Shown piece after piece: positions 1-56,208 of a DNA stretch of 56,208 bases. Numbering within the stretch: position 1 is the stretch's first letter; each line of letters begins with the position of its first letter. The stretch covers positions 1-56,208 of the forward strand of contig JAITFE010000138.1 in the NCBI GenBank assembly GCA_031281585.1, written 5' to 3'. The notes under the pieces are model-generated. The model saw nothing but the letters and a program-made list of their open reading frames with translations, did not search any database and was not told the DNA's origin. This DNA is from Bifidobacteriaceae bacterium. Its GTDB lineage: Bacteria > Actinomycetota > Actinomycetes > Actinomycetales > WQXJ01. The position numbers and the translations under genes are program-made.

Positions 1-254
1 TGGGGGAGACCGGCGGCCGCAGGCGCGACGGCGCCGGTCGGGGCCGGGGCGGTTCCGGCGGCGGGTCGCGCGGTTCCGATTCCCGTTCCGACGGCCGCTC
101 GAAGGCCCGCACCCGGGCCACCGGTTCGGCCCGCCGCCAAGCCGCCGATGCCGACCGGTCCGGTTCGCCCAAACACGGCGACTCCCAGGGCGCCGGCGCC
201 CCGAAACGCTCCCGCCGCCGCACCCGCGGCGGCAAGGCAGTCCAGCAGCCCTGA
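1..254 (+). CDS. C-terminal tail of a probable DEAD-box RNA helicase (5' end outside window)
   Basis: An open frame enters at base 3 and stops with TGA at 252-254. The 83 visible residues are low in complexity, rich in Arg, Gly, Ser and Asp, with RG/RGG-like clusters, and end in a basic run followed by RGGKAVQQP. Actinobacterial DEAD-box helicases (RhlE/DeaD type) commonly end in a disordered basic tail like this that binds RNA non-specifically. No helicase motif lies inside the window, so the assignment rests on tail composition alone. Ribonuclease E/G or another RNA-binding protein would also fit. The third codon positions are nearly all G or C, as expected for real coding sequence here. 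Confidence 0.5.
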   Translation, partial: GETGGRRRDGAGRGRGGSGGGSRGSDSRSDGRSKARTRATGSARRQAADADRSGSPKHGDSQGAGAPKRSRRRTRGGKAVQQP

Positions 255-368
255 TCGGCGTGCCCTGAGCTTGGGGCTCCGCTTCAGCGCGCGCGGGGAC
301 CGTCGGGCACTCGGCCGGCCCAACGGGCCCAACCAGCCCGGCCCGGTCAGCCGACCCCGATCAAATGG

Positions 369-1658
369 TCAGCACTTGGGGACCACGGCCGCGAAGGCAG
401 CCACGTCCTGCTCGAAGATGCGGGTCTTGCCCGTCGCGTAGGCGTACATGACCGAGTCCGGCAGGTCGGAGTGGCCCAGGCCGAAGGCGTGGCCAATCTC
501 ATGCAACACAACCAGCACCGCCTCGTCATGGTTCGCAGCCAACGCGCGCTCAAAATAGGGTTCGTCCAGCATGATGTCTGAGTTGGTGATCCCGAAGCTG
601 GTGTGGTAGGTGATCGCCAAACCGATCGAATCGGCAGAGGCGGCGTTGGAGGCGCCCCGAATTTCCGCGGACGGCACGTATTCGAAGGTGATCTCGACCG
701 CCGCGACCGGCACGTCCTTGTCCGGCCGGATGTTCACGCCCGTCATCTCGCTGGCCAGGGCCACTGCCTCTTCGACCGCTTTCCTGCCGCCCGCCGGATA
801 GTCCCCCACCAGCTCCCACGTGACCGGCCCGCAGATTAGCTTGTCGCCGCCTTCCTGCAGGTCACCCGCCCAGACGTAACCCTCGGGCAGCCCGTTGGGG
901 CCGATCTTCACGTTCTCCGCCACGGGCACCTGTGTGCGCTCCGGCGTGAAACTGTTCCATGCCAGGTGGACCACAACAACGGCCAGCACGAACGCCACAA
1001 CGATGGCGACTAGCTTCGGCCCCGTCTTCAGCCGTCGCCGGGCCGCCTTCGGCTCGCCCCACATGATGGGCGTCGGGCTGGGCGGGGCGAACATCGGGGG
1101 TGGCGGGGCGAAGCCCCCGCCCCATCCCCCGCCAGCCGCGCCTGGCACCGGATTGGTCGGGTACGTTCCGTTCGGCCCAAAGCCTCGGGGCGGTTGGCCG
1201 CCGACCTGGTACGGCGGCTGCGCCGCCGCTCCCGGCAGCGGAAACGACATCGGAGAAGGCGAATAGCCCACAGGGGGCGGCACGGAAGGCCTCGAGGCGG
1301 CAGGCGGCCAGCCGGTGCCCGGAGGCGGCACGGAGCTTTGGTACGGCGCGGAATACGGCTGCGGATAGTTTCCGGGAAATGGCACCGCCGCAGGCGGAGG
1401 AGTCAGCGGAACAGGCGGGGTCAGCGGAACAGGCGGGGTCAAAGGCTCGGCGGGAGAGGCAGGCAAATCGGTCGGGGATGAAGCCGAATCGGTGCGGGCG
1501 AATGGTCCAGCGGCACCGGGCACCGGCCCTTGATACCGGCTTTGAGGCTGGGCCAGCGGACTGTCGAGGGCGGGCGGAGGAAGCGGGGGACGCCAGAAAT
1601 CCTGACCCCGCACCGACGTCCAGCGCTCCTCGCTGCGGTCGGGCGGGCCACTGGTCAC
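369..1658 (-). CDS. Membrane-anchored matrixin-like zinc metalloprotease
   Basis: A 429-residue protein with a GTG start. Residues 1-210 are a Pro/Gly/Ala-rich disordered region containing an LTPPVP repeat, coded by a 15-base tandem repeat around 1,399-1,440. A basic patch (AARRRLK) and one hydrophobic segment at about 216-234 follow, so the long N-terminus is probably cytoplasmic and the C-terminal domain extracellular. The C-terminal domain carries HEIGHAFGLGHSD near residues 386-398, the HExxHxxGxxH zinc site of metzincins, and then a Met-turn (SVMYA). This is the pattern of the matrixin/peptidase M10 family. The substrate is unknown. The gene stands alone, convergent with the helicase gene. 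Proteolytic activity is inferred from the intact zinc site. Confidence 0.85.
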   Translation of the reverse strand: MTSGPPDRSEERWTSVRGQDFWRPPLPPPALDSPLAQPQSRYQGPVPGAAGPFARTDSASSPTDLPASPAEPLTPPVPLTPPVPLTPPPAAVPFPGNYPQPYSAPYQSSVPPPGTGWPPAASRPSVPPPVGYSPSPMSFPLPGAAAQPPYQVGGQPPRGFGPNGTYPTNPVPGAAGGGWGGGFAPPPPMFAPPSPTPIMWGEPKAARRRLKTGPKLVAIVVAFVLAVVVVHLAWNSFTPERTQVPVAENVKIGPNGLPEGYVWAGDLQEGGDKLICGPVTWELVGDYPAGGRKAVEEAVALASEMTGVNIRPDKDVPVAAVEITFEYVPSAEIRGASNAASADSIGLAITYHTSFGITNSDIMLDEPYFERALAANHDEAVLVVLHEIGHAFGLGHSDLPDSVMYAYATGKTRIFEQDVAAFAAVVPKC

Positions 1659-1769
1659 TCACCCATTATGGCCACTCGCCATTGGCCAGGCCAGCGGCCA
1701 CGGCCCGGCAACCGGGAATGCCCTTCTGAGGCTTGCCCGTGCGGCCCCGACACCGCCCGCATGGTCCCG

Positions 1770-2552
1770 TCAGCGAAGTTCGCCTGGCAGGCCGCCACCG
1801 AAGCCGGGCCGGGCGACCAGGCCGAGCCACCGGCGCAAAGCGCCGGCGGCCAGCTTGATGCGGGTTTGACAGGTACCCAGGCTCGGACGGGTGATCAAAG
1901 CGAACCACCCGGCGACTGCGGCCCACGCCTCACCCGCCCGCACTCTGAGCGGAAGCTGGTCAGCCCGGACGGTCGCAGCCAGCGCGCATGGGCAGGCGGC
2001 CGCGGTGACGCTTGCCCAGGGGATGGCGTAATCCGTGGTCAGGCGACCGGTGCTGAGGCAGCAAACCCCAACGCCCGCAATAGGCCTGACCGGCCATACG
2101 GGCCGGGATCCGGTTCCCGCCCAAGGACCTGCGGGCAGCCCCTCGAGGGAATCCTCAATCCGCACATGCTCAATCCAGCCCGTGTGGCGGTCAAGCCCCT
2201 CAAAGCGGCCGCCGTCCGGAAGGGTCACCGCTAAGACCACGTCCGCGAGCTGGTCCACCCAGGTCAGGCCGACCAGGCCGACCAGGCGCGGATCCGCCAC
2301 GCAGCCGAGTTCGACCGGCCACAGGGCTTCGTTGATCCAAACCTCATGGTTGACGATTTGCGGATCAGACCCGTCGCTTGGCCTCAGCACCACCTCTGGC
2401 AGCTCGCCCCAGCCGTCCACACGTTGCCCGGCGGTGGCGGCGATAGCCGCCGCAACCCGCCCAAACACGACCATTCTTCTTCCGACTCCAATCGACCGTT
2501 CGGCGGCGCGCACACGCGCCGCCGCTGAGGAGCGAAGCCGGGACAAGTCCAT
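1770..2552 (-). CDS. Hypothetical protein
   Basis: A 260-residue open frame with ATG start and strongly GC-biased third positions, which supports real coding against overlapping frames on the other strand. The N-terminus is basic and Ala-rich with a short hydrophobic stretch (VVFGRVAAAIAATAG). The middle has many Trp, Val and Asp residues (for example EVWINEALWPVEL) that look like beta-strand-rich folded protein. The last 60 residues are Ala/Arg-rich. I do not recognise a family or a catalytic motif. It lies between the matrixin-like gene and the AEC permease gene, all on the same strand, but the spacings of about 110 and 240 bases do not suggest tight coupling. Confidence 0.55.
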   Translation of the reverse strand: MDLSRLRSSAAARVRAAERSIGVGRRMVVFGRVAAAIAATAGQRVDGWGELPEVVLRPSDGSDPQIVNHEVWINEALWPVELGCVADPRLVGLVGLTWVDQLADVVLAVTLPDGGRFEGLDRHTGWIEHVRIEDSLEGLPAGPWAGTGSRPVWPVRPIAGVGVCCLSTGRLTTDYAIPWASVTAAACPCALAATVRADQLPLRVRAGEAWAAVAGWFALITRPSLGTCQTRIKLAAGALRRWLGLVARPGFGGGLPGELR

Positions 2553-2796
2553 TTAACCAGGTGGGGCCACCCGAAGAGAAGGCGGTGGCCGTCAATTCGT
2601 GAGATTCTCAGGGTTTCCACCTAAGAAAGTGAGCAACGTCACACCGTGCCCGAAGGCGTCCGGCCCGGCCCACCGCGCGTCCGGTGCACTGCGCGCTGGC
2701 GGTCGCCGACTGCCGAAGGCAACCGGCGCAGCGCCACAAGTTCCAGCGCGCCCAAGTCGGGCGGGGCCGGACCGACGCGGCCATGGCGGCCGTTGT

Positions 2797-3714
2797 TCAG
2801 ACCCAGTTCTGAACCAGCCAGAACACCAACGGCAGGCTGGCGAACATCAAAACGTTCGACTGGACCACCGTCTGAGCCGAGAACTGGTACGCGGTCCGGT
2901 GCTGCGCCGCCAGCACCACTGTCATGGTGCCGCACGGCAGCCCGCACATGACCGCGGCGACGTTTGCGCCGAGCGGGTCAAGCCCAATCAGGCGCCCGGC
3001 CGCCAGCAGCGCGACCGGCCAGACCAGAAGCCGCAGGAAGTTGATGGCGTAACCGTAGGGATTGCGGATCAGGTCTGCCGGGGCCGAATCTGCCAGCCCG
3101 AACCCCACGATCATCATGGCCAGCGGCGCCATCGCCGCCCCGATCATGCCGAGCGCCCCGTTCAGCTCCGAGGGCAGCGACCACGGCACGAAGTAGAGCA
3201 CCACCGCTGCGACACAGGCCACCACAACCGGGCTTTTGAACACCCGCGCTATGGAGAACTTCCGTTCCGGCGCCATGTTGTGCTCCCCGAACGTGAAGAA
3301 CGCCAGGTTGAAGATCAGGTTCCCGGCCACCGCGCACAGCAGCCCCGCCTGGCCGTACAGCTCTTGGATGATCGGCATCCCGATGAACGTCATGTTCGGA
3401 AAGGTCACCAGGTTGACGAAGGCGTGCCGGGTGTCCCGGTCCAACGGCAACGCCTTCGACAGGACCAGCATCGCCAAGACGCAGACCACGAAGTAGGCGG
3501 CCAGCACCGCCGACGTGGTCCCCACCGCCGTCGCCAACTCCTGCGAGTACGGCCGCGAAGCCGCCACGACCACCGCGAACGGCGTGATGACCTGCATCAG
3601 CAGCCGCCCCAGGTCCTGGGCGAACCGCTCTGAGACGAAGCCCGACCGCCGGAGGCCGAATCCCAGCCCGCCAGCCAGGATGATCTTGGCACCGACCGCG
3701 ATCAGCGCGCCCAC
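2797..3714 (-). CDS. AEC-family (auxin efflux carrier) transporter
   Basis: A 305-residue integral membrane protein with about ten hydrophobic segments in two halves, typical length for the auxin efflux carrier family. Family landmarks are the first-half stretch NLVTFPNMTFIGMPI, with its conserved Asn/Pro kink, and the second-half GLPCGTMTVVLA. Bacterial members export or import small organic acids such as malate; the substrate cannot be read from sequence. The GTG start overlaps the end of the PHP phosphoesterase gene by 13 bases, so the two are almost certainly co-transcribed and translationally coupled. Confidence 0.88.
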   Translation of the reverse strand: MGALIAVGAKIILAGGLGFGLRRSGFVSERFAQDLGRLLMQVITPFAVVVAASRPYSQELATAVGTTSAVLAAYFVVCVLAMLVLSKALPLDRDTRHAFVNLVTFPNMTFIGMPIIQELYGQAGLLCAVAGNLIFNLAFFTFGEHNMAPERKFSIARVFKSPVVVACVAAVVLYFVPWSLPSELNGALGMIGAAMAPLAMMIVGFGLADSAPADLIRNPYGYAINFLRLLVWPVALLAAGRLIGLDPLGANVAAVMCGLPCGTMTVVLAAQHRTAYQFSAQTVVQSNVLMFASLPLVFWLVQNWV

Positions 3715-4559
3715 TGGCCCTCCCCCGCCAGCGGCAACTCGCCTTGTCCAAGGATGGCGGCGAGCGTCTCCGGGTCCGTCAGGTTCTCCCCCAACCGATT
3801 GGGTTTGCCCGCGCCGTGGTAGTCGGAGGCCCCGGTCGTCAACAGCCCCAGCTTCTCCGCCAGCGCTTTCAGCCGCTCCCTTTGCTCCGGCGGGTTGTCC
3901 CGGTGGTAGACCTCCAGCCCTGCCAGCCCCGCTTCCACCATTTGGCCGATGCCGTCGTCCCCCACTATCCGTTGACGTCCCGTCGCCCCGGGGTGCGCCA
4001 GCACCGGGACGCCGCCAGCCTCCCTGATGAGTTCAACGGCCGCAGGCGCCTCCACAGACCAATAGCGCACGTAGTAGGGCCCGCGCGGGTGCAGCAACTG
4101 GGCGAAGGCCGCGCTGCGGTCGGGGATGGCCCCCAACGACACAAGTTCATCCGCAATGTGCGGCCGCCCGATCGCTATCCCCCCGGGGGCTCTGGCCTCA
4201 ACTCTTTCCCAAGCGATCGGGTAGTCCCTGGCCAACCGCTCCACCATGGCTTGGGCGCGTTCCCGCCGGGCGTCTTTGATCCGGTCCATCAGGTCGATCA
4301 GCGGCTGATAGGCCGGATCATGGAGGTATGACAGCAGATGAACGGTGATGCCGCTGGCCCGCGCCGACAACTCCGTCCCCCGGACCAGCCCAATCCCGAG
4401 CGCCTCGGCGGCGGCCGTGGCCTCCGCCCAACCCGCCGTCGAATCATGGTCGGTCAGGCCCACCACGTCCAGCCCGGCGGCCTTGGCCGCCGCCATCACC
4501 TGGGACGGCGTCTCAGTGCCGTCCGAAACGTTGGAGTGGGTGTGCAGGTCGATCCGCAT
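3702..4559 (-). CDS. PHP-domain phosphoesterase, RNase AM/YciV-like
   Basis: A 285-residue protein of the polymerase-and-histidinol-phosphatase family. Motif I is DLHTHSNVSDG at the N-terminus, followed by GLTDHDS, RPHIADELV, LAHPGA, and a C-terminal TGASDYHG. Together these supply the His/Asp/Glu ligands of a trinuclear metal centre. Single-domain proteins of this size include RNase AM (Rnm/TrpH), which acts as a 5'-3' exonuclease and on nucleoside 3',5'-bisphosphates. It is the first gene of a pair with the AEC permease, which has no obvious functional link. Confidence is high for the fold and moderate for the activity. Confidence 0.9.
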   Translation of the reverse strand: MRIDLHTHSNVSDGTETPSQVMAAAKAAGLDVVGLTDHDSTAGWAEATAAAEALGIGLVRGTELSARASGITVHLLSYLHDPAYQPLIDLMDRIKDARRERAQAMVERLARDYPIAWERVEARAPGGIAIGRPHIADELVSLGAIPDRSAAFAQLLHPRGPYYVRYWSVEAPAAVELIREAGGVPVLAHPGATGRQRIVGDDGIGQMVEAGLAGLEVYHRDNPPEQRERLKALAEKLGLLTTGASDYHGAGKPNRLGENLTDPETLAAILGQGELPLAGEGQWAR

Positions 4560-4653
4560 CGTCCCATTTTCTCAGGCTTTCCTGGGTACCAAGTCCCCCT
4601 CCCTGCGCGTCAGGGCCCGCGTGCGCCACCCGGACCAACCCCTCCAAGACACG

Positions 4654-4808
4654 CCAAGTGCGACTGAAACCACGATCGTGATCCACTGGTGGATCAAGAA
4701 GAGCTTGGAGGTCGCACTTGGGGCGCCCACAAGGCGTCGAAACCGCGCAAGTGCGACTGAAACGACGATCCTGATCCAGTGGCGGATCAAGAAGACCACG
4801 AAGGTTGC
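4654..4808. repeat. Two-copy palindromic (REP-like) intergenic repeat
   Basis: Two copies of a 48-base unit start at 4655 and 4748, a period of 93 bases. They differ only at a few mostly compensatory positions. Each begins CAAGTGCGACTGAAAC and contains a GATCC...GGATC hairpin: 4680-4695 has a perfect 7-base stem with a 2-base loop, and 4773-4788 a 5-base stem. Copy 1 is also enclosed by a perfect 11-base inverted repeat (4654-4664 with 4711-4721). The pair sits in the roughly 480-base space between the divergent PHP and zinc-ribbon genes. It resembles REP/BIME-type palindromic elements and no transposase is nearby. Confidence 0.75.
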
Positions 4809-5036
4809 TTGAACGCCCGGCGCCGATGAATTGGCCAGGGCGTGGCGATTTGTCTGCTCGCAGCAGACCCGGCCGCTTGCCCCCGCCAATAGGCTGGCTG
4901 TGCGTTGGTCCATCCGGGAACCTGCGCGCGGTTGCCGCCAAGGCCGACGGCATTCCGGCCGCAACGGCCACGCGCTCGGTTGACGCAGGTGGGACCAGCG
5001 CCGTTCAGGGCTGTGGTGCGACCAAGGAGGAGCGAG

Positions 5037-6593
5037 ATGTACTGTCCAAACTGCGGGGAGCGATTGGCGCCCGAGGACCGGTTCTGCGGCGCTTGCGGGC
5101 TTCCGGTCCCCCTACAACCGGCGGCGGCCGAAGCCGCCCCGGCCGCGCCAACCGGGGCGCCGCCGCAACCCTGGCCCTCCCAGCCGCCTAATTCCTCGCC
5201 GCCCTGGGCCGCGGGTGAGCCGCCGGCCCCCAGGCGCCGGGGCCGCGCCAAGTTGATCGTCGCCGCCGCCAGCGTGCTGGTGGTGGCGCTTGGAGGCTTG
5301 TCGGTCTGGTTCTTCACCCGCCCGGACGCCCCCGCGACGATTCGGTATCAACCCGCCGAGGACTTCCTCGCAGAACCGGAGTTCGGCCCGGACACCACAG
5401 CGGAGTCGCTGTTCGACGGGGATTTCGACAGTGTCTACCTGACCACGTTCAGCCCCTCGGGCAACCTGATCGCCGCAGTCGCGCAGTCGACAGGCAAGCC
5501 AGCGAGCCCGTCGGAAGCCGCTGCCGTGACCGCCATTTTCGCCGACGGCTGCGAACCGGCGTGGAAAGAGCCGGTGGACCTGGCGGTGGCCTCGGGGTTC
5601 GATCAGCCCGAGGTCAACGACCTCAAGTTCACCGATTCGGACTACATGATTGTGAATGTGGGCAACGGGGAAGACGCCGGCGAGGAATCGCTGCTGGTGG
5701 CCATGGACAGCCGCGGCGCGGTGCTGGGAACCACGACCGCCTATGGCGAGTGGTCGACCGTTGGCGACCACGTTGTGGTCCGAACCGAGGACGGCCAACT
5801 GTCTGTTCGGTCGGCGCAAGACGTGGATTCGGAGCTTTGGCACGCGAAGGCGCCCGATTCGAGTTACACCGTTAATCCGGGAAACTCTCCGGACCCGGAG
5901 AGTTGGCTCGGTCGCCTGATGGGAAAGGGGGGTGCCTATTACATTGAGGCGAAGGACGGCTACCGCGAGTTGCGGACCGGGGAGAAGGCTTCCTTGGGCA
6001 AGCCAGACGAGGACACCCAATACCTGTCGACGCTCGAAGGCGTGATCCTGCGGGCCACGCAGGACCCGGACGGGGAAGACTGCCAAGTCATGCGGGTCGA
6101 TCCCGCGACCGGCAAGGACCTGTGGAACGCCGCCATCAAGTCTGAGACCTTCGGCGTGTGGGATTCCAACGCCAAGGCGTTCTTGTTGGAAACGGTCGAG
6201 GAGGGCGAGGTGTCTGCCATCGACGCCGCCACCGGCGAGGAATTGTGGGCGCATGTGATCGGGGACGAATACCCGAGCTACGCGAAGCTGCTCGCGGACG
6301 CGAGGGCCATAATGTTCGCGCAGTCCCCCGGCGACGGGGGCTGGGCCGCGATGCTGGTCGGCCAAGATGGCACCGAGGCGTCAAGGTTCGAGATCGGGAC
6401 GCCCACCTCGCTGGTGTACGGCACCGCAGTCCTATACACGGTCAGCGATGGCACGTTGATCGCCTATGACCTGCAAGGGGAGGGCGCCGAGTTGTGGACC
6501 CTGGACTTGGACGAGGATGACGCAGCGTGGTCGTTGGGCGGGAACCTTCTAGTCGGCAACGCCGAGCACATGCGGCAGCTGGTTGGCAGTTGA
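5037..6593 (+). CDS. Zinc-ribbon, single-pass membrane protein with extracellular beta-propeller-like domain
   Basis: I place the start at ATG 5037 because it follows a perfect AAGGAGG and opens directly with a zinc ribbon (Cys 3, 6, 17, 20), although the frame is open further upstream. The 518-residue product has a Pro/Ala linker, a basic stop, and one membrane helix at about 73-93. A long acidic domain with repeated VWDSNAKAFLLET- and TGEELWA-type blades follows, resembling a PQQ-type beta-propeller. The topology is cytoplasmic zinc ribbon with outside propeller. Such proteins are widespread in Actinobacteria without a settled function; binding of an extracellular ligand or envelope partner is plausible. 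It is monocistronic, followed by a hairpin. Confidence 0.8.
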   Translation: MYCPNCGERLAPEDRFCGACGLPVPLQPAAAEAAPAAPTGAPPQPWPSQPPNSSPPWAAGEPPAPRRRGRAKLIVAAASVLVVALGGLSVWFFTRPDAPATIRYQPAEDFLAEPEFGPDTTAESLFDGDFDSVYLTTFSPSGNLIAAVAQSTGKPASPSEAAAVTAIFADGCEPAWKEPVDLAVASGFDQPEVNDLKFTDSDYMIVNVGNGEDAGEESLLVAMDSRGAVLGTTTAYGEWSTVGDHVVVRTEDGQLSVRSAQDVDSELWHAKAPDSSYTVNPGNSPDPESWLGRLMGKGGAYYIEAKDGYRELRTGEKASLGKPDEDTQYLSTLEGVILRATQDPDGEDCQVMRVDPATGKDLWNAAIKSETFGVWDSNAKAFLLETVEEGEVSAIDAATGEELWAHVIGDEYPSYAKLLADARAIMFAQSPGDGGWAAMLVGQDGTEASRFEIGTPTSLVYGTAVLYTVSDGTLIAYDLQGEGAELWTLDLDEDDAAWSLGGNLLVGNAEHMRQLVGS

Positions 6594-6596
6594 ACC

Positions 6597-6618
6597 GGGT
6601 CCCCACCACGCGGGACCC
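6597..6618 (+). terminator. Hairpin directly after the zinc-ribbon gene
   Basis: GGGTCCC (6597-6603) pairs perfectly with GGGACCC (6612-6618) across an 8-base loop, four bases after the TGA stop. No T-run follows, which is common for actinobacterial terminators. Confidence 0.5.
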
Positions 6619-6708
6619 CACAACCCGAAGCCCCTGACGCCCGATGCCGCCGCCACCCCAAGCCGCCGCCGCCGCCCCGGATAGGCGGACAAGGCCTAAA
6701 GTAGCAGG

Positions 6709-8256
6709 GTGAACCAAGGCACCGACCAGCCCCTCGAGGCGCGCGGCGACAACCGCTCGCGCCGGCCCAATTCCAAAGCGTTCCGCGAGCTCATGGCCCG
6801 CGATTGGGGCGCCGTCGCCCCTGAGCCGGGCGCCGGCGAGCGCCTCCAAAGCGCCGACCCGGCCGCCGAACGCCGCCGACGCCTGGGCCGTGAGTTCCCC
6901 GGCGACCGCTTGGTCATCCCCGCCGGGCAATTGCGGACCAGGTCCAACGACACGGACTACCGGTTCCGCCCGCATTCGGCGTTCGCGCACCTGACAGGCC
7001 TGGGCGCCGACCAAGAACCCGAGGCGGTCCTGGTCTTGGAACCAGTCGAAGACGCCGAAAAGGCGCTCCTCGCGGGCGAGCCCACCCATGAGGGCGTCCT
7101 CTACATCCGCCCTCCCGCCACGCGCGACACCCCCGAGTTCTACTTCGACTCGCGCTACGGCGAGTTCTGGGTGGGCCGCCGCCCCTCCCTCCAAGAGGTC
7201 GCCGCCCAGACCGGGCTGCGCACCGAGCACCTGGACCAACTCAGGGACGCGCTCGCCAAGGACGCGGGCCAGGTCCAGCTTCGGGTCATCAAGGAAGCGG
7301 ACCAAGCCGTCACGGAAACGGTGAGCCAGGTGCGCGCCGAGGCGGGCGCGCCGCCGTTCGCCGAACCGAGCCCCAACCCGGCCGAGGACCCCGACGCGAG
7401 ACTGGCGGAGGCGGCATCGGAGGCAAGGCTGGTCAAGGACGCCTATGAGGTCGCCCAAATGCGCCTGGCGGTCCAGGCCACCATCCAGGGTTTCGAGCGC
7501 GTGGTCAAAGCCCTGCCGGAGGCGGTCGCGGCCGAACGGGGCGAGCGGGTCGTGGAGGCCCGTTTCGAGACGGGCGCCCGCGTGGCCGGGAACGGCACCG
7601 GCTATGAGACGATCGCCGCCGCCGGGCCGCACGCCACCACCTTGCACTGGATCAAGAACAACGGCCCCGTCCGCCCCGGCGAGCTTTTGCTGCTGGACGC
7701 CGGCGTGGAGGTCGACTCCCTCTACACCGCGGACGTCACCCGCACCATCCCCGTCTCCGGCCGTTACACCGACGTGCAGCGCCGCGTTTGGGAGGCGGTG
7801 GTGGACGCCGCCGATGCCGCCTTCGCCGCCGCCCGTCCCGGCAACCTTTTCAGGGACGTGCACGATGCCGCCATGCAGGTCATAGCCGAACGTCTAGAAG
7901 AGTGGGGGTTGCTTCCGGTGACGGCGGCCAAGGCGCTCGGACCCGAGGGGCAGCAGCACCGCCGCTGGATGGTCCACGGCACCTCCCACCACCTGGGGTT
8001 GGACGTGCACGATTGCGCCCAAGCCCGGGAGGCCCTCTACCTGGACGGGCGCTTGGAGCCGGGCATGGTTTTCACAATCGAGCCGGGCCTCTACTTCAAA
8101 CCGGAGGACTTGGCGGTGCCGGAGGAGTACCGGGGGATCGGCTGCCGCTGCGAGGACGACATCTTGATCACCGCGGCCGGGGCCGAGAACCTCTCGGCGG
8201 CCCTCCCCCGCCGCGCGGACGCCATCGAGTCCTGGATGGCAACCCTCCGCGGCTGA
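6709..8256 (+). CDS. pepP: Xaa-Pro aminopeptidase (aminopeptidase P, M24B)
   Basis: A 515-residue cytoplasmic metallopeptidase that removes an N-terminal residue preceding proline. Residues about 60-215 form the AMP_N domain (RSNDTDYRFRPHSAFAHLTG). The pita-bread catalytic domain follows. Metal ligands are visible: the Asp pair in LLLLDAGVEVDSLYTADVTR, His in MVHGTSHHLGLDVHD, Glu in FTIEPGLYF, and Glu in GCRCEDDI. The length fits the long actinobacterial form with an extended N-terminus. The GTG start at 6709 is the earliest reasonable start; the first 35 residues are weakly conserved, so a later start is possible. It is probably single-gene, with a weak hairpin after it. Confidence 0.92.
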   Translation: MNQGTDQPLEARGDNRSRRPNSKAFRELMARDWGAVAPEPGAGERLQSADPAAERRRRLGREFPGDRLVIPAGQLRTRSNDTDYRFRPHSAFAHLTGLGADQEPEAVLVLEPVEDAEKALLAGEPTHEGVLYIRPPATRDTPEFYFDSRYGEFWVGRRPSLQEVAAQTGLRTEHLDQLRDALAKDAGQVQLRVIKEADQAVTETVSQVRAEAGAPPFAEPSPNPAEDPDARLAEAASEARLVKDAYEVAQMRLAVQATIQGFERVVKALPEAVAAERGERVVEARFETGARVAGNGTGYETIAAAGPHATTLHWIKNNGPVRPGELLLLDAGVEVDSLYTADVTRTIPVSGRYTDVQRRVWEAVVDAADAAFAAARPGNLFRDVHDAAMQVIAERLEEWGLLPVTAAKALGPEGQQHRRWMVHGTSHHLGLDVHDCAQAREALYLDGRLEPGMVFTIEPGLYFKPEDLAVPEEYRGIGCRCEDDILITAAGAENLSAALPRRADAIESWMATLRG

Positions 8257-8257
8257 A

Positions 8258-8275
8258 AAAAGGGACGGTCCTTTT
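8258..8275 (+). terminator. Possible terminator after aminopeptidase P
   Basis: AAAAGG (8258-8263) pairs with CCTTTT (8270-8275), beginning two bases after the TGA. The right arm ends in a T-run. The stem is short and AT-rich at its base, so this is tentative. Confidence 0.35.
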
Positions 8276-8364
8276 CGCCTAGACGGTGGGGGCACACGTC
8301 GAGCCAGCGGACTCGCGGCCGCTCGCGGACCCGCCCCGAACCCGCCCGCCACTAGGCTGGTCGC

Positions 8365-9657
8365 ATGAGCCATTCGCGTCGCGTGTTCGTGGCGCGCCTG
8401 GCCGGCACGGCCGTCTTCGACCCGATTGGAGACCGCGTCGGCTGGGCGCGCGATGTCGTCGTCACCATTGGCCTGAAGGGCCGCCCTAGAGCCATCGGCT
8501 TGGTGGTGGAGGTGCCGGGCAAGCGGCGCGTGTTCTTGCCGTTCACAAGGGTGACCTCGATCGATGCGGGCCAGATCGTCTCGACCGGCCTGGTCAACAT
8601 GCGCAGGTTCGAGCAGCGCCCGGTGGAGACGCTGGTGGTGGCCGAACTGCTGGACCGGCGGATAGTCCTCAAAGACAACCGCCACGCGCTGATCGAAGAC
8701 GTGGGCATTGAGGCGCATTCGGTGGGGCGCGGGGAATGGGAGGTCGCCCAACTGTTCGTGCGGGTCCTCAGCGGGGCGCGCGGCATCGGGCGCAACCGCG
8801 GGCCGACCGAGCTGGTGGACGTGCGGGACGTGCCGGACTTGGCGGGGCAGGCGGGCGTGCAGGGTGTGGGCCAGCTGATGGCGACCTGGGGCGACATGAA
8901 GCCGGCGGACATGGCGGATCTGTTGCATGACATGCCCAAGGGGCGGCGCCTGGAGGTGGCGACCGCGCTGGACAACGACCGGCTGGCGGACGTGATGCAG
9001 GAACTCGGCAACGACGACCGGCTGGACGTCATCGAACATCTGGGCAGGGCCAGGGCGGCGGACGTGCTGGAGGCCATGGAGCCGGACGACGCGGCGGACC
9101 TGATCAACGAGCTCCCCCAAGACGAGGCCTCGATCCTGCTGGCACTGATGGAACCCGACGAGGCCCAAGGGGTGCGCCGCCTGCTGGCCTACGGCGAGAA
9201 CTCGGCCGGCGGCCTGATGACCACCGAGCCGGTGATCATGCCCCCCGAGTCGCCCATCGCCCAGGCGTTGGCGGCCGTCAGACGCCACGACCTGTCGCCG
9301 GCGCTCGCGTCGATGGTGTTCGTGACCCGGCCGCCATCGGAGACGCCGACCGGGCGTTTTCTGGGCGTGGCGCACATTCAACGGCTGCTCAGGGAGCCGC
9401 CGCACCTGGCAATCGGCGCCGTGTTGGACACCGACATCGAGGAGCTCAGCCCGGGCGACCCGCTGGGGCGGGTGACCCGCCTGATGGCCACCTACAACCT
9501 GATCGCCCTGCCGGTGGTGGATTCGGACCGCCGCCTGCTGGGCGCCGTTTCCGCCGATGACGTCCTGGACCACCTCCTCCCCGAGGACTGGCGGTCCGGG
9601 GACGACGATTTGACCGACCTATCGCTAGGACCCGCCGAGGAGGTGCCCCATGGCTGA
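8365..9657 (+). CDS. MgtE N-domain/CBS-domain protein without a membrane domain
   Basis: A 430-residue soluble protein. The N-terminal ~150 residues form a PRC-barrel-like region (VFVARLAGTAVFDPIGDRVG). An MgtE intracellular N-domain (LLHDMPKGRRLEVATAL; LINELPQDEASILLALM) follows, then two CBS modules (YGENSAGGLMTTEPV; LIALPVVDSDRRLLGAVS). It therefore matches the cytosolic Mg2+-sensing half of MgtE magnesium channels but has none of the five membrane helices. The actinobacterial family keeps this gene next to DUF1003 and Mrp genes, as here. It overlaps the DUF1003 gene by 8 bases, so the two are translationally coupled. A magnesium-linked regulatory role is inferred from the domains, not demonstrated. 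Confidence 0.88.
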   Translation: MSHSRRVFVARLAGTAVFDPIGDRVGWARDVVVTIGLKGRPRAIGLVVEVPGKRRVFLPFTRVTSIDAGQIVSTGLVNMRRFEQRPVETLVVAELLDRRIVLKDNRHALIEDVGIEAHSVGRGEWEVAQLFVRVLSGARGIGRNRGPTELVDVRDVPDLAGQAGVQGVGQLMATWGDMKPADMADLLHDMPKGRRLEVATALDNDRLADVMQELGNDDRLDVIEHLGRARAADVLEAMEPDDAADLINELPQDEASILLALMEPDEAQGVRRLLAYGENSAGGLMTTEPVIMPPESPIAQALAAVRRHDLSPALASMVFVTRPPSETPTGRFLGVAHIQRLLREPPHLAIGAVLDTDIEELSPGDPLGRVTRLMATYNLIALPVVDSDRRLLGAVSADDVLDHLLPEDWRSGDDDLTDLSLGPAEEVPHG

Positions 9658-10342
9658 CCGGCTAGACACACCGCGCGACAAGAAGCGGAGTTGGTTCGAC
9701 CGCCGCCGGGAGGCCGTTGGCGGCGACCGTTTCGGCAGCGGCGCGGAGGCTTTCGCCCGTTTCATGGGCACCGCCCGCTTCTTGGTCTGGATGACCCTGT
9801 TCTGCATCGCCTGGCTGACTTGGAACTCGTGGGGGCCGCTGAATCTCCGTTTCGACGAGGCGCAGCGCGGTTTCACCGCGTTGACGCTGATGCTCTCCCT
9901 GCAGGCCTCCTACGCCGCGCCCTTGATCCTGTTGGCGCAGAACCGCCAGGACGACCGCGACCGGGTCACGGCGGACCGCGACCGCATCCAGGCGGCCCGC
10001 AACCTGGCGGACACCGAGTACTTGGCCCGCGAGGTCGCCGCCCTGCGGATCGCCTTGCAGGAGGTCGCCACCCGCGATTTCCTCCGCTCGGAGTTGCGCG
10101 ACCTTTTGGAGGCGTTGGAGGAGTCCCGTTCGGAGTCCGCCCAGCCTTCGTTTGGCGCCCAATCCGCCGATGCCGACCGGCCGCCCACCAGCACCACCCA
10201 GGCCACCAGCGGCGGCAACGGCGCCGGCCCGACCGCCGCGAGCATGGCAGCAGACCCGGTCGCCGACGCTCCGAGCGCCACCGCCGACCCGGCGCCGACC
10301 CCCAGCCCCGACCAGGACGCGGGCGGGACGAGCGGCAAGTAG
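9650..10342 (+). CDS. DUF1003 membrane protein
   Basis: A 230-residue protein with a basic N-terminus (RDKKRSWFDRRRE) and two membrane helices at about 43-60 and 75-98, enclosing the conserved WLTWNSWGPLNLRFD loop. A charged helical segment follows (NRQDDRDRVTADRDR), and the Ala/Pro/Thr-rich tail is disordered. This matches DUF1003 family layout; the family has no established function. The gene is embedded between the MgtE-N/CBS gene (8-base overlap) and mrp (11-base gap), a conserved actinobacterial trio, which suggests one operon. The long tail beyond about residue 165 is lineage-specific. Confidence 0.88.
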   Translation: MADRLDTPRDKKRSWFDRRREAVGGDRFGSGAEAFARFMGTARFLVWMTLFCIAWLTWNSWGPLNLRFDEAQRGFTALTLMLSLQASYAAPLILLAQNRQDDRDRVTADRDRIQAARNLADTEYLAREVAALRIALQEVATRDFLRSELRDLLEALEESRSESAQPSFGAQSADADRPPTSTTQATSGGNGAGPTAASMAADPVADAPSATADPAPTPSPDQDAGGTSGK

Positions 10343-10353
10343 AATTGGCGGCC

Positions 10354-11439
10354 GTGCCTACACCCACACGCGAACAAGTCCTGGCCGCGCTGGCCACCGT
10401 GATCGACCCGGAGATTCAGCGGCCGATCACCGACCTGGACATGGTCCACTCCGTCGAGATTGGCGAGGCGGGGGCCGTGACGGTCGAAATCCTGCTGACT
10501 GTGCCCGGCTGCCCGCTCAAGGACCGACTGGAGCGCGACGTCAAACACGCGCTGGCGGCACTGGGCGGCGTGGGGCTGGTGACGGTCCGCATGTCCACCA
10601 TGAACGAGGCGCAGCGCGAGGCGTTGAAGACCAAGCTGCGCGGCGGCCGCCCGGAAAAGTCCATCCCGTTCGCGGAGCCGGGGTCCAAGACGCGCGTGAT
10701 CGCGGTCGCGTCCGGCAAGGGCGGGGTCGGCAAGAGTTCCGTGACCGCCAACCTGGCGCTCGCGCTGGCGGACTTGGGGCTGGCAGTCGGCGTGCTGGAC
10801 GCGGACATCCAGGGCTTCTCAATGCCCCGCATGCTTGGGGTGGAGAACGAGCCGACGCAGGTTGACGACGCGATTCTTCCGCCGGTGGCGCAAGGCGTGA
10901 AGGTCTTCTCAATGGGCATGCTGGTGCCGCCCGGCCAGCCCGTGATTTGGCGCGGGCCGGTGCTGCACCGCGCGGTGCAGCAGTTCTTGACGGACGTGCT
11001 GTGGGGCGACTTGGATGTGCTGCTGATAGACCTGCCGCCCGGCACGGGCGACGTGCCGTTGTCGATAGCCCAGCTGATTCCAGGTTCAAGCTTGATCGTG
11101 GTGACCACGCCGCAGCCGGCGGCGGCTGAGGTGGCGCAACGCGCCGGCGCTTTGGCCTTGCAGACCAAGCAGGAAATCTTGGGCGTGGTGGAGAACATGA
11201 GCTGGTTCGAGGCCCCGGACGGCTCGCGTGTGCCGATTTTCGGCGAGGGCGGTGGCCGCCAGGTCGCCGAAAACCTCAGTTCGGCGGTCGGCTCTGAGGT
11301 TCCGCTGTTGGGCCAGATCCCGCTGGACCAGGCGCTGCGGGAAGGCGGGGATACGGGCTCACCGGTTGTGGCCTCGGCCCCGGATTCGGCGGCGGCGACC
11401 GCCTTCCGCAAGATCGCCGCCGGGTTGGCGCCCGCCTGA
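10354..11439 (+). CDS. mrp: Mrp/NBP35 family P-loop ATPase (iron-sulfur carrier type)
   Basis: I choose the GTG at 10,354, which gives 361 residues and begins with the MIP18/DUF59 domain (TVIDPEIQRPITDLDMV). The longer open frame upstream overlaps the DUF1003 gene. The ATPase domain carries the deviant Walker A GKGGVGKSS and the switch/Walker B stretch LIDLPPGTGD. Proteobacterial ApbC/Mrp proteins have a CxxC pair before the PIFGxGGG segment. Here that site reads FEAPDGSRVPIFGEGGG with no cysteine, so the bridging cluster site of the classic scaffold is missing. Fe-S trafficking is the family role, but the mechanism in this protein may differ. Confidence 0.9.
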   Translation: MPTPTREQVLAALATVIDPEIQRPITDLDMVHSVEIGEAGAVTVEILLTVPGCPLKDRLERDVKHALAALGGVGLVTVRMSTMNEAQREALKTKLRGGRPEKSIPFAEPGSKTRVIAVASGKGGVGKSSVTANLALALADLGLAVGVLDADIQGFSMPRMLGVENEPTQVDDAILPPVAQGVKVFSMGMLVPPGQPVIWRGPVLHRAVQQFLTDVLWGDLDVLLIDLPPGTGDVPLSIAQLIPGSSLIVVTTPQPAAAEVAQRAGALALQTKQEILGVVENMSWFEAPDGSRVPIFGEGGGRQVAENLSSAVGSEVPLLGQIPLDQALREGGDTGSPVVASAPDSAAATAFRKIAAGLAPA

Positions 11440-11467
11440 TCGCGGCGACGAATCGCGGCAGTTTGCG

Positions 11468-12430
11468 TCAAGGCCCCAGCAGCCCGAGCGGAACCGCTGC
11501 GGTCCCGTCTTCGAGGCGGTGCGCGAATCCGCCTGAGGTGATGATCACCTTGTCCACCAAAGTGTCGCCAATTTGACCCTCCAACCAATTGAGATGCTTC
11601 GCGGCGGGGGCCGAGGGCATGGCGCCGAGTTTGACCTCGATGGCAAGAATTCGGTGATCGGGCCTTTCCACAATCAAGTCAACTTCATGTTCGCCCCGAT
11701 GGGTGCGAAGGTGGCTGACGCGGGCTTCCAACGGCTGGGCGAACACGCGCACGGTCAAAGCGACCAGGGACTCGAACAACGCCGCCAGCACACCGTCTTC
11801 AGTCCGGGTTTCGGTGGGGGCCCTCGGCTCTGAGCAACGACTCGGGCGTCGAACCTGGGAGGCGTGCCGCCAGAGCCGGGTCGGCCAGGTGGTGTTTGGG
11901 CGCCTGCGCCAACCGCTTCAGCGGATTGAATTGAGGTATCCAGGCGGGGAGCGGGTCGAGAATCCAGATCCGCTCCAGCAGCGCCCGGTATGCGGCCACG
12001 GTGTTCTTGCTCGGTTTGTCGTCTTGGCCCGGCGTCGCGGACGCGAGGATCCTTGCCCCCGATGCCGTGGTCGAACTCGCGGCCGCATAGGCCGTCAGCC
12101 ACGCCAGCAGTTTGCCCAGCCGACGAATGCCCTCACCCAGCTCCGGTATGTCTCGCTCGACGATCTGCTCGACATAGGACCCAATGGCCCGGCCGCGCAG
12201 TTGATAGGGGTCGGATCGGATTCCCGTGAAGCCCGAGGACACGATCTCTTCGACGTAGTCGCTGAGGCGCAGCTCGGATCGGCCCTCGACCACCTCGCGT
12301 CCTCCAGCCAGCAAAGCCGCGAGCGGCACCGCGGAAATGGCCACTCCACGCTCGGTCAGTGTCATGGGCCGCATCCTCAGGCGCACAATCCGCCCGGCGC
12401 CGGAGCGGAGCCGCGCCTCGCGACACTCTA
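11468..12430 (-). pseudogene. Truncated and frameshifted DUF4143 (AAA_14) ATPase remnant
   Basis: Two minus-strand frames together give the C-terminal two thirds of a DUF4143 protein. The first (from about 12,430 to 11,799) starts inside the family consensus ...SGAGRIVRLRMRPMTLTERG and continues to LADPALAARLPGSTPESLLRAEG. The second (11,791-11,468) has LAALFESLVALTVRVFAQPLEARVSHLRTHRGEHEVDLIVERPD, the nuclease-like C-terminal part. The frames must be joined by a frameshift near 11,795-11,830. The whole N-terminal P-loop ATPase domain is absent, because recognisable homology stops at about 12,430 next to two direct repeats. I regard it as non-functional. It sits at the boundary between backbone and catabolic region. 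Confidence 0.82.
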
Positions 12431-12468
12431 TTGGGCGGTTTCGCGAAGTCTTGTTGGGCGGTTTCGCG
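12431..12468. repeat. 15-base direct repeat at the pseudogene break
   Basis: TTGGGCGGTTTCGCG occurs at 12,431-12,445 and again at 12,454-12,468, a 23-base period, exactly where DUF4143 homology ends and just beyond the stop of the IclR gene. The 11-base core GCGGTTTCGCG appears again at 18,174-18,184 upstream of the thiolase gene. Confidence 0.6.
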
Positions 12469-12479
12469 GAACGGCGGCC

Positions 12480-13262
12480 TCAGGAGCGAACGAAGCCGGT
12501 GGCCTTGAGGTCTTGCTCGATCGCCGCGACGCGGCCCAGCACCGGTTCCAGGAAGTTGTCGATGATCTCTTCGACGGATTGCGCCAGCAGCGGGATCGAG
12601 ACGTTGATGGCGGCCACGGGGTATCCGGATGTGTCCCGGATGGGCGCGGCCAGGGCCCGCAGCCCGACCTCCAACTCCTGGTCAAGCAAGCAGTAGCCCT
12701 GACCCCGGACCCGATCCAGTTCCGCCCGCAGCGGCTTCATCTTGGTGATGGTGAACGGCGTGCGCGCCTCCAAGCGCAGGTCTCGCAACTGCTCTTCCAA
12801 CTCCCCCGCCGGCAAGAACGCCAAAATGGCCCGCCCCATCGAGGTCGCGGCGGCAGGGAACCGAGTCCCCACGTTAATGTTGACCGCCATAATCTTCTTC
12901 GTGGCGACCCGAGCCACATAGACGATATCTCTGCGGTCCAACACCGAAATCGACGATGCGGCCTCCACCTGCGCCGCCAGCAATTCCAAGTGCGGCATGG
13001 CAATCTCTGGGAGGTTCATCGAAGAAAGGTAGGAATGCGCCAACTCGAGCACAGCAGGCCGCAGCGAAAAGCGGCGGTCCTGCGAACGGACGTAGCCGAG
13101 GATCTCCAACGTGATCAAGAAGCGCCGGGCAGCAGCACGAGTCAGCCCAGAGCGAGCCGCGACCTCAGACAACGTCAATGCCGGATGGTCTCCATCGAAA
13201 GCCTTGATGACCCCCAGTCCGCGCTCGAGGGACTGCACGAATTCTGTGGGGCGCTCTTCCAC
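12480..13262 (-). CDS. IclR-family transcriptional regulator, PcaR/PobR-like
   Basis: A 260-residue regulator with a GTG start. Residues about 10-70 are the winged helix (SLERGLGVIKAF...LTLSEVAARSGLTRAAARRFLITLEILGYV). The signature FSLRPAVLELAHSYLSS follows, typical of the beta-ketoadipate (PcaR/PobR/PcaU) branch. Residues about 85-250 form the GAF-like effector domain (MGRAILAFLP; GYCLLDQELEVGLRALAAPI). The branch matches the PcaI/J- and PcaF-like genes upstream, which supports control of region A by an aromatic- or dicarboxylate-derived effector. It lies downstream of a strong terminator, so it is probably transcribed from its own promoter in 13,263-13,550. Confidence 0.9.
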   Translation of the reverse strand: MEERPTEFVQSLERGLGVIKAFDGDHPALTLSEVAARSGLTRAAARRFLITLEILGYVRSQDRRFSLRPAVLELAHSYLSSMNLPEIAMPHLELLAAQVEAASSISVLDRRDIVYVARVATKKIMAVNINVGTRFPAAATSMGRAILAFLPAGELEEQLRDLRLEARTPFTITKMKPLRAELDRVRGQGYCLLDQELEVGLRALAAPIRDTSGYPVAAINVSIPLLAQSVEEIIDNFLEPVLGRVAAIEQDLKATGFVRS

Positions 13263-13550
13263 GGCCCGCCCTCCCTGTTCGTCTAGCTAGTAGTTGAATC
13301 GTTCATTGTGTCTGTGGTCGCCGACGCGTAGCACCGGCCATGAAGCGTGGGGTGCCCGTGATCGGTGCCGCCAGCGGCGTCTCCGGTCACCCGGGACCCA
13401 CGGTGTCGCGCACCAATGCGGACTCCCCGCGAAAGCACTCTACGGCATTCTCCGCAACTTCCGGGATTCTACATTGCCCGGTGCGCCGCAGCGTGCCGGA
13501 TCCAGCGGATCCGGCCAAACACAAGGACGGGCTCTTTCGGCCGCATCGGG
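13263..13550. other. Intergenic space, probable IclR promoter region
   Basis: No gene is convincing here; short open frames on the plus strand have no recognisable product or ribosome binding site. It should hold the promoter of the IclR gene, but I see no clear -35/-10 pair. The segment TTCATTGTGTCTGTGG lies about 40 bases before the IclR start and is an operator candidate only by position. Confidence 0.4.
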
Positions 13551-13603
13551 CCGGAAAGCTCCTGGGAGGCAACCCTAAAGGTTGCCTCCCAGGAGCTTTC
13601 CGG
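13551..13603 (-). terminator. Perfect 24-base-pair hairpin after the cupin gene
   Basis: CCGGAAAGCTCCTGGGAGGC and the following four bases (13,551-13,574) pair without mismatch with 13,580-13,603 around a 5-base loop, CTAAA. It lies 11 bases beyond the stop of the cupin gene and separates it from the IclR gene. No T-run follows, but the stem is far longer than a normal intrinsic terminator. Confidence 0.8.
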
Positions 13604-13614
13604 CTAGTTCGGTT

Positions 13615-14823
13615 CTAGAACTTCAGACCGTCCCAGTCAACGCCGCACGCGGGGGCGTCCGGGTTGACGTCCGGGCCGAAGAACTTGACGATGACGAGGT
13701 CCTCACTTCCGGTGTTGACCACCTCGTGCGCCTGGGTGGCGGTCGGATGGCACAGGAACAACTCGTCTTGACCGGGCACCTGCCCCGTTACCGTTTCGCC
13801 GGCTATGGTGCCGGTGCCCTTCCACGCCAGGAGGTTGTACGCACCTTTCTCGACGACTGTGGCTTTCGCCCCTGGCTTGACGATCAGGCGTTTGCCGGAG
13901 AACTTCTTGTAGTTGCCGTGGAAGATCCAGGCCTCGCTGCCCCACGGTCCCTCGCTGAACACAACTGGAGAAATGTGCAGTTTGGCGTAAAGGTCCGGGT
14001 CGGCGTTCAACTCCCAATCGACCCAACGCATGGGAGCCCTTTCCGCAAGCCGGGCCTTGTCCTCCTCGGTGATGTTCTTGTACAACATCGCCTTGTCCAG
14101 GATGCGGCACACCGACCACGCCTGGAACAAGGAGATCGTGTCCGCAGATTCTTGCAACTCGATTGTGAGCGCGCTGCCCGGGGCGTGCAGCAGACCCGAA
14201 GGCGCGTAGAACCCCTCCTCGTACATCTGCTTGTAGCCGCGGGAGTAAGCCAGGATTTCGTCGGAATCCCAAGCCACCAACTCTTCGTGGATCAAGTCCT
14301 GCGCCCCCTGGCCGACCAGCCACGGATGCACACCCAAGAACGTCTCCGGCTGCGGACCCATGTCAACGCCCGACGGGAAATAGTAGGCCTCGTCCTTCGA
14401 GGACTGGTGAACCAGGTCCGCGTGAACCTGCGGGGGATGGATGTGCATCGGGATCCGGTAACCGTAGTCCAGAATCTTGCACAACCGGCCCAAATGCGAA
14501 TGCGTCGCCGCATATTCCGCGCCCATCACCAGTCCGGGCACCAACTGCTCGGCGTCTTTGAGCAGGAAGCGGTCCCCTGTGGATGCCTGGACGGTGCTCA
14601 ATCCAGTCCCCGGAGGCACACCCGGGCCGTCAACCTCGGTTGTGGACGCCAGCCAACGCTCAACCACCTCTCCCGCTTCCCCCCGGTCGACCTGGTCGTC
14701 CGGCAAGTTCATCCGCCGACCCGAAGGTGTCCAGAAATTCGAATTCCAGAACACTTCGGGCCGCAGCACGCCGTTCGAAGCCTCGATGACACGCTCAAGA
14801 TCTGCGCGTGTAATTTCACTCAT
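13615..14823 (-). CDS. Cupin sugar-isomerase-like protein
   Basis: A 402-residue protein resembling the class I mannose-6-phosphate isomerase/cupin superfamily. The metal-site motif is RIPMHIHPPQVHADLVH around residue 125, followed by SSKDEAYYF and GLLHAPGSALTIELQ. A second cupin-like barrel covers the C-terminal 130 residues (LCHPTATQAHEVVNTG). Proteins like this often accompany sugar kinases, and the gene lies 45 bases downstream of the DhaK-DhaL kinase gene. Isomerisation of a short-chain keto-/aldo-sugar or its phosphate is the likely role, but the substrate is not known. It is the last gene before the strong hairpin. Confidence 0.72.
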   Translation of the reverse strand: MSEITRADLERVIEASNGVLRPEVFWNSNFWTPSGRRMNLPDDQVDRGEAGEVVERWLASTTEVDGPGVPPGTGLSTVQASTGDRFLLKDAEQLVPGLVMGAEYAATHSHLGRLCKILDYGYRIPMHIHPPQVHADLVHQSSKDEAYYFPSGVDMGPQPETFLGVHPWLVGQGAQDLIHEELVAWDSDEILAYSRGYKQMYEEGFYAPSGLLHAPGSALTIELQESADTISLFQAWSVCRILDKAMLYKNITEEDKARLAERAPMRWVDWELNADPDLYAKLHISPVVFSEGPWGSEAWIFHGNYKKFSGKRLIVKPGAKATVVEKGAYNLLAWKGTGTIAGETVTGQVPGQDELFLCHPTATQAHEVVNTGSEDLVIVKFFGPDVNPDAPACGVDWDGLKF

Positions 14824-14868
14824 TGAAACAGTTTCCTTTCCTGCGAATAGTCAATAGAAAAAAGAATT

Positions 14869-16578
14869 TCAGACTGCACTAGTCCCCTGACCCAGCTTCG
14901 TCACGATCATGGCAAATGATGTGGCACCAGCGTCCGGTGTGCCCAGCGAGTGGGTGCCATGGGTGCGGGCCCGCCCGACCCGTGCAACGATTTCGGCCGT
15001 CGCGGCGGCAGCTGATGTCGACTCTGCCGCTGCGGCACGCCACGCCGATCCGAGGTCCGCACCGGCCGCGACCTCACGGTCCAGCGCGGCGGCGAACGGG
15101 ATGATCGCGTCCACCATCGTTTTGTCGCCAACTTGCGCACCGCCACGGGAGATGATGGCGTCTCGGTAAGCGCGCACCGCAGCAGCAGTCGCAGCGTCAT
15201 CCGGCGCGCCCTGGTCGCCGAGCACCGCCCCAGCCGCAGCCAGGCCGCCGCCCCACAGCGCCCCCGAGGCCCCGCCGGCGTCATTCGACCAAGCCTCGCC
15301 AGCACACTTCAGCAGCGTTTTCACGCCCGCGCCAGCTTCGGCCGCCGCGCGTGCCGCCCGTGCCGCCCCGGCCGAGCCGCGCCGCATGCCGGCTCCATGG
15401 TCCCCGTCACCAGCCACCGAATCGATGGCTCCCAACGCGGCCTCCTCGGCGGCCAGCAAGTCCCGCACTGCCTCGAACATGCCGGCTAACTGCGCGGCCA
15501 CCGCCTGCGACTCCGCCGAAGCCGGCGGAATTACCTGCTCGTCGTCTTTCGCCTCAGCCACCACGCGCCGGTCCCGCGCGCCGACCGAGCCACGGCCGAA
15601 ATACGCGCAGTCGGCCGGTTCGAGCCACAGTCGCTCGAATTCGTCGGTCAAGTACATGATGGAGAGCGAAAGGCCTGCCATGTCGAGGCTGGTGACCAGG
15701 TCAGCCACCAAAGGCGCGACCAGAACCATGCCCGCTGCCTCGATGCGGTCCTTGACTCGCGCGAAGACCAAGTGCAACTCGTCGGGCGAGGTGGTGCCCA
15801 GTCCGTTCACCAGCACAGCCACTCTCTGGCCGGAAACCGGCGGGCGCTCCTCAAACAGCCCGTCCACAAGGAGATCGGCGGCGTCATTGGCGCTCCCAAC
15901 CGGAGCTTCTGCTATGCCTGGCTCGCCGTGGATTCCCAAGCCAACTGCCATAGCGCCCTTGGGCACGGTGAAGAGCGGCGAGTCCGCGCCAGGCAGGGTG
16001 CACCCTGTCAGCGCCACGCCGAAAGTCCGGGTGGCAAGGTTCGCCGCGAGCGCTATTTGCTCCACCGCGTCCAACGGCTGGCCCTCCTCTGCGGCAGCGC
16101 ACACTACCTTCGCAACCAGGAAGCTGCCGGCGATCCCGCGCCTGTTCAAGTGCTCTTCGGGTGATCCCGAAGCGATATCGTCGGTCACTTTCACCATGCG
16201 GATGTCTAGGCCCTCGCCTCTCAGCGTCTCCGCCGCTGCCCCGAAATGCAGCATGTCGCCGGCGTAGTTGATCGGCAGCAACAGCACGCCGCCTCCGTTA
16301 TTCGCAGCGCGTATCAAGGAGACCACCTGCGCCTCGCTTGGAGATGCGAAAATGTTCCCGCACACCGCCCCGTGGACCAACCCTGGCCCAAGCCATCCGG
16401 CAAAGGCCGGAAAATGCCCCGAGCCACCGCCCATCACCACCGCGACTTGTCCAGCGGGACAAGCCGTCGCTCGCACAGCTCCTCCAGGCACCGCCACCAC
16501 GCGGTCGGCGTTCGCGAGCACGTAGCCGCGCAAAGCCTCAGCGGCGAAGACCGCCGGATCGTTCTCCAACAAAGCCAT
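14869..16578 (-). CDS. DhaK-DhaL fusion: dihydroxyacetone/erythrulose-type kinase
   Basis: A 569-residue ATP-dependent kinase with both domains in one chain. DhaK covers about 1-330 and contains GGGSGHFPAFAG, NYAGDMLHFG, KVTDDIA and the substrate-binding His217 in GLGIHGEPG, which forms a hemiaminal with the ketose carbonyl. DhaL covers about 355-569, with the Mg-ATP site DGDHGAGM (391-398) and GDKTMVDAIIPF. Family members phosphorylate dihydroxyacetone, glyceraldehyde, or four-carbon sugars (L- or D-erythrulose). No sugar-alcohol dehydrogenase or triose-phosphate isomerase gene is near, so the substrate is open. The start has a clear GAGGAGG about 10 bases upstream. Confidence 0.9.
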   Translation of the reverse strand: MALLENDPAVFAAEALRGYVLANADRVVAVPGGAVRATACPAGQVAVVMGGGSGHFPAFAGWLGPGLVHGAVCGNIFASPSEAQVVSLIRAANNGGGVLLLPINYAGDMLHFGAAAETLRGEGLDIRMVKVTDDIASGSPEEHLNRRGIAGSFLVAKVVCAAAEEGQPLDAVEQIALAANLATRTFGVALTGCTLPGADSPLFTVPKGAMAVGLGIHGEPGIAEAPVGSANDAADLLVDGLFEERPPVSGQRVAVLVNGLGTTSPDELHLVFARVKDRIEAAGMVLVAPLVADLVTSLDMAGLSLSIMYLTDEFERLWLEPADCAYFGRGSVGARDRRVVAEAKDDEQVIPPASAESQAVAAQLAGMFEAVRDLLAAEEAALGAIDSVAGDGDHGAGMRRGSAGAARAARAAAEAGAGVKTLLKCAGEAWSNDAGGASGALWGGGLAAAGAVLGDQGAPDDAATAAAVRAYRDAIISRGGAQVGDKTMVDAIIPFAAALDREVAAGADLGSAWRAAAAESTSAAAATAEIVARVGRARTHGTHSLGTPDAGATSFAMIVTKLGQGTSAV

Positions 16579-16961
16579 AGTCTTAAGACCTCCTCAATAC
16601 GATTTTGGGTGCGGCATCACCAATCACGCCGCCGTCCCTTGCACAGCCCAAGCCCAAGCGAAGTCTTGGGTTTCCAGTCGAACCCCTTCGCCGACAACTG
16701 CGTCTTCCGCCTTTCCCCATATGCGCCGCTGGTTCCAAATCACGCAGTTGGGCACAGTCTTCTCCTTCGAGGGCTCGGCCTTCTTCACATATCATTACAG
16801 TCCTGCCAAAGCCATTACGCCAGAGACCAGAGGGCTATGGATCCAGCAATTCTGGCACTGGTTCGGCAGCGGGGCGGTCGTCATGGCGGACCTGCGGTCG
16901 CAAAGAACAGTCGGTCGCACTTCCAACTGCACTTCCGGGCCACCGAGCGCAGTTCACCGGT
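16579..16961. other. Intergenic space between thiolase and kinase genes
   Basis: About 380 bases with no supported gene. A plus-strand frame at 16,721-16,978 has no family resemblance and runs into the antisense of the thiolase gene. The space holds the kinase gene's ribosome binding site and probably a separate minus-strand promoter, but no convincing -35/-10 pair is visible. Confidence 0.4.
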
Positions 16962-18140
16962 TCATGCCTCAAGAATGACAGCGAGGCCCTGGCCCACCCC
17001 AATGCAGGCTGCCGCCAGCCCCCGCCCACCGCCTCGCCGTCTGAGCGAATGGGCCAGGTGTCCCACAAGTCGACCACCTGAAGCTCCCAACGGGTGACCA
17101 ATGGCGAGCGCGCCGCCGTCTGTATTGACCTTCGCGGGATCCAGACCCTCCCATAGTTTGAGACAGCCAAGGGACTGCGCAGCAAATGCCTCATTCAGCT
17201 CCACCAGATCGATGTCATCCCAGCTCAACCCGGCCCGTCCGAGCGCTTGGGCGGCGGCTGGCACTGGAGCGATCCCCATCAAATTGGGCTCGTTGGCTGC
17301 CAGTCCACGGGCGACTACACGCGCCAACGGAGCGGAGGGCAACACGCCTTCGGCGGCGACCAGGACCGCAGAGGCACCATCGCTCAATGGCGACGCGTTC
17401 CCGGCCGTTACCGTTCCCGTCTGGCCGGGTCCGCGAAAGGCCAGTTTCAGGCCTGACAACGCCTCCAGCGTGGTGTCCTCGCGGATCGACTCGTCAACGA
17501 CCAGGCCGGTTCCGGGAACCGTGACCGTGTCCAGGGCATAACGGCCTTCCGCCCACGCCGCAGCCGCCAAGTGGTGACTGCGCAGTGCAAATTCATCCTG
17601 AGCCTCGCGGCTGATACCTAGCATCTCTCCGACTTGTTCGGCCGTCTCACCCAGAGACACCGTCCAGTCGCCCGGCATTGAAGGATTGACCAGGCGCCAT
17701 CCCAGCGCCGTCGAAACCAGAGTCTGGTCTCCAGCAGGGAACGGGCGGTCCGGTTTCAGCAAAACCCACGGTGCGCGGGACATCGACTCGACGCCGCCTG
17801 CCACCACGATTCTGGCATCACCGACCTCAATCGCGCGAGACGCCTGGATGACCGCTTCGATGCCTGAAGCGCACAAGCGGTTGACAGTCACACCTGGCAC
17901 GGAAACGGGAAGTCCAGCCAGCAGCGACGCCATTCGGGCCAGGTTGCGGTTCTCCTCGCCGGCCCCGTTGGCGTTGCCGAAGATCACATCGTCGATTGAT
18001 GCGGGATCCAGATCGGGATTGCGCTCCAGGATGGCCCTGATCACCAAAGCCCCCAAATCGTCGGGGCGGACTCCGGCCAAACCCCTGCCGAACTTCCCGA
18101 AAGGCGTCCTAACTGCGTCATATATGAACGCACTGACCAT
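16962..18140 (-). CDS. Acetyl-CoA acyltransferase, PcaF-like beta-ketoadipyl-CoA thiolase
   Basis: A 392-residue thiolase. The catalytic Cys90 lies in VNRLCASGIEAV. His349 is in GGALAIGHPLGASGG and Cys379 in ACIGVGQG; NEAFAAQ is also present, so all catalytic residues are intact. The N-terminus (AFIYDAVRTPFGKFGRGLAGVRPDDL) is typical of PcaF/PaaJ enzymes, which split beta-ketoadipyl-CoA into succinyl-CoA and acetyl-CoA. The gene lies 107 bases after the CoA-transferase pair, giving the pcaI-pcaJ-pcaF order. No ring-cleavage genes are in the window, so a generic beta-ketoacyl-CoA thiolase is the alternative. Confidence 0.9.
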   Translation of the reverse strand: MVSAFIYDAVRTPFGKFGRGLAGVRPDDLGALVIRAILERNPDLDPASIDDVIFGNANGAGEENRNLARMASLLAGLPVSVPGVTVNRLCASGIEAVIQASRAIEVGDARIVVAGGVESMSRAPWVLLKPDRPFPAGDQTLVSTALGWRLVNPSMPGDWTVSLGETAEQVGEMLGISREAQDEFALRSHHLAAAAWAEGRYALDTVTVPGTGLVVDESIREDTTLEALSGLKLAFRGPGQTGTVTAGNASPLSDGASAVLVAAEGVLPSAPLARVVARGLAANEPNLMGIAPVPAAAQALGRAGLSWDDIDLVELNEAFAAQSLGCLKLWEGLDPAKVNTDGGALAIGHPLGASGGRLVGHLAHSLRRRGGGRGLAAACIGVGQGLAVILEA

Positions 18141-18159
18141 CTTGATGACCCTACTCTCT

Positions 18160-18183
18160 GCGAAAAGTGAATTGCGGTTTCGC
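18160..18183. promoter_or_regulatory. Inverted repeat upstream of the thiolase gene
   Basis: GCGAAA (18,160-18,165) and TTTCGC (18,178-18,183) form a 6-base inverted repeat with 12 bases between, 20 bases before the thiolase start. The right half overlaps GCGGTTTCGCG, which also occurs twice after the IclR gene. A possible regulator site; evidence is positional only. Confidence 0.25.
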
Positions 18184-18247
18184 GGGCGTCTCGTCGCGGA
18201 AGGCCGAAGAACCGTCGGCTCCCTTGGCTGATCCCGTCATAGTTGAT

Positions 18248-18913
18248 TCAGCCGCCCGGTGCTGCATTCGCGGCGAATCGCAGCGGTGCTCCCGTGTGCG
18301 CTTTGACATAGCCCGCGTCAACACCTGGTGCCAATTTGACGGCCAGCAGCCCGTTGGGAGTCACGTCGAACACCGCGAGTTCGCTGACTATCGCGGTGAC
18401 GCAGCCGACCGCTGTCAATGGCAACGTGCATCGTTCGACGATCTTCGGGTTCCCAGACCGATCGTTGTGCTTCAGCATGACGATGACACGTCTGGCTCCC
18501 ACAGCGAGGTCCATCGCACCGCCGATGCCGGCCACCCGGCCGCCACCAACACTCCAGTTCGCGAGATCGCCATTAGCCGCAACCTGGAAGGCACCCAGCA
18601 CCGTAGCGTCCAGCCGCCCCCCTCTGGCTATGCCGAAAGAAATGTCGTGGGCGACCACGGACGCTCCGGCCACTAGCTGAATCGGTTCGCACCGGGCATC
18701 GATTATATCCGGATCCGGTTGCTCTTCCTCACGAAGCGTCCTGTAGCCGATCAGCCCGTTTTCGCAGTGGAAGACAACGCCGTCGGCCGGATTCACCTCG
18801 CTTGGCACCAACACAGGCATGCCTACGCCCACGTTCACAACCCATCCCGGCTCCAGCAAAGCGGCGACTTCGCGAGCTTGCTCCCGCTTGCCCCAGCCCG
18901 TCGACTCAGTCAT
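18248..18913 (-). CDS. 3-oxoacid CoA-transferase subunit B (PcaJ-like)
   Basis: A 221-residue beta subunit of a family I CoA-transferase. The catalytic glutamate is Glu51 in VVFHCENGLIG, which forms the glutamyl-CoA thioester. GVGMPVLVP and GGAMDLAVGARRVIVMLKH are further family motifs. With the A subunit it would move CoA from succinyl-CoA to a 3-oxoacid, such as 3-oxoadipate or acetoacetate. Its ATG overlaps the A subunit stop by four bases (ATGA), so the subunits are made in a fixed ratio. The IpdB-type hydrolase branch is less likely because that branch lacks the catalytic Glu. Confidence 0.9.
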   Translation of the reverse strand: MTESTGWGKREQAREVAALLEPGWVVNVGVGMPVLVPSEVNPADGVVFHCENGLIGYRTLREEEQPDPDIIDARCEPIQLVAGASVVAHDISFGIARGGRLDATVLGAFQVAANGDLANWSVGGGRVAGIGGAMDLAVGARRVIVMLKHNDRSGNPKIVERCTLPLTAVGCVTAIVSELAVFDVTPNGLLAVKLAPGVDAGYVKAHTGAPLRFAANAAPGG

Positions 18914-19590
18914 TTCCCTGCACCCTCGACGTAAAGGCGGTCGACGAAAACGCCTGAAAGATGCACATCATCCGGCGCAAGGGCGCCCAACGGGACCAGC
19001 TCTTGAACCTGGACCACGGTCGTAGATGCAGCCATCGCCATCACCGGATTGAAGCCGCGGGACGCATAGCGGAAGCGCAGATTCCCGAACGGGTCGGACT
19101 GAGCAGCCTTGATCAAAGCGAAATTCCCCGGGAGCGGGTCTTCCAATATATAGGTGCGGTCATGAAACCTTCGCTCCGCTTTACCCTGGGCCACGGGCGT
19201 GCCAACCCCAGTCGGGGTAAAGAAGCCGCCTAGCCCGGCTCCTGCAGCTCTCAGGCGCTCGGCCAAAGTGCCCTGCGGCACCACTTCCAGGTCAACCTCG
19301 CCTGCGTCCAAAACCGCACGAAACGCGGTCGCTCCCGGATGGACCGGGAAGGTGGTAAGCACTTTCGCCACACAGCCAGCTTTGAACAGTTCTCCAACAT
19401 CCCCCGGCCGACCCATACCGCAATTGTTAGTTGTGATAGTCAAGCTCTTCGGACCGGCCTCGGCCAAAGCCAGAATCAGCAAGTCGGGAACGCCAATGCC
19501 GCCCCAGCCGCCAACATGAACAGTCATGCCGTCGGCAACTCCAGCCACCGCATCGGCTACGGTTTCCACGATCTTCGATGGCCGACTCAC
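18910..19590 (-). CDS. 3-oxoacid CoA-transferase subunit A (PcaI-like)
   Basis: A 226-residue alpha subunit with GTG start. Landmarks are VHVGGWGGIGVPDLLI, the SNN-like TNNCGMG, VVPQGTLAERLRAAGAG, FFTPTGVGTPVA and RGFNPVMAMAA. It resembles proteobacterial PcaI more than scot-type fusions. It begins the CoA-transferase/thiolase unit after a 210-base space containing a palindrome and a possible promoter. The product of the CoA-transferase is the expected substrate of the thiolase two genes on. Confidence 0.9.
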   Translation of the reverse strand: MSRPSKIVETVADAVAGVADGMTVHVGGWGGIGVPDLLILALAEAGPKSLTITTNNCGMGRPGDVGELFKAGCVAKVLTTFPVHPGATAFRAVLDAGEVDLEVVPQGTLAERLRAAGAGLGGFFTPTGVGTPVAQGKAERRFHDRTYILEDPLPGNFALIKAAQSDPFGNLRFRYASRGFNPVMAMAASTTVVQVQELVPLGALAPDDVHLSGVFVDRLYVEGAGK

Positions 19591-19642
19591 GCCTCACACC
19601 CGCACTCTCCACTCGGCTTTCCGGTGGGCCCGGTTCGTTGTC

Positions 19643-19697
19643 CGCGCAGATGTGCGCGTGCCGAATCAGATTGACACGCTGACAGCAGGGTTGTCAA
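19643..19697 (-). promoter_or_regulatory. Possible promoter and operator of the CoA-transferase genes
   Basis: On the minus strand, TTGACA (19,692-19,697) is followed after 17 bases by a weak -10, TCAATC (19,669-19,674). Downstream is a perfect palindrome, CGCGCA-4-TGCGCG (19,643-19,658), 53 bases before the GTG start. It contains the core TGTGCGC also seen at four places in region B. Confidence 0.35.
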
Positions 19698-19800
19698 GCC
19701 CGGCCCACCGTCGCCGTTTCCACCCTCTGATGGGCGCGGCCCCTCCTCAGACCACAAGTCCTGTCCGTAACCTCCGATTGCTTCGTTCGCCGTCATCTGG

Positions 19801-20673
19801 TCACGCCCCCATCAACGCCATGCCCTTGCTGTACCGCTGAGCCACCCCAAACACGGCCAGCATAGGAATCATGCTGATGACAGCGGCCGCGCACGTCGCA
19901 CCCACATTCACCGACAGTTCATTCTGGAACCCTGTCACATAGACCGGGACCGTCGACGACGAACTATCAGTCAAGGTCACAGCGAACAGATAATCGACAT
20001 ATAGCTGTAGAAAGGTCAATGCGGCCGTTGACGCGATACCGTCGCCCATGAAAGGAATGATGATTCGAACCATCCGCTTCAGAGTCCCAGCTCCGTCGAG
20101 GGTCGCCGCCTCCTCGACCTCCCTCGGAATGGCGTCGCAGAACGCCTTGAGCACCCAAACCTCAAGCGGAACTCCGATCGTCAGCAAAGCGCACAGCAAC
20201 CCAGGCTTCGTATTTAGGAGTCCCAGTTTCGAATACAACATGTAAAACGCCGCCACTAGAGCAATAGTCGGTAGTGCTTGAAGACCAAGGAAACTGACGT
20301 AAGCCCGATTGGCACCCTTGCTTGGCGTTAATCGCGACAACCCATAGGCCGCCGGGAAGGCCACCACGAAAGACAGCAACATGGCGCCGCCTGCCACGAT
20401 TATGCTAGTGAGCATGAAGCCCCAAATGACCGGTTGCCCAGGACCGCCAAGGATTATACTGCGATAGTTTTCGAGCGTGAGTTGCCTAGGTAACGACCAG
20501 CCAAGGACCGGTTCGGAATTCGGAGAGAGCGAGGTCACGAATAGGTAGTAAAGCGGAAGGAGAACCCACAGCAGAATCACACCCACAGCAACGCCGAGCC
20601 CTATCTTTACCGCGAGACGATGATAGTTCCGCGGTCGGCGCGCGACAGTCACGGGTTGGATCACACTAGACAT
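19801..20673 (-). CDS. ABC sugar importer permease (MalG type)
   Basis: A 290-residue inner-membrane permease with six hydrophobic segments. The EAA loop that contacts the ATPase reads IPREVEEAATLDGAGTLKRM near residue 190. The N-terminal ~25 residues are basic and cytoplasmic. It overlaps the MalF-type gene by eight bases. Family members import oligosaccharides, glycerol-3-phosphate or sugar derivatives; the substrate is not readable. No MalK/MsiK-type ATPase gene is encoded nearby, so a shared ATPase from elsewhere in the genome is probably used, as is known in actinomycetes. Confidence 0.92.
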   Translation of the reverse strand: MSSVIQPVTVARRPRNYHRLAVKIGLGVAVGVILLWVLLPLYYLFVTSLSPNSEPVLGWSLPRQLTLENYRSIILGGPGQPVIWGFMLTSIIVAGGAMLLSFVVAFPAAYGLSRLTPSKGANRAYVSFLGLQALPTIALVAAFYMLYSKLGLLNTKPGLLCALLTIGVPLEVWVLKAFCDAIPREVEEAATLDGAGTLKRMVRIIIPFMGDGIASTAALTFLQLYVDYLFAVTLTDSSSSTVPVYVTGFQNELSVNVGATCAAAVISMIPMLAVFGVAQRYSKGMALMGA

Positions 20674-21568
20674 AGGACCTCCGTACCACTGCTCGGGCGG
20701 CGAACCAGGCCGCAGCCATTCCTAGAATGAGCACAAGGATCGACTGCGCCGACCCGTATCCAAAGTTGAGGAGAGTGAACGAGTTGTTGTATATGTACGT
20801 GGCCAACACTTCGCTGCTATGATCGGGGCCGCCCTTCGTCATTGCCCACGGGAATGCGAATGTGTTCAGTGAAGCCACCGCCTTGAAAACCACAGTGACG
20901 AACACAACGGGCATCATCATCGGCCAAATGACGTGCCTTACCCTCTGCCAGAAATTGGCTCCGTCTATCTGAGCGGCTTCGAGAGGATCTCGGTTTAGGG
21001 ACTGCATGCCGCTCGACAGCAGAATGAAGGACCAAGGAGACCACGCCCAAATGACAGTGACCAAGAGTCCAATAAAGGCCGTCCTGCTGTCTCCCAATAT
21101 TGGTAGATCCAAGGGAATTCCAAGAATCCGGTTGACCTGTGAGAAGGGCGGACCATACATGATATGTGCCCAGAAAGTGGCCGCTGCCGACGGCACCAGA
21201 AGTATTGGCAGTATGAAAATCATCTTTAGTACCCGGCCGAGCCACCGCCGAACGCTGAACACTATCAGCGCCTGCACAAAGCCCAGGGCGAGGTCGGCCA
21301 GTCCAGTGATCACAACGTAAACAAGAGTCCGCAGGATCGCCATATGTAGGCCACTGTCCTTGAGGGCACGGCCGTAGTTGTCAAGCCCCGCGGACCCGGT
21401 GGTCAGGTGGTTCAGGAGGTCATAGTTCCTGGTGCCCAGGTACAGCGTGTATCCCACCGGTACGCCGATGATCACCAGCAAGACGAGCCCTGCTGGCACG
21501 CAGAGCAACCAGTAAATCCTCCGTTGCACGCGCGCGTGCACTCGTCCAGTCTTGTTCACTACAGCCAT
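20666..21568 (-). CDS. ABC sugar importer permease (MalF type)
   Basis: I choose the ATG at 21,568 because AAGGAGCT stands ten bases upstream; an in-frame GTG at 21,616 lacks such a site. The 300-residue product has six membrane helices and the EAA motif in DPLEAAQIDGANFWQRVRHV. It pairs with the MalG-type permease, whose start overlaps its end. It lies 95 bases behind the binding-protein gene, the standard order for this importer class. The coding sequence contains more A and T than the backbone genes, as do its two partners. Confidence 0.92.
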   Translation of the reverse strand: MAVVNKTGRVHARVQRRIYWLLCVPAGLVLLVIIGVPVGYTLYLGTRNYDLLNHLTTGSAGLDNYGRALKDSGLHMAILRTLVYVVITGLADLALGFVQALIVFSVRRWLGRVLKMIFILPILLVPSAAATFWAHIMYGPPFSQVNRILGIPLDLPILGDSRTAFIGLLVTVIWAWSPWSFILLSSGMQSLNRDPLEAAQIDGANFWQRVRHVIWPMMMPVVFVTVVFKAVASLNTFAFPWAMTKGGPDHSSEVLATYIYNNSFTLLNFGYGSAQSILVLILGMAAAWFAARAVVRRSYV

Positions 21569-21663
21569 GTGTTGCTCTAGCTCCTTATCGCTGCTCGAGA
21601 TGGGGCGGCGGTTCACGAGCGTCCACGCGGACGTCGCGCGCCGCCGCCCCTCTACGCCTTCTT

Positions 21664-23034
21664 CTAGGATGAGCCCTCCACAATCTTCGCAATTGCTTCA
21701 CCGGAACTGGCGGCGAAGTCCGCTGGCGAAATCTGGTTCGCCATGAGTTTGTCATAAGGGGAATCCAAGGCAAGCCGAATAGCTGAAGTGTTCCCATCGA
21801 TCAGGAATGCGGTGCCCTCTCCCACCGCGTCCACCACCGCGTCGGGCAGCACGCCCTCCCCAACAGCCTTCTCTGCGACCATCGCGTCGGTCGGTACGAA
21901 AGTCCCATTCGGACTCGCGACCGCCAAGCCGAGGTTCTCTTCCGAGTGTAACCACTCGAGGAACTTCCAAGCCGCCTCCTTATGCTTGCTGGATTCCGGA
22001 ATCGAGTGCATCCAGAACGAGATGAACTCTCCAGCGTCGCTTGTGAACGGCGGTACTCTGAAACTTGAGACCGGGCCGCACTTCGACTCTGATTCCTTGA
22101 TCTTGCTCCAACTCAAATAGATCAGGTCCATGTACATGGCCGCCTGGCAATTGTTGAAGAACGCTGCGGCACCATCTGTCGCCATACCTGTCAATTCCTT
22201 CGGTGCCGCGCCATGCTTCCAGACGAGGTCTTGCAGATAGGCTGCGGCCGTGGCCACTCTTTCCTGAGCGTCGGTCTGCCCCGGGCCCCAACCCGCCGTT
22301 CCATCGTTCTCTTGCCATGTGAGCCCAGAGCGGAAGATCAGTTCCTCGAGGACATTGCGGCCGGTTTCGCCCTGACCAGGGACAACAATGCCATAGCGGT
22401 TCGGAGGATCATTGAAGAATTGCACCAACTCAAGCAAAGACTCCGGACTCTCCGGCGGGACCTGCATGGCGTGGCCGAACTCAGCCTCGAATGCCGCCTG
22501 ATTGGCCGCGTCCTCGAGGAGATCGGTCCGATAGGCAACACCGTACCCTCCCGCGTAGAAGGGCAAATACCGAAGCTTACCTTCAAATAGGTCCTTCTCT
22601 TGTGCCCATCCCGGTTGCTGTGATTGGAATTTCTCGAATGCCGAGTCGTCGCCGAGGAAGCCATTGAGATCGGCGAGGTACGGGCCTGCGGCAGAGACTG
22701 TGTCGTTCGGCAGCGTGACAACGTCATATGTATCTTGATTCAGTTGGAGGGCGCTCAGCACCTTCTGCCGAATCGTCTGCGTATCGTTGAGGATCAGATT
22801 CACCTCGATGCCAGTCTCTTTTGTGAATTCTGGAATCTTGTCCCAAACCTCGTTGAACTGCGGGTGTCCCTGGGCGTCGATTACGGTAATAGTTTGACCA
22901 GAGAGGTCACCGCCATCGGAGCCACCTCCCGTGGAACCCGACGAACACGCACCAACAAGTGATGCGGTTACGGCAACCATCAGCAAAGCGCATTTTGAAG
23001 CGCTCGGTGTGACTAGCTTTCGAAGAGTGTGCAT
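21664..23034 (-). CDS. ABC sugar importer substrate-binding lipoprotein (UgpB/MalE type)
   Basis: A 456-residue extracytoplasmic binding protein. The signal peptide ends in the lipobox LVGAC at about residues 26-30, followed by a Ser/Gly linker (SSGSTGGGSDGG). The mature part begins GQTITVIDAQGHPQFNEVW and has the two-lobe SBP_bac_1/8 pattern, including the C-terminal region HKEAAWKFLEWLHSEEN. It is the first gene of the importer, with a GAAAGGA ribosome site. Upstream, at 23,086-23,099, TTCTAGA and ATCTAAGA form a loose inverted repeat that could be an operator; no certain promoter is visible. Confidence 0.92.
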   Translation of the reverse strand: MHTLRKLVTPSASKCALLMVAVTASLVGACSSGSTGGGSDGGDLSGQTITVIDAQGHPQFNEVWDKIPEFTKETGIEVNLILNDTQTIRQKVLSALQLNQDTYDVVTLPNDTVSAAGPYLADLNGFLGDDSAFEKFQSQQPGWAQEKDLFEGKLRYLPFYAGGYGVAYRTDLLEDAANQAAFEAEFGHAMQVPPESPESLLELVQFFNDPPNRYGIVVPGQGETGRNVLEELIFRSGLTWQENDGTAGWGPGQTDAQERVATAAAYLQDLVWKHGAAPKELTGMATDGAAAFFNNCQAAMYMDLIYLSWSKIKESESKCGPVSSFRVPPFTSDAGEFISFWMHSIPESSKHKEAAWKFLEWLHSEENLGLAVASPNGTFVPTDAMVAEKAVGEGVLPDAVVDAVGEGTAFLIDGNTSAIRLALDSPYDKLMANQISPADFAASSGEAIAKIVEGSS

Positions 23035-23228
23035 TGGCTATTCCTTTCAACTTGGTGGTGATCGCAGTCGCCTATTGAGTTCTAGAATGATCTAAGATGG
23101 TTCCCCTTCTGCCGCTTTGGCGATTCTTCCCAACGAGCCGATGCTCAATGCTGAGGTCAGTTGACCCGGCGCTTTCGACGACCCATCTAGCCGGTCGGCC
23201 CGTCGGCAGGACTGAGCAGTTGGCGGCT

Positions 23229-23999
23229 TCACCGAGGCTCTTCCTTCCCTGTGCGAGTCGTTTCCGCTAGCTCGGCCGCAATTCCGATGAGTTCACGCGC
23301 GAGGACTTCGGGATGCGAGACCATGGCGTCGTGTGGCAAGTCGAGAACGCGGTAGTCGAGGAGCCTGGCTCGTTGATCGCTGACCTTCGACACTAGATTG
23401 GACCGGCTGAATCTAAGGTAGGTCTTGGGAATCGGCTCCGCGGCCGACACATCGCCCAGCGGTTGTGTGAACGTCGCCGCAGGCTGATCGGAAAGGCGGG
23501 CCCGCACCCATGACACATCGGACGGTTCCCTTATCCCGAAGTAGGCCAGACCGCTGCCTCGACCAGGCACCACTCGCCCCCGACCGTCGGTCGCGATCAA
23601 CTGCTCCAGTTCCTGCCGCCGCTCTGCGTCACAGATATCGAAGTGACATTCCCCGCTGCGGGGCACGACAGCGTCCAAATAGATCATCTGGGAGACGCGG
23701 TCCGGCACCCTGGCCGCAGCCCCGGTGATGACCATGCCTCCGTACGAGTGGCCCACAAGTATCACATCGCGCAGGTCGTTGAACTTGATGAGGTCCGATA
23801 CGTCAGACACATGCGTCTCCAGATCGACTTCGAAACGATCTAGTAGGTGGGCACGTTCGCCGAGCCCGGCTAGAGTAGGCCAACGAACCGAACTGCCCTC
23901 ACGCTCCAATAGAGGCACCAGCCGTTCCCAACACCATCCGCCGTGCCTCGAGCCGTGTACCAGCACAAAAAGGCACCCAATGGCAGCAGAACCAGTCAT
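23229..23999 (-). CDS. Alpha/beta hydrolase, methylesterase/hydroxynitrile-lyase-like
   Basis: The likely start is the ATG at 23,999, giving 256 residues; an earlier in-frame ATG adds 18 residues without family resemblance. The oxyanion region is FVLVHGSRHGGWCW. The nucleophile elbow is GHSYGG, and LDLPHDAMVSHPEVLA supplies the C-terminal catalytic His. This pattern belongs to the small esterase/HNL group, which hydrolyses methyl esters of plant compounds or cleaves cyanohydrins. A second member of the same group occurs at 31,662-32,348. It is divergent from the crotonase gene at 24,436, with a 436-base shared regulatory region. Confidence 0.88.
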   Translation of the reverse strand: MTGSAAIGCLFVLVHGSRHGGWCWERLVPLLEREGSSVRWPTLAGLGERAHLLDRFEVDLETHVSDVSDLIKFNDLRDVILVGHSYGGMVITGAAARVPDRVSQMIYLDAVVPRSGECHFDICDAERRQELEQLIATDGRGRVVPGRGSGLAYFGIREPSDVSWVRARLSDQPAATFTQPLGDVSAAEPIPKTYLRFSRSNLVSKVSDQRARLLDYRVLDLPHDAMVSHPEVLARELIGIAAELAETTRTGKEEPR

Positions 24000-24208
24000 C
24001 TTGACGCCGCGGGCTTCCGAAGTCGAGCTTCGATGCGGCAAGAGTTCTGGCAAGAAGAACGTGGCAGCGAACGTCCTCTCTCGTTGCGGCAGATCAAATT
24101 CGGCGTTGCACGGGGCGAGACTCCCCAGTTCGCACTCCGAGTGAGCCGTCGTGCCGCGCCGACAGGATCGTCACGTGTCACCGTTGCCACCTCAATCTGT
24201 CTACACTC

Positions 24209-24223
24209 CGCACGTTTGTGCGC
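24209..24223. promoter_or_regulatory. Candidate operator, CGCAC-GTTT-GTGCG palindrome
   Basis: CGCAC and GTGCG enclose GTTT at 24,209-24,222, in the space between the hydrolase and the crotonase gene. It contains TTTGTGCGC (24,215-24,223), which recurs at 27,477-27,485 (reverse) and 31,469-31,477. A small CCCCCA/TGGGGG hairpin (24,263-24,278) lies further downstream. Confidence 0.45.
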
Positions 24224-24329
24224 TCCACGGACACGCTAAGCTCGACCGGGCCTTTTGTCAAGCCCCCATTCTTGGGGGATGAGCCCTCGTTGACGCCAAA
24301 TGGCCGCTCGACTCAACGCAGCCGGGGCA

Positions 24330-24358
24330 TTGACTCGCATCGACGCCAGCTATAGACT
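24330..24358 (+). promoter_or_regulatory. Promoter of the crotonase/acyl-CoA synthetase genes
   Basis: TTGACT (24,330-24,335), a 17-base spacer and TAGACT (24,353-24,358) match the sigma-70-type consensus well. They lie 78 bases before the GTG start at 24,436. Confidence 0.6.
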
Positions 24359-24435
24359 CTGTGCGTATGGTGGCTGCTTGTGCGGTCAACGAACAACGAT
24401 GTTTCCCAAATTCCTAGGAAGGAAGCGATTGTCAG

Positions 24436-25269
24436 GTGGCTGAGTACCGGTCGGACTACAACCCGTCAATGGAGCCGAAAGATCTCAAGTATGTGATCTA
24501 CGAGAAGAGGGACCATGTGGCCCACGTCACACTGAATCGACCCGAAGTCCGCAACGCCTTGCATACTTGGGCCTACCAGGAGTTGCACAAGTGCTGGACC
24601 GACATCCAACTCGATCCCGACGTCTACTGCGGGATCGTCACGGGCAGCGGCCAGGCGTTCTGCGCAGGACGGGACGTCAAATTCTTGGCGGAATACCAGG
24701 CCAAGGGCCTACGGACTCCCCACGAAGACCCGACTAGCCCGCATTACAGCTGGGGTGGGGGCGGCCAGCCACAGGACTCTATCTTGCAGAAGCCTCTGAT
24801 CGCCGCCATCAATGGTTTCGCTGTCGGCGTCGGCATTTCCATTGCGCTCCAGTGCCAGTTGCGCGTGATGGCAGAGGATGCATGGCTCGGCGACCAGCAC
24901 ACTGCCATTGGCCGACTGGGCATGCCCCATGAGATCTACTGTGAGCTTCCTCGCACCGCTGCGGCGTACCTCACGCTTTGCAACGGCCGTCTGACCGCAG
25001 AGGAATGCTACCGGCAAGCCATAGTCAACGGGGTAGTTCCGCGAGAAGAGCTCATAGCTGCCGCTGAGGGCCTGGCTCAGATGGTCTGCCGGAACTCACC
25101 TCTCGCTGTCCAGGGTGTGGTGAAGGTCTACAACATGGTGAAATCCTTCACTCCTGTCATGACGGAATACGTGTCAGAGATGGACCGCCAAATCGGCGAG
25201 TCGGACGACATGAAGGAAGCCGCGGCTGCGTTTGTCGAGAAGCGCAAACCTGTATGGAAGATGCGATAA
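24436..25269 (+). CDS. Enoyl-CoA hydratase/isomerase (crotonase) family protein, non-canonical active site
   Basis: A 277-residue crotonase-fold protein with a GTG start preceded by AAGGAAG. The CoA-binding and oxyanion motifs are LNRPEVRNALHTWAY, FCAGRDVKFLAEY and AAINGFAVGVGISIALQCQLRVMAED. Where hydratases carry the catalytic Glu in a PE motif, this protein has LGDQHTAIGRLGMPHE, so ordinary hydration is unlikely. Isomerisation, lyase or thioester hydrolysis fits better. Its end lies 14 bases before the synthetase start, so they are one operon. With a CoA ligase next door it resembles FerA-FerB hydroxycinnamate modules, but this is only an analogy. Confidence 0.88.
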   Translation: MAEYRSDYNPSMEPKDLKYVIYEKRDHVAHVTLNRPEVRNALHTWAYQELHKCWTDIQLDPDVYCGIVTGSGQAFCAGRDVKFLAEYQAKGLRTPHEDPTSPHYSWGGGGQPQDSILQKPLIAAINGFAVGVGISIALQCQLRVMAEDAWLGDQHTAIGRLGMPHEIYCELPRTAAAYLTLCNGRLTAEECYRQAIVNGVVPREELIAAAEGLAQMVCRNSPLAVQGVVKVYNMVKSFTPVMTEYVSEMDRQIGESDDMKEAAAAFVEKRKPVWKMR

Positions 25270-25283
25270 GGCGGGAATGTCTC

Positions 25284-27407
25284 ATGGCGACAGGTGCCGG
25301 CCTGAGCGACGTTAGCGGATTTCTGAACCCGGCTTCGATTGCCGTTGTGGGGGCCTCGGACAGAGAGGCCTCACTCGGCGGGGCCTCGGTGCGGTTCCTG
25401 CGTAAGTTCGGCTACCCCGGGGATGTCTGGCCCGTCCATCCGAGCGCGAAAGAAGTCGCCGGGTTCCCAGCGTACCCCGACTTGCCTTCCCTGCCCGGCG
25501 TGCCGGACCTGGTCGTCTTTGCCATTGCCGCAGGCCGCATTCCTGCGGCGGTGCGCGCCTATGGTGCCGCCGGAGCAAGGTCGGCAGTCATCTGGGCCGG
25601 CGGCTTCGCCGAAGGCGGTGCCGACGGCAAAGCGCTACAAGAAGATCTCGCGGCGGCCTGCGCCGAAACCGGGATGAGCGTGTTGGGGCCAAATTGTATC
25701 GGCATCATCTCCACCGCGCAGCCCATGATCGCCAGCTTCGGATCATTCATGCGCGAAGTCGATACGCTTCCCGCCGGGCACATTTCGGTCATGGGGCAGT
25801 CGGGCGGGCTTGTAACCATGGCCATCGCTCACGCGCGAGCTGCCGGTTTTGGCTTCCGGTATGCCATCAGCACAGGCAACGAGGCCGTGCTCACAACCGC
25901 AGACTTCATCGGTGCCTGCGCCCAGGATCCCGAGACGCGGGTGATTGCGGCCTATATGGAAGGCGTCAAGGACGGTCCCCGGCTGTTGAGCGCCCTCGAC
26001 ATAGCCCGCCAGGCCGGCAAGCCTGTGGTCGTACTGAGAGGCGGGAGTTCCAAAGCAGCCGCGATGGCGGCAGCCGCGCACACTGGCGCGCTCGCTGGGG
26101 AGTCAAGGGTATGGCACGCCGTATTTCAGGAGTACAGCGTTGTCGAGGTCTACTCGCTCGAAGAACTAATAGACGTGGTAACGCAAATCGCCTCGATGCC
26201 GGTTCCCATGCGCCCAGCGAGTAACGGCGTAGCCCTCGTCACGTTTGGCGGGGGCGGCGGCGTGCTAGCAGCCGATCAGTGCGAGAGAAGGGGCTTAGCC
26301 ACGCCTCGGCTCAACACCGAGTCCAGATCGAAACTTATTCCACTGGTGCCATCCATCGCTTCGGTCCAGAATCCCATCGACCTCACCCCGCAGGTATATG
26401 CGGACCCGCAATGGCTAGCCAAATTGCCCACCGCTCTGGACACAATCGCCGCAGATCCAGCAATCGACTCAGTCCTCCTCCAGTACGGGCCGATGGCCGC
26501 TGGGGCCGAAGCCATCGCACGGATGGCCAAGGAGTTCATGGAGCGTTCGCCGATTCCTGTCATGCTGGGATGGCCGTTGGCACCCAAGGCCGCCGCCGCG
26601 TGGCTGGCCGAGCGCAACGTAAACGTTTTCGTTGAGTATGACCGCGCCCTCCGCGTCATCTCTGATCTTTTTGCCTCAACGACCGGAAGCGGCTTTGGAC
26701 CGCCACCCCCTCCTTCGCAAATCGACTGGGAAGCTCTGGTGCCATGCCCGGTTCCCGGAACGGTTCTGGCCGAACACGAGGCCTACGACGTGCTGCGCGC
26801 GGCCGGGCTGCCAGTGGCCCCAGGTCGCTTGGTCGCCCAAGCCACCGACTTGCAAGATGTCGGCGAGCAGGTCGGCTGGCCGGTGGCTATCAAGGGCATG
26901 AGCAAGAAGTTCACGCACAAGTTCGCAATGGGTTTGGTCGCCTTGGGTATTGGCTCACCAGCCGAAGCCGCTGAAGCCGGAGCCATGATCGAAGCCCGTG
27001 GCCAAGAGTTGGGCGCCGACCTCGAAGGGCTGTTTGTTCAGCACATGGTCGACGGTGGTCAGGAGGTCCTCGTTTCCGCACTCCGCGACCCGAACTTTGG
27101 CGTCATAGTGTCCTGCGGAGCGGGAGGCGTGCTTACCGAGGTGATTGACGACATTGTGCTGCGCCGAGCCCCGTTTGGACCGGACGTGGCCGGGCACATG
27201 CTGAGCCAACTGCGCGTCGTCCGGCGAGCTTTGAACAGGGGATTGGTCGGGCCCTCTCTCGAGCCGATGATCGGCTTCCTGGTCGAATTCTCACGCGTGG
27301 CTGCTAGCGCGCCGTGGAAGTCGTTCGTCATTGAGGCGAACCCCGTCAAGTGGAGGTCGGACGGGGTCTGCGCAGTGGACGCTCTGATCATAATTGAAAA
27401 GCCATGA
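25284..27407 (+). CDS. ADP-forming acyl-CoA synthetase (fused alpha-beta)
   Basis: I use the ATG at 25,284, after AAGGCGGG, giving 707 residues. The alpha part (1 to about 450) has the CoA-binding Rossmann domain (FLNPASIAVVGASD), SVLGPNCIGI, and the phosphohistidine site AAHTGALAG. The beta part (about 480-707) is an ATP-grasp domain (YDVLRAAGLPVAPGR; PVAIKGMSKKFTHK; FGVIVSCGAGG). This family makes acyl-CoA from acid, CoA and ATP, releasing ADP and phosphate. Aromatic members such as FerA are known besides acetate enzymes. Lying between two crotonase genes, it probably activates an unsaturated or aromatic acid imported by region B. Confidence 0.92.
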   Translation: MATGAGLSDVSGFLNPASIAVVGASDREASLGGASVRFLRKFGYPGDVWPVHPSAKEVAGFPAYPDLPSLPGVPDLVVFAIAAGRIPAAVRAYGAAGARSAVIWAGGFAEGGADGKALQEDLAAACAETGMSVLGPNCIGIISTAQPMIASFGSFMREVDTLPAGHISVMGQSGGLVTMAIAHARAAGFGFRYAISTGNEAVLTTADFIGACAQDPETRVIAAYMEGVKDGPRLLSALDIARQAGKPVVVLRGGSSKAAAMAAAAHTGALAGESRVWHAVFQEYSVVEVYSLEELIDVVTQIASMPVPMRPASNGVALVTFGGGGGVLAADQCERRGLATPRLNTESRSKLIPLVPSIASVQNPIDLTPQVYADPQWLAKLPTALDTIAADPAIDSVLLQYGPMAAGAEAIARMAKEFMERSPIPVMLGWPLAPKAAAAWLAERNVNVFVEYDRALRVISDLFASTTGSGFGPPPPPSQIDWEALVPCPVPGTVLAEHEAYDVLRAAGLPVAPGRLVAQATDLQDVGEQVGWPVAIKGMSKKFTHKFAMGLVALGIGSPAEAAEAGAMIEARGQELGADLEGLFVQHMVDGGQEVLVSALRDPNFGVIVSCGAGGVLTEVIDDIVLRRAPFGPDVAGHMLSQLRVVRRALNRGLVGPSLEPMIGFLVEFSRVAASAPWKSFVIEANPVKWRSDGVCAVDALIIIEKP

Positions 27408-27476
27408 GTTGGGCTGACCTGCGGCGGGTCGGCGACAGCGCGGCTTGGACTACCAGGTAACTCCGGCTGCTTGTAA

Positions 27477-27486
27477 GCGCACAAAG
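27477..27486. promoter_or_regulatory. Candidate operator, GCGCACAAAG
   Basis: GCGCACAAAG (27,477-27,486) lies 31 bases before the second crotonase start. Its complement, CTTTGTGCGC, is found unchanged in the ribose-type importer promoter at 31,468-31,477. The surrounding CTTGT-6-ACAAAG is partly palindromic. Confidence 0.4.
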
Positions 27487-27516
27487 CATCTTGGCAGGTA
27501 AGAAAAGGAGAAACTA

Positions 27517-28278
27517 GTGGAATGCGTAGAACTTGACATACCCGTACCGCATGTAGCCGTGGTGATGCTCAACCGGCCACCGGTGAACGCGCTTAATCAA
27601 CAGGCCCGCCACGAACTGATCGCTGTGATGGACGAGCTACAGAGCCGGGACGACGTACGGTGCCTTGTGCTGACGGGGAAGGGAAGAATCTTTTGCGCGG
27701 GGGCTGACATCAAAGAGAAGGCGGATCTAAACCAAGGAGACCATTCCCAAGCGGCCGCGAACAGGCTCACTCGCGACGTATTCCTCTCGGTGCTCGATTC
27801 CTCAAAGCCGGTCATCGGTGCCATCAATGGGCACGCCCTTGGGGCCGGGATGGTGCTGGCGAGTTGCTGCGATTTTCTGCTGGCAGCGGACACAGCTAAG
27901 TTTGCGATGCCAGAAATCGACGTTGGCCAAGGGGGAGGCGCCAGCTACTTGCAGCGGGTCCTCCCACTAACCCTGATGCGCAGAATGATGCTGACCGGCA
28001 TGAGGGTGCCCGCCACGGAACTCTACCGGCGGGGCGTCATCGAAGAGTGCTTGTCGGCTGACGAACTGGTGGGTTCCGCTGTCGAGGTGGCTGCGGCGAT
28101 CGCCGCCAAATCGCCGCTGGCAGTCCGCACCATCCGGGAATCCTTCGTGTCGGTTGAGCACCTCCCCATGGCGGAGGCCTTCAAGATCGAACAACGCTAC
28201 ACATCCATGCTGTCTGCCTCCCCGGACGCCGACGAGGCCCGCCGAGCGTTCTTTGAGAAGCGCAGGCCCGTATTCTGA
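27517..28278 (+). CDS. Enoyl-CoA hydratase family protein
   Basis: A 253-residue crotonase with GTG start behind AAAAGGAG. It has LNRPPVNALNQQARHEL, FCAGADIKEK, and GAINGHALGAGMVLASCCDFLLAAD. The second catalytic Glu site reads FAMPEIDVGQGGGASYLQRVLP, the canonical hydratase type, in contrast to the crotonase at 24,436. Hydration of a 2-enoyl-CoA is the likely reaction. It follows the synthetase gene by 109 bases containing an operator candidate, so it may have its own promoter or be read through. Confidence 0.9.
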   Translation: MECVELDIPVPHVAVVMLNRPPVNALNQQARHELIAVMDELQSRDDVRCLVLTGKGRIFCAGADIKEKADLNQGDHSQAAANRLTRDVFLSVLDSSKPVIGAINGHALGAGMVLASCCDFLLAADTAKFAMPEIDVGQGGGASYLQRVLPLTLMRRMMLTGMRVPATELYRRGVIEECLSADELVGSAVEVAAAIAAKSPLAVRTIRESFVSVEHLPMAEAFKIEQRYTSMLSASPDADEARRAFFEKRRPVF

Positions 28279-28308
28279 AAGCTAGGGCCTTCGAATCGGC
28301 TCGGCGCG

Positions 28309-28346
28309 ACGCGCGGCCCCGTGGTCAAGAAACCCCGAGGCCGCGT
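28309..28346. terminator. Possible bidirectional terminator between convergent genes
   Basis: CGCGGCC (28,312-28,318) pairs with GGCCGCG (28,339-28,345) between the ends of the crotonase gene (28,278, plus) and the importer ATPase gene (28,361, minus). The loop contains a second small stem, GGT/ACC. There is no T-run. Confidence 0.35.
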
Positions 28347-28360
28347 GTTCGACCCGTGCA

Positions 28361-29143
28361 CTACTCGATTTCCGCCGGATCCTGGCCATCCATGTCGATC
28401 TCCTCGCCGCCGGCCATCAGTGTGATCACTTCCAATCGTGTGCGCTCGCCCGCGCGGAACTGGTCTAGAACCTTCCCCTGCTTCAGCACGGTGAACGAGT
28501 CGCCAACCGTCAAGGCATGGTGCGCATTGTGAGTGATGAAAATGATCGCGACTCCTCCGTCGCGCGCTTTTCGAATGAGCCGCAGTACGACAGCGGCCTC
28601 CTTGACCCCCAGGGCTGACGTGGGCTCATCGAGAATCAGGACCTTCGCGCCAAAATAGAGCGCGCGGCCTATTGCGAGGGCTTGGCGCTCGCCTCCTGAA
28701 AGCGTGCCCACCAACTGGCTGGCGTCAGCCACTCCACGAATCCCAATGTTCTTTATTTCGGTTCGCGCGACACTTGCTGCGGCGCGATGGTCGATCCACC
28801 TCAGCGGGCCAAAGCCTTTCATCGGTTCCCGCCCAATGAAGAAGTTCTGAGCGATGCTCATCAACGGGAAAGTGTCTATCTCCTGAAAGACAGTGGTAAT
28901 GCCCCGCGCCTGAGCGTCGCGAGGAGATCGGAAGTCCACCGCTTCTCCATCAACGCGGAGCTCGCCTCGGGTGACCGTGTGCACGCCTGACAGAATCTTG
29001 ATCAGCGTGGATTTTCCGGCTCCGTTGTCCCCCAGCAGACATGCCACTTGCCCGGGGGCAACCGAAAAATCGACATCCGACAGCACTGTGTTCAGGCCGA
29101 AAGTCTTGCACACTTTGACGAACTCGACCACGGGCTCAGCCAT
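28361..29143 (-). CDS. Ribose-type ABC importer ATPase (single domain)
   Basis: A 260-residue ATPase. Walker A is GDNGAGKST, the Q-loop FQEIDTF, the signature LSGGERQ, Walker B VLILDEP and the H-loop FITHN. Only one nucleotide-binding domain is present, as in the FrcA-type fructose importer; RbsA/XylG proteins have two. It therefore must dimerise. Its start overlaps the permease end by eight bases. An acidic tail (GGEEIDMDGQDPAEIE) follows the ATPase fold. Confidence 0.93.
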   Translation of the reverse strand: MAEPVVEFVKVCKTFGLNTVLSDVDFSVAPGQVACLLGDNGAGKSTLIKILSGVHTVTRGELRVDGEAVDFRSPRDAQARGITTVFQEIDTFPLMSIAQNFFIGREPMKGFGPLRWIDHRAAASVARTEIKNIGIRGVADASQLVGTLSGGERQALAIGRALYFGAKVLILDEPTSALGVKEAAVVLRLIRKARDGGVAIIFITHNAHHALTVGDSFTVLKQGKVLDQFRAGERTRLEVITLMAGGEEIDMDGQDPAEIE

Positions 29144-30188
29144 TCGCTACTCCTTCCTTCGCAACAGGCGGTCTTCGGGCGAATCGTGGTGGTGACAGCG
29201 CCATCTTGCGCAGCCTGTTGTTCGAGATCACGGCAACCAGCAGCAAAGCTCCCAGCAGGACTTGGGTGAGGTTGGCGTCCCAGCCTGCGTAGAAGAGACC
29301 CGCCTTGCTGATGCCATAAATCAGAATGCCGAAGAAGACTCCCGTGATGCTCCCGTATCCCCCTGTTATCAGGACCCCACCGATGATCACCACGATTGGC
29401 ACGTCGAAAACGTATCCCGATCCGGTGGTCGGGTCAGCAGTGCTGAACTTGACCGCCTGCATCATGCCCACAAACACGGCCGACATGCCCGCGCATGCGA
29501 ACAAGGTGATCTTCACCCGATTCGTCAGCACTCCTGAGCGTCTAGCGCGCTCGGTGTCCCCCCCGGTCGCAAGAATCCAGTTGCCGAAGCGAGAGCGCCG
29601 AAGGACCCACGCGCAGATCATTGTGATACAGATGAACCACACGATGGAGACGTCGAAGTTCGAATCTCCGATCTTCGACGCGAAGAGGCGAGGAAGCACT
29701 CCCTCGCGGTCAATGAGCACCGAAAGAGTCGTCGATTTGGTCAGGGCTTGGGCAATGGTTACGCCCAAGCCCAAGACGATAAGCATCATGCCGAGCGTGA
29801 CAATGAACGAGGGCATACCTGTTTTCGTCACCAACAAACCGTTGGCTAGACCAAAAGTCAGGCCAATGGCAAGGCCTGCCACCAAAGCCACGCCTAGAGG
29901 CAGCCCGAAGTATCCCGTCATCAAGCCGACAGTCACAGATCCGGCACCAACCACCGACCCGACAGACAGGTCCAATTCGCCGGAAATCATTAGCAGTGCC
30001 ACTGGCATGGCCATCATGCCAAGGTCGGCCATGCCGTTGACCCATGCGGCCGTGCCGTCCAGGCTGGTGAAACCGCTCCCAGACGACACGACCGCAAAGA
30101 ACAGGTACAGAACGACCGCGACCACCGCCGGTGCAAAGGCCTGGGACCGGACGAGCCGACCCGGCCATGCGCGCCATCGAGATTCCAT
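29136..30188 (-). CDS. Ribose-type ABC importer permease (RbsC family)
   Basis: A 350-residue permease with eight to ten hydrophobic segments. The family motif ISGELDLSVGSVVGAGSV lies around residue 85, and GLANGLLVTKTGMPSFIVTLGMMLI around 130. The EAA-like part is RARRSGVLTNRVKITLFACAGM. BPD_transp_2 permeases of this type import monosaccharides, polyols or sugar acids and lactones. The gene stands between the binding-protein gene (62-base gap) and the ATPase gene (8-base overlap). Confidence 0.93.
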   Translation of the reverse strand: MESRWRAWPGRLVRSQAFAPAVVAVVLYLFFAVVSSGSGFTSLDGTAAWVNGMADLGMMAMPVALLMISGELDLSVGSVVGAGSVTVGLMTGYFGLPLGVALVAGLAIGLTFGLANGLLVTKTGMPSFIVTLGMMLIVLGLGVTIAQALTKSTTLSVLIDREGVLPRLFASKIGDSNFDVSIVWFICITMICAWVLRRSRFGNWILATGGDTERARRSGVLTNRVKITLFACAGMSAVFVGMMQAVKFSTADPTTGSGYVFDVPIVVIIGGVLITGGYGSITGVFFGILIYGISKAGLFYAGWDANLTQVLLGALLLVAVISNNRLRKMALSPPRFARRPPVAKEGVANG

Positions 30189-30250
30189 TGTGTTGCACGC
30201 CCTCCTACGTACTTACGGCGCTCGCTGGGTTCCGTTCCGCCGTTGCTGGG

Positions 30251-31318
30251 TTAGTTGGCACCACGCACACCCGGATACTGGGCAACGATCTCGAGCGTCT
30301 GATCGAGGTTGTTCTTGTCGATGGCGATGGCGCCCGGTATGACTGCGCCCACAGGATGGATCCCGTAGCGGATGTACTGGTCCAGGATCATTATGGCTTG
30401 GAAGCCCCAGAGGTACTGCTGGGTGTCCACGATCCCGTCCAAAGTGCCGTCCCGGAGCAATTCGATGGCACCTTTGGATATGCCCAAAGTTGAGAGCTTG
30501 ATCTCTCCTGTCTTGCCGATGTTCTTGATGGCATCGGCGGCGTAGATCGCGATGGAGGAGTTCTGAGTCCACACGCCGTCGATGTCGGGGTGTGAACTCA
30601 GGTGGCCCTGGATCGTTTGGGTGGCACTCGCCGGGTTGTTCACGTCGGTAGCGGGGATGATGATCTGCTCAGATACTCCGCCGGATTCTTTCATTCCCTG
30701 TTCCGCGCCGTCGCAGCGCTGCTGCAGCCCCGGGTTGGAGGCAGCGTTGTTTACGCAGAGCAGATGCTTGACGCCGGTTGCTGCGGCAGCTTTGCCGGCG
30801 GCCAGGCCGGAACCGACCTTGTCCTCGCCAATGAAGGTCAAGACCCCTTCTGATTCCCAGGTGTCCATGCCGGAGCTGATGGTCACCACGGGAATGCCCT
30901 GCTCTACGGCCCGTTTGATTCCTGGGCCAAGCGAGTCAGCGTTGAAGTTCCAGACGATCAATCCGTCGGGGTTCTTGGCAATCGCTTGGTCAAGCAACGC
31001 CACGTAGTCTGGGATCACATTCGAATAATCTTTCGATGCCGAGTACTGGTAGTCGGTCATCCCCAGCAAGGCAGCAGCGTCGTCGGAACCGAGCTTCATA
31101 GGTTGGAAGAAGGCGTCCGATACGGGGCCGTTGACGGCGATGATGTAGGGGGCTTTGGAGTCCGTCGGGGCGCCGGTCGGTTGGGCCTTGGAGTCGGTCG
31201 GTTGGGTCTTGGAGTCGTCACCAGTTGAGCACCCAAAAGCGGCGCCAACTGCGGCGATACTGACAACTCCGACAAGGATTCTGCGCCACATCTTCGTGGT
31301 GCCGTTTGATTCGATCAT
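30251..31318 (-). CDS. Ribose-type ABC importer binding lipoprotein
   Basis: I start at ATG 31,318, which follows GAAGGAG; an upstream extension of 29 residues is unlikely. The 355-residue lipoprotein has a lipobox GAAFGC at about residues 25-30. A short linker built of repeats of T/ADSKxQPTxxPTDSKAP follows, coded by imperfect 30-base direct repeats at 31,155-31,215. The mature domain is Peripla_BP_4 type (AYIIAVNGPVSDAFFQPM-like start; LDQAIAKNPDGLIVWNFN; GIPVVTISSGMD; DGVWTQNSS). It binds a sugar-like solute for the permease downstream. Transcription probably starts at the promoter at 31,459-31,487. Confidence 0.92.
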   Translation of the reverse strand: MIESNGTTKMWRRILVGVVSIAAVGAAFGCSTGDDSKTQPTDSKAQPTGAPTDSKAPYIIAVNGPVSDAFFQPMKLGSDDAAALLGMTDYQYSASKDYSNVIPDYVALLDQAIAKNPDGLIVWNFNADSLGPGIKRAVEQGIPVVTISSGMDTWESEGVLTFIGEDKVGSGLAAGKAAAATGVKHLLCVNNAASNPGLQQRCDGAEQGMKESGGVSEQIIIPATDVNNPASATQTIQGHLSSHPDIDGVWTQNSSIAIYAADAIKNIGKTGEIKLSTLGISKGAIELLRDGTLDGIVDTQQYLWGFQAIMILDQYIRYGIHPVGAVIPGAIAIDKNNLDQTLEIVAQYPGVRGAN

Positions 31319-31458
31319 GCTCGCTCCTTCACGAGTCTGTTTCCTGCGCCTCGTTGTTGAGGCACCTGTCCAGCGTCTACTCCTTAGTAGGGCGTCTGTT
31401 CTCACGGGAGACGAGGCACTGCTGCGTCCAGCTAGACTGGCACGCGTGCCTTGTTCGT

Positions 31459-31487
31459 ATTACATCACTTTGTGCGCATTGTGTCAA
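31459..31487 (-). promoter_or_regulatory. Promoter with internal operator for the ribose-type importer
   Basis: On the minus strand TTGACA (31,482-31,487) and TGTAAT (31,459-31,464) are separated by 17 bases, nearly a consensus promoter. The spacer contains GCGCACAAAG (31,468-31,477) and part of the 11-mer CAATGCGCACA (31,471-31,481), which also occurs before the phosphotriesterase-family gene. A protein bound there would block RNA polymerase. The rest of the 343-base space (31,319-31,661) shows no gene. Confidence 0.65.
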
Positions 31488-31661
31488 TGGCCCAACTGCC
31501 AAGTCGCGCAATCCTGCGCTGACCCGTGCCACTCCACATCACGGACGGCACCGTGACGAGCCCCCGCGATCGAGCACACATCTGCGGCAGCGCGGAAGGA
31601 CCGGCGCGCAGTTCGCTGGTTCCACGTATCGCCACCGACACGGCTCCCCATGGATGACCCC

Positions 31662-32348
31662 CTATCGGCTAGGTCGCGGACGGCCATGCCTCAGCACGTC
31701 GTTGAGCAGTTTGGCTAGATCCTTCGGAGCGGTGAGAAAGGGCGAGTGGTCGGAGTCGATGCTCGCGGAGTACCGCATGTTGCGAGCCATCTGCTGCTGC
31801 ACATCCGGCTTCAGCGCATGGTCGCGCAGACACACAATGTAGGTCGACGGCAGCCGTTCCCACGGCCGGTTTTCAAGACCGATCGTTGTTCCCGGCGGAG
31901 ACGGCATCGGGCGCAGTCGCGCCCAAGCAGCCTGTGCTTGCGCTCGCGTGCATTCGCTGAAGAAGGTCTGCCAAGCGATATCAAAACTCGGCACATCACC
32001 GGTGCGAATCCGATCCGCCTTGGCGTAGGCCTGAAGCTGAGCGGCATTTGGGGCGGGGGCAGCTAGGTAGATCAAGTGCGCCAAGTCGGCTGTGCTGGCC
32101 ACGATCGACGTGAGCCGACCGCCGTAGCTGTGCCCGCACACCACTGTGTCGCCTCCAAGATCCTGTACGGCCTGGCGGACCACGGCTACGTCCGACGCAA
32201 CAGAGTCAAAGGGCAATTCAACGGCGACAACCTCGCGGCAGTCGGGGTCGATGAGGCCCATTACTTCGGACCAGCACCAAGCGCCGTGCCACGCACCATG
32301 CACCAGCAGCAAAGGGCTGAGGGGATCAACCCCGCTACGACCGGTCAT
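31662..32348 (-). CDS. Alpha/beta hydrolase, small esterase/HNL-like
   Basis: A 228-residue hydrolase of the same group as that at 23,229. It has LLLVHGAWHGAWCWSEV, the nucleophile elbow GHSYGG, and the C-terminal HSPFLTAPKDLAKLLNDVL supplying the catalytic His. The usual lid region is shortened. It is the third gene of an operon with the phosphotriesterase-family and PrpD-family genes, 28 bases behind the latter. An ester or lactone of the imported compound is a reasonable substrate, but no specific one can be named. Confidence 0.87.
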   Translation of the reverse strand: MTGRSGVDPLSPLLLVHGAWHGAWCWSEVMGLIDPDCREVVAVELPFDSVASDVAVVRQAVQDLGGDTVVCGHSYGGRLTSIVASTADLAHLIYLAAPAPNAAQLQAYAKADRIRTGDVPSFDIAWQTFFSECTRAQAQAAWARLRPMPSPPGTTIGLENRPWERLPSTYIVCLRDHALKPDVQQQMARNMRYSASIDSDHSPFLTAPKDLAKLLNDVLRHGRPRPSR

Positions 32349-32376
32349 CTTGAACCTCCCTCGTTAGCACGCACAG

Positions 32377-33729
32377 TTAGTGCGGTTCTGATGCCGACGC
32401 AAAGCGAGCCGAGTCAAGAACACGAGCGGAGTTGACGGCGAGTAGCTGCTGCGCGAGTTCCGATGCCGCTTCGGCGCCATGCACGGTAGCCGCACACTCA
32501 ATGAACTTCGCCACCAATGCGCCGACGTGATCGGCCGACAGTGGCGTGGTCATCGTCCCACCGCCGCTGGCGGTGGCGGCAAACACGGCGTCATGAGTCG
32601 CTACTTCCACTCGGGCGGCCCCTTTCGACTCACGAACCTCGACATGGTCCATGAACCGACGCACCTCAGCCCGACAGCGCGTGCCAGGCACAGCCCACAA
32701 GACTCGCGGAATCCGCAGAGCCAAGCACGCGAGTTGGTAGGGAAAATGCAGCAGGCAGTCCTGCTCGGTAAGCAGCCGATTCGCTTTCATGACGACGTGG
32801 TTGCCGGAATCACCGGCACTCACAACGACCTGCTCGATGCTATCCGCATCCAGATCGTTGTTGGCGACAAGATCGCTAAACGCCGCCTTGACCGCGATAG
32901 TTGGGAGATTGGTGGGCAGCAGCTTGTGCCGAACTAGGTGCCGCCATTCTCCGTCGGCCATCGGAAGCGGCTCCCACTCGCGGTTGGCGCCGATGTGCCA
33001 AAAATCTTGATCGGCACCGAAGACGGAGCTCGGTCCCGTGAACCCACACCGGGCCAGTTCAGCTGCGGCCAGCCCGACCTGGGCGATCTGACCGAAGAGC
33101 GTGTATTTCGCCATGGACACCGTCGTGCGAACGAAGTAGTCGGCCACCGTGTCGGTCGGCCGCATCCAGGTGGCGAGTGCTATCCCGTGACGGCACTCTT
33201 CAGCGGACAACTCCTCCGCACGGGCGATCGCCGCAACTACGGCTGGCGCGAAGAGAGGATGGCCGACATGGCGGATCTCGTGGGAGCCGAGCTCCGCCAC
33301 TAGTTCCCTGTACCGAGCCGTCAGTCGCGCTGAGACCTCGAGCCCTACGGCAATCGCTTCGAGCAGGTCCAGCCCGCTTCCGCCGGCGTGCTCGACTGCC
33401 ACGAGAGCAGCCGACACAACCGCTGGCACGTCGTGACCCGCCGAGGATACGGGGTCGAAGTCCATCGCGTTGATCAATTGCGCTCCGACGAAGGCGGCGG
33501 TGTCCCGGTCGGAGGATAGCTCGAGTCCAAGCGGCCGGGCACCGCCCGGGCGAGACGCCGCCCACCGCGCAAGAGCGAGGCCGGATGGAATCCTGGAGCT
33601 TGCGAGGGCACAGCCCACAGAGTCGAGCAGGACATGCCGCGCCTGGGTAAGGACGGCAGCGGGAATAGGTCCAGGCCGAACCGCGAAATCCGCGAGTTCG
33701 CCCAGCAGTGGGTCGCTCCGGGCGTTCAT
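32377..33729 (-). CDS. MmgE/PrpD family protein
   Basis: A 450-residue protein of the 2-methylcitrate dehydratase/cis-aconitate decarboxylase superfamily. It starts with an all-helical domain (ARHVLLDSVGCALASSRIPSGLALARW) and contains LINAMDFDPVSSAGHDVPAVV. In classical PrpD this site is a DFDD...HPS motif. The second Asp and the HP pair are changed here (FDP; GHD), so its reaction may not be methylcitrate dehydration. Another family member in this window (51,416) keeps DFDD and HPS. Its ATG overlaps the preceding gene's stop by four bases. Confidence 0.87.
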   Translation of the reverse strand: MNARSDPLLGELADFAVRPGPIPAAVLTQARHVLLDSVGCALASSRIPSGLALARWAASRPGGARPLGLELSSDRDTAAFVGAQLINAMDFDPVSSAGHDVPAVVSAALVAVEHAGGSGLDLLEAIAVGLEVSARLTARYRELVAELGSHEIRHVGHPLFAPAVVAAIARAEELSAEECRHGIALATWMRPTDTVADYFVRTTVSMAKYTLFGQIAQVGLAAAELARCGFTGPSSVFGADQDFWHIGANREWEPLPMADGEWRHLVRHKLLPTNLPTIAVKAAFSDLVANNDLDADSIEQVVVSAGDSGNHVVMKANRLLTEQDCLLHFPYQLACLALRIPRVLWAVPGTRCRAEVRRFMDHVEVRESKGAARVEVATHDAVFAATASGGGTMTTPLSADHVGALVAKFIECAATVHGAEAASELAQQLLAVNSARVLDSARFASASEPH

Positions 33730-34655
33730 TGCGGCGTGAAGGCTAGGAGGCGGCGGGGATTGTCAACAAAGATCGCCTGGATCTCGGCGTCCGACATGCC
33801 CACGTGCGCCAGGGCGCGAGCGAAGATGGTCCAGGGCTTGGCGTAGCCTGGTCCCCCCGAGGCCACCAAGTCGCCCACAAGAGAACCCTGATCACCAGAT
33901 ACGAAGATGCGATCCAGCCATCCTGCCTCGGCAAGGGCCGACACCTGGCGCGCCTGGCGGATATCGTCGGCTGGATTGTTTTCCCGCGACACGCGATCAA
34001 ATCCCACGGACGCTCCTCGCGCGACGATGCGCTCGTGGACCGAGATGTCGGGTAGTCCGCCGAGGTGGCCGATGACTACCCGCGCTGGATCAGCTCCCGC
34101 ATCCTCGAGCACCGCGAGTTGCTCTAGGGCGGCGAGTCCTTCGCATTCCGTGTGTGTGATGATCGACAGCCCGGACGCTCGCTGCACAGCTGCCACCGCT
34201 CGCAGAACTTTCCGCTCGTCGGCAGTGATGGTTCCGGACGTGCCTATCTCCCCCAGGATTCCCCATCGCTCTTCTGCTGCGGCCTTGAGCATTTCGGCGG
34301 TGAGTTCGCCTTCCGTCCGCTGCGCGACTCTCGGCGGATAGACCTGTTGCAGATAGAATCCGCCGCCGAGAACGAACGGCATGCCCGTCCTCTCGGCGAG
34401 CGTACGGACAACACCAACGTCCCGCCCCATGTCGTCGTGGCCGGCATCGACGATCAACGTCACTCCTGCATCCCGTGCCGACAGCATCTCCCCCTCCATC
34501 AGCCCAAGGTCGTCGAGGTGGAAACCGGGGGCGGGCGGATCACCCCGGAGGCGCACCAGGAAGTCCTGGCTGTAGTGGATGTGCTCATGGAACAGCACGA
34601 CCCCGAATTCCTCCGGGGGGCGGTCGCCTGCCGTTGTGCGGATGACGGATCCCAT
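33726..34655 (-). CDS. Phosphotriesterase-family amidohydrolase (probable lactonase)
   Basis: The start is ATG 34,655, after AAGGGGG, giving 309 residues. A much longer frame upstream has no family resemblance. Metal ligands of the binuclear centre are HEHIH (His23, His25), ILGEIGTSG (a Glu where phosphotriesterase has the carboxylated Lys), IITHTECEG, VVIGHLGG and FVSGDQG. Members with Glu at the bridging position are known in the PTE-homology group, and many relatives are lactonases. It begins the operon PTE-PrpD-hydrolase. A lactone-opening step followed by dehydration is a plausible order, but is inference. Confidence 0.87.
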   Translation of the reverse strand: MGSVIRTTAGDRPPEEFGVVLFHEHIHYSQDFLVRLRGDPPAPGFHLDDLGLMEGEMLSARDAGVTLIVDAGHDDMGRDVGVVRTLAERTGMPFVLGGGFYLQQVYPPRVAQRTEGELTAEMLKAAAEERWGILGEIGTSGTITADERKVLRAVAAVQRASGLSIITHTECEGLAALEQLAVLEDAGADPARVVIGHLGGLPDISVHERIVARGASVGFDRVSRENNPADDIRQARQVSALAEAGWLDRIFVSGDQGSLVGDLVASGGPGYAKPWTIFARALAHVGMSDAEIQAIFVDNPRRLLAFTPQ

Positions 34656-34692
34656 CGATTCAACCCCCTTGGGTGTCCGAATAGCGACTGAA

Positions 34693-34703
34693 TGTGCGCA
34701 TTG
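34693..34703. promoter_or_regulatory. Candidate operator, TGTGCGCATTG
   Basis: The 11-mer TGTGCGCATTG (34,693-34,703) is identical to 31,471-31,481 in the importer promoter. It lies 38 bases before the start of the phosphotriesterase-family gene. No good -35/-10 pair is visible around it. Confidence 0.45.
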
Positions 34704-34836
34704 CGTGCCCAGCCTAGCATGTAGGTACTCCGGGGCATAGAGCCCGGCTCTCCCGTGAGGCCCGCTGGCCCGCGCAGAATCCCTCCTTGCCCGGTTCGAA
34801 CTTGCCCGGCCGACGAACCAGCCCGAGTCCCGCTTC

Positions 34837-35640
34837 TCACAGCATGAGCGGAGGTAGGGACGTGAGCGTCTGCTCTGTGGGAATGGTCGGGTTGTATTCA
34901 AGGGCGACATAGCCGTCGTACCCCCTTGCGCGGAGCCGAGCGAGCAGTTGCGAAAGCGGCAGTTCCCCCGTCCCGGGTTGGCCGCGCCCAGGCCAGTCGG
35001 CGATTTGAACGTGGGCCACACGGTGGCCGTAGCGGTCCACGACACGTCCGAGATCGTCGCCGTTGTTGGCGAGGTGATAGAGGTCGCACAGGAATCCCAC
35101 GTTGTCGATCCCCGCCTCCTCCAGCTTGCCGATGACCGCAAAGCAATCGTCGGCCAGTTTCAGGGGATAGGTCTCCGCGCCTGGGCCTGACACGGGCTCA
35201 ATGAGGGCCGTACCGTTGATCTGCCTGGCCTCGGCGGCCGCGTACCGGAGGCCAGCCAAGGCAACATCATCCGACTCTCTCGGGTCCTCTTCTGGCTGGC
35301 GATTGCCATACAGCGCGTTGAACGCCCGGCATCCGAGCTCTCGCCCGATAGCCAACGCAACGGGAACATTATCTCGAAACTCCCCGTGGCGGGAGACCGA
35401 GCTAAGGACGCCCCGGCCCGGGCCCGGCATGGTCCCGGCGTAGAAGTTCAGTCCGATGAGTTGAGCGCCCGAGGCCTTGATAGCTTCAATGAATTCCTGG
35501 ATCTGGTCGTCCGATGGAACCGGTACGTCCCACGGCCACCAATACTCCACATAATCGAATCCAGCCGCCTTCGCGGCTGCTGCCCGTTCGAACAGCGGAT
35601 ACTCGTTGAACAGCAGACTGCAGTTGACCGCGTAACGCAT
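34837..35640 (-). CDS. hyi: Hydroxypyruvate isomerase
   Basis: A 267-residue TIM-barrel protein that interconverts tartronate semialdehyde and hydroxypyruvate. It begins MRYAVNCSLLFNEYPLFERAA and contains the metal ligands Glu (ALIEPVSG), Asp/His (LCDLYHLAN), Gln (HVQIADWPGR) and Glu (YVALEYNP). The family also includes 2-oxo-tetronate isomerase (OtnI) and apionate-pathway decarboxylases. Here, directly 20 bases behind the glyoxylate carboligase gene, hydroxypyruvate isomerase is the best reading. It is the last gene of the region C operon. Confidence 0.88.
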   Translation of the reverse strand: MRYAVNCSLLFNEYPLFERAAAAKAAGFDYVEYWWPWDVPVPSDDQIQEFIEAIKASGAQLIGLNFYAGTMPGPGRGVLSSVSRHGEFRDNVPVALAIGRELGCRAFNALYGNRQPEEDPRESDDVALAGLRYAAAEARQINGTALIEPVSGPGAETYPLKLADDCFAVIGKLEEAGIDNVGFLCDLYHLANNGDDLGRVVDRYGHRVAHVQIADWPGRGQPGTGELPLSQLLARLRARGYDGYVALEYNPTIPTEQTLTSLPPLML

Positions 35641-35660
35641 GGTCTTTCCCCTTCCCTTTA

Positions 35661-37436
35661 CTATTTGGCTGCAATGGAGTTCGGAGCGTCGGCTATCGTT
35701 TCCGCAAGCGGTTCGAACTCAGTTACGTTGTCCAATGACGATCCCATCGCCAGGTTGGTCGCTTTTTCCACGATGCACTCGACAATAACTGGTAAGCGGA
35801 GTTCGTAAGCAAGGCGTTGAGCTTCTTGTAGGGTGGGCACCAACTGAGTTGGCTCAGTCACCCGGAACGCCTTGCAACCGAGGCCTTGGGCCACCGCAAC
35901 GTGGTCAACGCCGTATCCACCGGTGTCAGAATTCACGTTCTCGAAGCCCAGCCGCACCTGGTAGTCCATGTCGAACGCTCGCTGCGATTGACGGATGAGG
36001 CCAAGGTATGAATTATTCAAGATAACATGAACATACGGCAGCCGGTGTTGCGCACCGGTGGCCAGTTCTTCGATCAGAAACTGAAAGTCATAATCGCCCG
36101 AGATAGCCACCACCTTAGTGTCGGGGTCGGCCACCACCGCGCCAAGGGCGGCAGGCATGGTCCAACCCAACGGGCCGGCCTGGGCAGCGTCAATCCAATG
36201 CCGCGGTTCGTAGACCTTGAGCATCTGACCCGCGCCAATCTGCGACAGCCCGATCACAGTAACGAAACGGGTATGACGGTCAAAAGCTTCGTTGACCGCC
36301 TCGTATACACGCTGCGGTTTCAAGGGAACACTGTTGAAATGGGTCTTTCGTTGGAGGCCGATCGCACTCTTGCGCTCGCCGCATTCACGAACCCATCCCG
36401 ACCAGGCCCGTAGCTTGCCCGCATCCTGGCGTTCCTTGGTCAAATTCAACAAAACCTGGAGCGCACTTCCAGCGTCGGATACCACGCCGTAGTCGGGTGG
36501 AAAGATCCGTCCGATTTGGGTCGGTTCGATGTCAACGTGGACAAACCGCCGACCCTGTCGGTACACGTCCAACGCGCCCGTGTGACGGTTCGCCCATCGG
36601 TTGCCCACGCCAACAATCAGGTCGCTCGCCAGGAACGTCCGGTTGGCCCAGATCTGGGCAGTTTGGATGCCCACTAGCCCCTGGCTTAACTCGTGATCGT
36701 CTGGGATCGTACCCCAGCCCATCAGGGTTGAGACAACCGGAACGCCCAGCAACTCCGCTAATCGAACGAACTCGCGTTCGGACCCCGAGATTAGCACTCC
36801 GCCACCCGCCAGCAAGAGAGGCCGTTCAGCCGCCGCCAAAAGATCCAGCACATGCTCCGCTTGGAAACGAGTCATCGCAGGGTTGGCAACGGGCAACGGC
36901 TCATAGGAGTCGATGTCAAAATCCATCTCTGCCATCTGCACATCAAAAGGAAGGTCCAACAAGGCTGGGCCGCGCCGACCGGTCCGCATCACCTGGAACG
37001 CTTTTGCCAACACGCCTGGAACCTGCGCCGCCTCCATCACGGTGGCAGTCATTTTCGTCACCGGAGCGGCAATTTCGGTGTTCGGAGCGTATTGGAAGTC
37101 CTCTTTGCCCAGTACTGCCCTGGGGACCTGCCCCACGATACACAGAATCGGGATCGAGTCTGCCCACGCCGAATAGAGACCCGTGATCATGTCGGTTCCG
37201 CCAGGGCCGGAGGTGCCCAAAGCCACACCGATGTTGTGAGGCCCCGCCCGAGTGAACCCCTCTGCCATATGCGTGGCAGCTTCTACATGGCGCACCAAAA
37301 CGTGCTTGATTGCGCCACTGGACTTCAGCGCAGAGTACAACGGGTTGATCGCCGCCCCAGGCACGCCAAATGCATGGGTGACCCCTTCTTTCACCAGAAT
37401 CTGCACCAACGCATCGACTGCGCGCATCACCGCCAT
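35661..37436 (-). CDS. gcl: Glyoxylate carboligase
   Basis: The ATG at 37,436, behind GGGAGGAGG, gives 591 residues and the family N-terminus [14 protein letters not shown]. The enzyme joins two glyoxylate molecules, releasing CO2 and forming tartronate semialdehyde, with thiamine diphosphate. Val51 in [14 protein letters not shown] replaces the otherwise universal catalytic Glu, the hallmark of Gcl among thiamine enzymes. The ThDP-binding region [15 protein letters not shown]...NN lies near residue 440-475. Its presence shows that the pathway generates glyoxylate. It sits 20 bases behind the reductase gene. Confidence 0.95.
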
Positions 37437-37456
37437 CGCCGCCTCCTCCCGACAAC

Positions 37457-38338
37457 TCAATCGGCGCGGCCGGACAAACGCTCGACCACCCGCAGCAAAG
37501 CTGAATGATCCAGGCTTCCGTCTCCATTGGCACGGGCCGTGGCAATCAACTGCGCGACTACTGAACCGAGGGGAATCACCACGGCCGCCTCCCTGGCCGC
37601 CGCCGTCACGATTCCCATGTCCTTGTGATGCAGATCGATGCGAAAACCGGGCTCGAACTGCCGAGCCAGCATAGATCCGCCCTTCAGTTCCAACACGCGG
37701 GAACCGGCGAGGCCACCGCCGAGGACCTTCAAAGCTGCCCCAGTGTCCACGCCATAAGCCTCCAAGAACACGATCGCCTCGGCAACCAACCCATAAACGC
37801 CGCCGACAATAAGTTGGTTCGCAGCCTTCACCGTCTGACCGGAGCCAGACGGCCCCAAATGCACCACAGTCGATCCCATCGAATCCAACAACGCTCTCGC
37901 GGCCTCGAAGCCATCCCGCTCGCCACCGACCATGATCGCCAAGGAACCGTCAATGGCGCCCTTCTCGCCCCCCGATACCGGTGCGTCCAAGGCCCAGATG
38001 CCTTTCGCCCGGCAAGCCACTCCCACTTCGCGTGACACATCGGGACGTATGGTCGACATGTCCACATATACCAAGCCTGGTTCTGCGTTTTCTAGCAGAC
38101 CGCCGGGACCGAAAACAACGACCCGGACGTCAGGAGAGTCCGGCAGCATCGTGACGAAGAAATCAACATCGGTGCACGCCTCCCCCACTGAACCTGCTGC
38201 CGCTCCGCCGGCCCCCACCAGTTTCTCCACCCCAGCGGGGTTAATGTCAAAGCCCTTTACCTCATGACCGGCCTTCAGTACGTTCAGCATCATCGGAACA
38301 CCCATGACGCCCAAGCCGACAATACCAACCCGTGCCAC
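37457..38338 (-). CDS. glxR: Tartronate semialdehyde reductase
   Basis: The GTG at 38,338, behind GGAAGGAG, gives 293 residues, the usual length. The NADH-binding motif is [34 protein letters not shown], the catalytic Lys in [14 protein letters not shown], and [11 protein letters not shown] and LDHSALL are all conserved as in GlxR/GarR. It makes D-glycerate from tartronate semialdehyde. The related 3-hydroxyisobutyrate dehydrogenase is the alternative, of note because an MmsA-like gene is adjacent. The neighbouring gcl and hyi decide for GlxR. No glycerate kinase gene is in the window. Confidence 0.92.
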
Positions 38339-38532
38339 AACCCTCTCCTTCCAAGAACAACTGAATCCATTTCTGGTCTTGCTTATAACAGTCTCCGCTA
38401 ACGCAGGTTTCCGCCTTCGATGGGCAACCTCCAACCAAGTGCGGCAGGCTCATTCGGGAAGTCTCCAACGGGGAACGGGCGGCTCGTTCTGACTGCGGCA
38501 TCGACTCGGCGCCTGGGCCGTTGCCCCCGGCA

Positions 38533-40038
38533 TCACGCTCCGATTGACGAGGTAGCCTGGAAGTGGAAAGCGGCCGTGGCCGCAGTCGGTTGGGGCCAGC
38601 GTTGCGTGACAACCTTCGCTTGCGTGAAGAACCTCACCCCCTCGGGGCCGTAGATGTGGGATTCACCCGCGAACGAGTCTTGCCAACCACCAAACGAGTG
38701 GTAGGCGACGGGCACTGGAATTGGTACGTTGACACCGATCATCCCGACTGGCACCGACCTTGCGAAACGTCGAGCCGCTTCACCTGATGAAGTGAAGATT
38801 GCAGCGCCGTTCCCATAGCGGTTGCTCTTGATAATCCCGATCGCATCATCGAGTTCGCGGGCCCGTAAGACAACCAAGACCGGGCCAAAGACTTCCTCAT
38901 GGTAGACCCGCATTTCTGCCGTCACACGGTCAATGATCGTGGGCCCTGTGAAAAAGCCCTCAGGTCGATTGCTGGGACGGAAACCGCGCCCATCCAGAAC
39001 TACGCGTGCACCCGCTGCCCTAGCTTCGGCAATGGTCTGTTCGATGCGGTCGCGGTGCGCCTTCGAGATTACCGGCCCCATGTCAACATCCGAGGACATG
39101 CCGTCGCCGACCTTGATTTCCCGTGCCTTCGCGACAAGGCAATCGAGGAGACGGTCTGCGACTTCCTCGACCGCTACGACCACTGGCAAGGCCATGCAGC
39201 GTTCTCCGGCCGCACCGAAAGCCGCCGCGACGACGCTTGCCGCCGCGAAGTCGAGGTCCGCGTCAGCAAGGACGACCCCGTGGTTCTTAGCACCACACAT
39301 CGCCTGAACCCGCTTGCCGTGGGCCGTACCGCCCCGATGTACTTCCTTGCCTACCCTTGTAGAGCCGACGAACGAGACCGAAGCAACGTCTACATGATTG
39401 ACAAGAGCCGTCGCCGCCCGTCCCTCGCCCTGCACAACATTGAAAACGCCTTCGGGGAGACCGGCGGCGGTCCACAACTGGGCAATGAAGACCGATGCTG
39501 AAGGATCCAATTCGGATGGCTTCAAGACGAACGTGTTCCCGCATGCGATGGCGACCGGCGCCATCCACAATGGACACATGACCGGGAAATTGAACGGTGT
39601 AATGCCCGCACAGACGCCCAGAGGCTCCCGGAACGAGAAGACATCAATACCGGTGGCGGCTTGTGCGGTGAATTCCCCCTTGAGCAGTTCGGGGATTCCG
39701 CATGCGAACTCGACAACCTCGAGTCCGCGGCTTACCTCTCCCAATGCGTCGGACAAGATCTTGCCGTGTTCTCGGGTCACAATTTCGCCCAATTCGCCTG
39801 CGTGCGCCTTGAGCAGTTCGCGGAATGCGAAAAGCACATCCGTTCGGCGACCGAGTGACACTCGCGACCATGCCTCGAAAGCGCGGCGCGACGACGCCAC
39901 CGCAGTATCGACCGCTTTTTCGTCACCAAGTTCAACGACGCCGATCCGCTCACCCGTAGCCGGGTTACAAATCGGATAGGTTCCGTAACCACCGGCGCCT
40001 ATTTCGCCGTCGATGTAGTGCGAAACCCTGTAGACCAT
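38533..40038 (-). CDS. mmsA: CoA-acylating methylmalonate/malonate-semialdehyde dehydrogenase
   Basis: The ATG at 40,038, after GAGGAG, gives 501 residues; the open frame upstream overlaps the CoA-transferase gene. It has GITPFNFPVMCPLWMAPVA, SFVGSTRVG, CGAKNHGVVLADADLD, and the nucleophilic Cys in GAAGERCMALPVVV. Loss of the general-base Glu in the GAKNH segment is diagnostic of CoA-dependent MmsA/IolA. These enzymes turn malonate or methylmalonate semialdehyde into acetyl- or propionyl-CoA with decarboxylation. It follows the CaiB gene by 32 bases, so a semialdehyde is an expected product of the upstream steps. Confidence 0.93.
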   Translation of the reverse strand: MVYRVSHYIDGEIGAGGYGTYPICNPATGERIGVVELGDEKAVDTAVASSRRAFEAWSRVSLGRRTDVLFAFRELLKAHAGELGEIVTREHGKILSDALGEVSRGLEVVEFACGIPELLKGEFTAQAATGIDVFSFREPLGVCAGITPFNFPVMCPLWMAPVAIACGNTFVLKPSELDPSASVFIAQLWTAAGLPEGVFNVVQGEGRAATALVNHVDVASVSFVGSTRVGKEVHRGGTAHGKRVQAMCGAKNHGVVLADADLDFAAASVVAAAFGAAGERCMALPVVVAVEEVADRLLDCLVAKAREIKVGDGMSSDVDMGPVISKAHRDRIEQTIAEARAAGARVVLDGRGFRPSNRPEGFFTGPTIIDRVTAEMRVYHEEVFGPVLVVLRARELDDAIGIIKSNRYGNGAAIFTSSGEAARRFARSVPVGMIGVNVPIPVPVAYHSFGGWQDSFAGESHIYGPEGVRFFTQAKVVTQRWPQPTAATAAFHFQATSSIGA

Positions 40039-40070
40039 GGCACAACTCCTCATCTTTGGGGACCGATAAA

Positions 40071-42350
40071 TCAAGAATTCCTCGAGGCAGGCCAAGTGCC
40101 TCCGCTCACCAGTTCGCTGTGTTCGCCAAGCGCCGGAGCCGGAAGAGGGTTCGGCGGGGAGTACCCCCTGAGGAGGAAGGGGAACCCCTTCCGCCGGGGT
40201 GGCCCACCCAGGAAGACACGCCGAGCAGAGAAATGCGGTTCTTGGCAGCGCTCGACTGCGGTGAGGACGGGAGCCGCAGGAACGCCAGCAGCGTTCAATC
40301 TGTCTGCGGCGACCCGAGGATCGTAGATTGAGGTCCACTCGCCTATCATCAGCCCAATCGTGCTCATTGCCTGCCTCCAGGCAGAGGCGGTGGCAGGCTG
40401 GACTGGCACACCGACCAGTCGACCGAGGGCCGCCCGCTCGTCGTCCGTCGTGCATGCGATCGCGACCCACCGGTCGTGTCCCCTGCACGGGTACACGTCC
40501 CTTGGCAAGCACCCTGGTCGGTCGTTGCCGGTCGGCCGCGCGATAGCGCCCGAATCAAGGTAGGCCTCGACAAGGTAGGCAATCGTCCACGTCACAGCCT
40601 CACGCTGCGCAATATCGAGGACCGCTCCCGTGACTCGACGGACCCAACAATACGCAACTAGCGCCGCGCCGAGCAACGAGACAAACTGATCAGGGTAATT
40701 GACCTCAGCAGAGGACCAAATCCCATCGCCGCCACGGTAGCCAGTGACTGATGCGAGACCTGACAACAGATCCAGCGTCGAACCGTACGAGCGGTAGCCC
40801 GACTCAGGTCCCGTCTGGCCCTGGCTGGATAGCGAAAGGTAAATGGAATCTGGGTTGGCGGCATGAATGGCCGCCGCGTCGACGCCGAGCTTTGCTGTCA
40901 CGCCAACACGGAAGTTCTCAATGACCACGTCAGCTTGGCCGGCGAGGTCCAGCAGCCTGCGCCGCTCGTTTGGATTCGTCAAATCGATGTCTATTCCTAG
41001 CTTGCCCGCGTTGTTTGAGTCGAACATCGGAGAGTCAGCGCCGCTGTCGCCTGTCAGGGCCTCCGGCCACTTCCGGAACGGATCTGGGCGGATGGTTGAT
41101 TCGACCTTGATCACATTACCGCCATAGTCGGCTAGCAGTCGGCCAGTTGCGGCTCCGGCAGTGATTGTCCCAAGGTCCAGCACGCGCAGGCCGTCCAGCG
41201 GTGCCCGTGGGTATGGTGATCGCGCCTTCGGTTCCCAACGGTGCCCTCGCCATTCCAGCGATGGATCACGGTCATCCGGGACCTGCCCAACATGCCAGGT
41301 GAGCGTGTCGGACTTGAACAGTGGCCCGATAGCCGGCCGTTCGCCGGAGCCCACAAAGCTGCGGGCACGGTACTGTTCTGACTCAGCCAGGTCTGCGACG
41401 TTGGCGAGGTATCCGAATGCTAGCCCCGCCGCTTGGGCTTCGTGATAAGCCTCTTCCTTGGTCCTGGCGGCGGCCCAGTCGCGCACCGCAGGCCACCATG
41501 CGGCTGCCTTCGCCCGACGAACGACAGCATCGCACAAAGCGGGGTCTGCCAGTCGCTGATCGGCGATGAGGCTAACCATCGCCGCCCACTGAGACGGCTG
41601 GAAGATCACACCCAGGCCGCCGTTCTGCGCCTCGACGATCCTCCACGCTCCGCCCTCGACACCCGAGCGGCTTGGCGGCATGCCGGTCCGATCGGCCACG
41701 ATGTCGCTCTTCCAGTCGACGTATGCCGCCAGGTCCGCCAACGCCACATCAACGACATCGCCACCGTGCCCTTGGGCCAAGCGCTGCAGAGCGATCATGG
41801 CACCGAAGAATCCAGCGATGCCTCCCATGTAGCAGGTCTGGTGGCCGCCAAGGGTCAAAGGCTTGTTGCCCGGTTCGCCGATCATCGTAAGGAGCCCACC
41901 ATATGCCTCCGCCAACAAGCTGTCCTCGGGAAGGGATGCAGCTTCGGTCAAGCCGAGCGTAGTGACCGAGACGACGACAAGTTGGGGCCAGCGCGCCCGG
42001 AGGGTGTCTGCGTCCGCACCAAGCCACGCTGCATCGCGGTCGATGATCACGATGTCGGCACCCTCAAGGGTCTCGCATAACTCGGACGAGAGTCCTGGCG
42101 GGTCCCAGCGAACGATTCTCTTACCTTGGGCCAGGGCTGCGAACATGTGACCCACGCCGTCAGAACGCAGCGGCGGCGTTCGGCGCAGGCGGTCGGCAGC
42201 AGTGGGCTCGAATTTGATCACGTCCTCGCCCAACGCTGCGAACAAACGACCACAGCACGGACCAGCTATGCCCTGAGCGAGTTCGACAATCCGCAAAGCG
42301 CCGGGACGTATCGTCCCACCTGCCGTCTCCCCTGGCGGACCGTTCATCAT
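40071..42350 (-). CDS. Double-domain CaiB/BaiF family III CoA-transferase
   Basis: A 759-residue fusion of two family III CoA-transferase domains. The first (about 14-380) begins RIVELAQGIAGPCCGRLFAALGEDVIKFEP, the second (about 386-759) LRVLDLGTITAGAATGRLLADYGGNVIKVES. The catalytic Asp that forms the CoA thioester is visible in the second (NYPDQ, Asp554). At the corresponding site of the first I see GHQTCYMGG without Asp, so only one half seems active. Normal enzymes are interlocked dimers of about 400 residues. It overlaps the crotonase gene by four bases and probably activates the acid substrate of region C. Confidence 0.88.
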   Translation of the reverse strand: MMNGPPGETAGGTIRPGALRIVELAQGIAGPCCGRLFAALGEDVIKFEPTAADRLRRTPPLRSDGVGHMFAALAQGKRIVRWDPPGLSSELCETLEGADIVIIDRDAAWLGADADTLRARWPQLVVVSVTTLGLTEAASLPEDSLLAEAYGGLLTMIGEPGNKPLTLGGHQTCYMGGIAGFFGAMIALQRLAQGHGGDVVDVALADLAAYVDWKSDIVADRTGMPPSRSGVEGGAWRIVEAQNGGLGVIFQPSQWAAMVSLIADQRLADPALCDAVVRRAKAAAWWPAVRDWAAARTKEEAYHEAQAAGLAFGYLANVADLAESEQYRARSFVGSGERPAIGPLFKSDTLTWHVGQVPDDRDPSLEWRGHRWEPKARSPYPRAPLDGLRVLDLGTITAGAATGRLLADYGGNVIKVESTIRPDPFRKWPEALTGDSGADSPMFDSNNAGKLGIDIDLTNPNERRRLLDLAGQADVVIENFRVGVTAKLGVDAAAIHAANPDSIYLSLSSQGQTGPESGYRSYGSTLDLLSGLASVTGYRGGDGIWSSAEVNYPDQFVSLLGAALVAYCWVRRVTGAVLDIAQREAVTWTIAYLVEAYLDSGAIARPTGNDRPGCLPRDVYPCRGHDRWVAIACTTDDERAALGRLVGVPVQPATASAWRQAMSTIGLMIGEWTSIYDPRVAADRLNAAGVPAAPVLTAVERCQEPHFSARRVFLGGPPRRKGFPFLLRGYSPPNPLPAPALGEHSELVSGGTWPASRNS

Positions 42351-43147
42351 GTTCTCCGCCCGGAGTTTCCCCTGCCATCGGTGAGGGCCCCAAGCTCTTG
42401 GTCCAAGCGCTCGGTTCGCGCACGAATCTGGGTTCCTACGCTCTCACCGTATTCAAGGGCTGCCCGCCACTCGGCGATGTTTCCAGGCACCTGCTGAAGG
42501 GAGCGTTTGCACCACTCAAGCGTGACGGGATCGTATGCAGCAATCTGGCGGGCGAGCACTTCGGATTCTTCGTCGAGCGTCTCGCGAGGAACGCTTCGGT
42601 TCACGAGCCCCCAAGCTTCAGCAGTCTGACCGTTGATGCGAGAAGCTGTGAGCACCATCCAAGCTGCATGCTTCGGCAGAAGACGTAGCTGGGTCGAGGG
42701 GCCAGCAACTCCAGGATAGAGGCCAAAGCTGGCCTCCGGCATTCCGATCAGCGCCTCGTCAGCCGCGATTGCAAGGTCGGAAGTGTTGATGAGAGTGACG
42801 CCGCCGCCGAGCGCGTACCCGTTGACTGCAGCGATCACTATTGAAGGGTGCGCCCGGATCTCATGCTGGACATTTGTCCACATTGTGCGGCGTCGAACGG
42901 CGTCGCCCACATCATAAGCCTCGCCCGAAGCCACTTCTTTGAGGTCCATCCCCGCGCAGAAGGAAGTTCCCGCGCCCGTGATGATCAGAACCTTGGCCTT
43001 CCCGTTGGTTGCGTCCAGGGCATCCACCAATGCTTTCCTCGCTGCGAAATCCATCGCGTTGCGCTTGGCTGGCCGGTTCAGTATTATCCGGAAAACGCCG
43101 TCGCCCAAGTCATTCAGCAAGACACGAGCGGGCTCCTCCTCGCTCAC
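42347..43147 (-). CDS. Enoyl-CoA hydratase/isomerase family protein
   Basis: A 266-residue crotonase with a GTG start. It has LNRPAKRNAMDFAARKALV, FCAGMDLKEVASG, AAVNGYALGGGVTLINTSDLAIAAD and MPEASFGLYPGVAGPS with the catalytic Glu. Hydratase activity is plausible. The four-base overlaps with the DUF35 gene before it and the CaiB gene after it show tight coupling. In the proposed pathway it would hydrate an enoyl-CoA to the 3-hydroxyacyl-CoA that the thiolase-fold/DUF35 pair cleaves. Confidence 0.9.
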   Translation of the reverse strand: MSEEEPARVLLNDLGDGVFRIILNRPAKRNAMDFAARKALVDALDATNGKAKVLIITGAGTSFCAGMDLKEVASGEAYDVGDAVRRRTMWTNVQHEIRAHPSIVIAAVNGYALGGGVTLINTSDLAIAADEALIGMPEASFGLYPGVAGPSTQLRLLPKHAAWMVLTASRINGQTAEAWGLVNRSVPRETLDEESEVLARQIAAYDPVTLEWCKRSLQQVPGNIAEWRAALEYGESVGTQIRARTERLDQELGALTDGRGNSGRRT

Positions 43148-43554
43148 GACACGACCCGGAATTTCGGGATTATCCGGTCTGCGGGGCTCTTGACGAATTC
43201 GACTTTGAGCGGTGCATCGACTTCAAGCTGGTCAGGTGGATCAATGAGGGAACTGACCATCAGCGGTCCTTCTTCAAGCTTGATCTGGACAACGAGGTAT
43301 GGCCTCAGCTCATCGAAGGCCTCAAAGTAGCGCTGGTGCATGATGATCCACGACCAAAGGGTGGCACGACCGCTGACTGGCTTCCAGGTATGCGCATCAC
43401 AGAGGCATTCAGGGCAGCAGGGCGCGTCGGGGTAACGCATGGCGCCGCACGCGTCACACTGCTGCAAACGGAGTTCACCCTGGGCGAGGCCATCCCAATA
43501 CTGCCTGTTCGTGTCAGTGACGGGCGGCAGGAGCCGCGCGTAGGAATCGTTCAT
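43144..43554 (-). CDS. DUF35 zinc-ribbon/OB-fold protein
   Basis: A 136-residue protein. The zinc ribbon uses Cys33, Cys36, Cys47 and Cys50 (QQCDACG...CCPEC), followed by an OB-fold (VSGRATLWSWIIMHQRY...YLVVQIKLEEGPLMVSSLI). DUF35 proteins bind acyl-CoA and partner thiolase-fold enzymes: ChsH2 with Ltp2 in the steroid side-chain retro-aldolase, and AcnX- or BbsA-type pairs elsewhere. Here the thiolase-fold gene is immediately upstream (10-base gap), which supports a complex of the two products. Confidence 0.92.
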   Translation of the reverse strand: MNDSYARLLPPVTDTNRQYWDGLAQGELRLQQCDACGAMRYPDAPCCPECLCDAHTWKPVSGRATLWSWIIMHQRYFEAFDELRPYLVVQIKLEEGPLMVSSLIDPPDQLEVDAPLKVEFVKSPADRIIPKFRVVS

Positions 43555-43564
43555 GACGCTCCGT

Positions 43565-44713
43565 TCAACTTGCTGTAAGGACGTGTGCCGTCAGGACAGG
43601 TGCGACACAGATGTACTGGGCTACGCGGCAGTTAGGGACTTGTCGGTCGCCAGCTTCACCTCGCAACTGGCGGACCGCCTCGACATGATGAGCCCAGCCT
43701 TGCATGTAACTCTCGGACGTATGGCCGCCAGCGGTGTTTACTGGTCGCGGTCCTTCCAGTGAAATCCGCCCGTCCTGGATCCACTGCCATGCGGTGCCAC
43801 GCTCCGTGTGCCCGAAGCCCTCAAGGCTGAACAGGATGGTCGGAAGGAAGTTGTCGTACACCTGTAGGATGTCCATGTCGAGCGGACCTATGCCGGCCTG
43901 GGCATATAGACGCTCCGCGACGTTCGCCGACGCCCCATAAAAGAAGTCCTCGCTTTGATAGTAGTTTCGCAGTTCGGCACCCCCTGCCGTGGCCGCTATC
44001 GTGACTGGCGTCTTCTTGAGGTCACGTGCACGGTCGAGGGTAGTTACGATGAGGGCCACCCCACCGTCGTTGATCAGGCAGTAATCGAACAGCCTCATCG
44101 GCTCGGCTATGTAGCGAGACGCAAGATACTCTCCCAACGTGAGCTCCTTGCGCATCACCGCGACAGGGTTGAGGCTGGCGTTGCGACGCTGATTGAGAGC
44201 AAGGGGCGCGAGTGCGTCGTCGGGGGCTCCATAGAGATTTCGGTACCGCTGGTACATTAGGGCAACTGACGCGCCCGGCGAAGTCATGCCATAGATCCAG
44301 TTATAGGCATCGGTGGATCCGGCGCTCTCGCCCTCGCCGCCGTATTTCATCGCAACCGAACGTCCGTTGTTGCCGTATATGAGGGCAACGGTGGTCGCAA
44401 GGCCAGCCCGGATGAGACCAATGGCTTCTTGGACAGCAATTCCGCTCATGCGGCCCGAGCCTTCGAGATCATGGACAAAATGCAGATTCCGCAGACCGGC
44501 CACGGTGGCCATACGGGCATAGTCGACGCGTGAGCAAATCATCGCGTCGATGTCACCCTTGTCTACCCCCGCGTCGTCAATGGCCGCCCGCAGCGCGGCG
44601 GCACCTAGCCCAAAAGCATCGCGGAACTCGTCCCGGTGACGGTAGAGCGCTCCGAAGTCGGAATGCCCCACCCCTACAATGGCAATGTCGTGGCCTGCTG
44701 CTGGGATTGTCAT
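43565..44713 (-). CDS. Thiolase-fold SCP-x/Ltp2-like protein, probable acyl-CoA retro-aldolase subunit
   Basis: A 382-residue thiolase-superfamily protein of the SCP-x/lipid-transfer type (AIVGVGHSDFG; EAIGLIRAGLATTVALIYG; MTSPGASVALMYQRY; VNTAGGHTSESYMQGWAHHVEAVRQLRGEAG). Where thiolases have the nucleophilic Cys, this sequence reads EGSGRMSGIAVQ with no Cys, so a Claisen thiolase reaction is unlikely. Ltp2-type aldolases lack the same Cys and cleave 3-hydroxyacyl-CoA together with a DUF35 protein, which is encoded next. The gene overlaps the regulator gene by four bases. Confidence 0.85.
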   Translation of the reverse strand: MTIPAAGHDIAIVGVGHSDFGALYRHRDEFRDAFGLGAAALRAAIDDAGVDKGDIDAMICSRVDYARMATVAGLRNLHFVHDLEGSGRMSGIAVQEAIGLIRAGLATTVALIYGNNGRSVAMKYGGEGESAGSTDAYNWIYGMTSPGASVALMYQRYRNLYGAPDDALAPLALNQRRNASLNPVAVMRKELTLGEYLASRYIAEPMRLFDYCLINDGGVALIVTTLDRARDLKKTPVTIAATAGGAELRNYYQSEDFFYGASANVAERLYAQAGIGPLDMDILQVYDNFLPTILFSLEGFGHTERGTAWQWIQDGRISLEGPRPVNTAGGHTSESYMQGWAHHVEAVRQLRGEAGDRQVPNCRVAQYICVAPVLTAHVLTAS

Positions 44714-45387
44714 TTTGAGCCTAACTCTTCGAAAAGATCGAGCGCTTTCAAGGCTGCCGCCTTCGCTGCCTGAACATGCCGAGTGGACGCCTGAACCGCA
44801 CCGTCGCGGTCGCGGGCCTGGATCATCATCGCAAGCTCCAAGTACTCGTTCACCGAAGCTCTCTCTCGGTCCGGCAAGGACGTCGACAGTCTCCGTAGGG
44901 CGTGGATGCGCGCGTGGATCGTCGCAAGGAAGTCTTCCAACACTGGGTTGCGGGCACCTCGTGCCAACAATTCGTCGAACCGATAGATGGATCGCAGCCG
45001 AACCTCGCTTGCAGTTCCGATTGGTTCAATGCAAGTGATCAAATCGCCAATTTCGTCATCTGTTGCCCGCTGGACGAACAGGCCCGCAGCCGCCGGCTCG
45101 AGGGCCAAGCGGACCTCATATATGTGCTCGACATCCTCTCGAGTGACCCTCGCGACCTGCACACCCCTGCTCGGCGAAGGCTCCACGAGGCCAATCTGCT
45201 CAAGGTGTCGGACCGCCTCACGGATCGACGTTCGACTGGCTCCTGTGTATTCAATGAGCTCTGGCTCGGTCAACCGGCGTCCGGGCTCCAGTCGGCCGTC
45301 GACGATGGCTCGAGACAGCAGTCGAACGACCTGCCCCGGGACCGTCTCCTCGGGTCGGCGAATCTGCAGATTCAGGTTTGCGGTCAC
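44710..45387 (-). CDS. GntR-family regulator with FCD domain
   Basis: A 225-residue regulator with a GTG start. The winged helix is at about 15-80 (AIVDGRLEPGRRLTEPELIEYTGASRTSIREAVRHLEQIGLVE). The all-helical FCD effector domain follows. FCD proteins usually bind a metal through Asp and three His; here RFDELLARGARNP and EYLELAMMIQARDRDGA replace two of the His, so metal binding may be altered. It is the first gene of the region C operon and divergent from the Dpp-type operon. TACnnnGTA sites overlap both promoters, so it probably controls itself and both operons. Confidence 0.9.
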   Translation of the reverse strand: MTANLNLQIRRPEETVPGQVVRLLSRAIVDGRLEPGRRLTEPELIEYTGASRTSIREAVRHLEQIGLVEPSPSRGVQVARVTREDVEHIYEVRLALEPAAAGLFVQRATDDEIGDLITCIEPIGTASEVRLRSIYRFDELLARGARNPVLEDFLATIHARIHALRRLSTSLPDRERASVNEYLELAMMIQARDRDGAVQASTRHVQAAKAAALKALDLFEELGSK

Positions 45388-45442
45388 GAACTGGAATCCT
45401 CGCTAGCTTGCTAGTTATGACGTACGGGGCACTAACGAGTAC

Positions 45443-45473
45443 ATCATACGGGGTACCTGTAGCAGCCTGTCAA
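45443..45473 (-). promoter_or_regulatory. Promoter of the GntR gene and region C operon
   Basis: On the minus strand TTGACA (45,468-45,473) and TATGAT (45,443-45,448) lie 19 bases apart, slightly more than the optimum. Operator candidate 2 overlaps the -10 element. Confidence 0.5.
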
Positions 45474-45531
45474 TCAGATTCGCGAATGATGAGCGAAAGC
45501 CCAGGTCAGACGGTCAGTTGCCATCGAGGTA

Positions 45532-45561
45532 TTGACAGACCTGGGCGGTCGCAACTAGAGT
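45532..45561 (+). promoter_or_regulatory. Promoter of the Dpp-type operon
   Basis: TTGACA (45,532-45,537), an 18-base spacer and TAGAGT (45,556-45,561). The expected transcription start at about 45,568 is just before operator candidate 3. The leader to the ATG at 45,800 is about 230 bases and contains no gene I can support. Confidence 0.55.
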
Positions 45562-45799
45562 TGCCTGAATCTTCGTCATACGAAGTACGTACTCCTCTCA
45601 ATGAAGACAGGCAAATGGCGTGTGGCATCCCAGACAGGCACGCTGGTGAGATCGAACCCAGCCCCTCTGGCGTTGCGCCGTGCCACCGCGTGTCGGCCCG
45701 GCGGATCGTCCGGTACGGGCGAACACTGCTCGGCAGCTCCGCATACAGCACACGGCGAGCCGGGCAATAGTCAAATTCAGGCAAAGAAAGGCTCATCCA

Positions 45800-47356
45800 A
45801 TGTCCAGATTCCGAAGCGTGATCGGTGGCTTTGCTACCCTAACCTTGCTGACCTCCCTAGCCGCCTGCAACGGGAACAGCGGAGAAGACGAGAAAGAGCC
45901 AGCGAAAGGCACCAGTACAGAGGAAGCCAACGTTGATCTAGAAACGTTCACGTTCAACTACCGATTCAACCCGCAGCACTTTGATCCTGCAACGACAGAG
46001 GGATCAATGATGAACACAATGATGTACCCGGTTTACGACCGCCTCATCTGGCCGGACGATTCCGGTAACCTTTTACCGCAATTGGCCGAATCCTGGGAGT
46101 ACTCCGACGACAGCCTGTCAATGACGCTTCACTTGCGCGAAGGCGTGACGTTCCAAGATGGTTCTGCGTTCAACGCCGAAGCGGTCAAGGCGAACCTAGA
46201 ACGCACGCGGACCGTAGAAGGCGGCACTCAGAAGGTACTTCTAGCGTCCATAGCTGACATCGAAGCCGTTGACGATCTGACGGTCACCCTCACGCTAGAC
46301 AAGCCCGATAGCACACTTCCTTATGCGTTCGCAGACGCTGCCGGGATGATGATGAGCGTCGCTGCTTTCGACGACGCGAAGCTCAACCCCGTGGGAGCTG
46401 GGCCGTTTGTCCTTGACGAGTTCATCCCTGGCCAGTCGATCACCTACCACAAGTGGGACGACTACTGGGATGCCGACTCAATCCACGTCAAGAACCTTCG
46501 CCTGAATCTCATTGTGGACACGACCACGGCGTTCAACTCGCTTCAGGGCGGCGAGGCCGATGCCTCGGACTTGAGCCCAAGCGACGCTGAGCAGGCCGAG
46601 TCACTCGGATTCATAGTCGAGGCTCGCCCCACGACCGCTTGCTACAGGATCTACATGAATCCTGAGAAGGCCACGCCAATGGCAGATCCAAGGGTCCGCG
46701 AAGCGCTTAATCTTGCGATCGACCGGCAGGCTCTGGCCGACGGAATCTATATGGGCTTCGCTGAGCCCACGGCTCAGTACTTCCCCGAGTCGATGCCGTA
46801 CTACAACCCCGATATCCCCAAGTACACGTACGACCCGGAGAGGGCCAAGGAACTCCTCGCCGAGGCGGGTTATCCTGACGGCTTCACCTACGTTTCGAGC
46901 GCTACTACGACTTACCCCGACCAAAACGTCGCTGTGCAGGCGATGCTCGCCGAGGTCGGAATAGACGTGACCTATGAGGTGAAGAATGGAGCGGAGGCTG
47001 GCAACGCGTACTTCAGCGGCCAGACTGACGCCATGATCGCATCGTGGGGCGGCAGGCTTGATCCGCTCGCGACGATCCAGTTGCTGACCGGCACAGGTTC
47101 AACGCAGAACCCAGGCAACCTCAACACTCCTAAGCTCTTGAGCCTCATCGATCAGGCCCTCGCGGCAACCGGCAGCAGCGATGAACGCAATGAAATCATC
47201 AAGCAGATTAGTCAAGAGATCTACGACCAGTCGCTCAACGTGCCGATCGTACTGTCCTCTGGCGTCATTGCCCATCGCGAAGGCATTGAGGGGCTGCCCG
47301 CTCCGCAGTGGTCGGATCGCTCCTACGACTTCCGTCACGTCAAAGCGGTCGGTTGA
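45800..47356 (+). CDS. Dpp/Opp-type ABC importer binding lipoprotein
   Basis: The ATG at 45,800, following GAAAGG, gives 518 residues with an ordinary lipoprotein signal (MSRFRSVIGGFATL..., lipobox SLAAC). The mature protein has the SBP_bac_5 pattern: FNPQHFDPATTEGSMMNTMMYPVYDRL, LAESWEYSDDSLSMTLHLREGVTFQDG, NPVGAGPFVLDE and DPRVREALNLAIDRQALADG. Such proteins bind peptides but also glycosides, nickel chelates or plant-derived small molecules. It heads the importer operon. Confidence 0.93.
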   Translation: MSRFRSVIGGFATLTLLTSLAACNGNSGEDEKEPAKGTSTEEANVDLETFTFNYRFNPQHFDPATTEGSMMNTMMYPVYDRLIWPDDSGNLLPQLAESWEYSDDSLSMTLHLREGVTFQDGSAFNAEAVKANLERTRTVEGGTQKVLLASIADIEAVDDLTVTLTLDKPDSTLPYAFADAAGMMMSVAAFDDAKLNPVGAGPFVLDEFIPGQSITYHKWDDYWDADSIHVKNLRLNLIVDTTTAFNSLQGGEADASDLSPSDAEQAESLGFIVEARPTTACYRIYMNPEKATPMADPRVREALNLAIDRQALADGIYMGFAEPTAQYFPESMPYYNPDIPKYTYDPERAKELLAEAGYPDGFTYVSSATTTYPDQNVAVQAMLAEVGIDVTYEVKNGAEAGNAYFSGQTDAMIASWGGRLDPLATIQLLTGTGSTQNPGNLNTPKLLSLIDQALAATGSSDERNEIIKQISQEIYDQSLNVPIVLSSGVIAHREGIEGLPAPQWSDRSYDFRHVKAVG

Positions 47357-47392
47357 CGGACCGCTTTGCCAAGTCTTGATTGGGACTGACTG

Positions 47393-48334
47393 ATGTCACT
47401 CGCTCTTCGACTGCTCCGGATGGTTTTTACCCTGGTGCTCGCCAGCGTGATCGTATTCGGGCTGGCTCTGCTGGTGCCCGGAGATCCCGCTTTCACTCTC
47501 GCAGGGGAATCAGCCACTCCGGAGCAGATCGAAGAGGTGCGTCGGGCACTAGGTCTTGACCAGCCCGCCCACCTCCAGTTTCTCAATTGGGCTAGTCGAG
47601 CGATTCACGGAGACTTGGGCAAATCGCTATTCAGCGGCCAGCCCGTTGCAACAGAGATCGCACGCCGACTACCAGTGACCCTCTCGGTAGCACTGTTGGC
47701 GACCGCCATGGCAACCGTGTTGAGCATCATCGTAGGACTACTCGCGTCGCTGCGGCGCGGCACCTGGATTGACCGTACGGTCACGGGCGTTGCGTCCGTC
47801 GCGATGGCGATGCCTGAATTCTGGGTTGGCCTGCTGCTGGTTTCTTTATTCGCATTGAAGCTCGGTTGGTTTCCAGTTGCCCAATACGTTCCGTTGAGCG
47901 AAAACCCGAGCCAATGGCTAATGCATTTGGTGCTGCCGGCCATGGCCTTGGGCGTGACCAAGACAGCTGAGTTGGCGCGCCAAGTGCGCAGCTCTATGTC
48001 GCAGGTTCTTGAGGAGAACTACATTCGCACGGCCCGAGCCAAGGGCCTGCGTTCGGTTCAGATCATCGCGAAGCACGCCCTCAAGAACGCCGGAACAGCC
48101 TTCGTTACGGTGCTAGGCGTGCGCATCGCGGTACTTCTGGGCGGCGTCATAGTGATTGAGCGGGTTTTCGCACTACCAGGTTTAGGAAGCTTGATGGTCA
48201 ATTCAGTTCTAGCGCGGGATCTGCCTATGGTCCAAGGTGTCGCGATCGCGATCGCCGTGATGGTGTTGATCATCAACTTCCTCGTCGATCTGTCCTACAG
48301 GTTCTTCAATCCAAGGGTTCGAGTGATCGGATGA
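47393..48334 (+). CDS. Dpp/Opp-type ABC importer permease (DppB)
   Basis: A 313-residue inner-membrane permease with six helices. GDLGKSLFSGQPV marks the family's periplasmic loop, and NYIRTARAKGLRSVQIIAKHALKNA is the EAA loop. Its TGA overlaps the following ATG (ATGA). It belongs with the binding protein 36 bases upstream and the DppC-type permease downstream. Substrate specificity is set by the binding protein and cannot be told here. Confidence 0.94.
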   Translation: MSLALRLLRMVFTLVLASVIVFGLALLVPGDPAFTLAGESATPEQIEEVRRALGLDQPAHLQFLNWASRAIHGDLGKSLFSGQPVATEIARRLPVTLSVALLATAMATVLSIIVGLLASLRRGTWIDRTVTGVASVAMAMPEFWVGLLLVSLFALKLGWFPVAQYVPLSENPSQWLMHLVLPAMALGVTKTAELARQVRSSMSQVLEENYIRTARAKGLRSVQIIAKHALKNAGTAFVTVLGVRIAVLLGGVIVIERVFALPGLGSLMVNSVLARDLPMVQGVAIAIAVMVLIINFLVDLSYRFFNPRVRVIG

Positions 48335-49299
48335 CTGCGAATCAGCATGTGGACGACTGCGTCCCCGACTCATTGGACGAAGCAGCTCAGCGCTGGTCGG
48401 TTGAGCGAGCCAAGGAACTGGCTGCCAAGACCGCGCCGGCTGCCCCACCGACCTCCGCCGCGCGACGTTTCTGGCGACGGTTCCGCCACCAGAAACTCGC
48501 AATTGCCGCCGCCGTAGTGCTCATTTTTCTGGTTCTGCTCGCCTTCTTCGGCGACGCGATCTACCCAGTAGACCCGAACCAACAAGCACTCGGCGACAAA
48601 TTGCTCCCGATCGGCTCTCCAAAACACGTCCTTGGAACAGACGTGTTCGGACGAGACGTCTTGAGCCGGCTGATCTCTGGGACGAGCATTTCGCTCGCTG
48701 CGGGAGCCATAGCCGTTAGCGTGGCAGTCGTCTTGGGCGTACCGCTCGGACTCATTGCTGGGCTGTATCGTGGCTGGCCTGACCAAGTGCTCTCCCTGGT
48801 AATGGACGCCCTTATGAGTTTCCCTAGCCTGCTGCTGGCCATCGCAATCGTGGCAGCCCGCGGCCCCGGCCTGGTAAACTCGATGGTCGCCATCGGCATC
48901 ACCCAAGTGCCCCGGCTCTTTCGACTGGTGCGCAGCGTGGTTCTCTCCGTGCGCGAGGAGACCTACGTAGACGTGTCAAGGTCGATCGGCACGTCGAACC
49001 TTCGCATAGCGATCACCCATCTGGTGCCGAACATGATGCCACCAGTGTTAGTGCAACTCACGGTGTTCATGGCCCAGGCGATGCTCGGCGAAGCAGCCCT
49101 AAGCTTCTTGGGCCTCGGCGTCATGCCGCCGCAAGCGAGTTGGGGCGCTATGCTCTCAGACGCATCGCGGTACCTGTCCAGTGCGCCGCTCATGATAGTT
49201 TGGCCCGGGGTTTGTATCGCGCTGACGGTGCTAGCGCTGAACGTTTTGGGGGACGGCTTGCGCGACTCCCTTGGGCGCGAAGTCAGGACCGGACGATGA
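48331..49299 (+). CDS. Dpp/Opp-type ABC importer permease (DppC)
   Basis: A 322-residue permease. The N-terminal OppC_N segment has AARRFWRRFRHQKLAIAAAVVLIFLVLLAFF. HVLGTDVFGRDVLSRLISG is the conserved loop, and TYVDVSRSIGTSNLRIAITHLVPN the EAA region. It is coupled by four-base overlaps at both ends to the DppB- and DppD-type genes. It forms the translocation pore with DppB. Confidence 0.94.
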   Translation: MTANQHVDDCVPDSLDEAAQRWSVERAKELAAKTAPAAPPTSAARRFWRRFRHQKLAIAAAVVLIFLVLLAFFGDAIYPVDPNQQALGDKLLPIGSPKHVLGTDVFGRDVLSRLISGTSISLAAGAIAVSVAVVLGVPLGLIAGLYRGWPDQVLSLVMDALMSFPSLLLAIAIVAARGPGLVNSMVAIGITQVPRLFRLVRSVVLSVREETYVDVSRSIGTSNLRIAITHLVPNMMPPVLVQLTVFMAQAMLGEAALSFLGLGVMPPQASWGAMLSDASRYLSSAPLMIVWPGVCIALTVLALNVLGDGLRDSLGREVRTGR

Positions 49300-50333
49300 A
49301 CAGCGCCGCCGAGCTTAACTTGGACCAAACGGCCGACGGGATCGGTCCCGTACTTGATGTTCAGGGCCTCACGGTCGAACTGGCAACCGCCGGGGGCTGG
49401 ACTCGCATCATCGAAGACGTGACTTTCGCAGTCAAACCAGGCACGGCGGTCGGAATTGTCGGGGAGTCGGGTTCTGGTAAGTCGGTGACGGCCCTGAGCG
49501 TAATGGGTTTGCTGCCGCAGAGCGGCAGCCGAATTGTCTCCGGTAGCGTCACTCTTGACGGCGAGGAATTGTTGGGTCAACCCGAACGGAGGCTTCAGGA
49601 CATTAGGGGCAACCGGATGACGATGATCTTTCAAGAGCCGATGTCGTCTCTCAATCCAGCCTTCACAGTCGGCTATCAGATTGCCGAATTGGCGCGACGA
49701 CACTTGGGTGCCTCAAAGCGCGAAGCAACTCAGATGGCCATTGAAGTCCTTGACCGCGTCGGGATCCCCAACGCGAAGCAAAGAAAAGACAGCTATCCTC
49801 ACGAATTCTCCGGAGGAATGTGCCAACGTGTACTGATTGCTATGGCGATTCTGTGCAATCCCCGTGTTCTCATAGCCGACGAGCCCACCACCGCACTCGA
49901 CGTCACGATCCAAGCGGGCATTCTGGATCTGCTCAAGGAAATGGTTAGGGAGCTGTCTATAGGCCTGGTCCTTGTTACACACGATCTCGGCGTGATAGCG
50001 GACGTGTGCGACCGAGTTGCGGTCATGTACGGAGGCCAGATCGTGGCCGCCGATGACGTTCAAGGCGTGTTTGCCCACCCAACGCATCCGTACGCAGAGG
50101 GACTGATGGTTTCATTGCCGCAAATCGGAACGGGTTCGCGTGCCCTTGCCACTATCCCGGGCGAAGCTGTGACTCCAGACGCCATCCCGCCCGGCTGCCG
50201 CTTCCACCCCCGGTGCCCATTCGCGCAAGAACGGTGCTCCATCGATCAGCCCACCTTGAGAACGCTGCACGGGGGCGCCATGACCCGTTGCCCACGGTAC
50301 GAAGAACTGGACCTGAAGGGACCGGCGCGATGA
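49296..50333 (+). CDS. Dpp/Opp-type ABC importer ATPase (DppD)
   Basis: The ATG at 49,296 overlaps the DppC stop; an earlier in-frame start would overlap more than 150 bases, so the product is 345 residues. Walker A is GESGSGKS, signature FSGGMCQR, Walker B VLIADEPTTALD, and H-loop VTHD. The C-terminal oligo_HPY part has the Cys cluster CRFHPRCPFAQERCSID...RC, the site of the [4Fe-4S] cluster described for Dpp-family ATPases. It pairs with the DppF-type ATPase. Confidence 0.94.
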   Translation: MNSAAELNLDQTADGIGPVLDVQGLTVELATAGGWTRIIEDVTFAVKPGTAVGIVGESGSGKSVTALSVMGLLPQSGSRIVSGSVTLDGEELLGQPERRLQDIRGNRMTMIFQEPMSSLNPAFTVGYQIAELARRHLGASKREATQMAIEVLDRVGIPNAKQRKDSYPHEFSGGMCQRVLIAMAILCNPRVLIADEPTTALDVTIQAGILDLLKEMVRELSIGLVLVTHDLGVIADVCDRVAVMYGGQIVAADDVQGVFAHPTHPYAEGLMVSLPQIGTGSRALATIPGEAVTPDAIPPGCRFHPRCPFAQERCSIDQPTLRTLHGGAMTRCPRYEELDLKGPAR

Positions 50334-51391
50334 GCGAAGTGACAGCGAGCGACACGGTCCGACCTGACGAAGACCGCCGGGTCCTGACTGTCTCGGGCCT
50401 AAGTGTGGAGTTTGCAATCAAGGGAGCACATGGCCGCAAAGCGAGGCTCCGGGCGGTTGACGACGTGAGTTTCGACCTTCGAGCCGCTGAAGTCATCGGT
50501 CTGGTAGGAGAGTCCGGTTCAGGCAAAACAACGACCGGGCGGGCTCTCATGAGGTTGGTCGAGCCAAAGGCCGGCAGGGTCATACTGGCTGGACGAGACA
50601 TCACCAACCTGTCCCAACGGCAGCTACGGCGCTATCGCCGGCATGTGCAGATGGTGTTCCAGGACCCGATGGCCTCCCTTGATCCCAGCATGGTAATTGG
50701 GGATAGCGTCGCTGAGCCGTTAATCGTACACGAACGACTCAGCCGCCAGGCAAGGGACGCCAAAGTGGGCGAGCTCCTTTACCAGGTAGGCCTGTCCCCG
50801 GCCCTATCCGGCCGCTACCCGTACGAACTGTCTGGGGGACAACGTCAACGCGTATCAATTGCGCGGGCTATTGCCGTCCGCCCAGACGTGCTGGTTTGCG
50901 ACGAAGCCCTCAGCGCGCTGGACGTGTCCGCGCAGAACGGGATTATCCGTCTGCTTGACGAATTGCGCGAGAACCTAAGCACGGCGTTAGTCTTCATCAG
51001 CCACGATCTCTCGGTGGTTCGCAACTTGGCAGACACCGTGGCAGTCATGTACTTGGGACAGGTCGTGGAGTCAGGTCCCACGGAACGGGTCTACCATGAG
51101 CCGGCACATCCTTACACCAGGGCGCTCCTTTCCGCAGTGCCCGTGCCAAATCCTGAAATCCAGAAGACCCGGCAACGCATTCGGCTGCTTGGAGAGCCGC
51201 CCGATCCCGCAAACCCTCCTCCCGGCTGCGCGTTCGGTCCGCGGTGCGCCAACGCCATTGACATATGCCACACGAGCCCACCACCCCAGGTTGCTGCCGC
51301 CTGCGGCGTCACGGTGCGGTGCCACCTTACCCAAGGCACAGCGCGGCCAGCCGATCCGCGCCTTTCCCAGATGAGCCGCGAAAAGCTCTAG
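50330..51391 (+). CDS. Dpp/Opp-type ABC importer ATPase (DppF)
   Basis: The ATG at 50,330 overlaps the DppD stop by four bases; the product is 353 residues. Walker A is GESGSGKTT, signature LSGGQRQR, Walker B VLVCDEALSALD and H-loop ISHD. The C-terminal part has CAFGPRCANAIDICHTS...VRCHL, a second Cys cluster. The two ATPases form a heterodimer powering the DppBC pore. It is the last importer component; the PrpD-family gene follows after 24 bases. Confidence 0.94.
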   Translation: MSEVTASDTVRPDEDRRVLTVSGLSVEFAIKGAHGRKARLRAVDDVSFDLRAAEVIGLVGESGSGKTTTGRALMRLVEPKAGRVILAGRDITNLSQRQLRRYRRHVQMVFQDPMASLDPSMVIGDSVAEPLIVHERLSRQARDAKVGELLYQVGLSPALSGRYPYELSGGQRQRVSIARAIAVRPDVLVCDEALSALDVSAQNGIIRLLDELRENLSTALVFISHDLSVVRNLADTVAVMYLGQVVESGPTERVYHEPAHPYTRALLSAVPVPNPEIQKTRQRIRLLGEPPDPANPPPGCAFGPRCANAIDICHTSPPPQVAAACGVTVRCHLTQGTARPADPRLSQMSREKL

Positions 51392-51415
51392 ACAGTCTCC
51401 AACCAATGAAAGTAA

Positions 51416-52915
51416 GTGATCAACATGAAGGATCGAACTGCCGAGATAGCGCCGACACTACTGGGGTCCCCGCCCTTGACGCGTACCGTCGCGGGAATTG
51501 GCCCCAAGGTCCGCCTGTCAGAAGTGCCAGACCGAGTCATTCAGCGGGTGAAGTGCTGCTTCCTTGATTGGCTAGGTGTAGCGATCGCTGGATCGGCGAC
51601 CGAGCCGACCCGCATTCTCCGCAATGTCGTGACGCGTTCCGCTGGGGATGGAACCTGCTGCCTACTAGGCGACGATTTCCGCATGACCGGTCCAGTCGAA
51701 GCAGCCTTGATCAACGGGTTGGCCGGCCACGAAATGGACTTTGACGATGTCGCGATCGCTATACATCCTTCGGCGGACATTATGCCCGCGTCACTCGCCG
51801 TTGCGCAGGATCGAGACGCTTCCGGCGAGCGCTTCATCGAAGCAGTAGTCACAGGCCAGGAGACGAGCGGTCGAGTCGAACGCCTGGTCGGCTACGCTCA
51901 CTATGATGCTGGTTGGCACGTGACGGGAACCGTTGGCACCTTCTCTGCTGCCGCAGCGGCCGCCAAGATTCTGGGATTGGATCTGGCGCAGATCGAAATG
52001 GCCCTTGGGATCGCTGGGACCCAAGCAGCGGGGCTGCGGGCTGTCTTCGGCTCAATGTGCAAGTCATTCCACGCGGGCAAAGCGGCGAGCAACGGAACCC
52101 TCGCCGCGCTGCTTGCCGAGGCGGGCTTCACATCAGCGCCAAACATACTCGAGGCGGAATACGGCTTCGTCTGGGCCGAATCATCCCGTGCCCAAGCCGA
52201 GGCCCTCAATGACTACTACGGCGAGCAATGGGTTGCCTCAGCGGGTCCTTCCGGTGCCGAAGCTGCCCTGCGTCCGCTCGGAGACCCATATCTGGCGGAC
52301 GAGATAATCCCCAAGATGTGGGCATCCTGTGCCTCAGCACACTCGGCCATCGGAGCGGTTGAACTGCTCCGCGAGGAGCACGGCATCATAATGGATCAGA
52401 TCCAAAAGGTTGTGGCATACATCCCGCCTTTCGCGCTCGACCACGCAGGGATTGAGAATCCTCGCACGGGCTTGGAAGGAAAGTTCAGCGTCCGATATGC
52501 GGTAACCGCTGCCCTTCTTGGCTACGACACGATGGGGGCAGCGTTTACAGATGAAGCCGTAAACTCCCCCGAGGCAAAGGAAGCCATCAAGTGCGTGCAG
52601 GCCGTTTATGCCCCCTCGACCACGCGGAATGCTCCGAGTGAGGTACACGTCACGCTGAAGAATGGCCAGCGCCTAGTCAAGTCCTTCGATCACCACGACC
52701 ACATCGCAGGTTGGGAGAAACTCAGCTACAAATTCAACCACATTGTGCCCCCTATCACCGGGCCCGATGTGGCATCTCGGCTGGAAGACGCCGTCTTCCA
52801 CCTTGAAGGCCTGGCATCGATGCGAGCAATAACCGATATTCTTCGGGATGCCGACATTGCCGCGACGGCTTCCCCCCAGGGGGACACGGAAGACTTCCAA
52901 GAGCGAGGTGTTTGA
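51416..52915 (+). CDS. MmgE/PrpD family protein
   Basis: A 499-residue protein of the 2-methylcitrate dehydratase/cis-aconitate decarboxylase superfamily. GTG 51,416 or ATG 51,425 may be the start; neither has a good ribosome site. The helical domain has VIQRVKCCFLDWLGVAIAGSATEPTRI. The active-site motif is HEMDFDDVAIAIHPSADIMPAS, with the DFDD and HPS residues intact, in contrast to the other family member at 32,377. MCKSFHAGKAASNG is the conserved Lys/Gly loop. It follows the importer genes closely and probably acts on the imported compound by dehydration or decarboxylation. Confidence 0.9.
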   Translation: MINMKDRTAEIAPTLLGSPPLTRTVAGIGPKVRLSEVPDRVIQRVKCCFLDWLGVAIAGSATEPTRILRNVVTRSAGDGTCCLLGDDFRMTGPVEAALINGLAGHEMDFDDVAIAIHPSADIMPASLAVAQDRDASGERFIEAVVTGQETSGRVERLVGYAHYDAGWHVTGTVGTFSAAAAAAKILGLDLAQIEMALGIAGTQAAGLRAVFGSMCKSFHAGKAASNGTLAALLAEAGFTSAPNILEAEYGFVWAESSRAQAEALNDYYGEQWVASAGPSGAEAALRPLGDPYLADEIIPKMWASCASAHSAIGAVELLREEHGIIMDQIQKVVAYIPPFALDHAGIENPRTGLEGKFSVRYAVTAALLGYDTMGAAFTDEAVNSPEAKEAIKCVQAVYAPSTTRNAPSEVHVTLKNGQRLVKSFDHHDHIAGWEKLSYKFNHIVPPITGPDVASRLEDAVFHLEGLASMRAITDILRDADIAATASPQGDTEDFQERGV

Positions 52916-52916
52916 A

Positions 52917-54251
52917 ATGTCGAAGTACGCTTCGGAATCCGGCGAAATCGTGATGACCATCACGGGTGAAAGCTTGATCACCAGGCCGGTGTCAATCTAC
53001 ACTGAGCCCGAGTTCACCCAGCTTAGGGAACTCATCCGGTCTGCCGATGCAGCATATACGCATATCGAAATGCTTTTTCACGACTACGAGCATCCGCCGG
53101 AGACCAACGAGCTGGATCCAAGTTTCGCTGTAAACAAGACCGCTCTGCGCGCCGCGCCCTCTATTATCAAAGAACTGCAGTGGCTCGGCCTCAACATCAC
53201 ATCCAACGCCAACAACCATTCCTGGGATTTCGGGCCTGGAGGGTTGCTGACTAGTAAGCGGCATCTCGACGAACACGGATTGGTGAACGCTGGCGCAGGT
53301 AGGAACAGGGCCGAAGCTCATGCCCCCGCGTTTCTGGACACAAGGGCAGGAAGAGTCGGCATCGTCGCTTGCACCGACTGTGGACCGGCGCAAAGCCGCC
53401 CAGGCGACCAGCGCCGGGACATGATCGGGCGACCGGGAGTCATGTGGCTACGCCCTTGGGCGGAGTATTCGGTTGATGTCGCTACCTTTGAAACTTTGCG
53501 CCTAATGGCCTCACGGATTGGTAACCAGGACAGCCACAAGCAGCCCTTCTTTCAGAGATTCGAGAAAGACTCTGATTCGGTGTTCCATCTTGGCGGGCAA
53601 CCTATGTACACTCCTTACCCAGTGACCCGATACGTCCGGGGCGACGACTTCTCCTTCCGGCGAACCGCCGATCCCGACGACCTCCGGGCGATAGTCAGAC
53701 AAGTTGATATCGCAAAGCGATCCGCCGACTGGGTCATCTTGTCGATCCACACCCACGAGGGAGGGGTTCTGCCGGAGGAATCGGGCGGCCATTTCGTAGA
53801 AGCTGCTCACGAGGCAATTGACGCCGGCGCGGACATCGTGGTCGGCCACGGACCGCATCGCGACCGCGGCATTGAGCTGTATCAAGGAAAGCCGATTCTG
53901 CATTCGCTGGGCTACCTGTTCCATCAGGCCGAGACGGTTCCGCTGCAGCCGCAGGACAGCTATGACCTGGCGGGCCTGGGCTGGGACTCCGATGCGGTGG
54001 ACTATTACGACATGCGGAAGCCTGTGCGCTACGATTCAAGCATTGTCAGGGCGAGGATCACATCCGACGGTCTCAAACTCGAGGTGTTTCCTATTGAGTT
54101 GTCAAACAACGGCAGACGAAGCACCCACGGTCGGCCAATGCTCGCCACGGGGGAAGATGCTGACCGAATTCTGGGCGAAATGGCCCGGATGTCTGCCGCC
54201 TTGGGCACCGAGATGACCATCGCAGGTGACTGCGGCGTAATTCAACTGTGA
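52917..54251 (+). CDS. CapA/PgsA-family metallophosphoesterase-fold protein
   Basis: The ATG at 52,917 directly follows the PrpD stop, giving 444 residues. CapA-family landmarks are ITGESLI, AYTHIEMLFHDYE, ITSNANNHSWDFGPGGL, IVACTD, WVILSIHTHEGG, and VVGHGPHRDRGIELYQGKPILHSLGYLFHQ. The His/Asn/Asp metal-site residues are kept. There is no signal peptide or membrane anchor, whereas PgsA proteins of poly-gamma-glutamate synthesis are membrane-bound. A cytoplasmic hydrolase of the imported compound is more likely than capsule synthesis. It ends the Dpp-type operon. Confidence 0.9.
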   Translation: MSKYASESGEIVMTITGESLITRPVSIYTEPEFTQLRELIRSADAAYTHIEMLFHDYEHPPETNELDPSFAVNKTALRAAPSIIKELQWLGLNITSNANNHSWDFGPGGLLTSKRHLDEHGLVNAGAGRNRAEAHAPAFLDTRAGRVGIVACTDCGPAQSRPGDQRRDMIGRPGVMWLRPWAEYSVDVATFETLRLMASRIGNQDSHKQPFFQRFEKDSDSVFHLGGQPMYTPYPVTRYVRGDDFSFRRTADPDDLRAIVRQVDIAKRSADWVILSIHTHEGGVLPEESGGHFVEAAHEAIDAGADIVVGHGPHRDRGIELYQGKPILHSLGYLFHQAETVPLQPQDSYDLAGLGWDSDAVDYYDMRKPVRYDSSIVRARITSDGLKLEVFPIELSNNGRRSTHGRPMLATGEDADRILGEMARMSAALGTEMTIAGDCGVIQL

Positions 54252-54547
54252 AGCCGCCCGCTCTCTCCACTAGTCTGATCTAGCAGAGAAGGGAGGCTGA
54301 TACACCTTGGTTCTCGGAAGCCGACAGGCCCCGGTCACGCGGCGTGGGTCTGCGGGCGTGTCCTGCGCGCGGCGGTGCATCGCGGTGTGGCGGTTCCCGG
54401 CCCGACCAACTTTGCGCGACCTGCCCCGCCTAACGGGACGTGCCTGCGGATAAAAGGGGGAGCGGGATCGCGGTCCCCCTAATCTTTCAACCGGAACGTA
54501 ATGCCGGGCGGAATCGACAGGGTGGGCCCGTGAAGGTGAGTGGCTAA
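54252..54547. other. Intergenic space before the MFS gene
   Basis: About 300 GC-rich bases without a gene that I can support. It contains the hairpin at 54,456-54,479 and the ribosome site GAAGGTGAG of the MFS gene. Confidence 0.5.
54456..54479 (+). terminator. Possible terminator or leader hairpin before the MFS gene
   Basis: GGGGGA (54,456-54,461) and TCCCCC (54,474-54,479) enclose a smaller GCG/CGC stem. AAAA precedes and TAATCTTT follows the stem, giving an imperfect T-run. It is 205 bases after the CapA-family gene and 68 before the MFS start. Confidence 0.45.
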
Positions 54548-55807
54548 ATGGTCAAAGGAACGAGGACTTCGGTTGCAGCCAACTTGCCTTGGCGTAGCCT
54601 GGCTGCAGCCATCTTTCTGCCCAATCTGCTGTTTTCGATCGGACAGGGTGCGATTACACCGGTGATACCGGTGATTGCACACAACCTCGGGTCGTCACTT
54701 GCGAACGCCGGATTCGTGGCGTCGATGCTTGTCGTCGGCGTGCTCGTGGCCGACTTACCTTCCGGCGCACTGGTCACCCGGTTCGGTGAACGATCCGGGA
54801 TGCTCGCCGCACTGGCCCTGACAGCCATCGCGGCTAGCGCCGCGTTGCTGGCACGATCACTATGGATGCTGGGCCTCGCGGTCTTCGCGATGGGGCTAGC
54901 CACTGCTGTGTTTTACCTTGCCAGACACGCATTCCTGACCACTTCAGTGCCTTTCGCTGCCCGCGCGCGCGCCATGTCAACGCTCGGCGGAACCTTTCGC
55001 CTCGGCTTTCTGATCGGCCCGTTCTTGTCTGCCTGGCTCATCACGGCCACCGGTTCGCCCAAGACAGCTCTCTGGGTCCAACTCGCGGCCTGCATCGCTG
55101 CCGGGATAGTCGTGTTGATAGCCCAGGACCCGCGGGAGGTTGCCGAGGCGCATCGACAGACCAATCCAACCGCCTCCCCACGAAGCACCCGTGCCGGTAA
55201 TCCGCCAGACCCCATCGGAGGCGGCCAAAGCAGGCGGCATGCGTTGGTCACGGTCGGCGTTGGAGCCGCCACCCTGGCGGCTCTGCGGGCGAGCCGCCAG
55301 GTGCTGCTGCCGATGTGGGGTCTCAGCCTGGGCATGTCGGAGGCGAGCATTGCCATGGTTGTGGGAATGGGCGGGGCCATTGATGTTGCGCTGTTCTACA
55401 CCGGCGGTTGGGCGATGGATCGATTCGGGAGACTGCGGGTGATCGTGCCTTCCATGGTCGGCCTCGGCATCGGCCACGTGGTCCTGTCGTTCACCCACGA
55501 CCCGCCGAACGCGGTCTCCTGGTTCATCGGCGTTGTTGTCGCACTGTCACTCGCCAATGGCTTGACCGCCGGAGTCCTGATGACGCTGGGCTCCGACTTG
55601 GCGGATCCAACTGACCCGGCGCCGTTCCTGGCCACATGGCGTTTTACGACCGACGCAGGCCAGGCCTCCGCGCCACTCTTGATTTCTGGCGTCACAGCGC
55701 TCGCCTCACTAACCCTGGCGGCCTTTTGCCTAGGGGTGTTGGGCTTTGCCGGTGCGCTGATCCTCCGTCTCTCGCTTCCGCGTTACCGCGCGACAGGACC
55801 GGATTGA
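54548..55807 (+). CDS. MFS transporter
   Basis: A 419-residue protein with about twelve hydrophobic segments in two halves, joined by a hydrophilic loop at about 195-230. The conserved loop 2-3 motif is ADLPSGALVTRFGERSG, and its second-half counterpart GWAMDRFGRLR. The first helix has LPNLLFSIGQGAITPVIPVIA. It resembles drug/metabolite exporters of the MFS_1 group. It follows the region D operon on the same strand but with its own leader; export of a catabolic intermediate or another solute uptake is possible. Substrate unknown. Confidence 0.9.
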   Translation: MVKGTRTSVAANLPWRSLAAAIFLPNLLFSIGQGAITPVIPVIAHNLGSSLANAGFVASMLVVGVLVADLPSGALVTRFGERSGMLAALALTAIAASAALLARSLWMLGLAVFAMGLATAVFYLARHAFLTTSVPFAARARAMSTLGGTFRLGFLIGPFLSAWLITATGSPKTALWVQLAACIAAGIVVLIAQDPREVAEAHRQTNPTASPRSTRAGNPPDPIGGGQSRRHALVTVGVGAATLAALRASRQVLLPMWGLSLGMSEASIAMVVGMGGAIDVALFYTGGWAMDRFGRLRVIVPSMVGLGIGHVVLSFTHDPPNAVSWFIGVVVALSLANGLTAGVLMTLGSDLADPTDPAPFLATWRFTTDAGQASAPLLISGVTALASLTLAAFCLGVLGFAGALILRLSLPRYRATGPD

Positions 55808-56208
55808 AATTGTCCAGAACTGCCCATCTGGTAAGCCGTCGGCCGTTTCCGTTGCATCCGCTATCACCATCACCTGGCCGGGCGTTCTGGCATCAGTGAT
55901 GTGGGGGCCGGGTGGTCCGATTACCAGGCTCGGTTCAGCCAGCGGCTATTACCGGTCCCTCCTCGTACGCAAGCCGCCGGGGCCGGGTCGCCTACCCCCG
56001 GCACCACCTTCACGCCGTTGCAGCGCCGCGAGCACCCTCCGCTCGATAGCCGCGCGTGCAGGAGAACTGCGTTGCGCCAACTCCACGAGCGAATCACAGG
56101 AAAACCCGCGATCACAAGAGGGTCCGCGACGAACCCGCTGATCACGGGCTTGGCCATTCGCGTGGCGGGTGGACCACGAAGGCCCACGCGGCGGTCGACG
56201 GGGCGGGC
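55808..56208. other. Window end without a supported gene
   Basis: Open frames are present on both strands. On the minus strand one frame (56,187-55,921) begins VGLRGPPATRMAKPVISGF, and another contains DSLVELAQRSSPARAAIERRVL with coding-like codon use before a stop near 55,948. Neither alone resembles a family I know. A frameshifted or partial gene entering from the right is possible. Confidence 0.35.

Follow-up and report, generated by a model that had tools for sequence, protein, structure and literature searches.

The window, the whole stretch of 56,208 nucleotides that was analyzed, contained three adjacent minus-strand ORFs predicted to encode a PTE-family metal hydrolase (positions 33726 to 34655; 309 amino acids), a divergent MmgE/PrpD-family protein, here called PrpD1 (32377 to 33729; 450 amino acids), and an alpha/beta hydrolase, here called ABH, resembling hydroxynitrile lyases (HNLs), SABP2, and pheophorbidase (31662 to 32348; 228 amino acids). 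All three were intact and occupied exactly the positions listed in an earlier note on this DNA. Each was assigned from a Pfam match far beyond chance (PTE, E = 1.4e-47; MmgE_PrpD_N, E = 6.3e-30; Abhydrolase_6, E = 4.7e-23), supplemented by the metal-ligand set, an AlphaFold model, and Foldseek for the PTE protein, by alignment for PrpD1, and by solved relatives for ABH. The PTE and PrpD1 genes overlapped by 4 nt and PrpD1 was separated from ABH by 28 nt, which suggests translational coupling, at least of PTE and PrpD1. The trio was bounded by 181 nt on the side of the Hyi-like gene and by 343 nt on the side of a binding protein gene starting at 31318, and because of these gaps the trio and its neighbors may be transcribed separately. 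A scan for promoters and terminators gave nothing convincing, with 5 promoter-like sites (4.1 expected) and 19 terminator-like sites (13.0 expected; standard deviation, 3.9).

Catabolic run and probable acquired segment

The trio lay within a run of 15 minus-strand genes extending from position 45387 down to 28361. The run was headed by ORFs predicted to encode a GntR/FCD regulator (44710 to 45387), an SCPx-type thiolase (43565 to 44713) and its ChsH2/DUF35-type OB-fold partner (43144 to 43554), an enoyl-CoA hydratase-family protein (42347 to 43147), a tandem class III CoA-transferase (CaiB; 40071 to 42350), and a CoA-acylating (methyl)malonate-semialdehyde dehydrogenase (38533 to 40038). These were followed by tartronate semialdehyde reductase GlxR (37457 to 38338; NCBIfam, 344.6 bits, over the cutoff), glyoxylate carboligase Gcl (35661 to 37436; NCBIfam equivalog, 953.4 bits versus 791), and a Hyi-like hydroxypyruvate isomerase (34837 to 35640; NCBIfam, 237.5 bits, under the cutoff of 353.45), and then by PTE, PrpD1, and ABH. 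Just downstream of the trio and on the same strand, the run ended with a sugar-type ABC transporter of the CUT2 class, comprising a periplasmic binding protein (30251 to 31318, with the start chosen at 31318), a permease (29136 to 30188), and an ATPase (28361 to 29143). Genes for Gcl, Hyi, and GlxR were also adjacent in three related genomes, as they are in Pseudomonas aeruginosa PA1498-PA1502; that locus is tied to allantoin in its description (PMC12694930), whereas no allantoin gene was recognized among the window proteins scanned. One glycerate kinase gene was present on another contig of the genome.

The run belongs to a probable acquired island of at least 44.7 kb (11436 to 56208), which was not collinear with genus mates and was open at the contig end. 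To its left, a core protein (8365 to 9657) was present in 10 of 10 genus genomes, this one included, with identities of 83 to 93% in the other nine. DNA collinearity with genus mates stopped at window positions 11435, 11422, 11433, and 11370 at four loci; a fifth (L112) ended with its contig and was uninformative for the break. Past the break, two of the loci (L109 and L111) shared further matches with each other that the third compared (L110) lacked. Gcl had no match at E ≤ 1e-100 in the 9 genus mates searched and matched one of 8 further genomes of the family, several of these genomes being incomplete. Taken together, the collinearity break and the distribution of Gcl mark everything between 11436 and the contig end as peculiar to this genome at this site. 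GC content was 68.9% in the left 12 kb and 61.2% in the remainder, which was not accepted as stand-alone proof of an island, since a genus mate (G442) has stretches of 58 to 61%; the loss of synteny weighs more heavily. The segment boundary may also reflect a chimeric contig. A DUF4143 match was observed close to the break, and the window yielded no tRNA. Other modules of the island included a PcaIJ-type CoA-transferase with a thiolase, DhaKL, three transporters, a second PrpD-family protein (PrpD2), and a second HNL-like hydrolase. The CUT2 transporter, the Gcl-Hyi-GlxR module, and the genome-specific segment, which make up this wider setting, did not figure in the earlier note.

Residues of the three predicted enzymes

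The PTE protein scored 163 bits against the PF02126 profile (gathering score, 22.4), and its metal ligands were complete, with the HxH pair (H23 and H25), the bridging Lys or Glu (here E136), two His (H168 and H197), and an Asp (D255). The Glu reported earlier at the bridging position, in the motif GEIGTSG, was thus borne out as Glu136. No second PTE gene was found in the same genome. The AlphaFold model was confident (pLDDT, 91.1), and its Foldseek neighbors were E. coli Php (1bf6 and 4lef; rmsd of 2.0 and TM of 0.90 by target length for 1bf6), 3k2g, and mammalian PTER (9efa and 9efb). The substrate-contact residues of mouse PTER are R204, R233, H300, and Y65; to our knowledge, no substrate is known for E. 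coli Php. The PTE protein shared the fold, the two-metal ligand set, and the Glu bridge with Php (29% identity in structural alignments) and with PTER (24%; PTER residues as given in PMC13311154), and it was without loops that most relatives in one alignment (A3) have. Among 29 relatives from the order, the bridge was Glu in 16 and Lys in 13, and it was Glu in all 20 rows of A3, which was obtained by a search seeded with Glu-type sequences. Glu also bridges the metals in the PTER amidase, as E169 (PMC11374699, PMC13311154). The Glu bridge is therefore a family trait that does not predict a lactonase, and its use in the earlier note as a pointer to lactone hydrolysis fails. No NCBIfam lactonase family cutoff was reached by the window proteins.

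PrpD1 scored 104.6 bits against MmgE_PrpD_N (gathering score, 32.1). At E of 0.001 it matched neither PF19305, the C-terminal domain of PrpD, which PrpD2 did match, nor any NCBIfam model, including the 2-methylcitrate dehydratase PrpD equivalog. The active-site set described for IDS epimerase is H85, D88, H99, H150, K198, and K266 (PMC12290011), and the equivalents in PrpD1 were N87, D90, H99, H150, K208, and K269, so that five of the six were kept and H85 was replaced by N87. Where relatives read DFDD...HPS, PrpD1 read MDFDP...GHDV, with Pro at position 93 (Asp in all 29 aligned relatives), Asn at 87 (His in 23 of 29), Asp at 100 (Pro in 26 of 29), and Val at 101 (Ser in 24 of 29). These changes, taken in the earlier note as partial loss of the site, are real, but the site is altered rather than lost, as PrpD1 retains the two His, the two Lys, and the first Asp. 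The second-base Tyr of IDS epimerase and methylsuccinate isomerase, five residues before the second His, was replaced by A145 in PrpD1 and was present in PrpD2 (alignment, by eye). Because this Tyr is absent, dehydration or decarboxylation stays plausible. PrpD1 is probably active and of the one-base (dehydratase or decarboxylase) type; one-base chemistry has been proposed for cis-aconitate decarboxylase (PMC7347537). An AlphaFold model of PrpD1 made from a two-row alignment had a pLDDT of 34.6 and was not used; the active-site assignments come from sequence alignment alone. The host genome contained four further PrpD-family genes, including PrpD2, and a scan of viral contigs with PrpD2 for more relatives gave no match.

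The nearest solved chains to ABH were an alpha/beta hydrolase (8hfw), a pheophorbidase, HNL variants, and SABP2, and its motifs point to S74, D176, and H201 as the likely catalytic triad. Hallmarks of hydroxynitrile lyases are Thr11 and Lys236 (Hevea numbering). By eye, ABH had HGAWHG and DHSPF where this rule expects HT and DHK, and HNL activity was rejected on that basis. The earlier description of an HNL/methylesterase-like hydrolase stands as regards relationship, but lyase activity is unlikely. A second hydrolase of the ABH group was located at 23229 to 24053.

Gene neighborhoods of PTE and PrpD relatives

Conservation in other genomes was the refutation test set for the trio by the earlier note, and the trio failed it. 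Each locus was searched with 19 window proteins, and no trio partner was detected at E ≤ 1e-4 at any of 53 PTE loci (16 Glu-type and 11 Lys-type loci from the order, 22 named, and 4 plasmid loci) or 7 PrpD loci. The PTE loci amounted to 51 distinct ones, since L062/L078 and L064/L079 share identical PTE DNA; 11 of 13 Lys-type loci were extended (L056 and L058 were left out), and several loci had short flanks, of about 1.5 kb in one locus set and less than 9 kb in L077, L080, L090, L095, L097, and L098. As no two trio members occurred together at any examined locus, the idea of a conserved trio was rejected. With the trio conserved nowhere examined, cofunction rests on one genome, and for the same reason the trio matters little as a conserved system.

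Relatives of the single proteins were more widespread. PrpD1 had matches in 69 of 396 genomes of the phylum, its own included, with the best other at about 38% identity over the N-terminal domain, and PTE had matches in 109 of 396 genomes of the order, its own included, with the best other at 39%. A scan of genome contigs with PrpD1, in which only close relatives were detectable, gave 137 pattern matches and no relative; the scan with PTE gave 22 loci. A search of plasmid DNA with the trio region gave no match, and the plasmid records opened were 4 of 199 with PTE matches, 1 of 48 with PrpD matches, and 0 of 223 with ABH matches. The earlier statement that no characterized pathway has exactly this trio agrees with the open-license literature searched, where none was found.

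A CUT2-type ATPase, called at ≥120 bits with a threshold picked after seeing the data, occurred near Glu-type PTEs at 7 of 16 order, 9 of 22 named, and 2 of 4 plasmid loci and near Lys-type PTEs at 1 of 11 loci. The contrast was weak (one-sided Fisher test, P = 0.062 for the order sample and P = 0.053 for 16/40 versus 1/11), and the link between Glu-type PTEs and this importer is suggestive. Clusters in rhizobia and actinobacteria with the order SBP-ATPase-permease-PTE-GATase1_like-PfkB(-BtpA/M20) place PTE beside a transporter, as in the window, but are without PrpD or ABH. By annotation, partners of PTE in rhizobial and paracoccal plasmids were a GATase-like protein, PfkB or ribokinase, and BtpA; an Alicyclobacillus plasmid carried PTE with a sugar ABC transporter and other sugar-acid genes, and a Curtobacterium plasmid carried it with an MFS transporter. 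The GATase1-like, PfkB, BtpA, and M20 companions of the annotated or Pfam-scanned examples were absent from the families scanned in the window. Salmonella STM3547-STM3550, as described in PMC13432705, is a PfkB-GATase-transporter-PTE locus of unknown substrate, with a DMT rather than a CUT2 transporter and without PrpD or ABH in that description. A link of PTE to PrpD or to ABH was not seen elsewhere among the examined loci.

Candidate roles of the trio

The reading we favor, at slightly under an even chance, is an acquired catabolic island that breaks down an imported compound, be it an ester, a lactone, or an amide, with the trio as its hydrolytic or processing block. A small solute resembling a sugar or cyclitol would enter through the CUT2 importer and have its ester, lactone, or amide bond hydrolyzed by the two-metal PTE protein. 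ABH would cleave a further ester, and PrpD1, through H99 and two lysines, would use one-base enolate chemistry to dehydrate or decarboxylate a product that carries a 1,4-dicarboxylate-like unit. C2 and C3 fragments may leave as glyoxylate or hydroxypyruvate through Gcl, Hyi, and GlxR to glycerate and on to glycerate kinase. The order of these steps is provisional. In favor of this reading are the family matches and complete metal ligands, the five retained PrpD1 residues, the close spacing of the trio, the CUT2 ATPases near Glu-type PTEs, the Gcl and GlxR scores, the glycerate kinase gene, and the collinearity break with the lack of Gcl in genus mates. Against it stand the nonconservation of the trio, the two wider gaps that bound it, the weakness of the CUT2 contrast, the missing GATase1-like, PfkB, BtpA, and M20 companions, and, in PrpD1, the Pro at position 93 and the lack of a C-terminal domain match.

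Chance neighborhood is a rather unlikely account of the trio, in which the island gathers catabolic genes and each of the three enzymes has its own unrelated substrate; the mixture of many catabolic modules in the island and the lack of any two of the three genes at the other loci (0 of 53 PTE and 0 of 7 PrpD) agree with it, whereas the 4-nt overlap and 28-nt gap, which suggest coupled translation of at least PTE and PrpD1, speak against it. The sequence of lactone opening by PTE, dehydration or decarboxylation by PrpD1, and ester cleavage by ABH that was proposed in the earlier note is one of several readings and is unlikely. The compact three-enzyme block with its altered PrpD residues is borne out, the PrpD1 chemistry remains plausible, PrpD1 has no epimerase Tyr, and several characterized PTE-family enzymes are lactonases (PMC3468530 among others), but the Glu bridge expresses no preference for lactones and the lactonase family cutoffs were not reached. 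The nearest functional analogue, P. aeruginosa PA0878-PA0886 (itaconate, methylsuccinate, and 2-hydroxyparaconate), likewise joins a lactonase, an MmgE/PrpD protein, and a CoA-transferase; as described, the lactonase there carries the annotation of a ring-cleaving dioxygenase, not of a PTE, and its PrpD protein is an isomerase with the Tyr that PrpD1 lacks (PMC9875883, PMC12290011).

Still less likely is a PTER-type N-acyl amidase, with PrpD1 and ABH processing the freed acid or its ester. PTER shares the Glu bridge (PMC11374699, PMC13311154) and was a Foldseek neighbor, and PTE relatives can adjoin a GATase1-like protein and an M20 peptidase-family protein; E. coli Php (1bf6) is structurally nearer, however, and the loops differ. 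Least likely of the readings considered is an undescribed soil route that consumes a branched 1,4-dicarboxylate, of the 2-hydroxyparaconate/itatartarate or hydroxycitrate-lactone type, supplied as its lactone, ester, or amide. CUT2 import would be followed by opening by PTE, de-esterification by ABH, dehydration or decarboxylation by PrpD1, and CoA-dependent cleavage by CaiB, the hydratase, and the thiolase, after which Hyi, Gcl, and GlxR would salvage the hydroxypyruvate or glyoxylate formed. No window protein that was scanned was recognizable as a CitE-type lyase, such as the itatartarate idea would call for; two PF03328 genes over the cutoff lay on other contigs, one of which also carried a PrpD-family gene. 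If this route were true, P93 and N87 of PrpD1 would be the signature of a substrate class new to the MmgE/PrpD family.

Returning to the favored reading of a processing block for an imported solute, the transporter offers the best lead, as its ligand should disclose the substrate of PTE; more broadly, the recurrence of CUT2 importers beside Glu-type PTEs offers a direct route to PTE substrates through binding-protein ligands. The characterized members of the MmgE/PrpD family, as surveyed in PMC12290011, all act on 1,4-dicarboxylates. If the enzymes of the trio act together, the catabolic route that they define would be new, and this family would gain a substrate class.

Gene content of the genome-specific segment

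The genome-specific segment (window positions 11436-56208) starts directly after a conserved Mrp-like gene and contains numerous catabolic modules and three transporters. An ORF with a DUF4143 match (11799-12386, minus strand) was found close to the point at which collinearity with genus mates ends. Genes for a PcaR-type IclR regulator, a DhaKL kinase, a PcaF-like thiolase, and a PcaIJ-type CoA-transferase were grouped at 12480-19590 (minus strand). Neither Pfam and NCBIfam nor the PDB sequences yielded a match for a 402-aa protein (13615-14823, minus strand); judged solely by eye, its sequence may point to a fold like that of a cupin or sugar isomerase. One ORF (40071-42350, minus strand) encodes a tandem fusion of two class III CoA-transferase stretches.

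PrpD-family genes outside the trio

At 51416-54251 (plus strand), a canonical second PrpD-family protein, PrpD2, adjoined a PGA_cap/CapA-type protein, a relative of the lasso-peptide epimerase MslH, and this pair was preceded by an oligopeptide-type ABC transporter. On a different contig of the same genome (C133), a PrpD-family gene was found approximately 6 kb from one encoding a CitE-type lyase, the two occupying 3064-3774 and 9925-10578.

PTE clusters in other organisms

Clusters containing PTE-family genes recurred in actinobacteria and rhizobia (loci L078, L084, L086, L088, L093, L094, L115, and L116). In most of these loci, PTE was adjoined by a CUT2 importer, and in those scanned or annotated, it was accompanied by GATase1-like, PfkB, M20, or BtpA genes.

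Follow-up and report, generated by a model that had tools for sequence, protein, structure and literature searches.

In the stretch of DNA analysed here (the window; 56,208 nucleotides), two candidate operators, B and C, very probably belong to the FCD-type GntR regulator encoded at 44710-45387, which is predicted to be the autorepressor of a divergent regulon for import and catabolism and to be released by a compound of the pathway. The first-pass annotation had linked import to catabolism through a single GntR protein, and this link is now very probable in view of: (i) a motif that is unique in its genome; and (ii) five genome-unique copies of it around homologous regulators in a second genome (G955), which belongs to another bacterial family. 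Autorepression that closes both import and catabolism is suggested by the location of B and C, since both lie at positions suited to repression.

Gene neighbourhood of the divergent region

The following features of the window are relevant here:

35661-44713, minus strand: catabolic genes downstream of gntR
44710-45387, minus strand: GntR regulator of the FadR subfamily (GntR and FCD domains), first gene of the catabolic operon
45411-45425, plus strand: site A (weak, uncertain), CTAGTTATGACGTAC, centre 45418
45439-45456, minus strand: operator B (strong candidate), minus strand GTACCCCGTATGATGTAC, core centre 45446
45443-45473, minus strand: likely gntR promoter, read by eye, with TTGACA (45473-45468), a 19-bp spacer and TATGAT (45448-45443)
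45532-45561, plus strand: promoter of the Dpp operon, TTGACA-18-TAGAGT, a 10/12 consensus match in the promoter scan
45571-45588, minus strand: operator C (strong candidate), minus strand GTACTTCGTATGACGAAG
45800-47356, plus strand (frame from 45680): substrate-binding lipoprotein of family 5 (SBP_bac_5)
47393-52915, plus strand: two Dpp/Opp permeases, two ATPases and then an enzyme of the MmgE/PrpD family

The regulator matches both PF00392 (6.1e-13) and PF07729 (9.6e-22) past the cut-off, with an N-terminal GntR winged helix and a C-terminal FCD domain; its recognition helix is GASRTSIREA. Two models of specific regulators stay below their cut-offs with this protein: the NanR family model PRK03837 (58 bits, cut-off 260) and the PhnR model TIGR03338 (79.5 bits, curated cut-off 271.5). 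The catabolic operon encodes, in its first part, a thiolase-like protein, its OB-fold/zinc ribbon partner, an enoyl-CoA hydratase and a double CoA-transferase III; and, in its later part, a dehydrogenase of the methylmalonate-semialdehyde type, a tartronate-semialdehyde reductase, a glyoxylate carboligase and a hydroxypyruvate-isomerase-like protein. The CoA-transferase III protein (759 aa, 40071-42350) has two matched stretches and is apparently a fusion of two units; the CoA-transferase III genes of G955 are two separate ones. On the other side, the lipoprotein likely starts at ATG 45800 rather than at GTG 45680, judging from its lipoprotein-like start. The PrpD gene is adjoined by a PGA_cap-type protein (52848-54251) related to the model of the lasso-peptide epimerase MslH.

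Candidate sites between gntR and the Dpp operon

Three TACnnnGTA sites had been proposed for this intergenic region. Two of them are exact (45447-45455, TACGGGGTA; 45579-45587, TACGAAGTA), but the third, at 45423-45431, reads TACGGGGCA, with one mismatch to the pattern, and is weak. Its proper register is likely that of site A, where a single good half-site (ATGACGTAC) is found. Regarding the promoters, two sites had been placed over that of gntR: one is clear, as B overlaps the likely -10 hexamer TATGAT, but the other is weak and would fall downstream of the gntR start point. The likely gntR promoter escaped the promoter scan for spacers of 16-18 nt because its 19-bp spacer exceeds those limits. 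The site described as lying just past the Dpp -10 (45579) is confirmed, together with the consensus promoter itself; relative to the predicted start of Dpp transcription, site C runs from about +3 to +20. The divergent arrangement has, in consequence of these locations, one candidate operator per promoter, B at the gntR side and C at the Dpp side.

The common 13-mer that had been reported, TCATACGnnGTAC, is present exactly at 45444-45456 and 45576-45588. The objection that it might be a commonplace word falls away: the 4.0-Mb genome holds no third copy and only four matches with one mismatch (first-order Markov expectation for the 13-mer, 0.26 per genome). Still, a repeat of 11 of 13 bases arises in 45% of dinucleotide shuffles of the intergenic region, so the repetition alone is weak evidence and was rejected as proof by itself. 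Two TACnnnGTA occurrences appear in 0.12% of the shuffles, for a pattern that was chosen after the fact.

Site C contains a perfect 15-bp palindrome, CTTCGT-CAT-ACGAAG (CTTCGTCATACGAAG, 45571-45585, centre 45578), next to an accessory GTAC box at 45585-45588. Within it, a core dyad of the GT-N3-AC type (TNGTNNNACNA) reads TCGTCATACGA at 45573-45583, and comparable palindromes occur in 0.6% of shuffles. Apart from site C, TTCGTNNNACGAA has no exact copy in the window's genome. The dyad of site B is imperfect (CGT-ATG-ATG); its GTAC box is at 45453-45456.

The same operator in a second genome

About 1,500 genomes were searched with the GntR protein or with its neighbour proteins. Beside the weaker case of G1110 (see below), G955 was the only one with informative GntR relatives: it encodes two, with 39-40% identity and an identical recognition helix. 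The cluster around them includes SBP5, permeases, ATPases, two CoA-transferases III, a thiolase, an OB-fold protein, two enoyl-CoA hydratases (ECH) and PrpD, that is, the same gene families as in the window, with matched proteins that are only 27-32% identical; BLAST gave no significant match for the OB-fold pair of the two clusters. No glyoxylate genes were seen in the examined part of the G955 cluster.

The intergenic regions of G955 repeat GTATGAY in a fixed context. A composite 14-base word, GTAYNNYGTATGAY, has exactly two matches in the window's genome (sites B and C) and exactly five in the whole G955 genome, all within 24 kb around the two homologous GntR genes, against Markov expectations of 0.33 and 0.69, respectively; the reversed control pattern has no match in either genome. 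The word was formulated after B, C and four G955 sites had been seen. The match at C1:1970460 lies outside the stretch from which it was drawn, where a gene for a CoA-transferase III begins, whose family is also present in the operon of the window. The sites in G955 precede SBP5, CoA-transferase, OB-fold/thiolase, ECH and PrpD genes, mostly just upstream; no site was seen immediately before the GntR genes of G955 themselves. Another word, CGTATGATGT, has two copies in G955, both in the cluster, and one in the window's genome, at B.

A matrix built from seven G955 sites alone, and hence out of sample for the window, ranks B second and C third among its ~112,000 positions; site A, even in its proper register, ranks only 215th, which does not support the idea of three equal sites. 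That the repeat arose by chance and has no function is, despite what the shuffled intergenic regions allow, scarcely credible in the face of the uniqueness of the motif in the genome, these matrix ranks and the clustering in G955.

Two operators of G955 (L085:6144-6160 and L132:6461-6480) share GGTATCATGTATGACATCGTACGTC almost entirely, which suggests that the operator may have been copied recently between promoters in that genome.

One other word was dropped as regulon evidence. CGTATGACGT occurs ~40 times across the G955 genome (e.g., L097, L099, L105; C1:807091-807134 and 998390-998433), in many instances as inverted pairs at a distance of 34 bp (GGGACGTCATACG...CGTATGACGTCCC), and seems to be a dispersed stem-loop repeat unrelated to the regulon. 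For this reason, only CGTATGATGT and GTAYNNYGTATGAY were counted. Four other CGTATGACGT copies in the window's genome look placed inside reading frames.

Relatives beyond the second genome

No close relative of the GntR protein was present in the sampled genomes of the genus, family or order, and no thiolase relative beyond about 40% identity in the phylum; a contig scan returned only a Paenibacillus relative (25%). Across 197 further genomes from the order, a slightly longer word had five single matches, which is the chance level. In G1110, a weaker site (GACGTATGCTGTC) lies upstream of the gene for a GntR relative with 37-38% identity; it reads TCTGAC-GTATGCT-GTCAGA and has the same centre as the window dyad. 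Plasmid-borne proteobacterial relatives (~37%) were not taken as evidence, since the GTATGA words upstream of them are only loosely similar and appear in some cases.

The distribution of the motif bears on the idea that B and C are operators of another transcription factor, encoded elsewhere. This is very unlikely, as the motif accompanies GntR proteins of this type in a second family too, where it is confined to the cluster with the two GntR relatives, and its core is all but missing upstream of 29 GntR proteins that are more distantly related.

Architecture of the operator

Eight sites, seven of them distinct, were aligned from the window and G955 (five distinct sites from the latter). GTAY stands at columns 8-11 in 7/8 sites and is followed by GTATGAY at columns 15-21. 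When all centres are compared over the seven distinct sites, column 18 (the T of ATG) gives the best dyad. At offset 4 from this centre, columns 14 and 22 are C and G in five distinct sites, while the pair is T-A in one and T-G in another; over offsets 3-6, the row-shuffle p is 0.027. In addition, GTA recurs at a lag of 7, with identity in 7, 6 and 6 of the seven distinct sites.

The dyad of the first-pass annotation, TACnnnGTA (centre column 13), does not hold up in this alignment: its C-G pair exists only in the two window sites (row-shuffle p 1.0), and the five distinct sites from G955 have T-G or A-G at columns 11 and 15. The outer T-A and A-T pairs of this dyad are kept only because TA is self-complementary inside the direct repeat. 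On this alignment, the 13-mer is to be read as one half of the core (TCATACG) followed by the accessory GTAC box and not as a TACnnnGTA palindrome; the predicted operator itself would be a GT-N3-AC dyad of the FadR/FCD type, centred on ATG/CAT, with a GTA box 7 bp away.

The same data weigh on the model from which that dyad came, in which three TACnnnGTA sites are present and B and C are bridged by a loop of ~130 bp. Its strengths are the two exact TACnnnGTA occurrences and the precedent of the tetrameric FCD regulator Atu1419, which forms a 190-bp loop between its two operators (PMC7797058). Together with the failure of the dyad and of the 45423 site to fit the pattern, the spacing renders the model improbable: B and C are 132 bp apart, i.e., 12.6 helical turns, and looping is disfavoured because they lie out of phase.

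A different reading gives the direct repeat priority. As in NanR, tandem 7-bp units (GTAYNNY-GTATGAY-GTN) would each be bound cooperatively by a dimer of their own. The lag-7 identity agrees with it, and so does the G955 site before SBP5, which consists of three tandem units (GTATGGC-GTATGGC-GTATGAC); NanR is known to bind (GGTATA)3 with three dimers (PMC8012715). However, the covariation at offset 4 and the row-shuffle value for offsets 3-6, the perfect 15-bp palindrome at C and the TCTGAC-N7-GTCAGA arms found on the same centre in G1110 all speak for a dyad. Besides, the cooperativity of NanR needs an N-terminal extension of 32 residues (PMC8012715), whereas in the window GntR the GntR domain match is preceded by only ~18 residues. 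The NanR-like array is, in short, possible but doubtful. Tandem repeats as the only symmetry of the sites were rejected, since the dyad is conserved too.

Comparison with known FCD regulators

No experiment on the window GntR protein was found in the literature. Operators of the FadR subfamily typically have GT and AC separated by three bases (TKGT-N3-ACMA), and weaker additional half-sites occur 7-12 nt from their centre; in divergons, each promoter often has a site of its own, and Ser at position 40 of the helix is accompanied by a G/C pair at site positions 6/14 (PMC4494728). The region under study resembles these divergons (Suvorova et al., 2015; PMC4494728) in several aspects: (i) a GntR+FCD regulator with divergent regulator/catabolic and import operons; (ii) a site near each promoter, with a GT-N3-AC core and an accessory half-site at 7-12 nt; and (iii) Ser54 at position 40, in our own numbering, which takes FadR Thr47 as position 40, along with the pair at 6/14, where columns 14/22 of the alignment are C/G in five of the seven distinct sites. 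It differs from them in that the core of the window and G955 sites is CGT-ATG-AYG instead of TKGT/ACMA, with an ATG that is invariant at the centre of every one of them, and their accessory GTA box is conserved almost like the core.

Escherichia coli NanR, with its (GGTATA)3 operator (PMC8012715), is likewise an FCD regulator and shares the direct-repeat phasing of GTA-containing units; unlike NanR, the present system has a 7-bp unit (GTATGAY), a dyad that is also conserved and no evident long N-terminal extension. Agrobacterium fabrum Atu1419, of the VanR type (PMC7797058), also has two FCD operators in one intergenic region, one of them over the -10, but it recognises a ATGTATACAT palindrome with 190-bp spacing and demonstrated looping, while here the sites are predicted, 132 bp apart and out of phase.

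It is possible, though tentative, that a small and undescribed group of FCD regulators acts on CoA-linked catabolic clusters by means of a composite operator, with a GT-ATG-AY dyad plus in-phase 7-bp tandem GTA boxes. Such an operator would combine the FadR and NanR modes, and the number of boxes might tune cooperativity at each promoter.

Regulatory model

In the preferred model, the GntR dimer would read the GT-ATG-AY core as a FadR-type dyad, aided by the GTA box that flanks it on one side at 7 bp. On site B, the dimer would cover the -10 of its own operon and, in this way, repress the regulator together with the catabolic genes; on site C, it would block transcription initiation of the Dpp import operon. 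GntR would be freed by a small molecule of the pathway, which may be a CoA ester or an acid common to both clusters, so that import and breakdown are switched on together. As for the identity of this molecule, glyoxylate is possible, but an earlier intermediate may be weakly favoured because the G955 cluster, in its examined part, showed no glyoxylate genes.

The joint control of the import and breakdown of one nutrient by a gntR divergon is an ordinary, well-known type of control. The case is of value in several respects: (i) an uncharacterised regulator is given an exact candidate operator; (ii) the strong-site regulon in its own genome is reduced to just the gntR/Dpp divergon; (iii) a Dpp-type importer is joined to CoA-dependent catabolic genes, which aids the search for the substrate; and (iv) the same operator in two families, at 40% regulator identity, makes a clean case for the study of dyad and accessory box in GntR proteins.

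Other elements of the intergenic region

The leader from the predicted Dpp start point to ATG 45800 measures ~230 nt (45568-45799); it gave no match in an Rfam search. An inverted pair of 10 bp with widely separated arms, TTGCCTGAAT/ATTCAGGCAA (45561-45570 and 45775-45784), is associated with it. Around the Dpp -35, an imperfect 15-bp inverted repeat (GCGAAAGCCCAGGTC / GACCTGGGCGGTCGC, 45493-45552), with 30 nt between its arms, is a possible site for a second regulator. Finally, a short inverted repeat, CTAGCttGCTAG (45403-45414), lies just before the ribosome-binding site of gntR.
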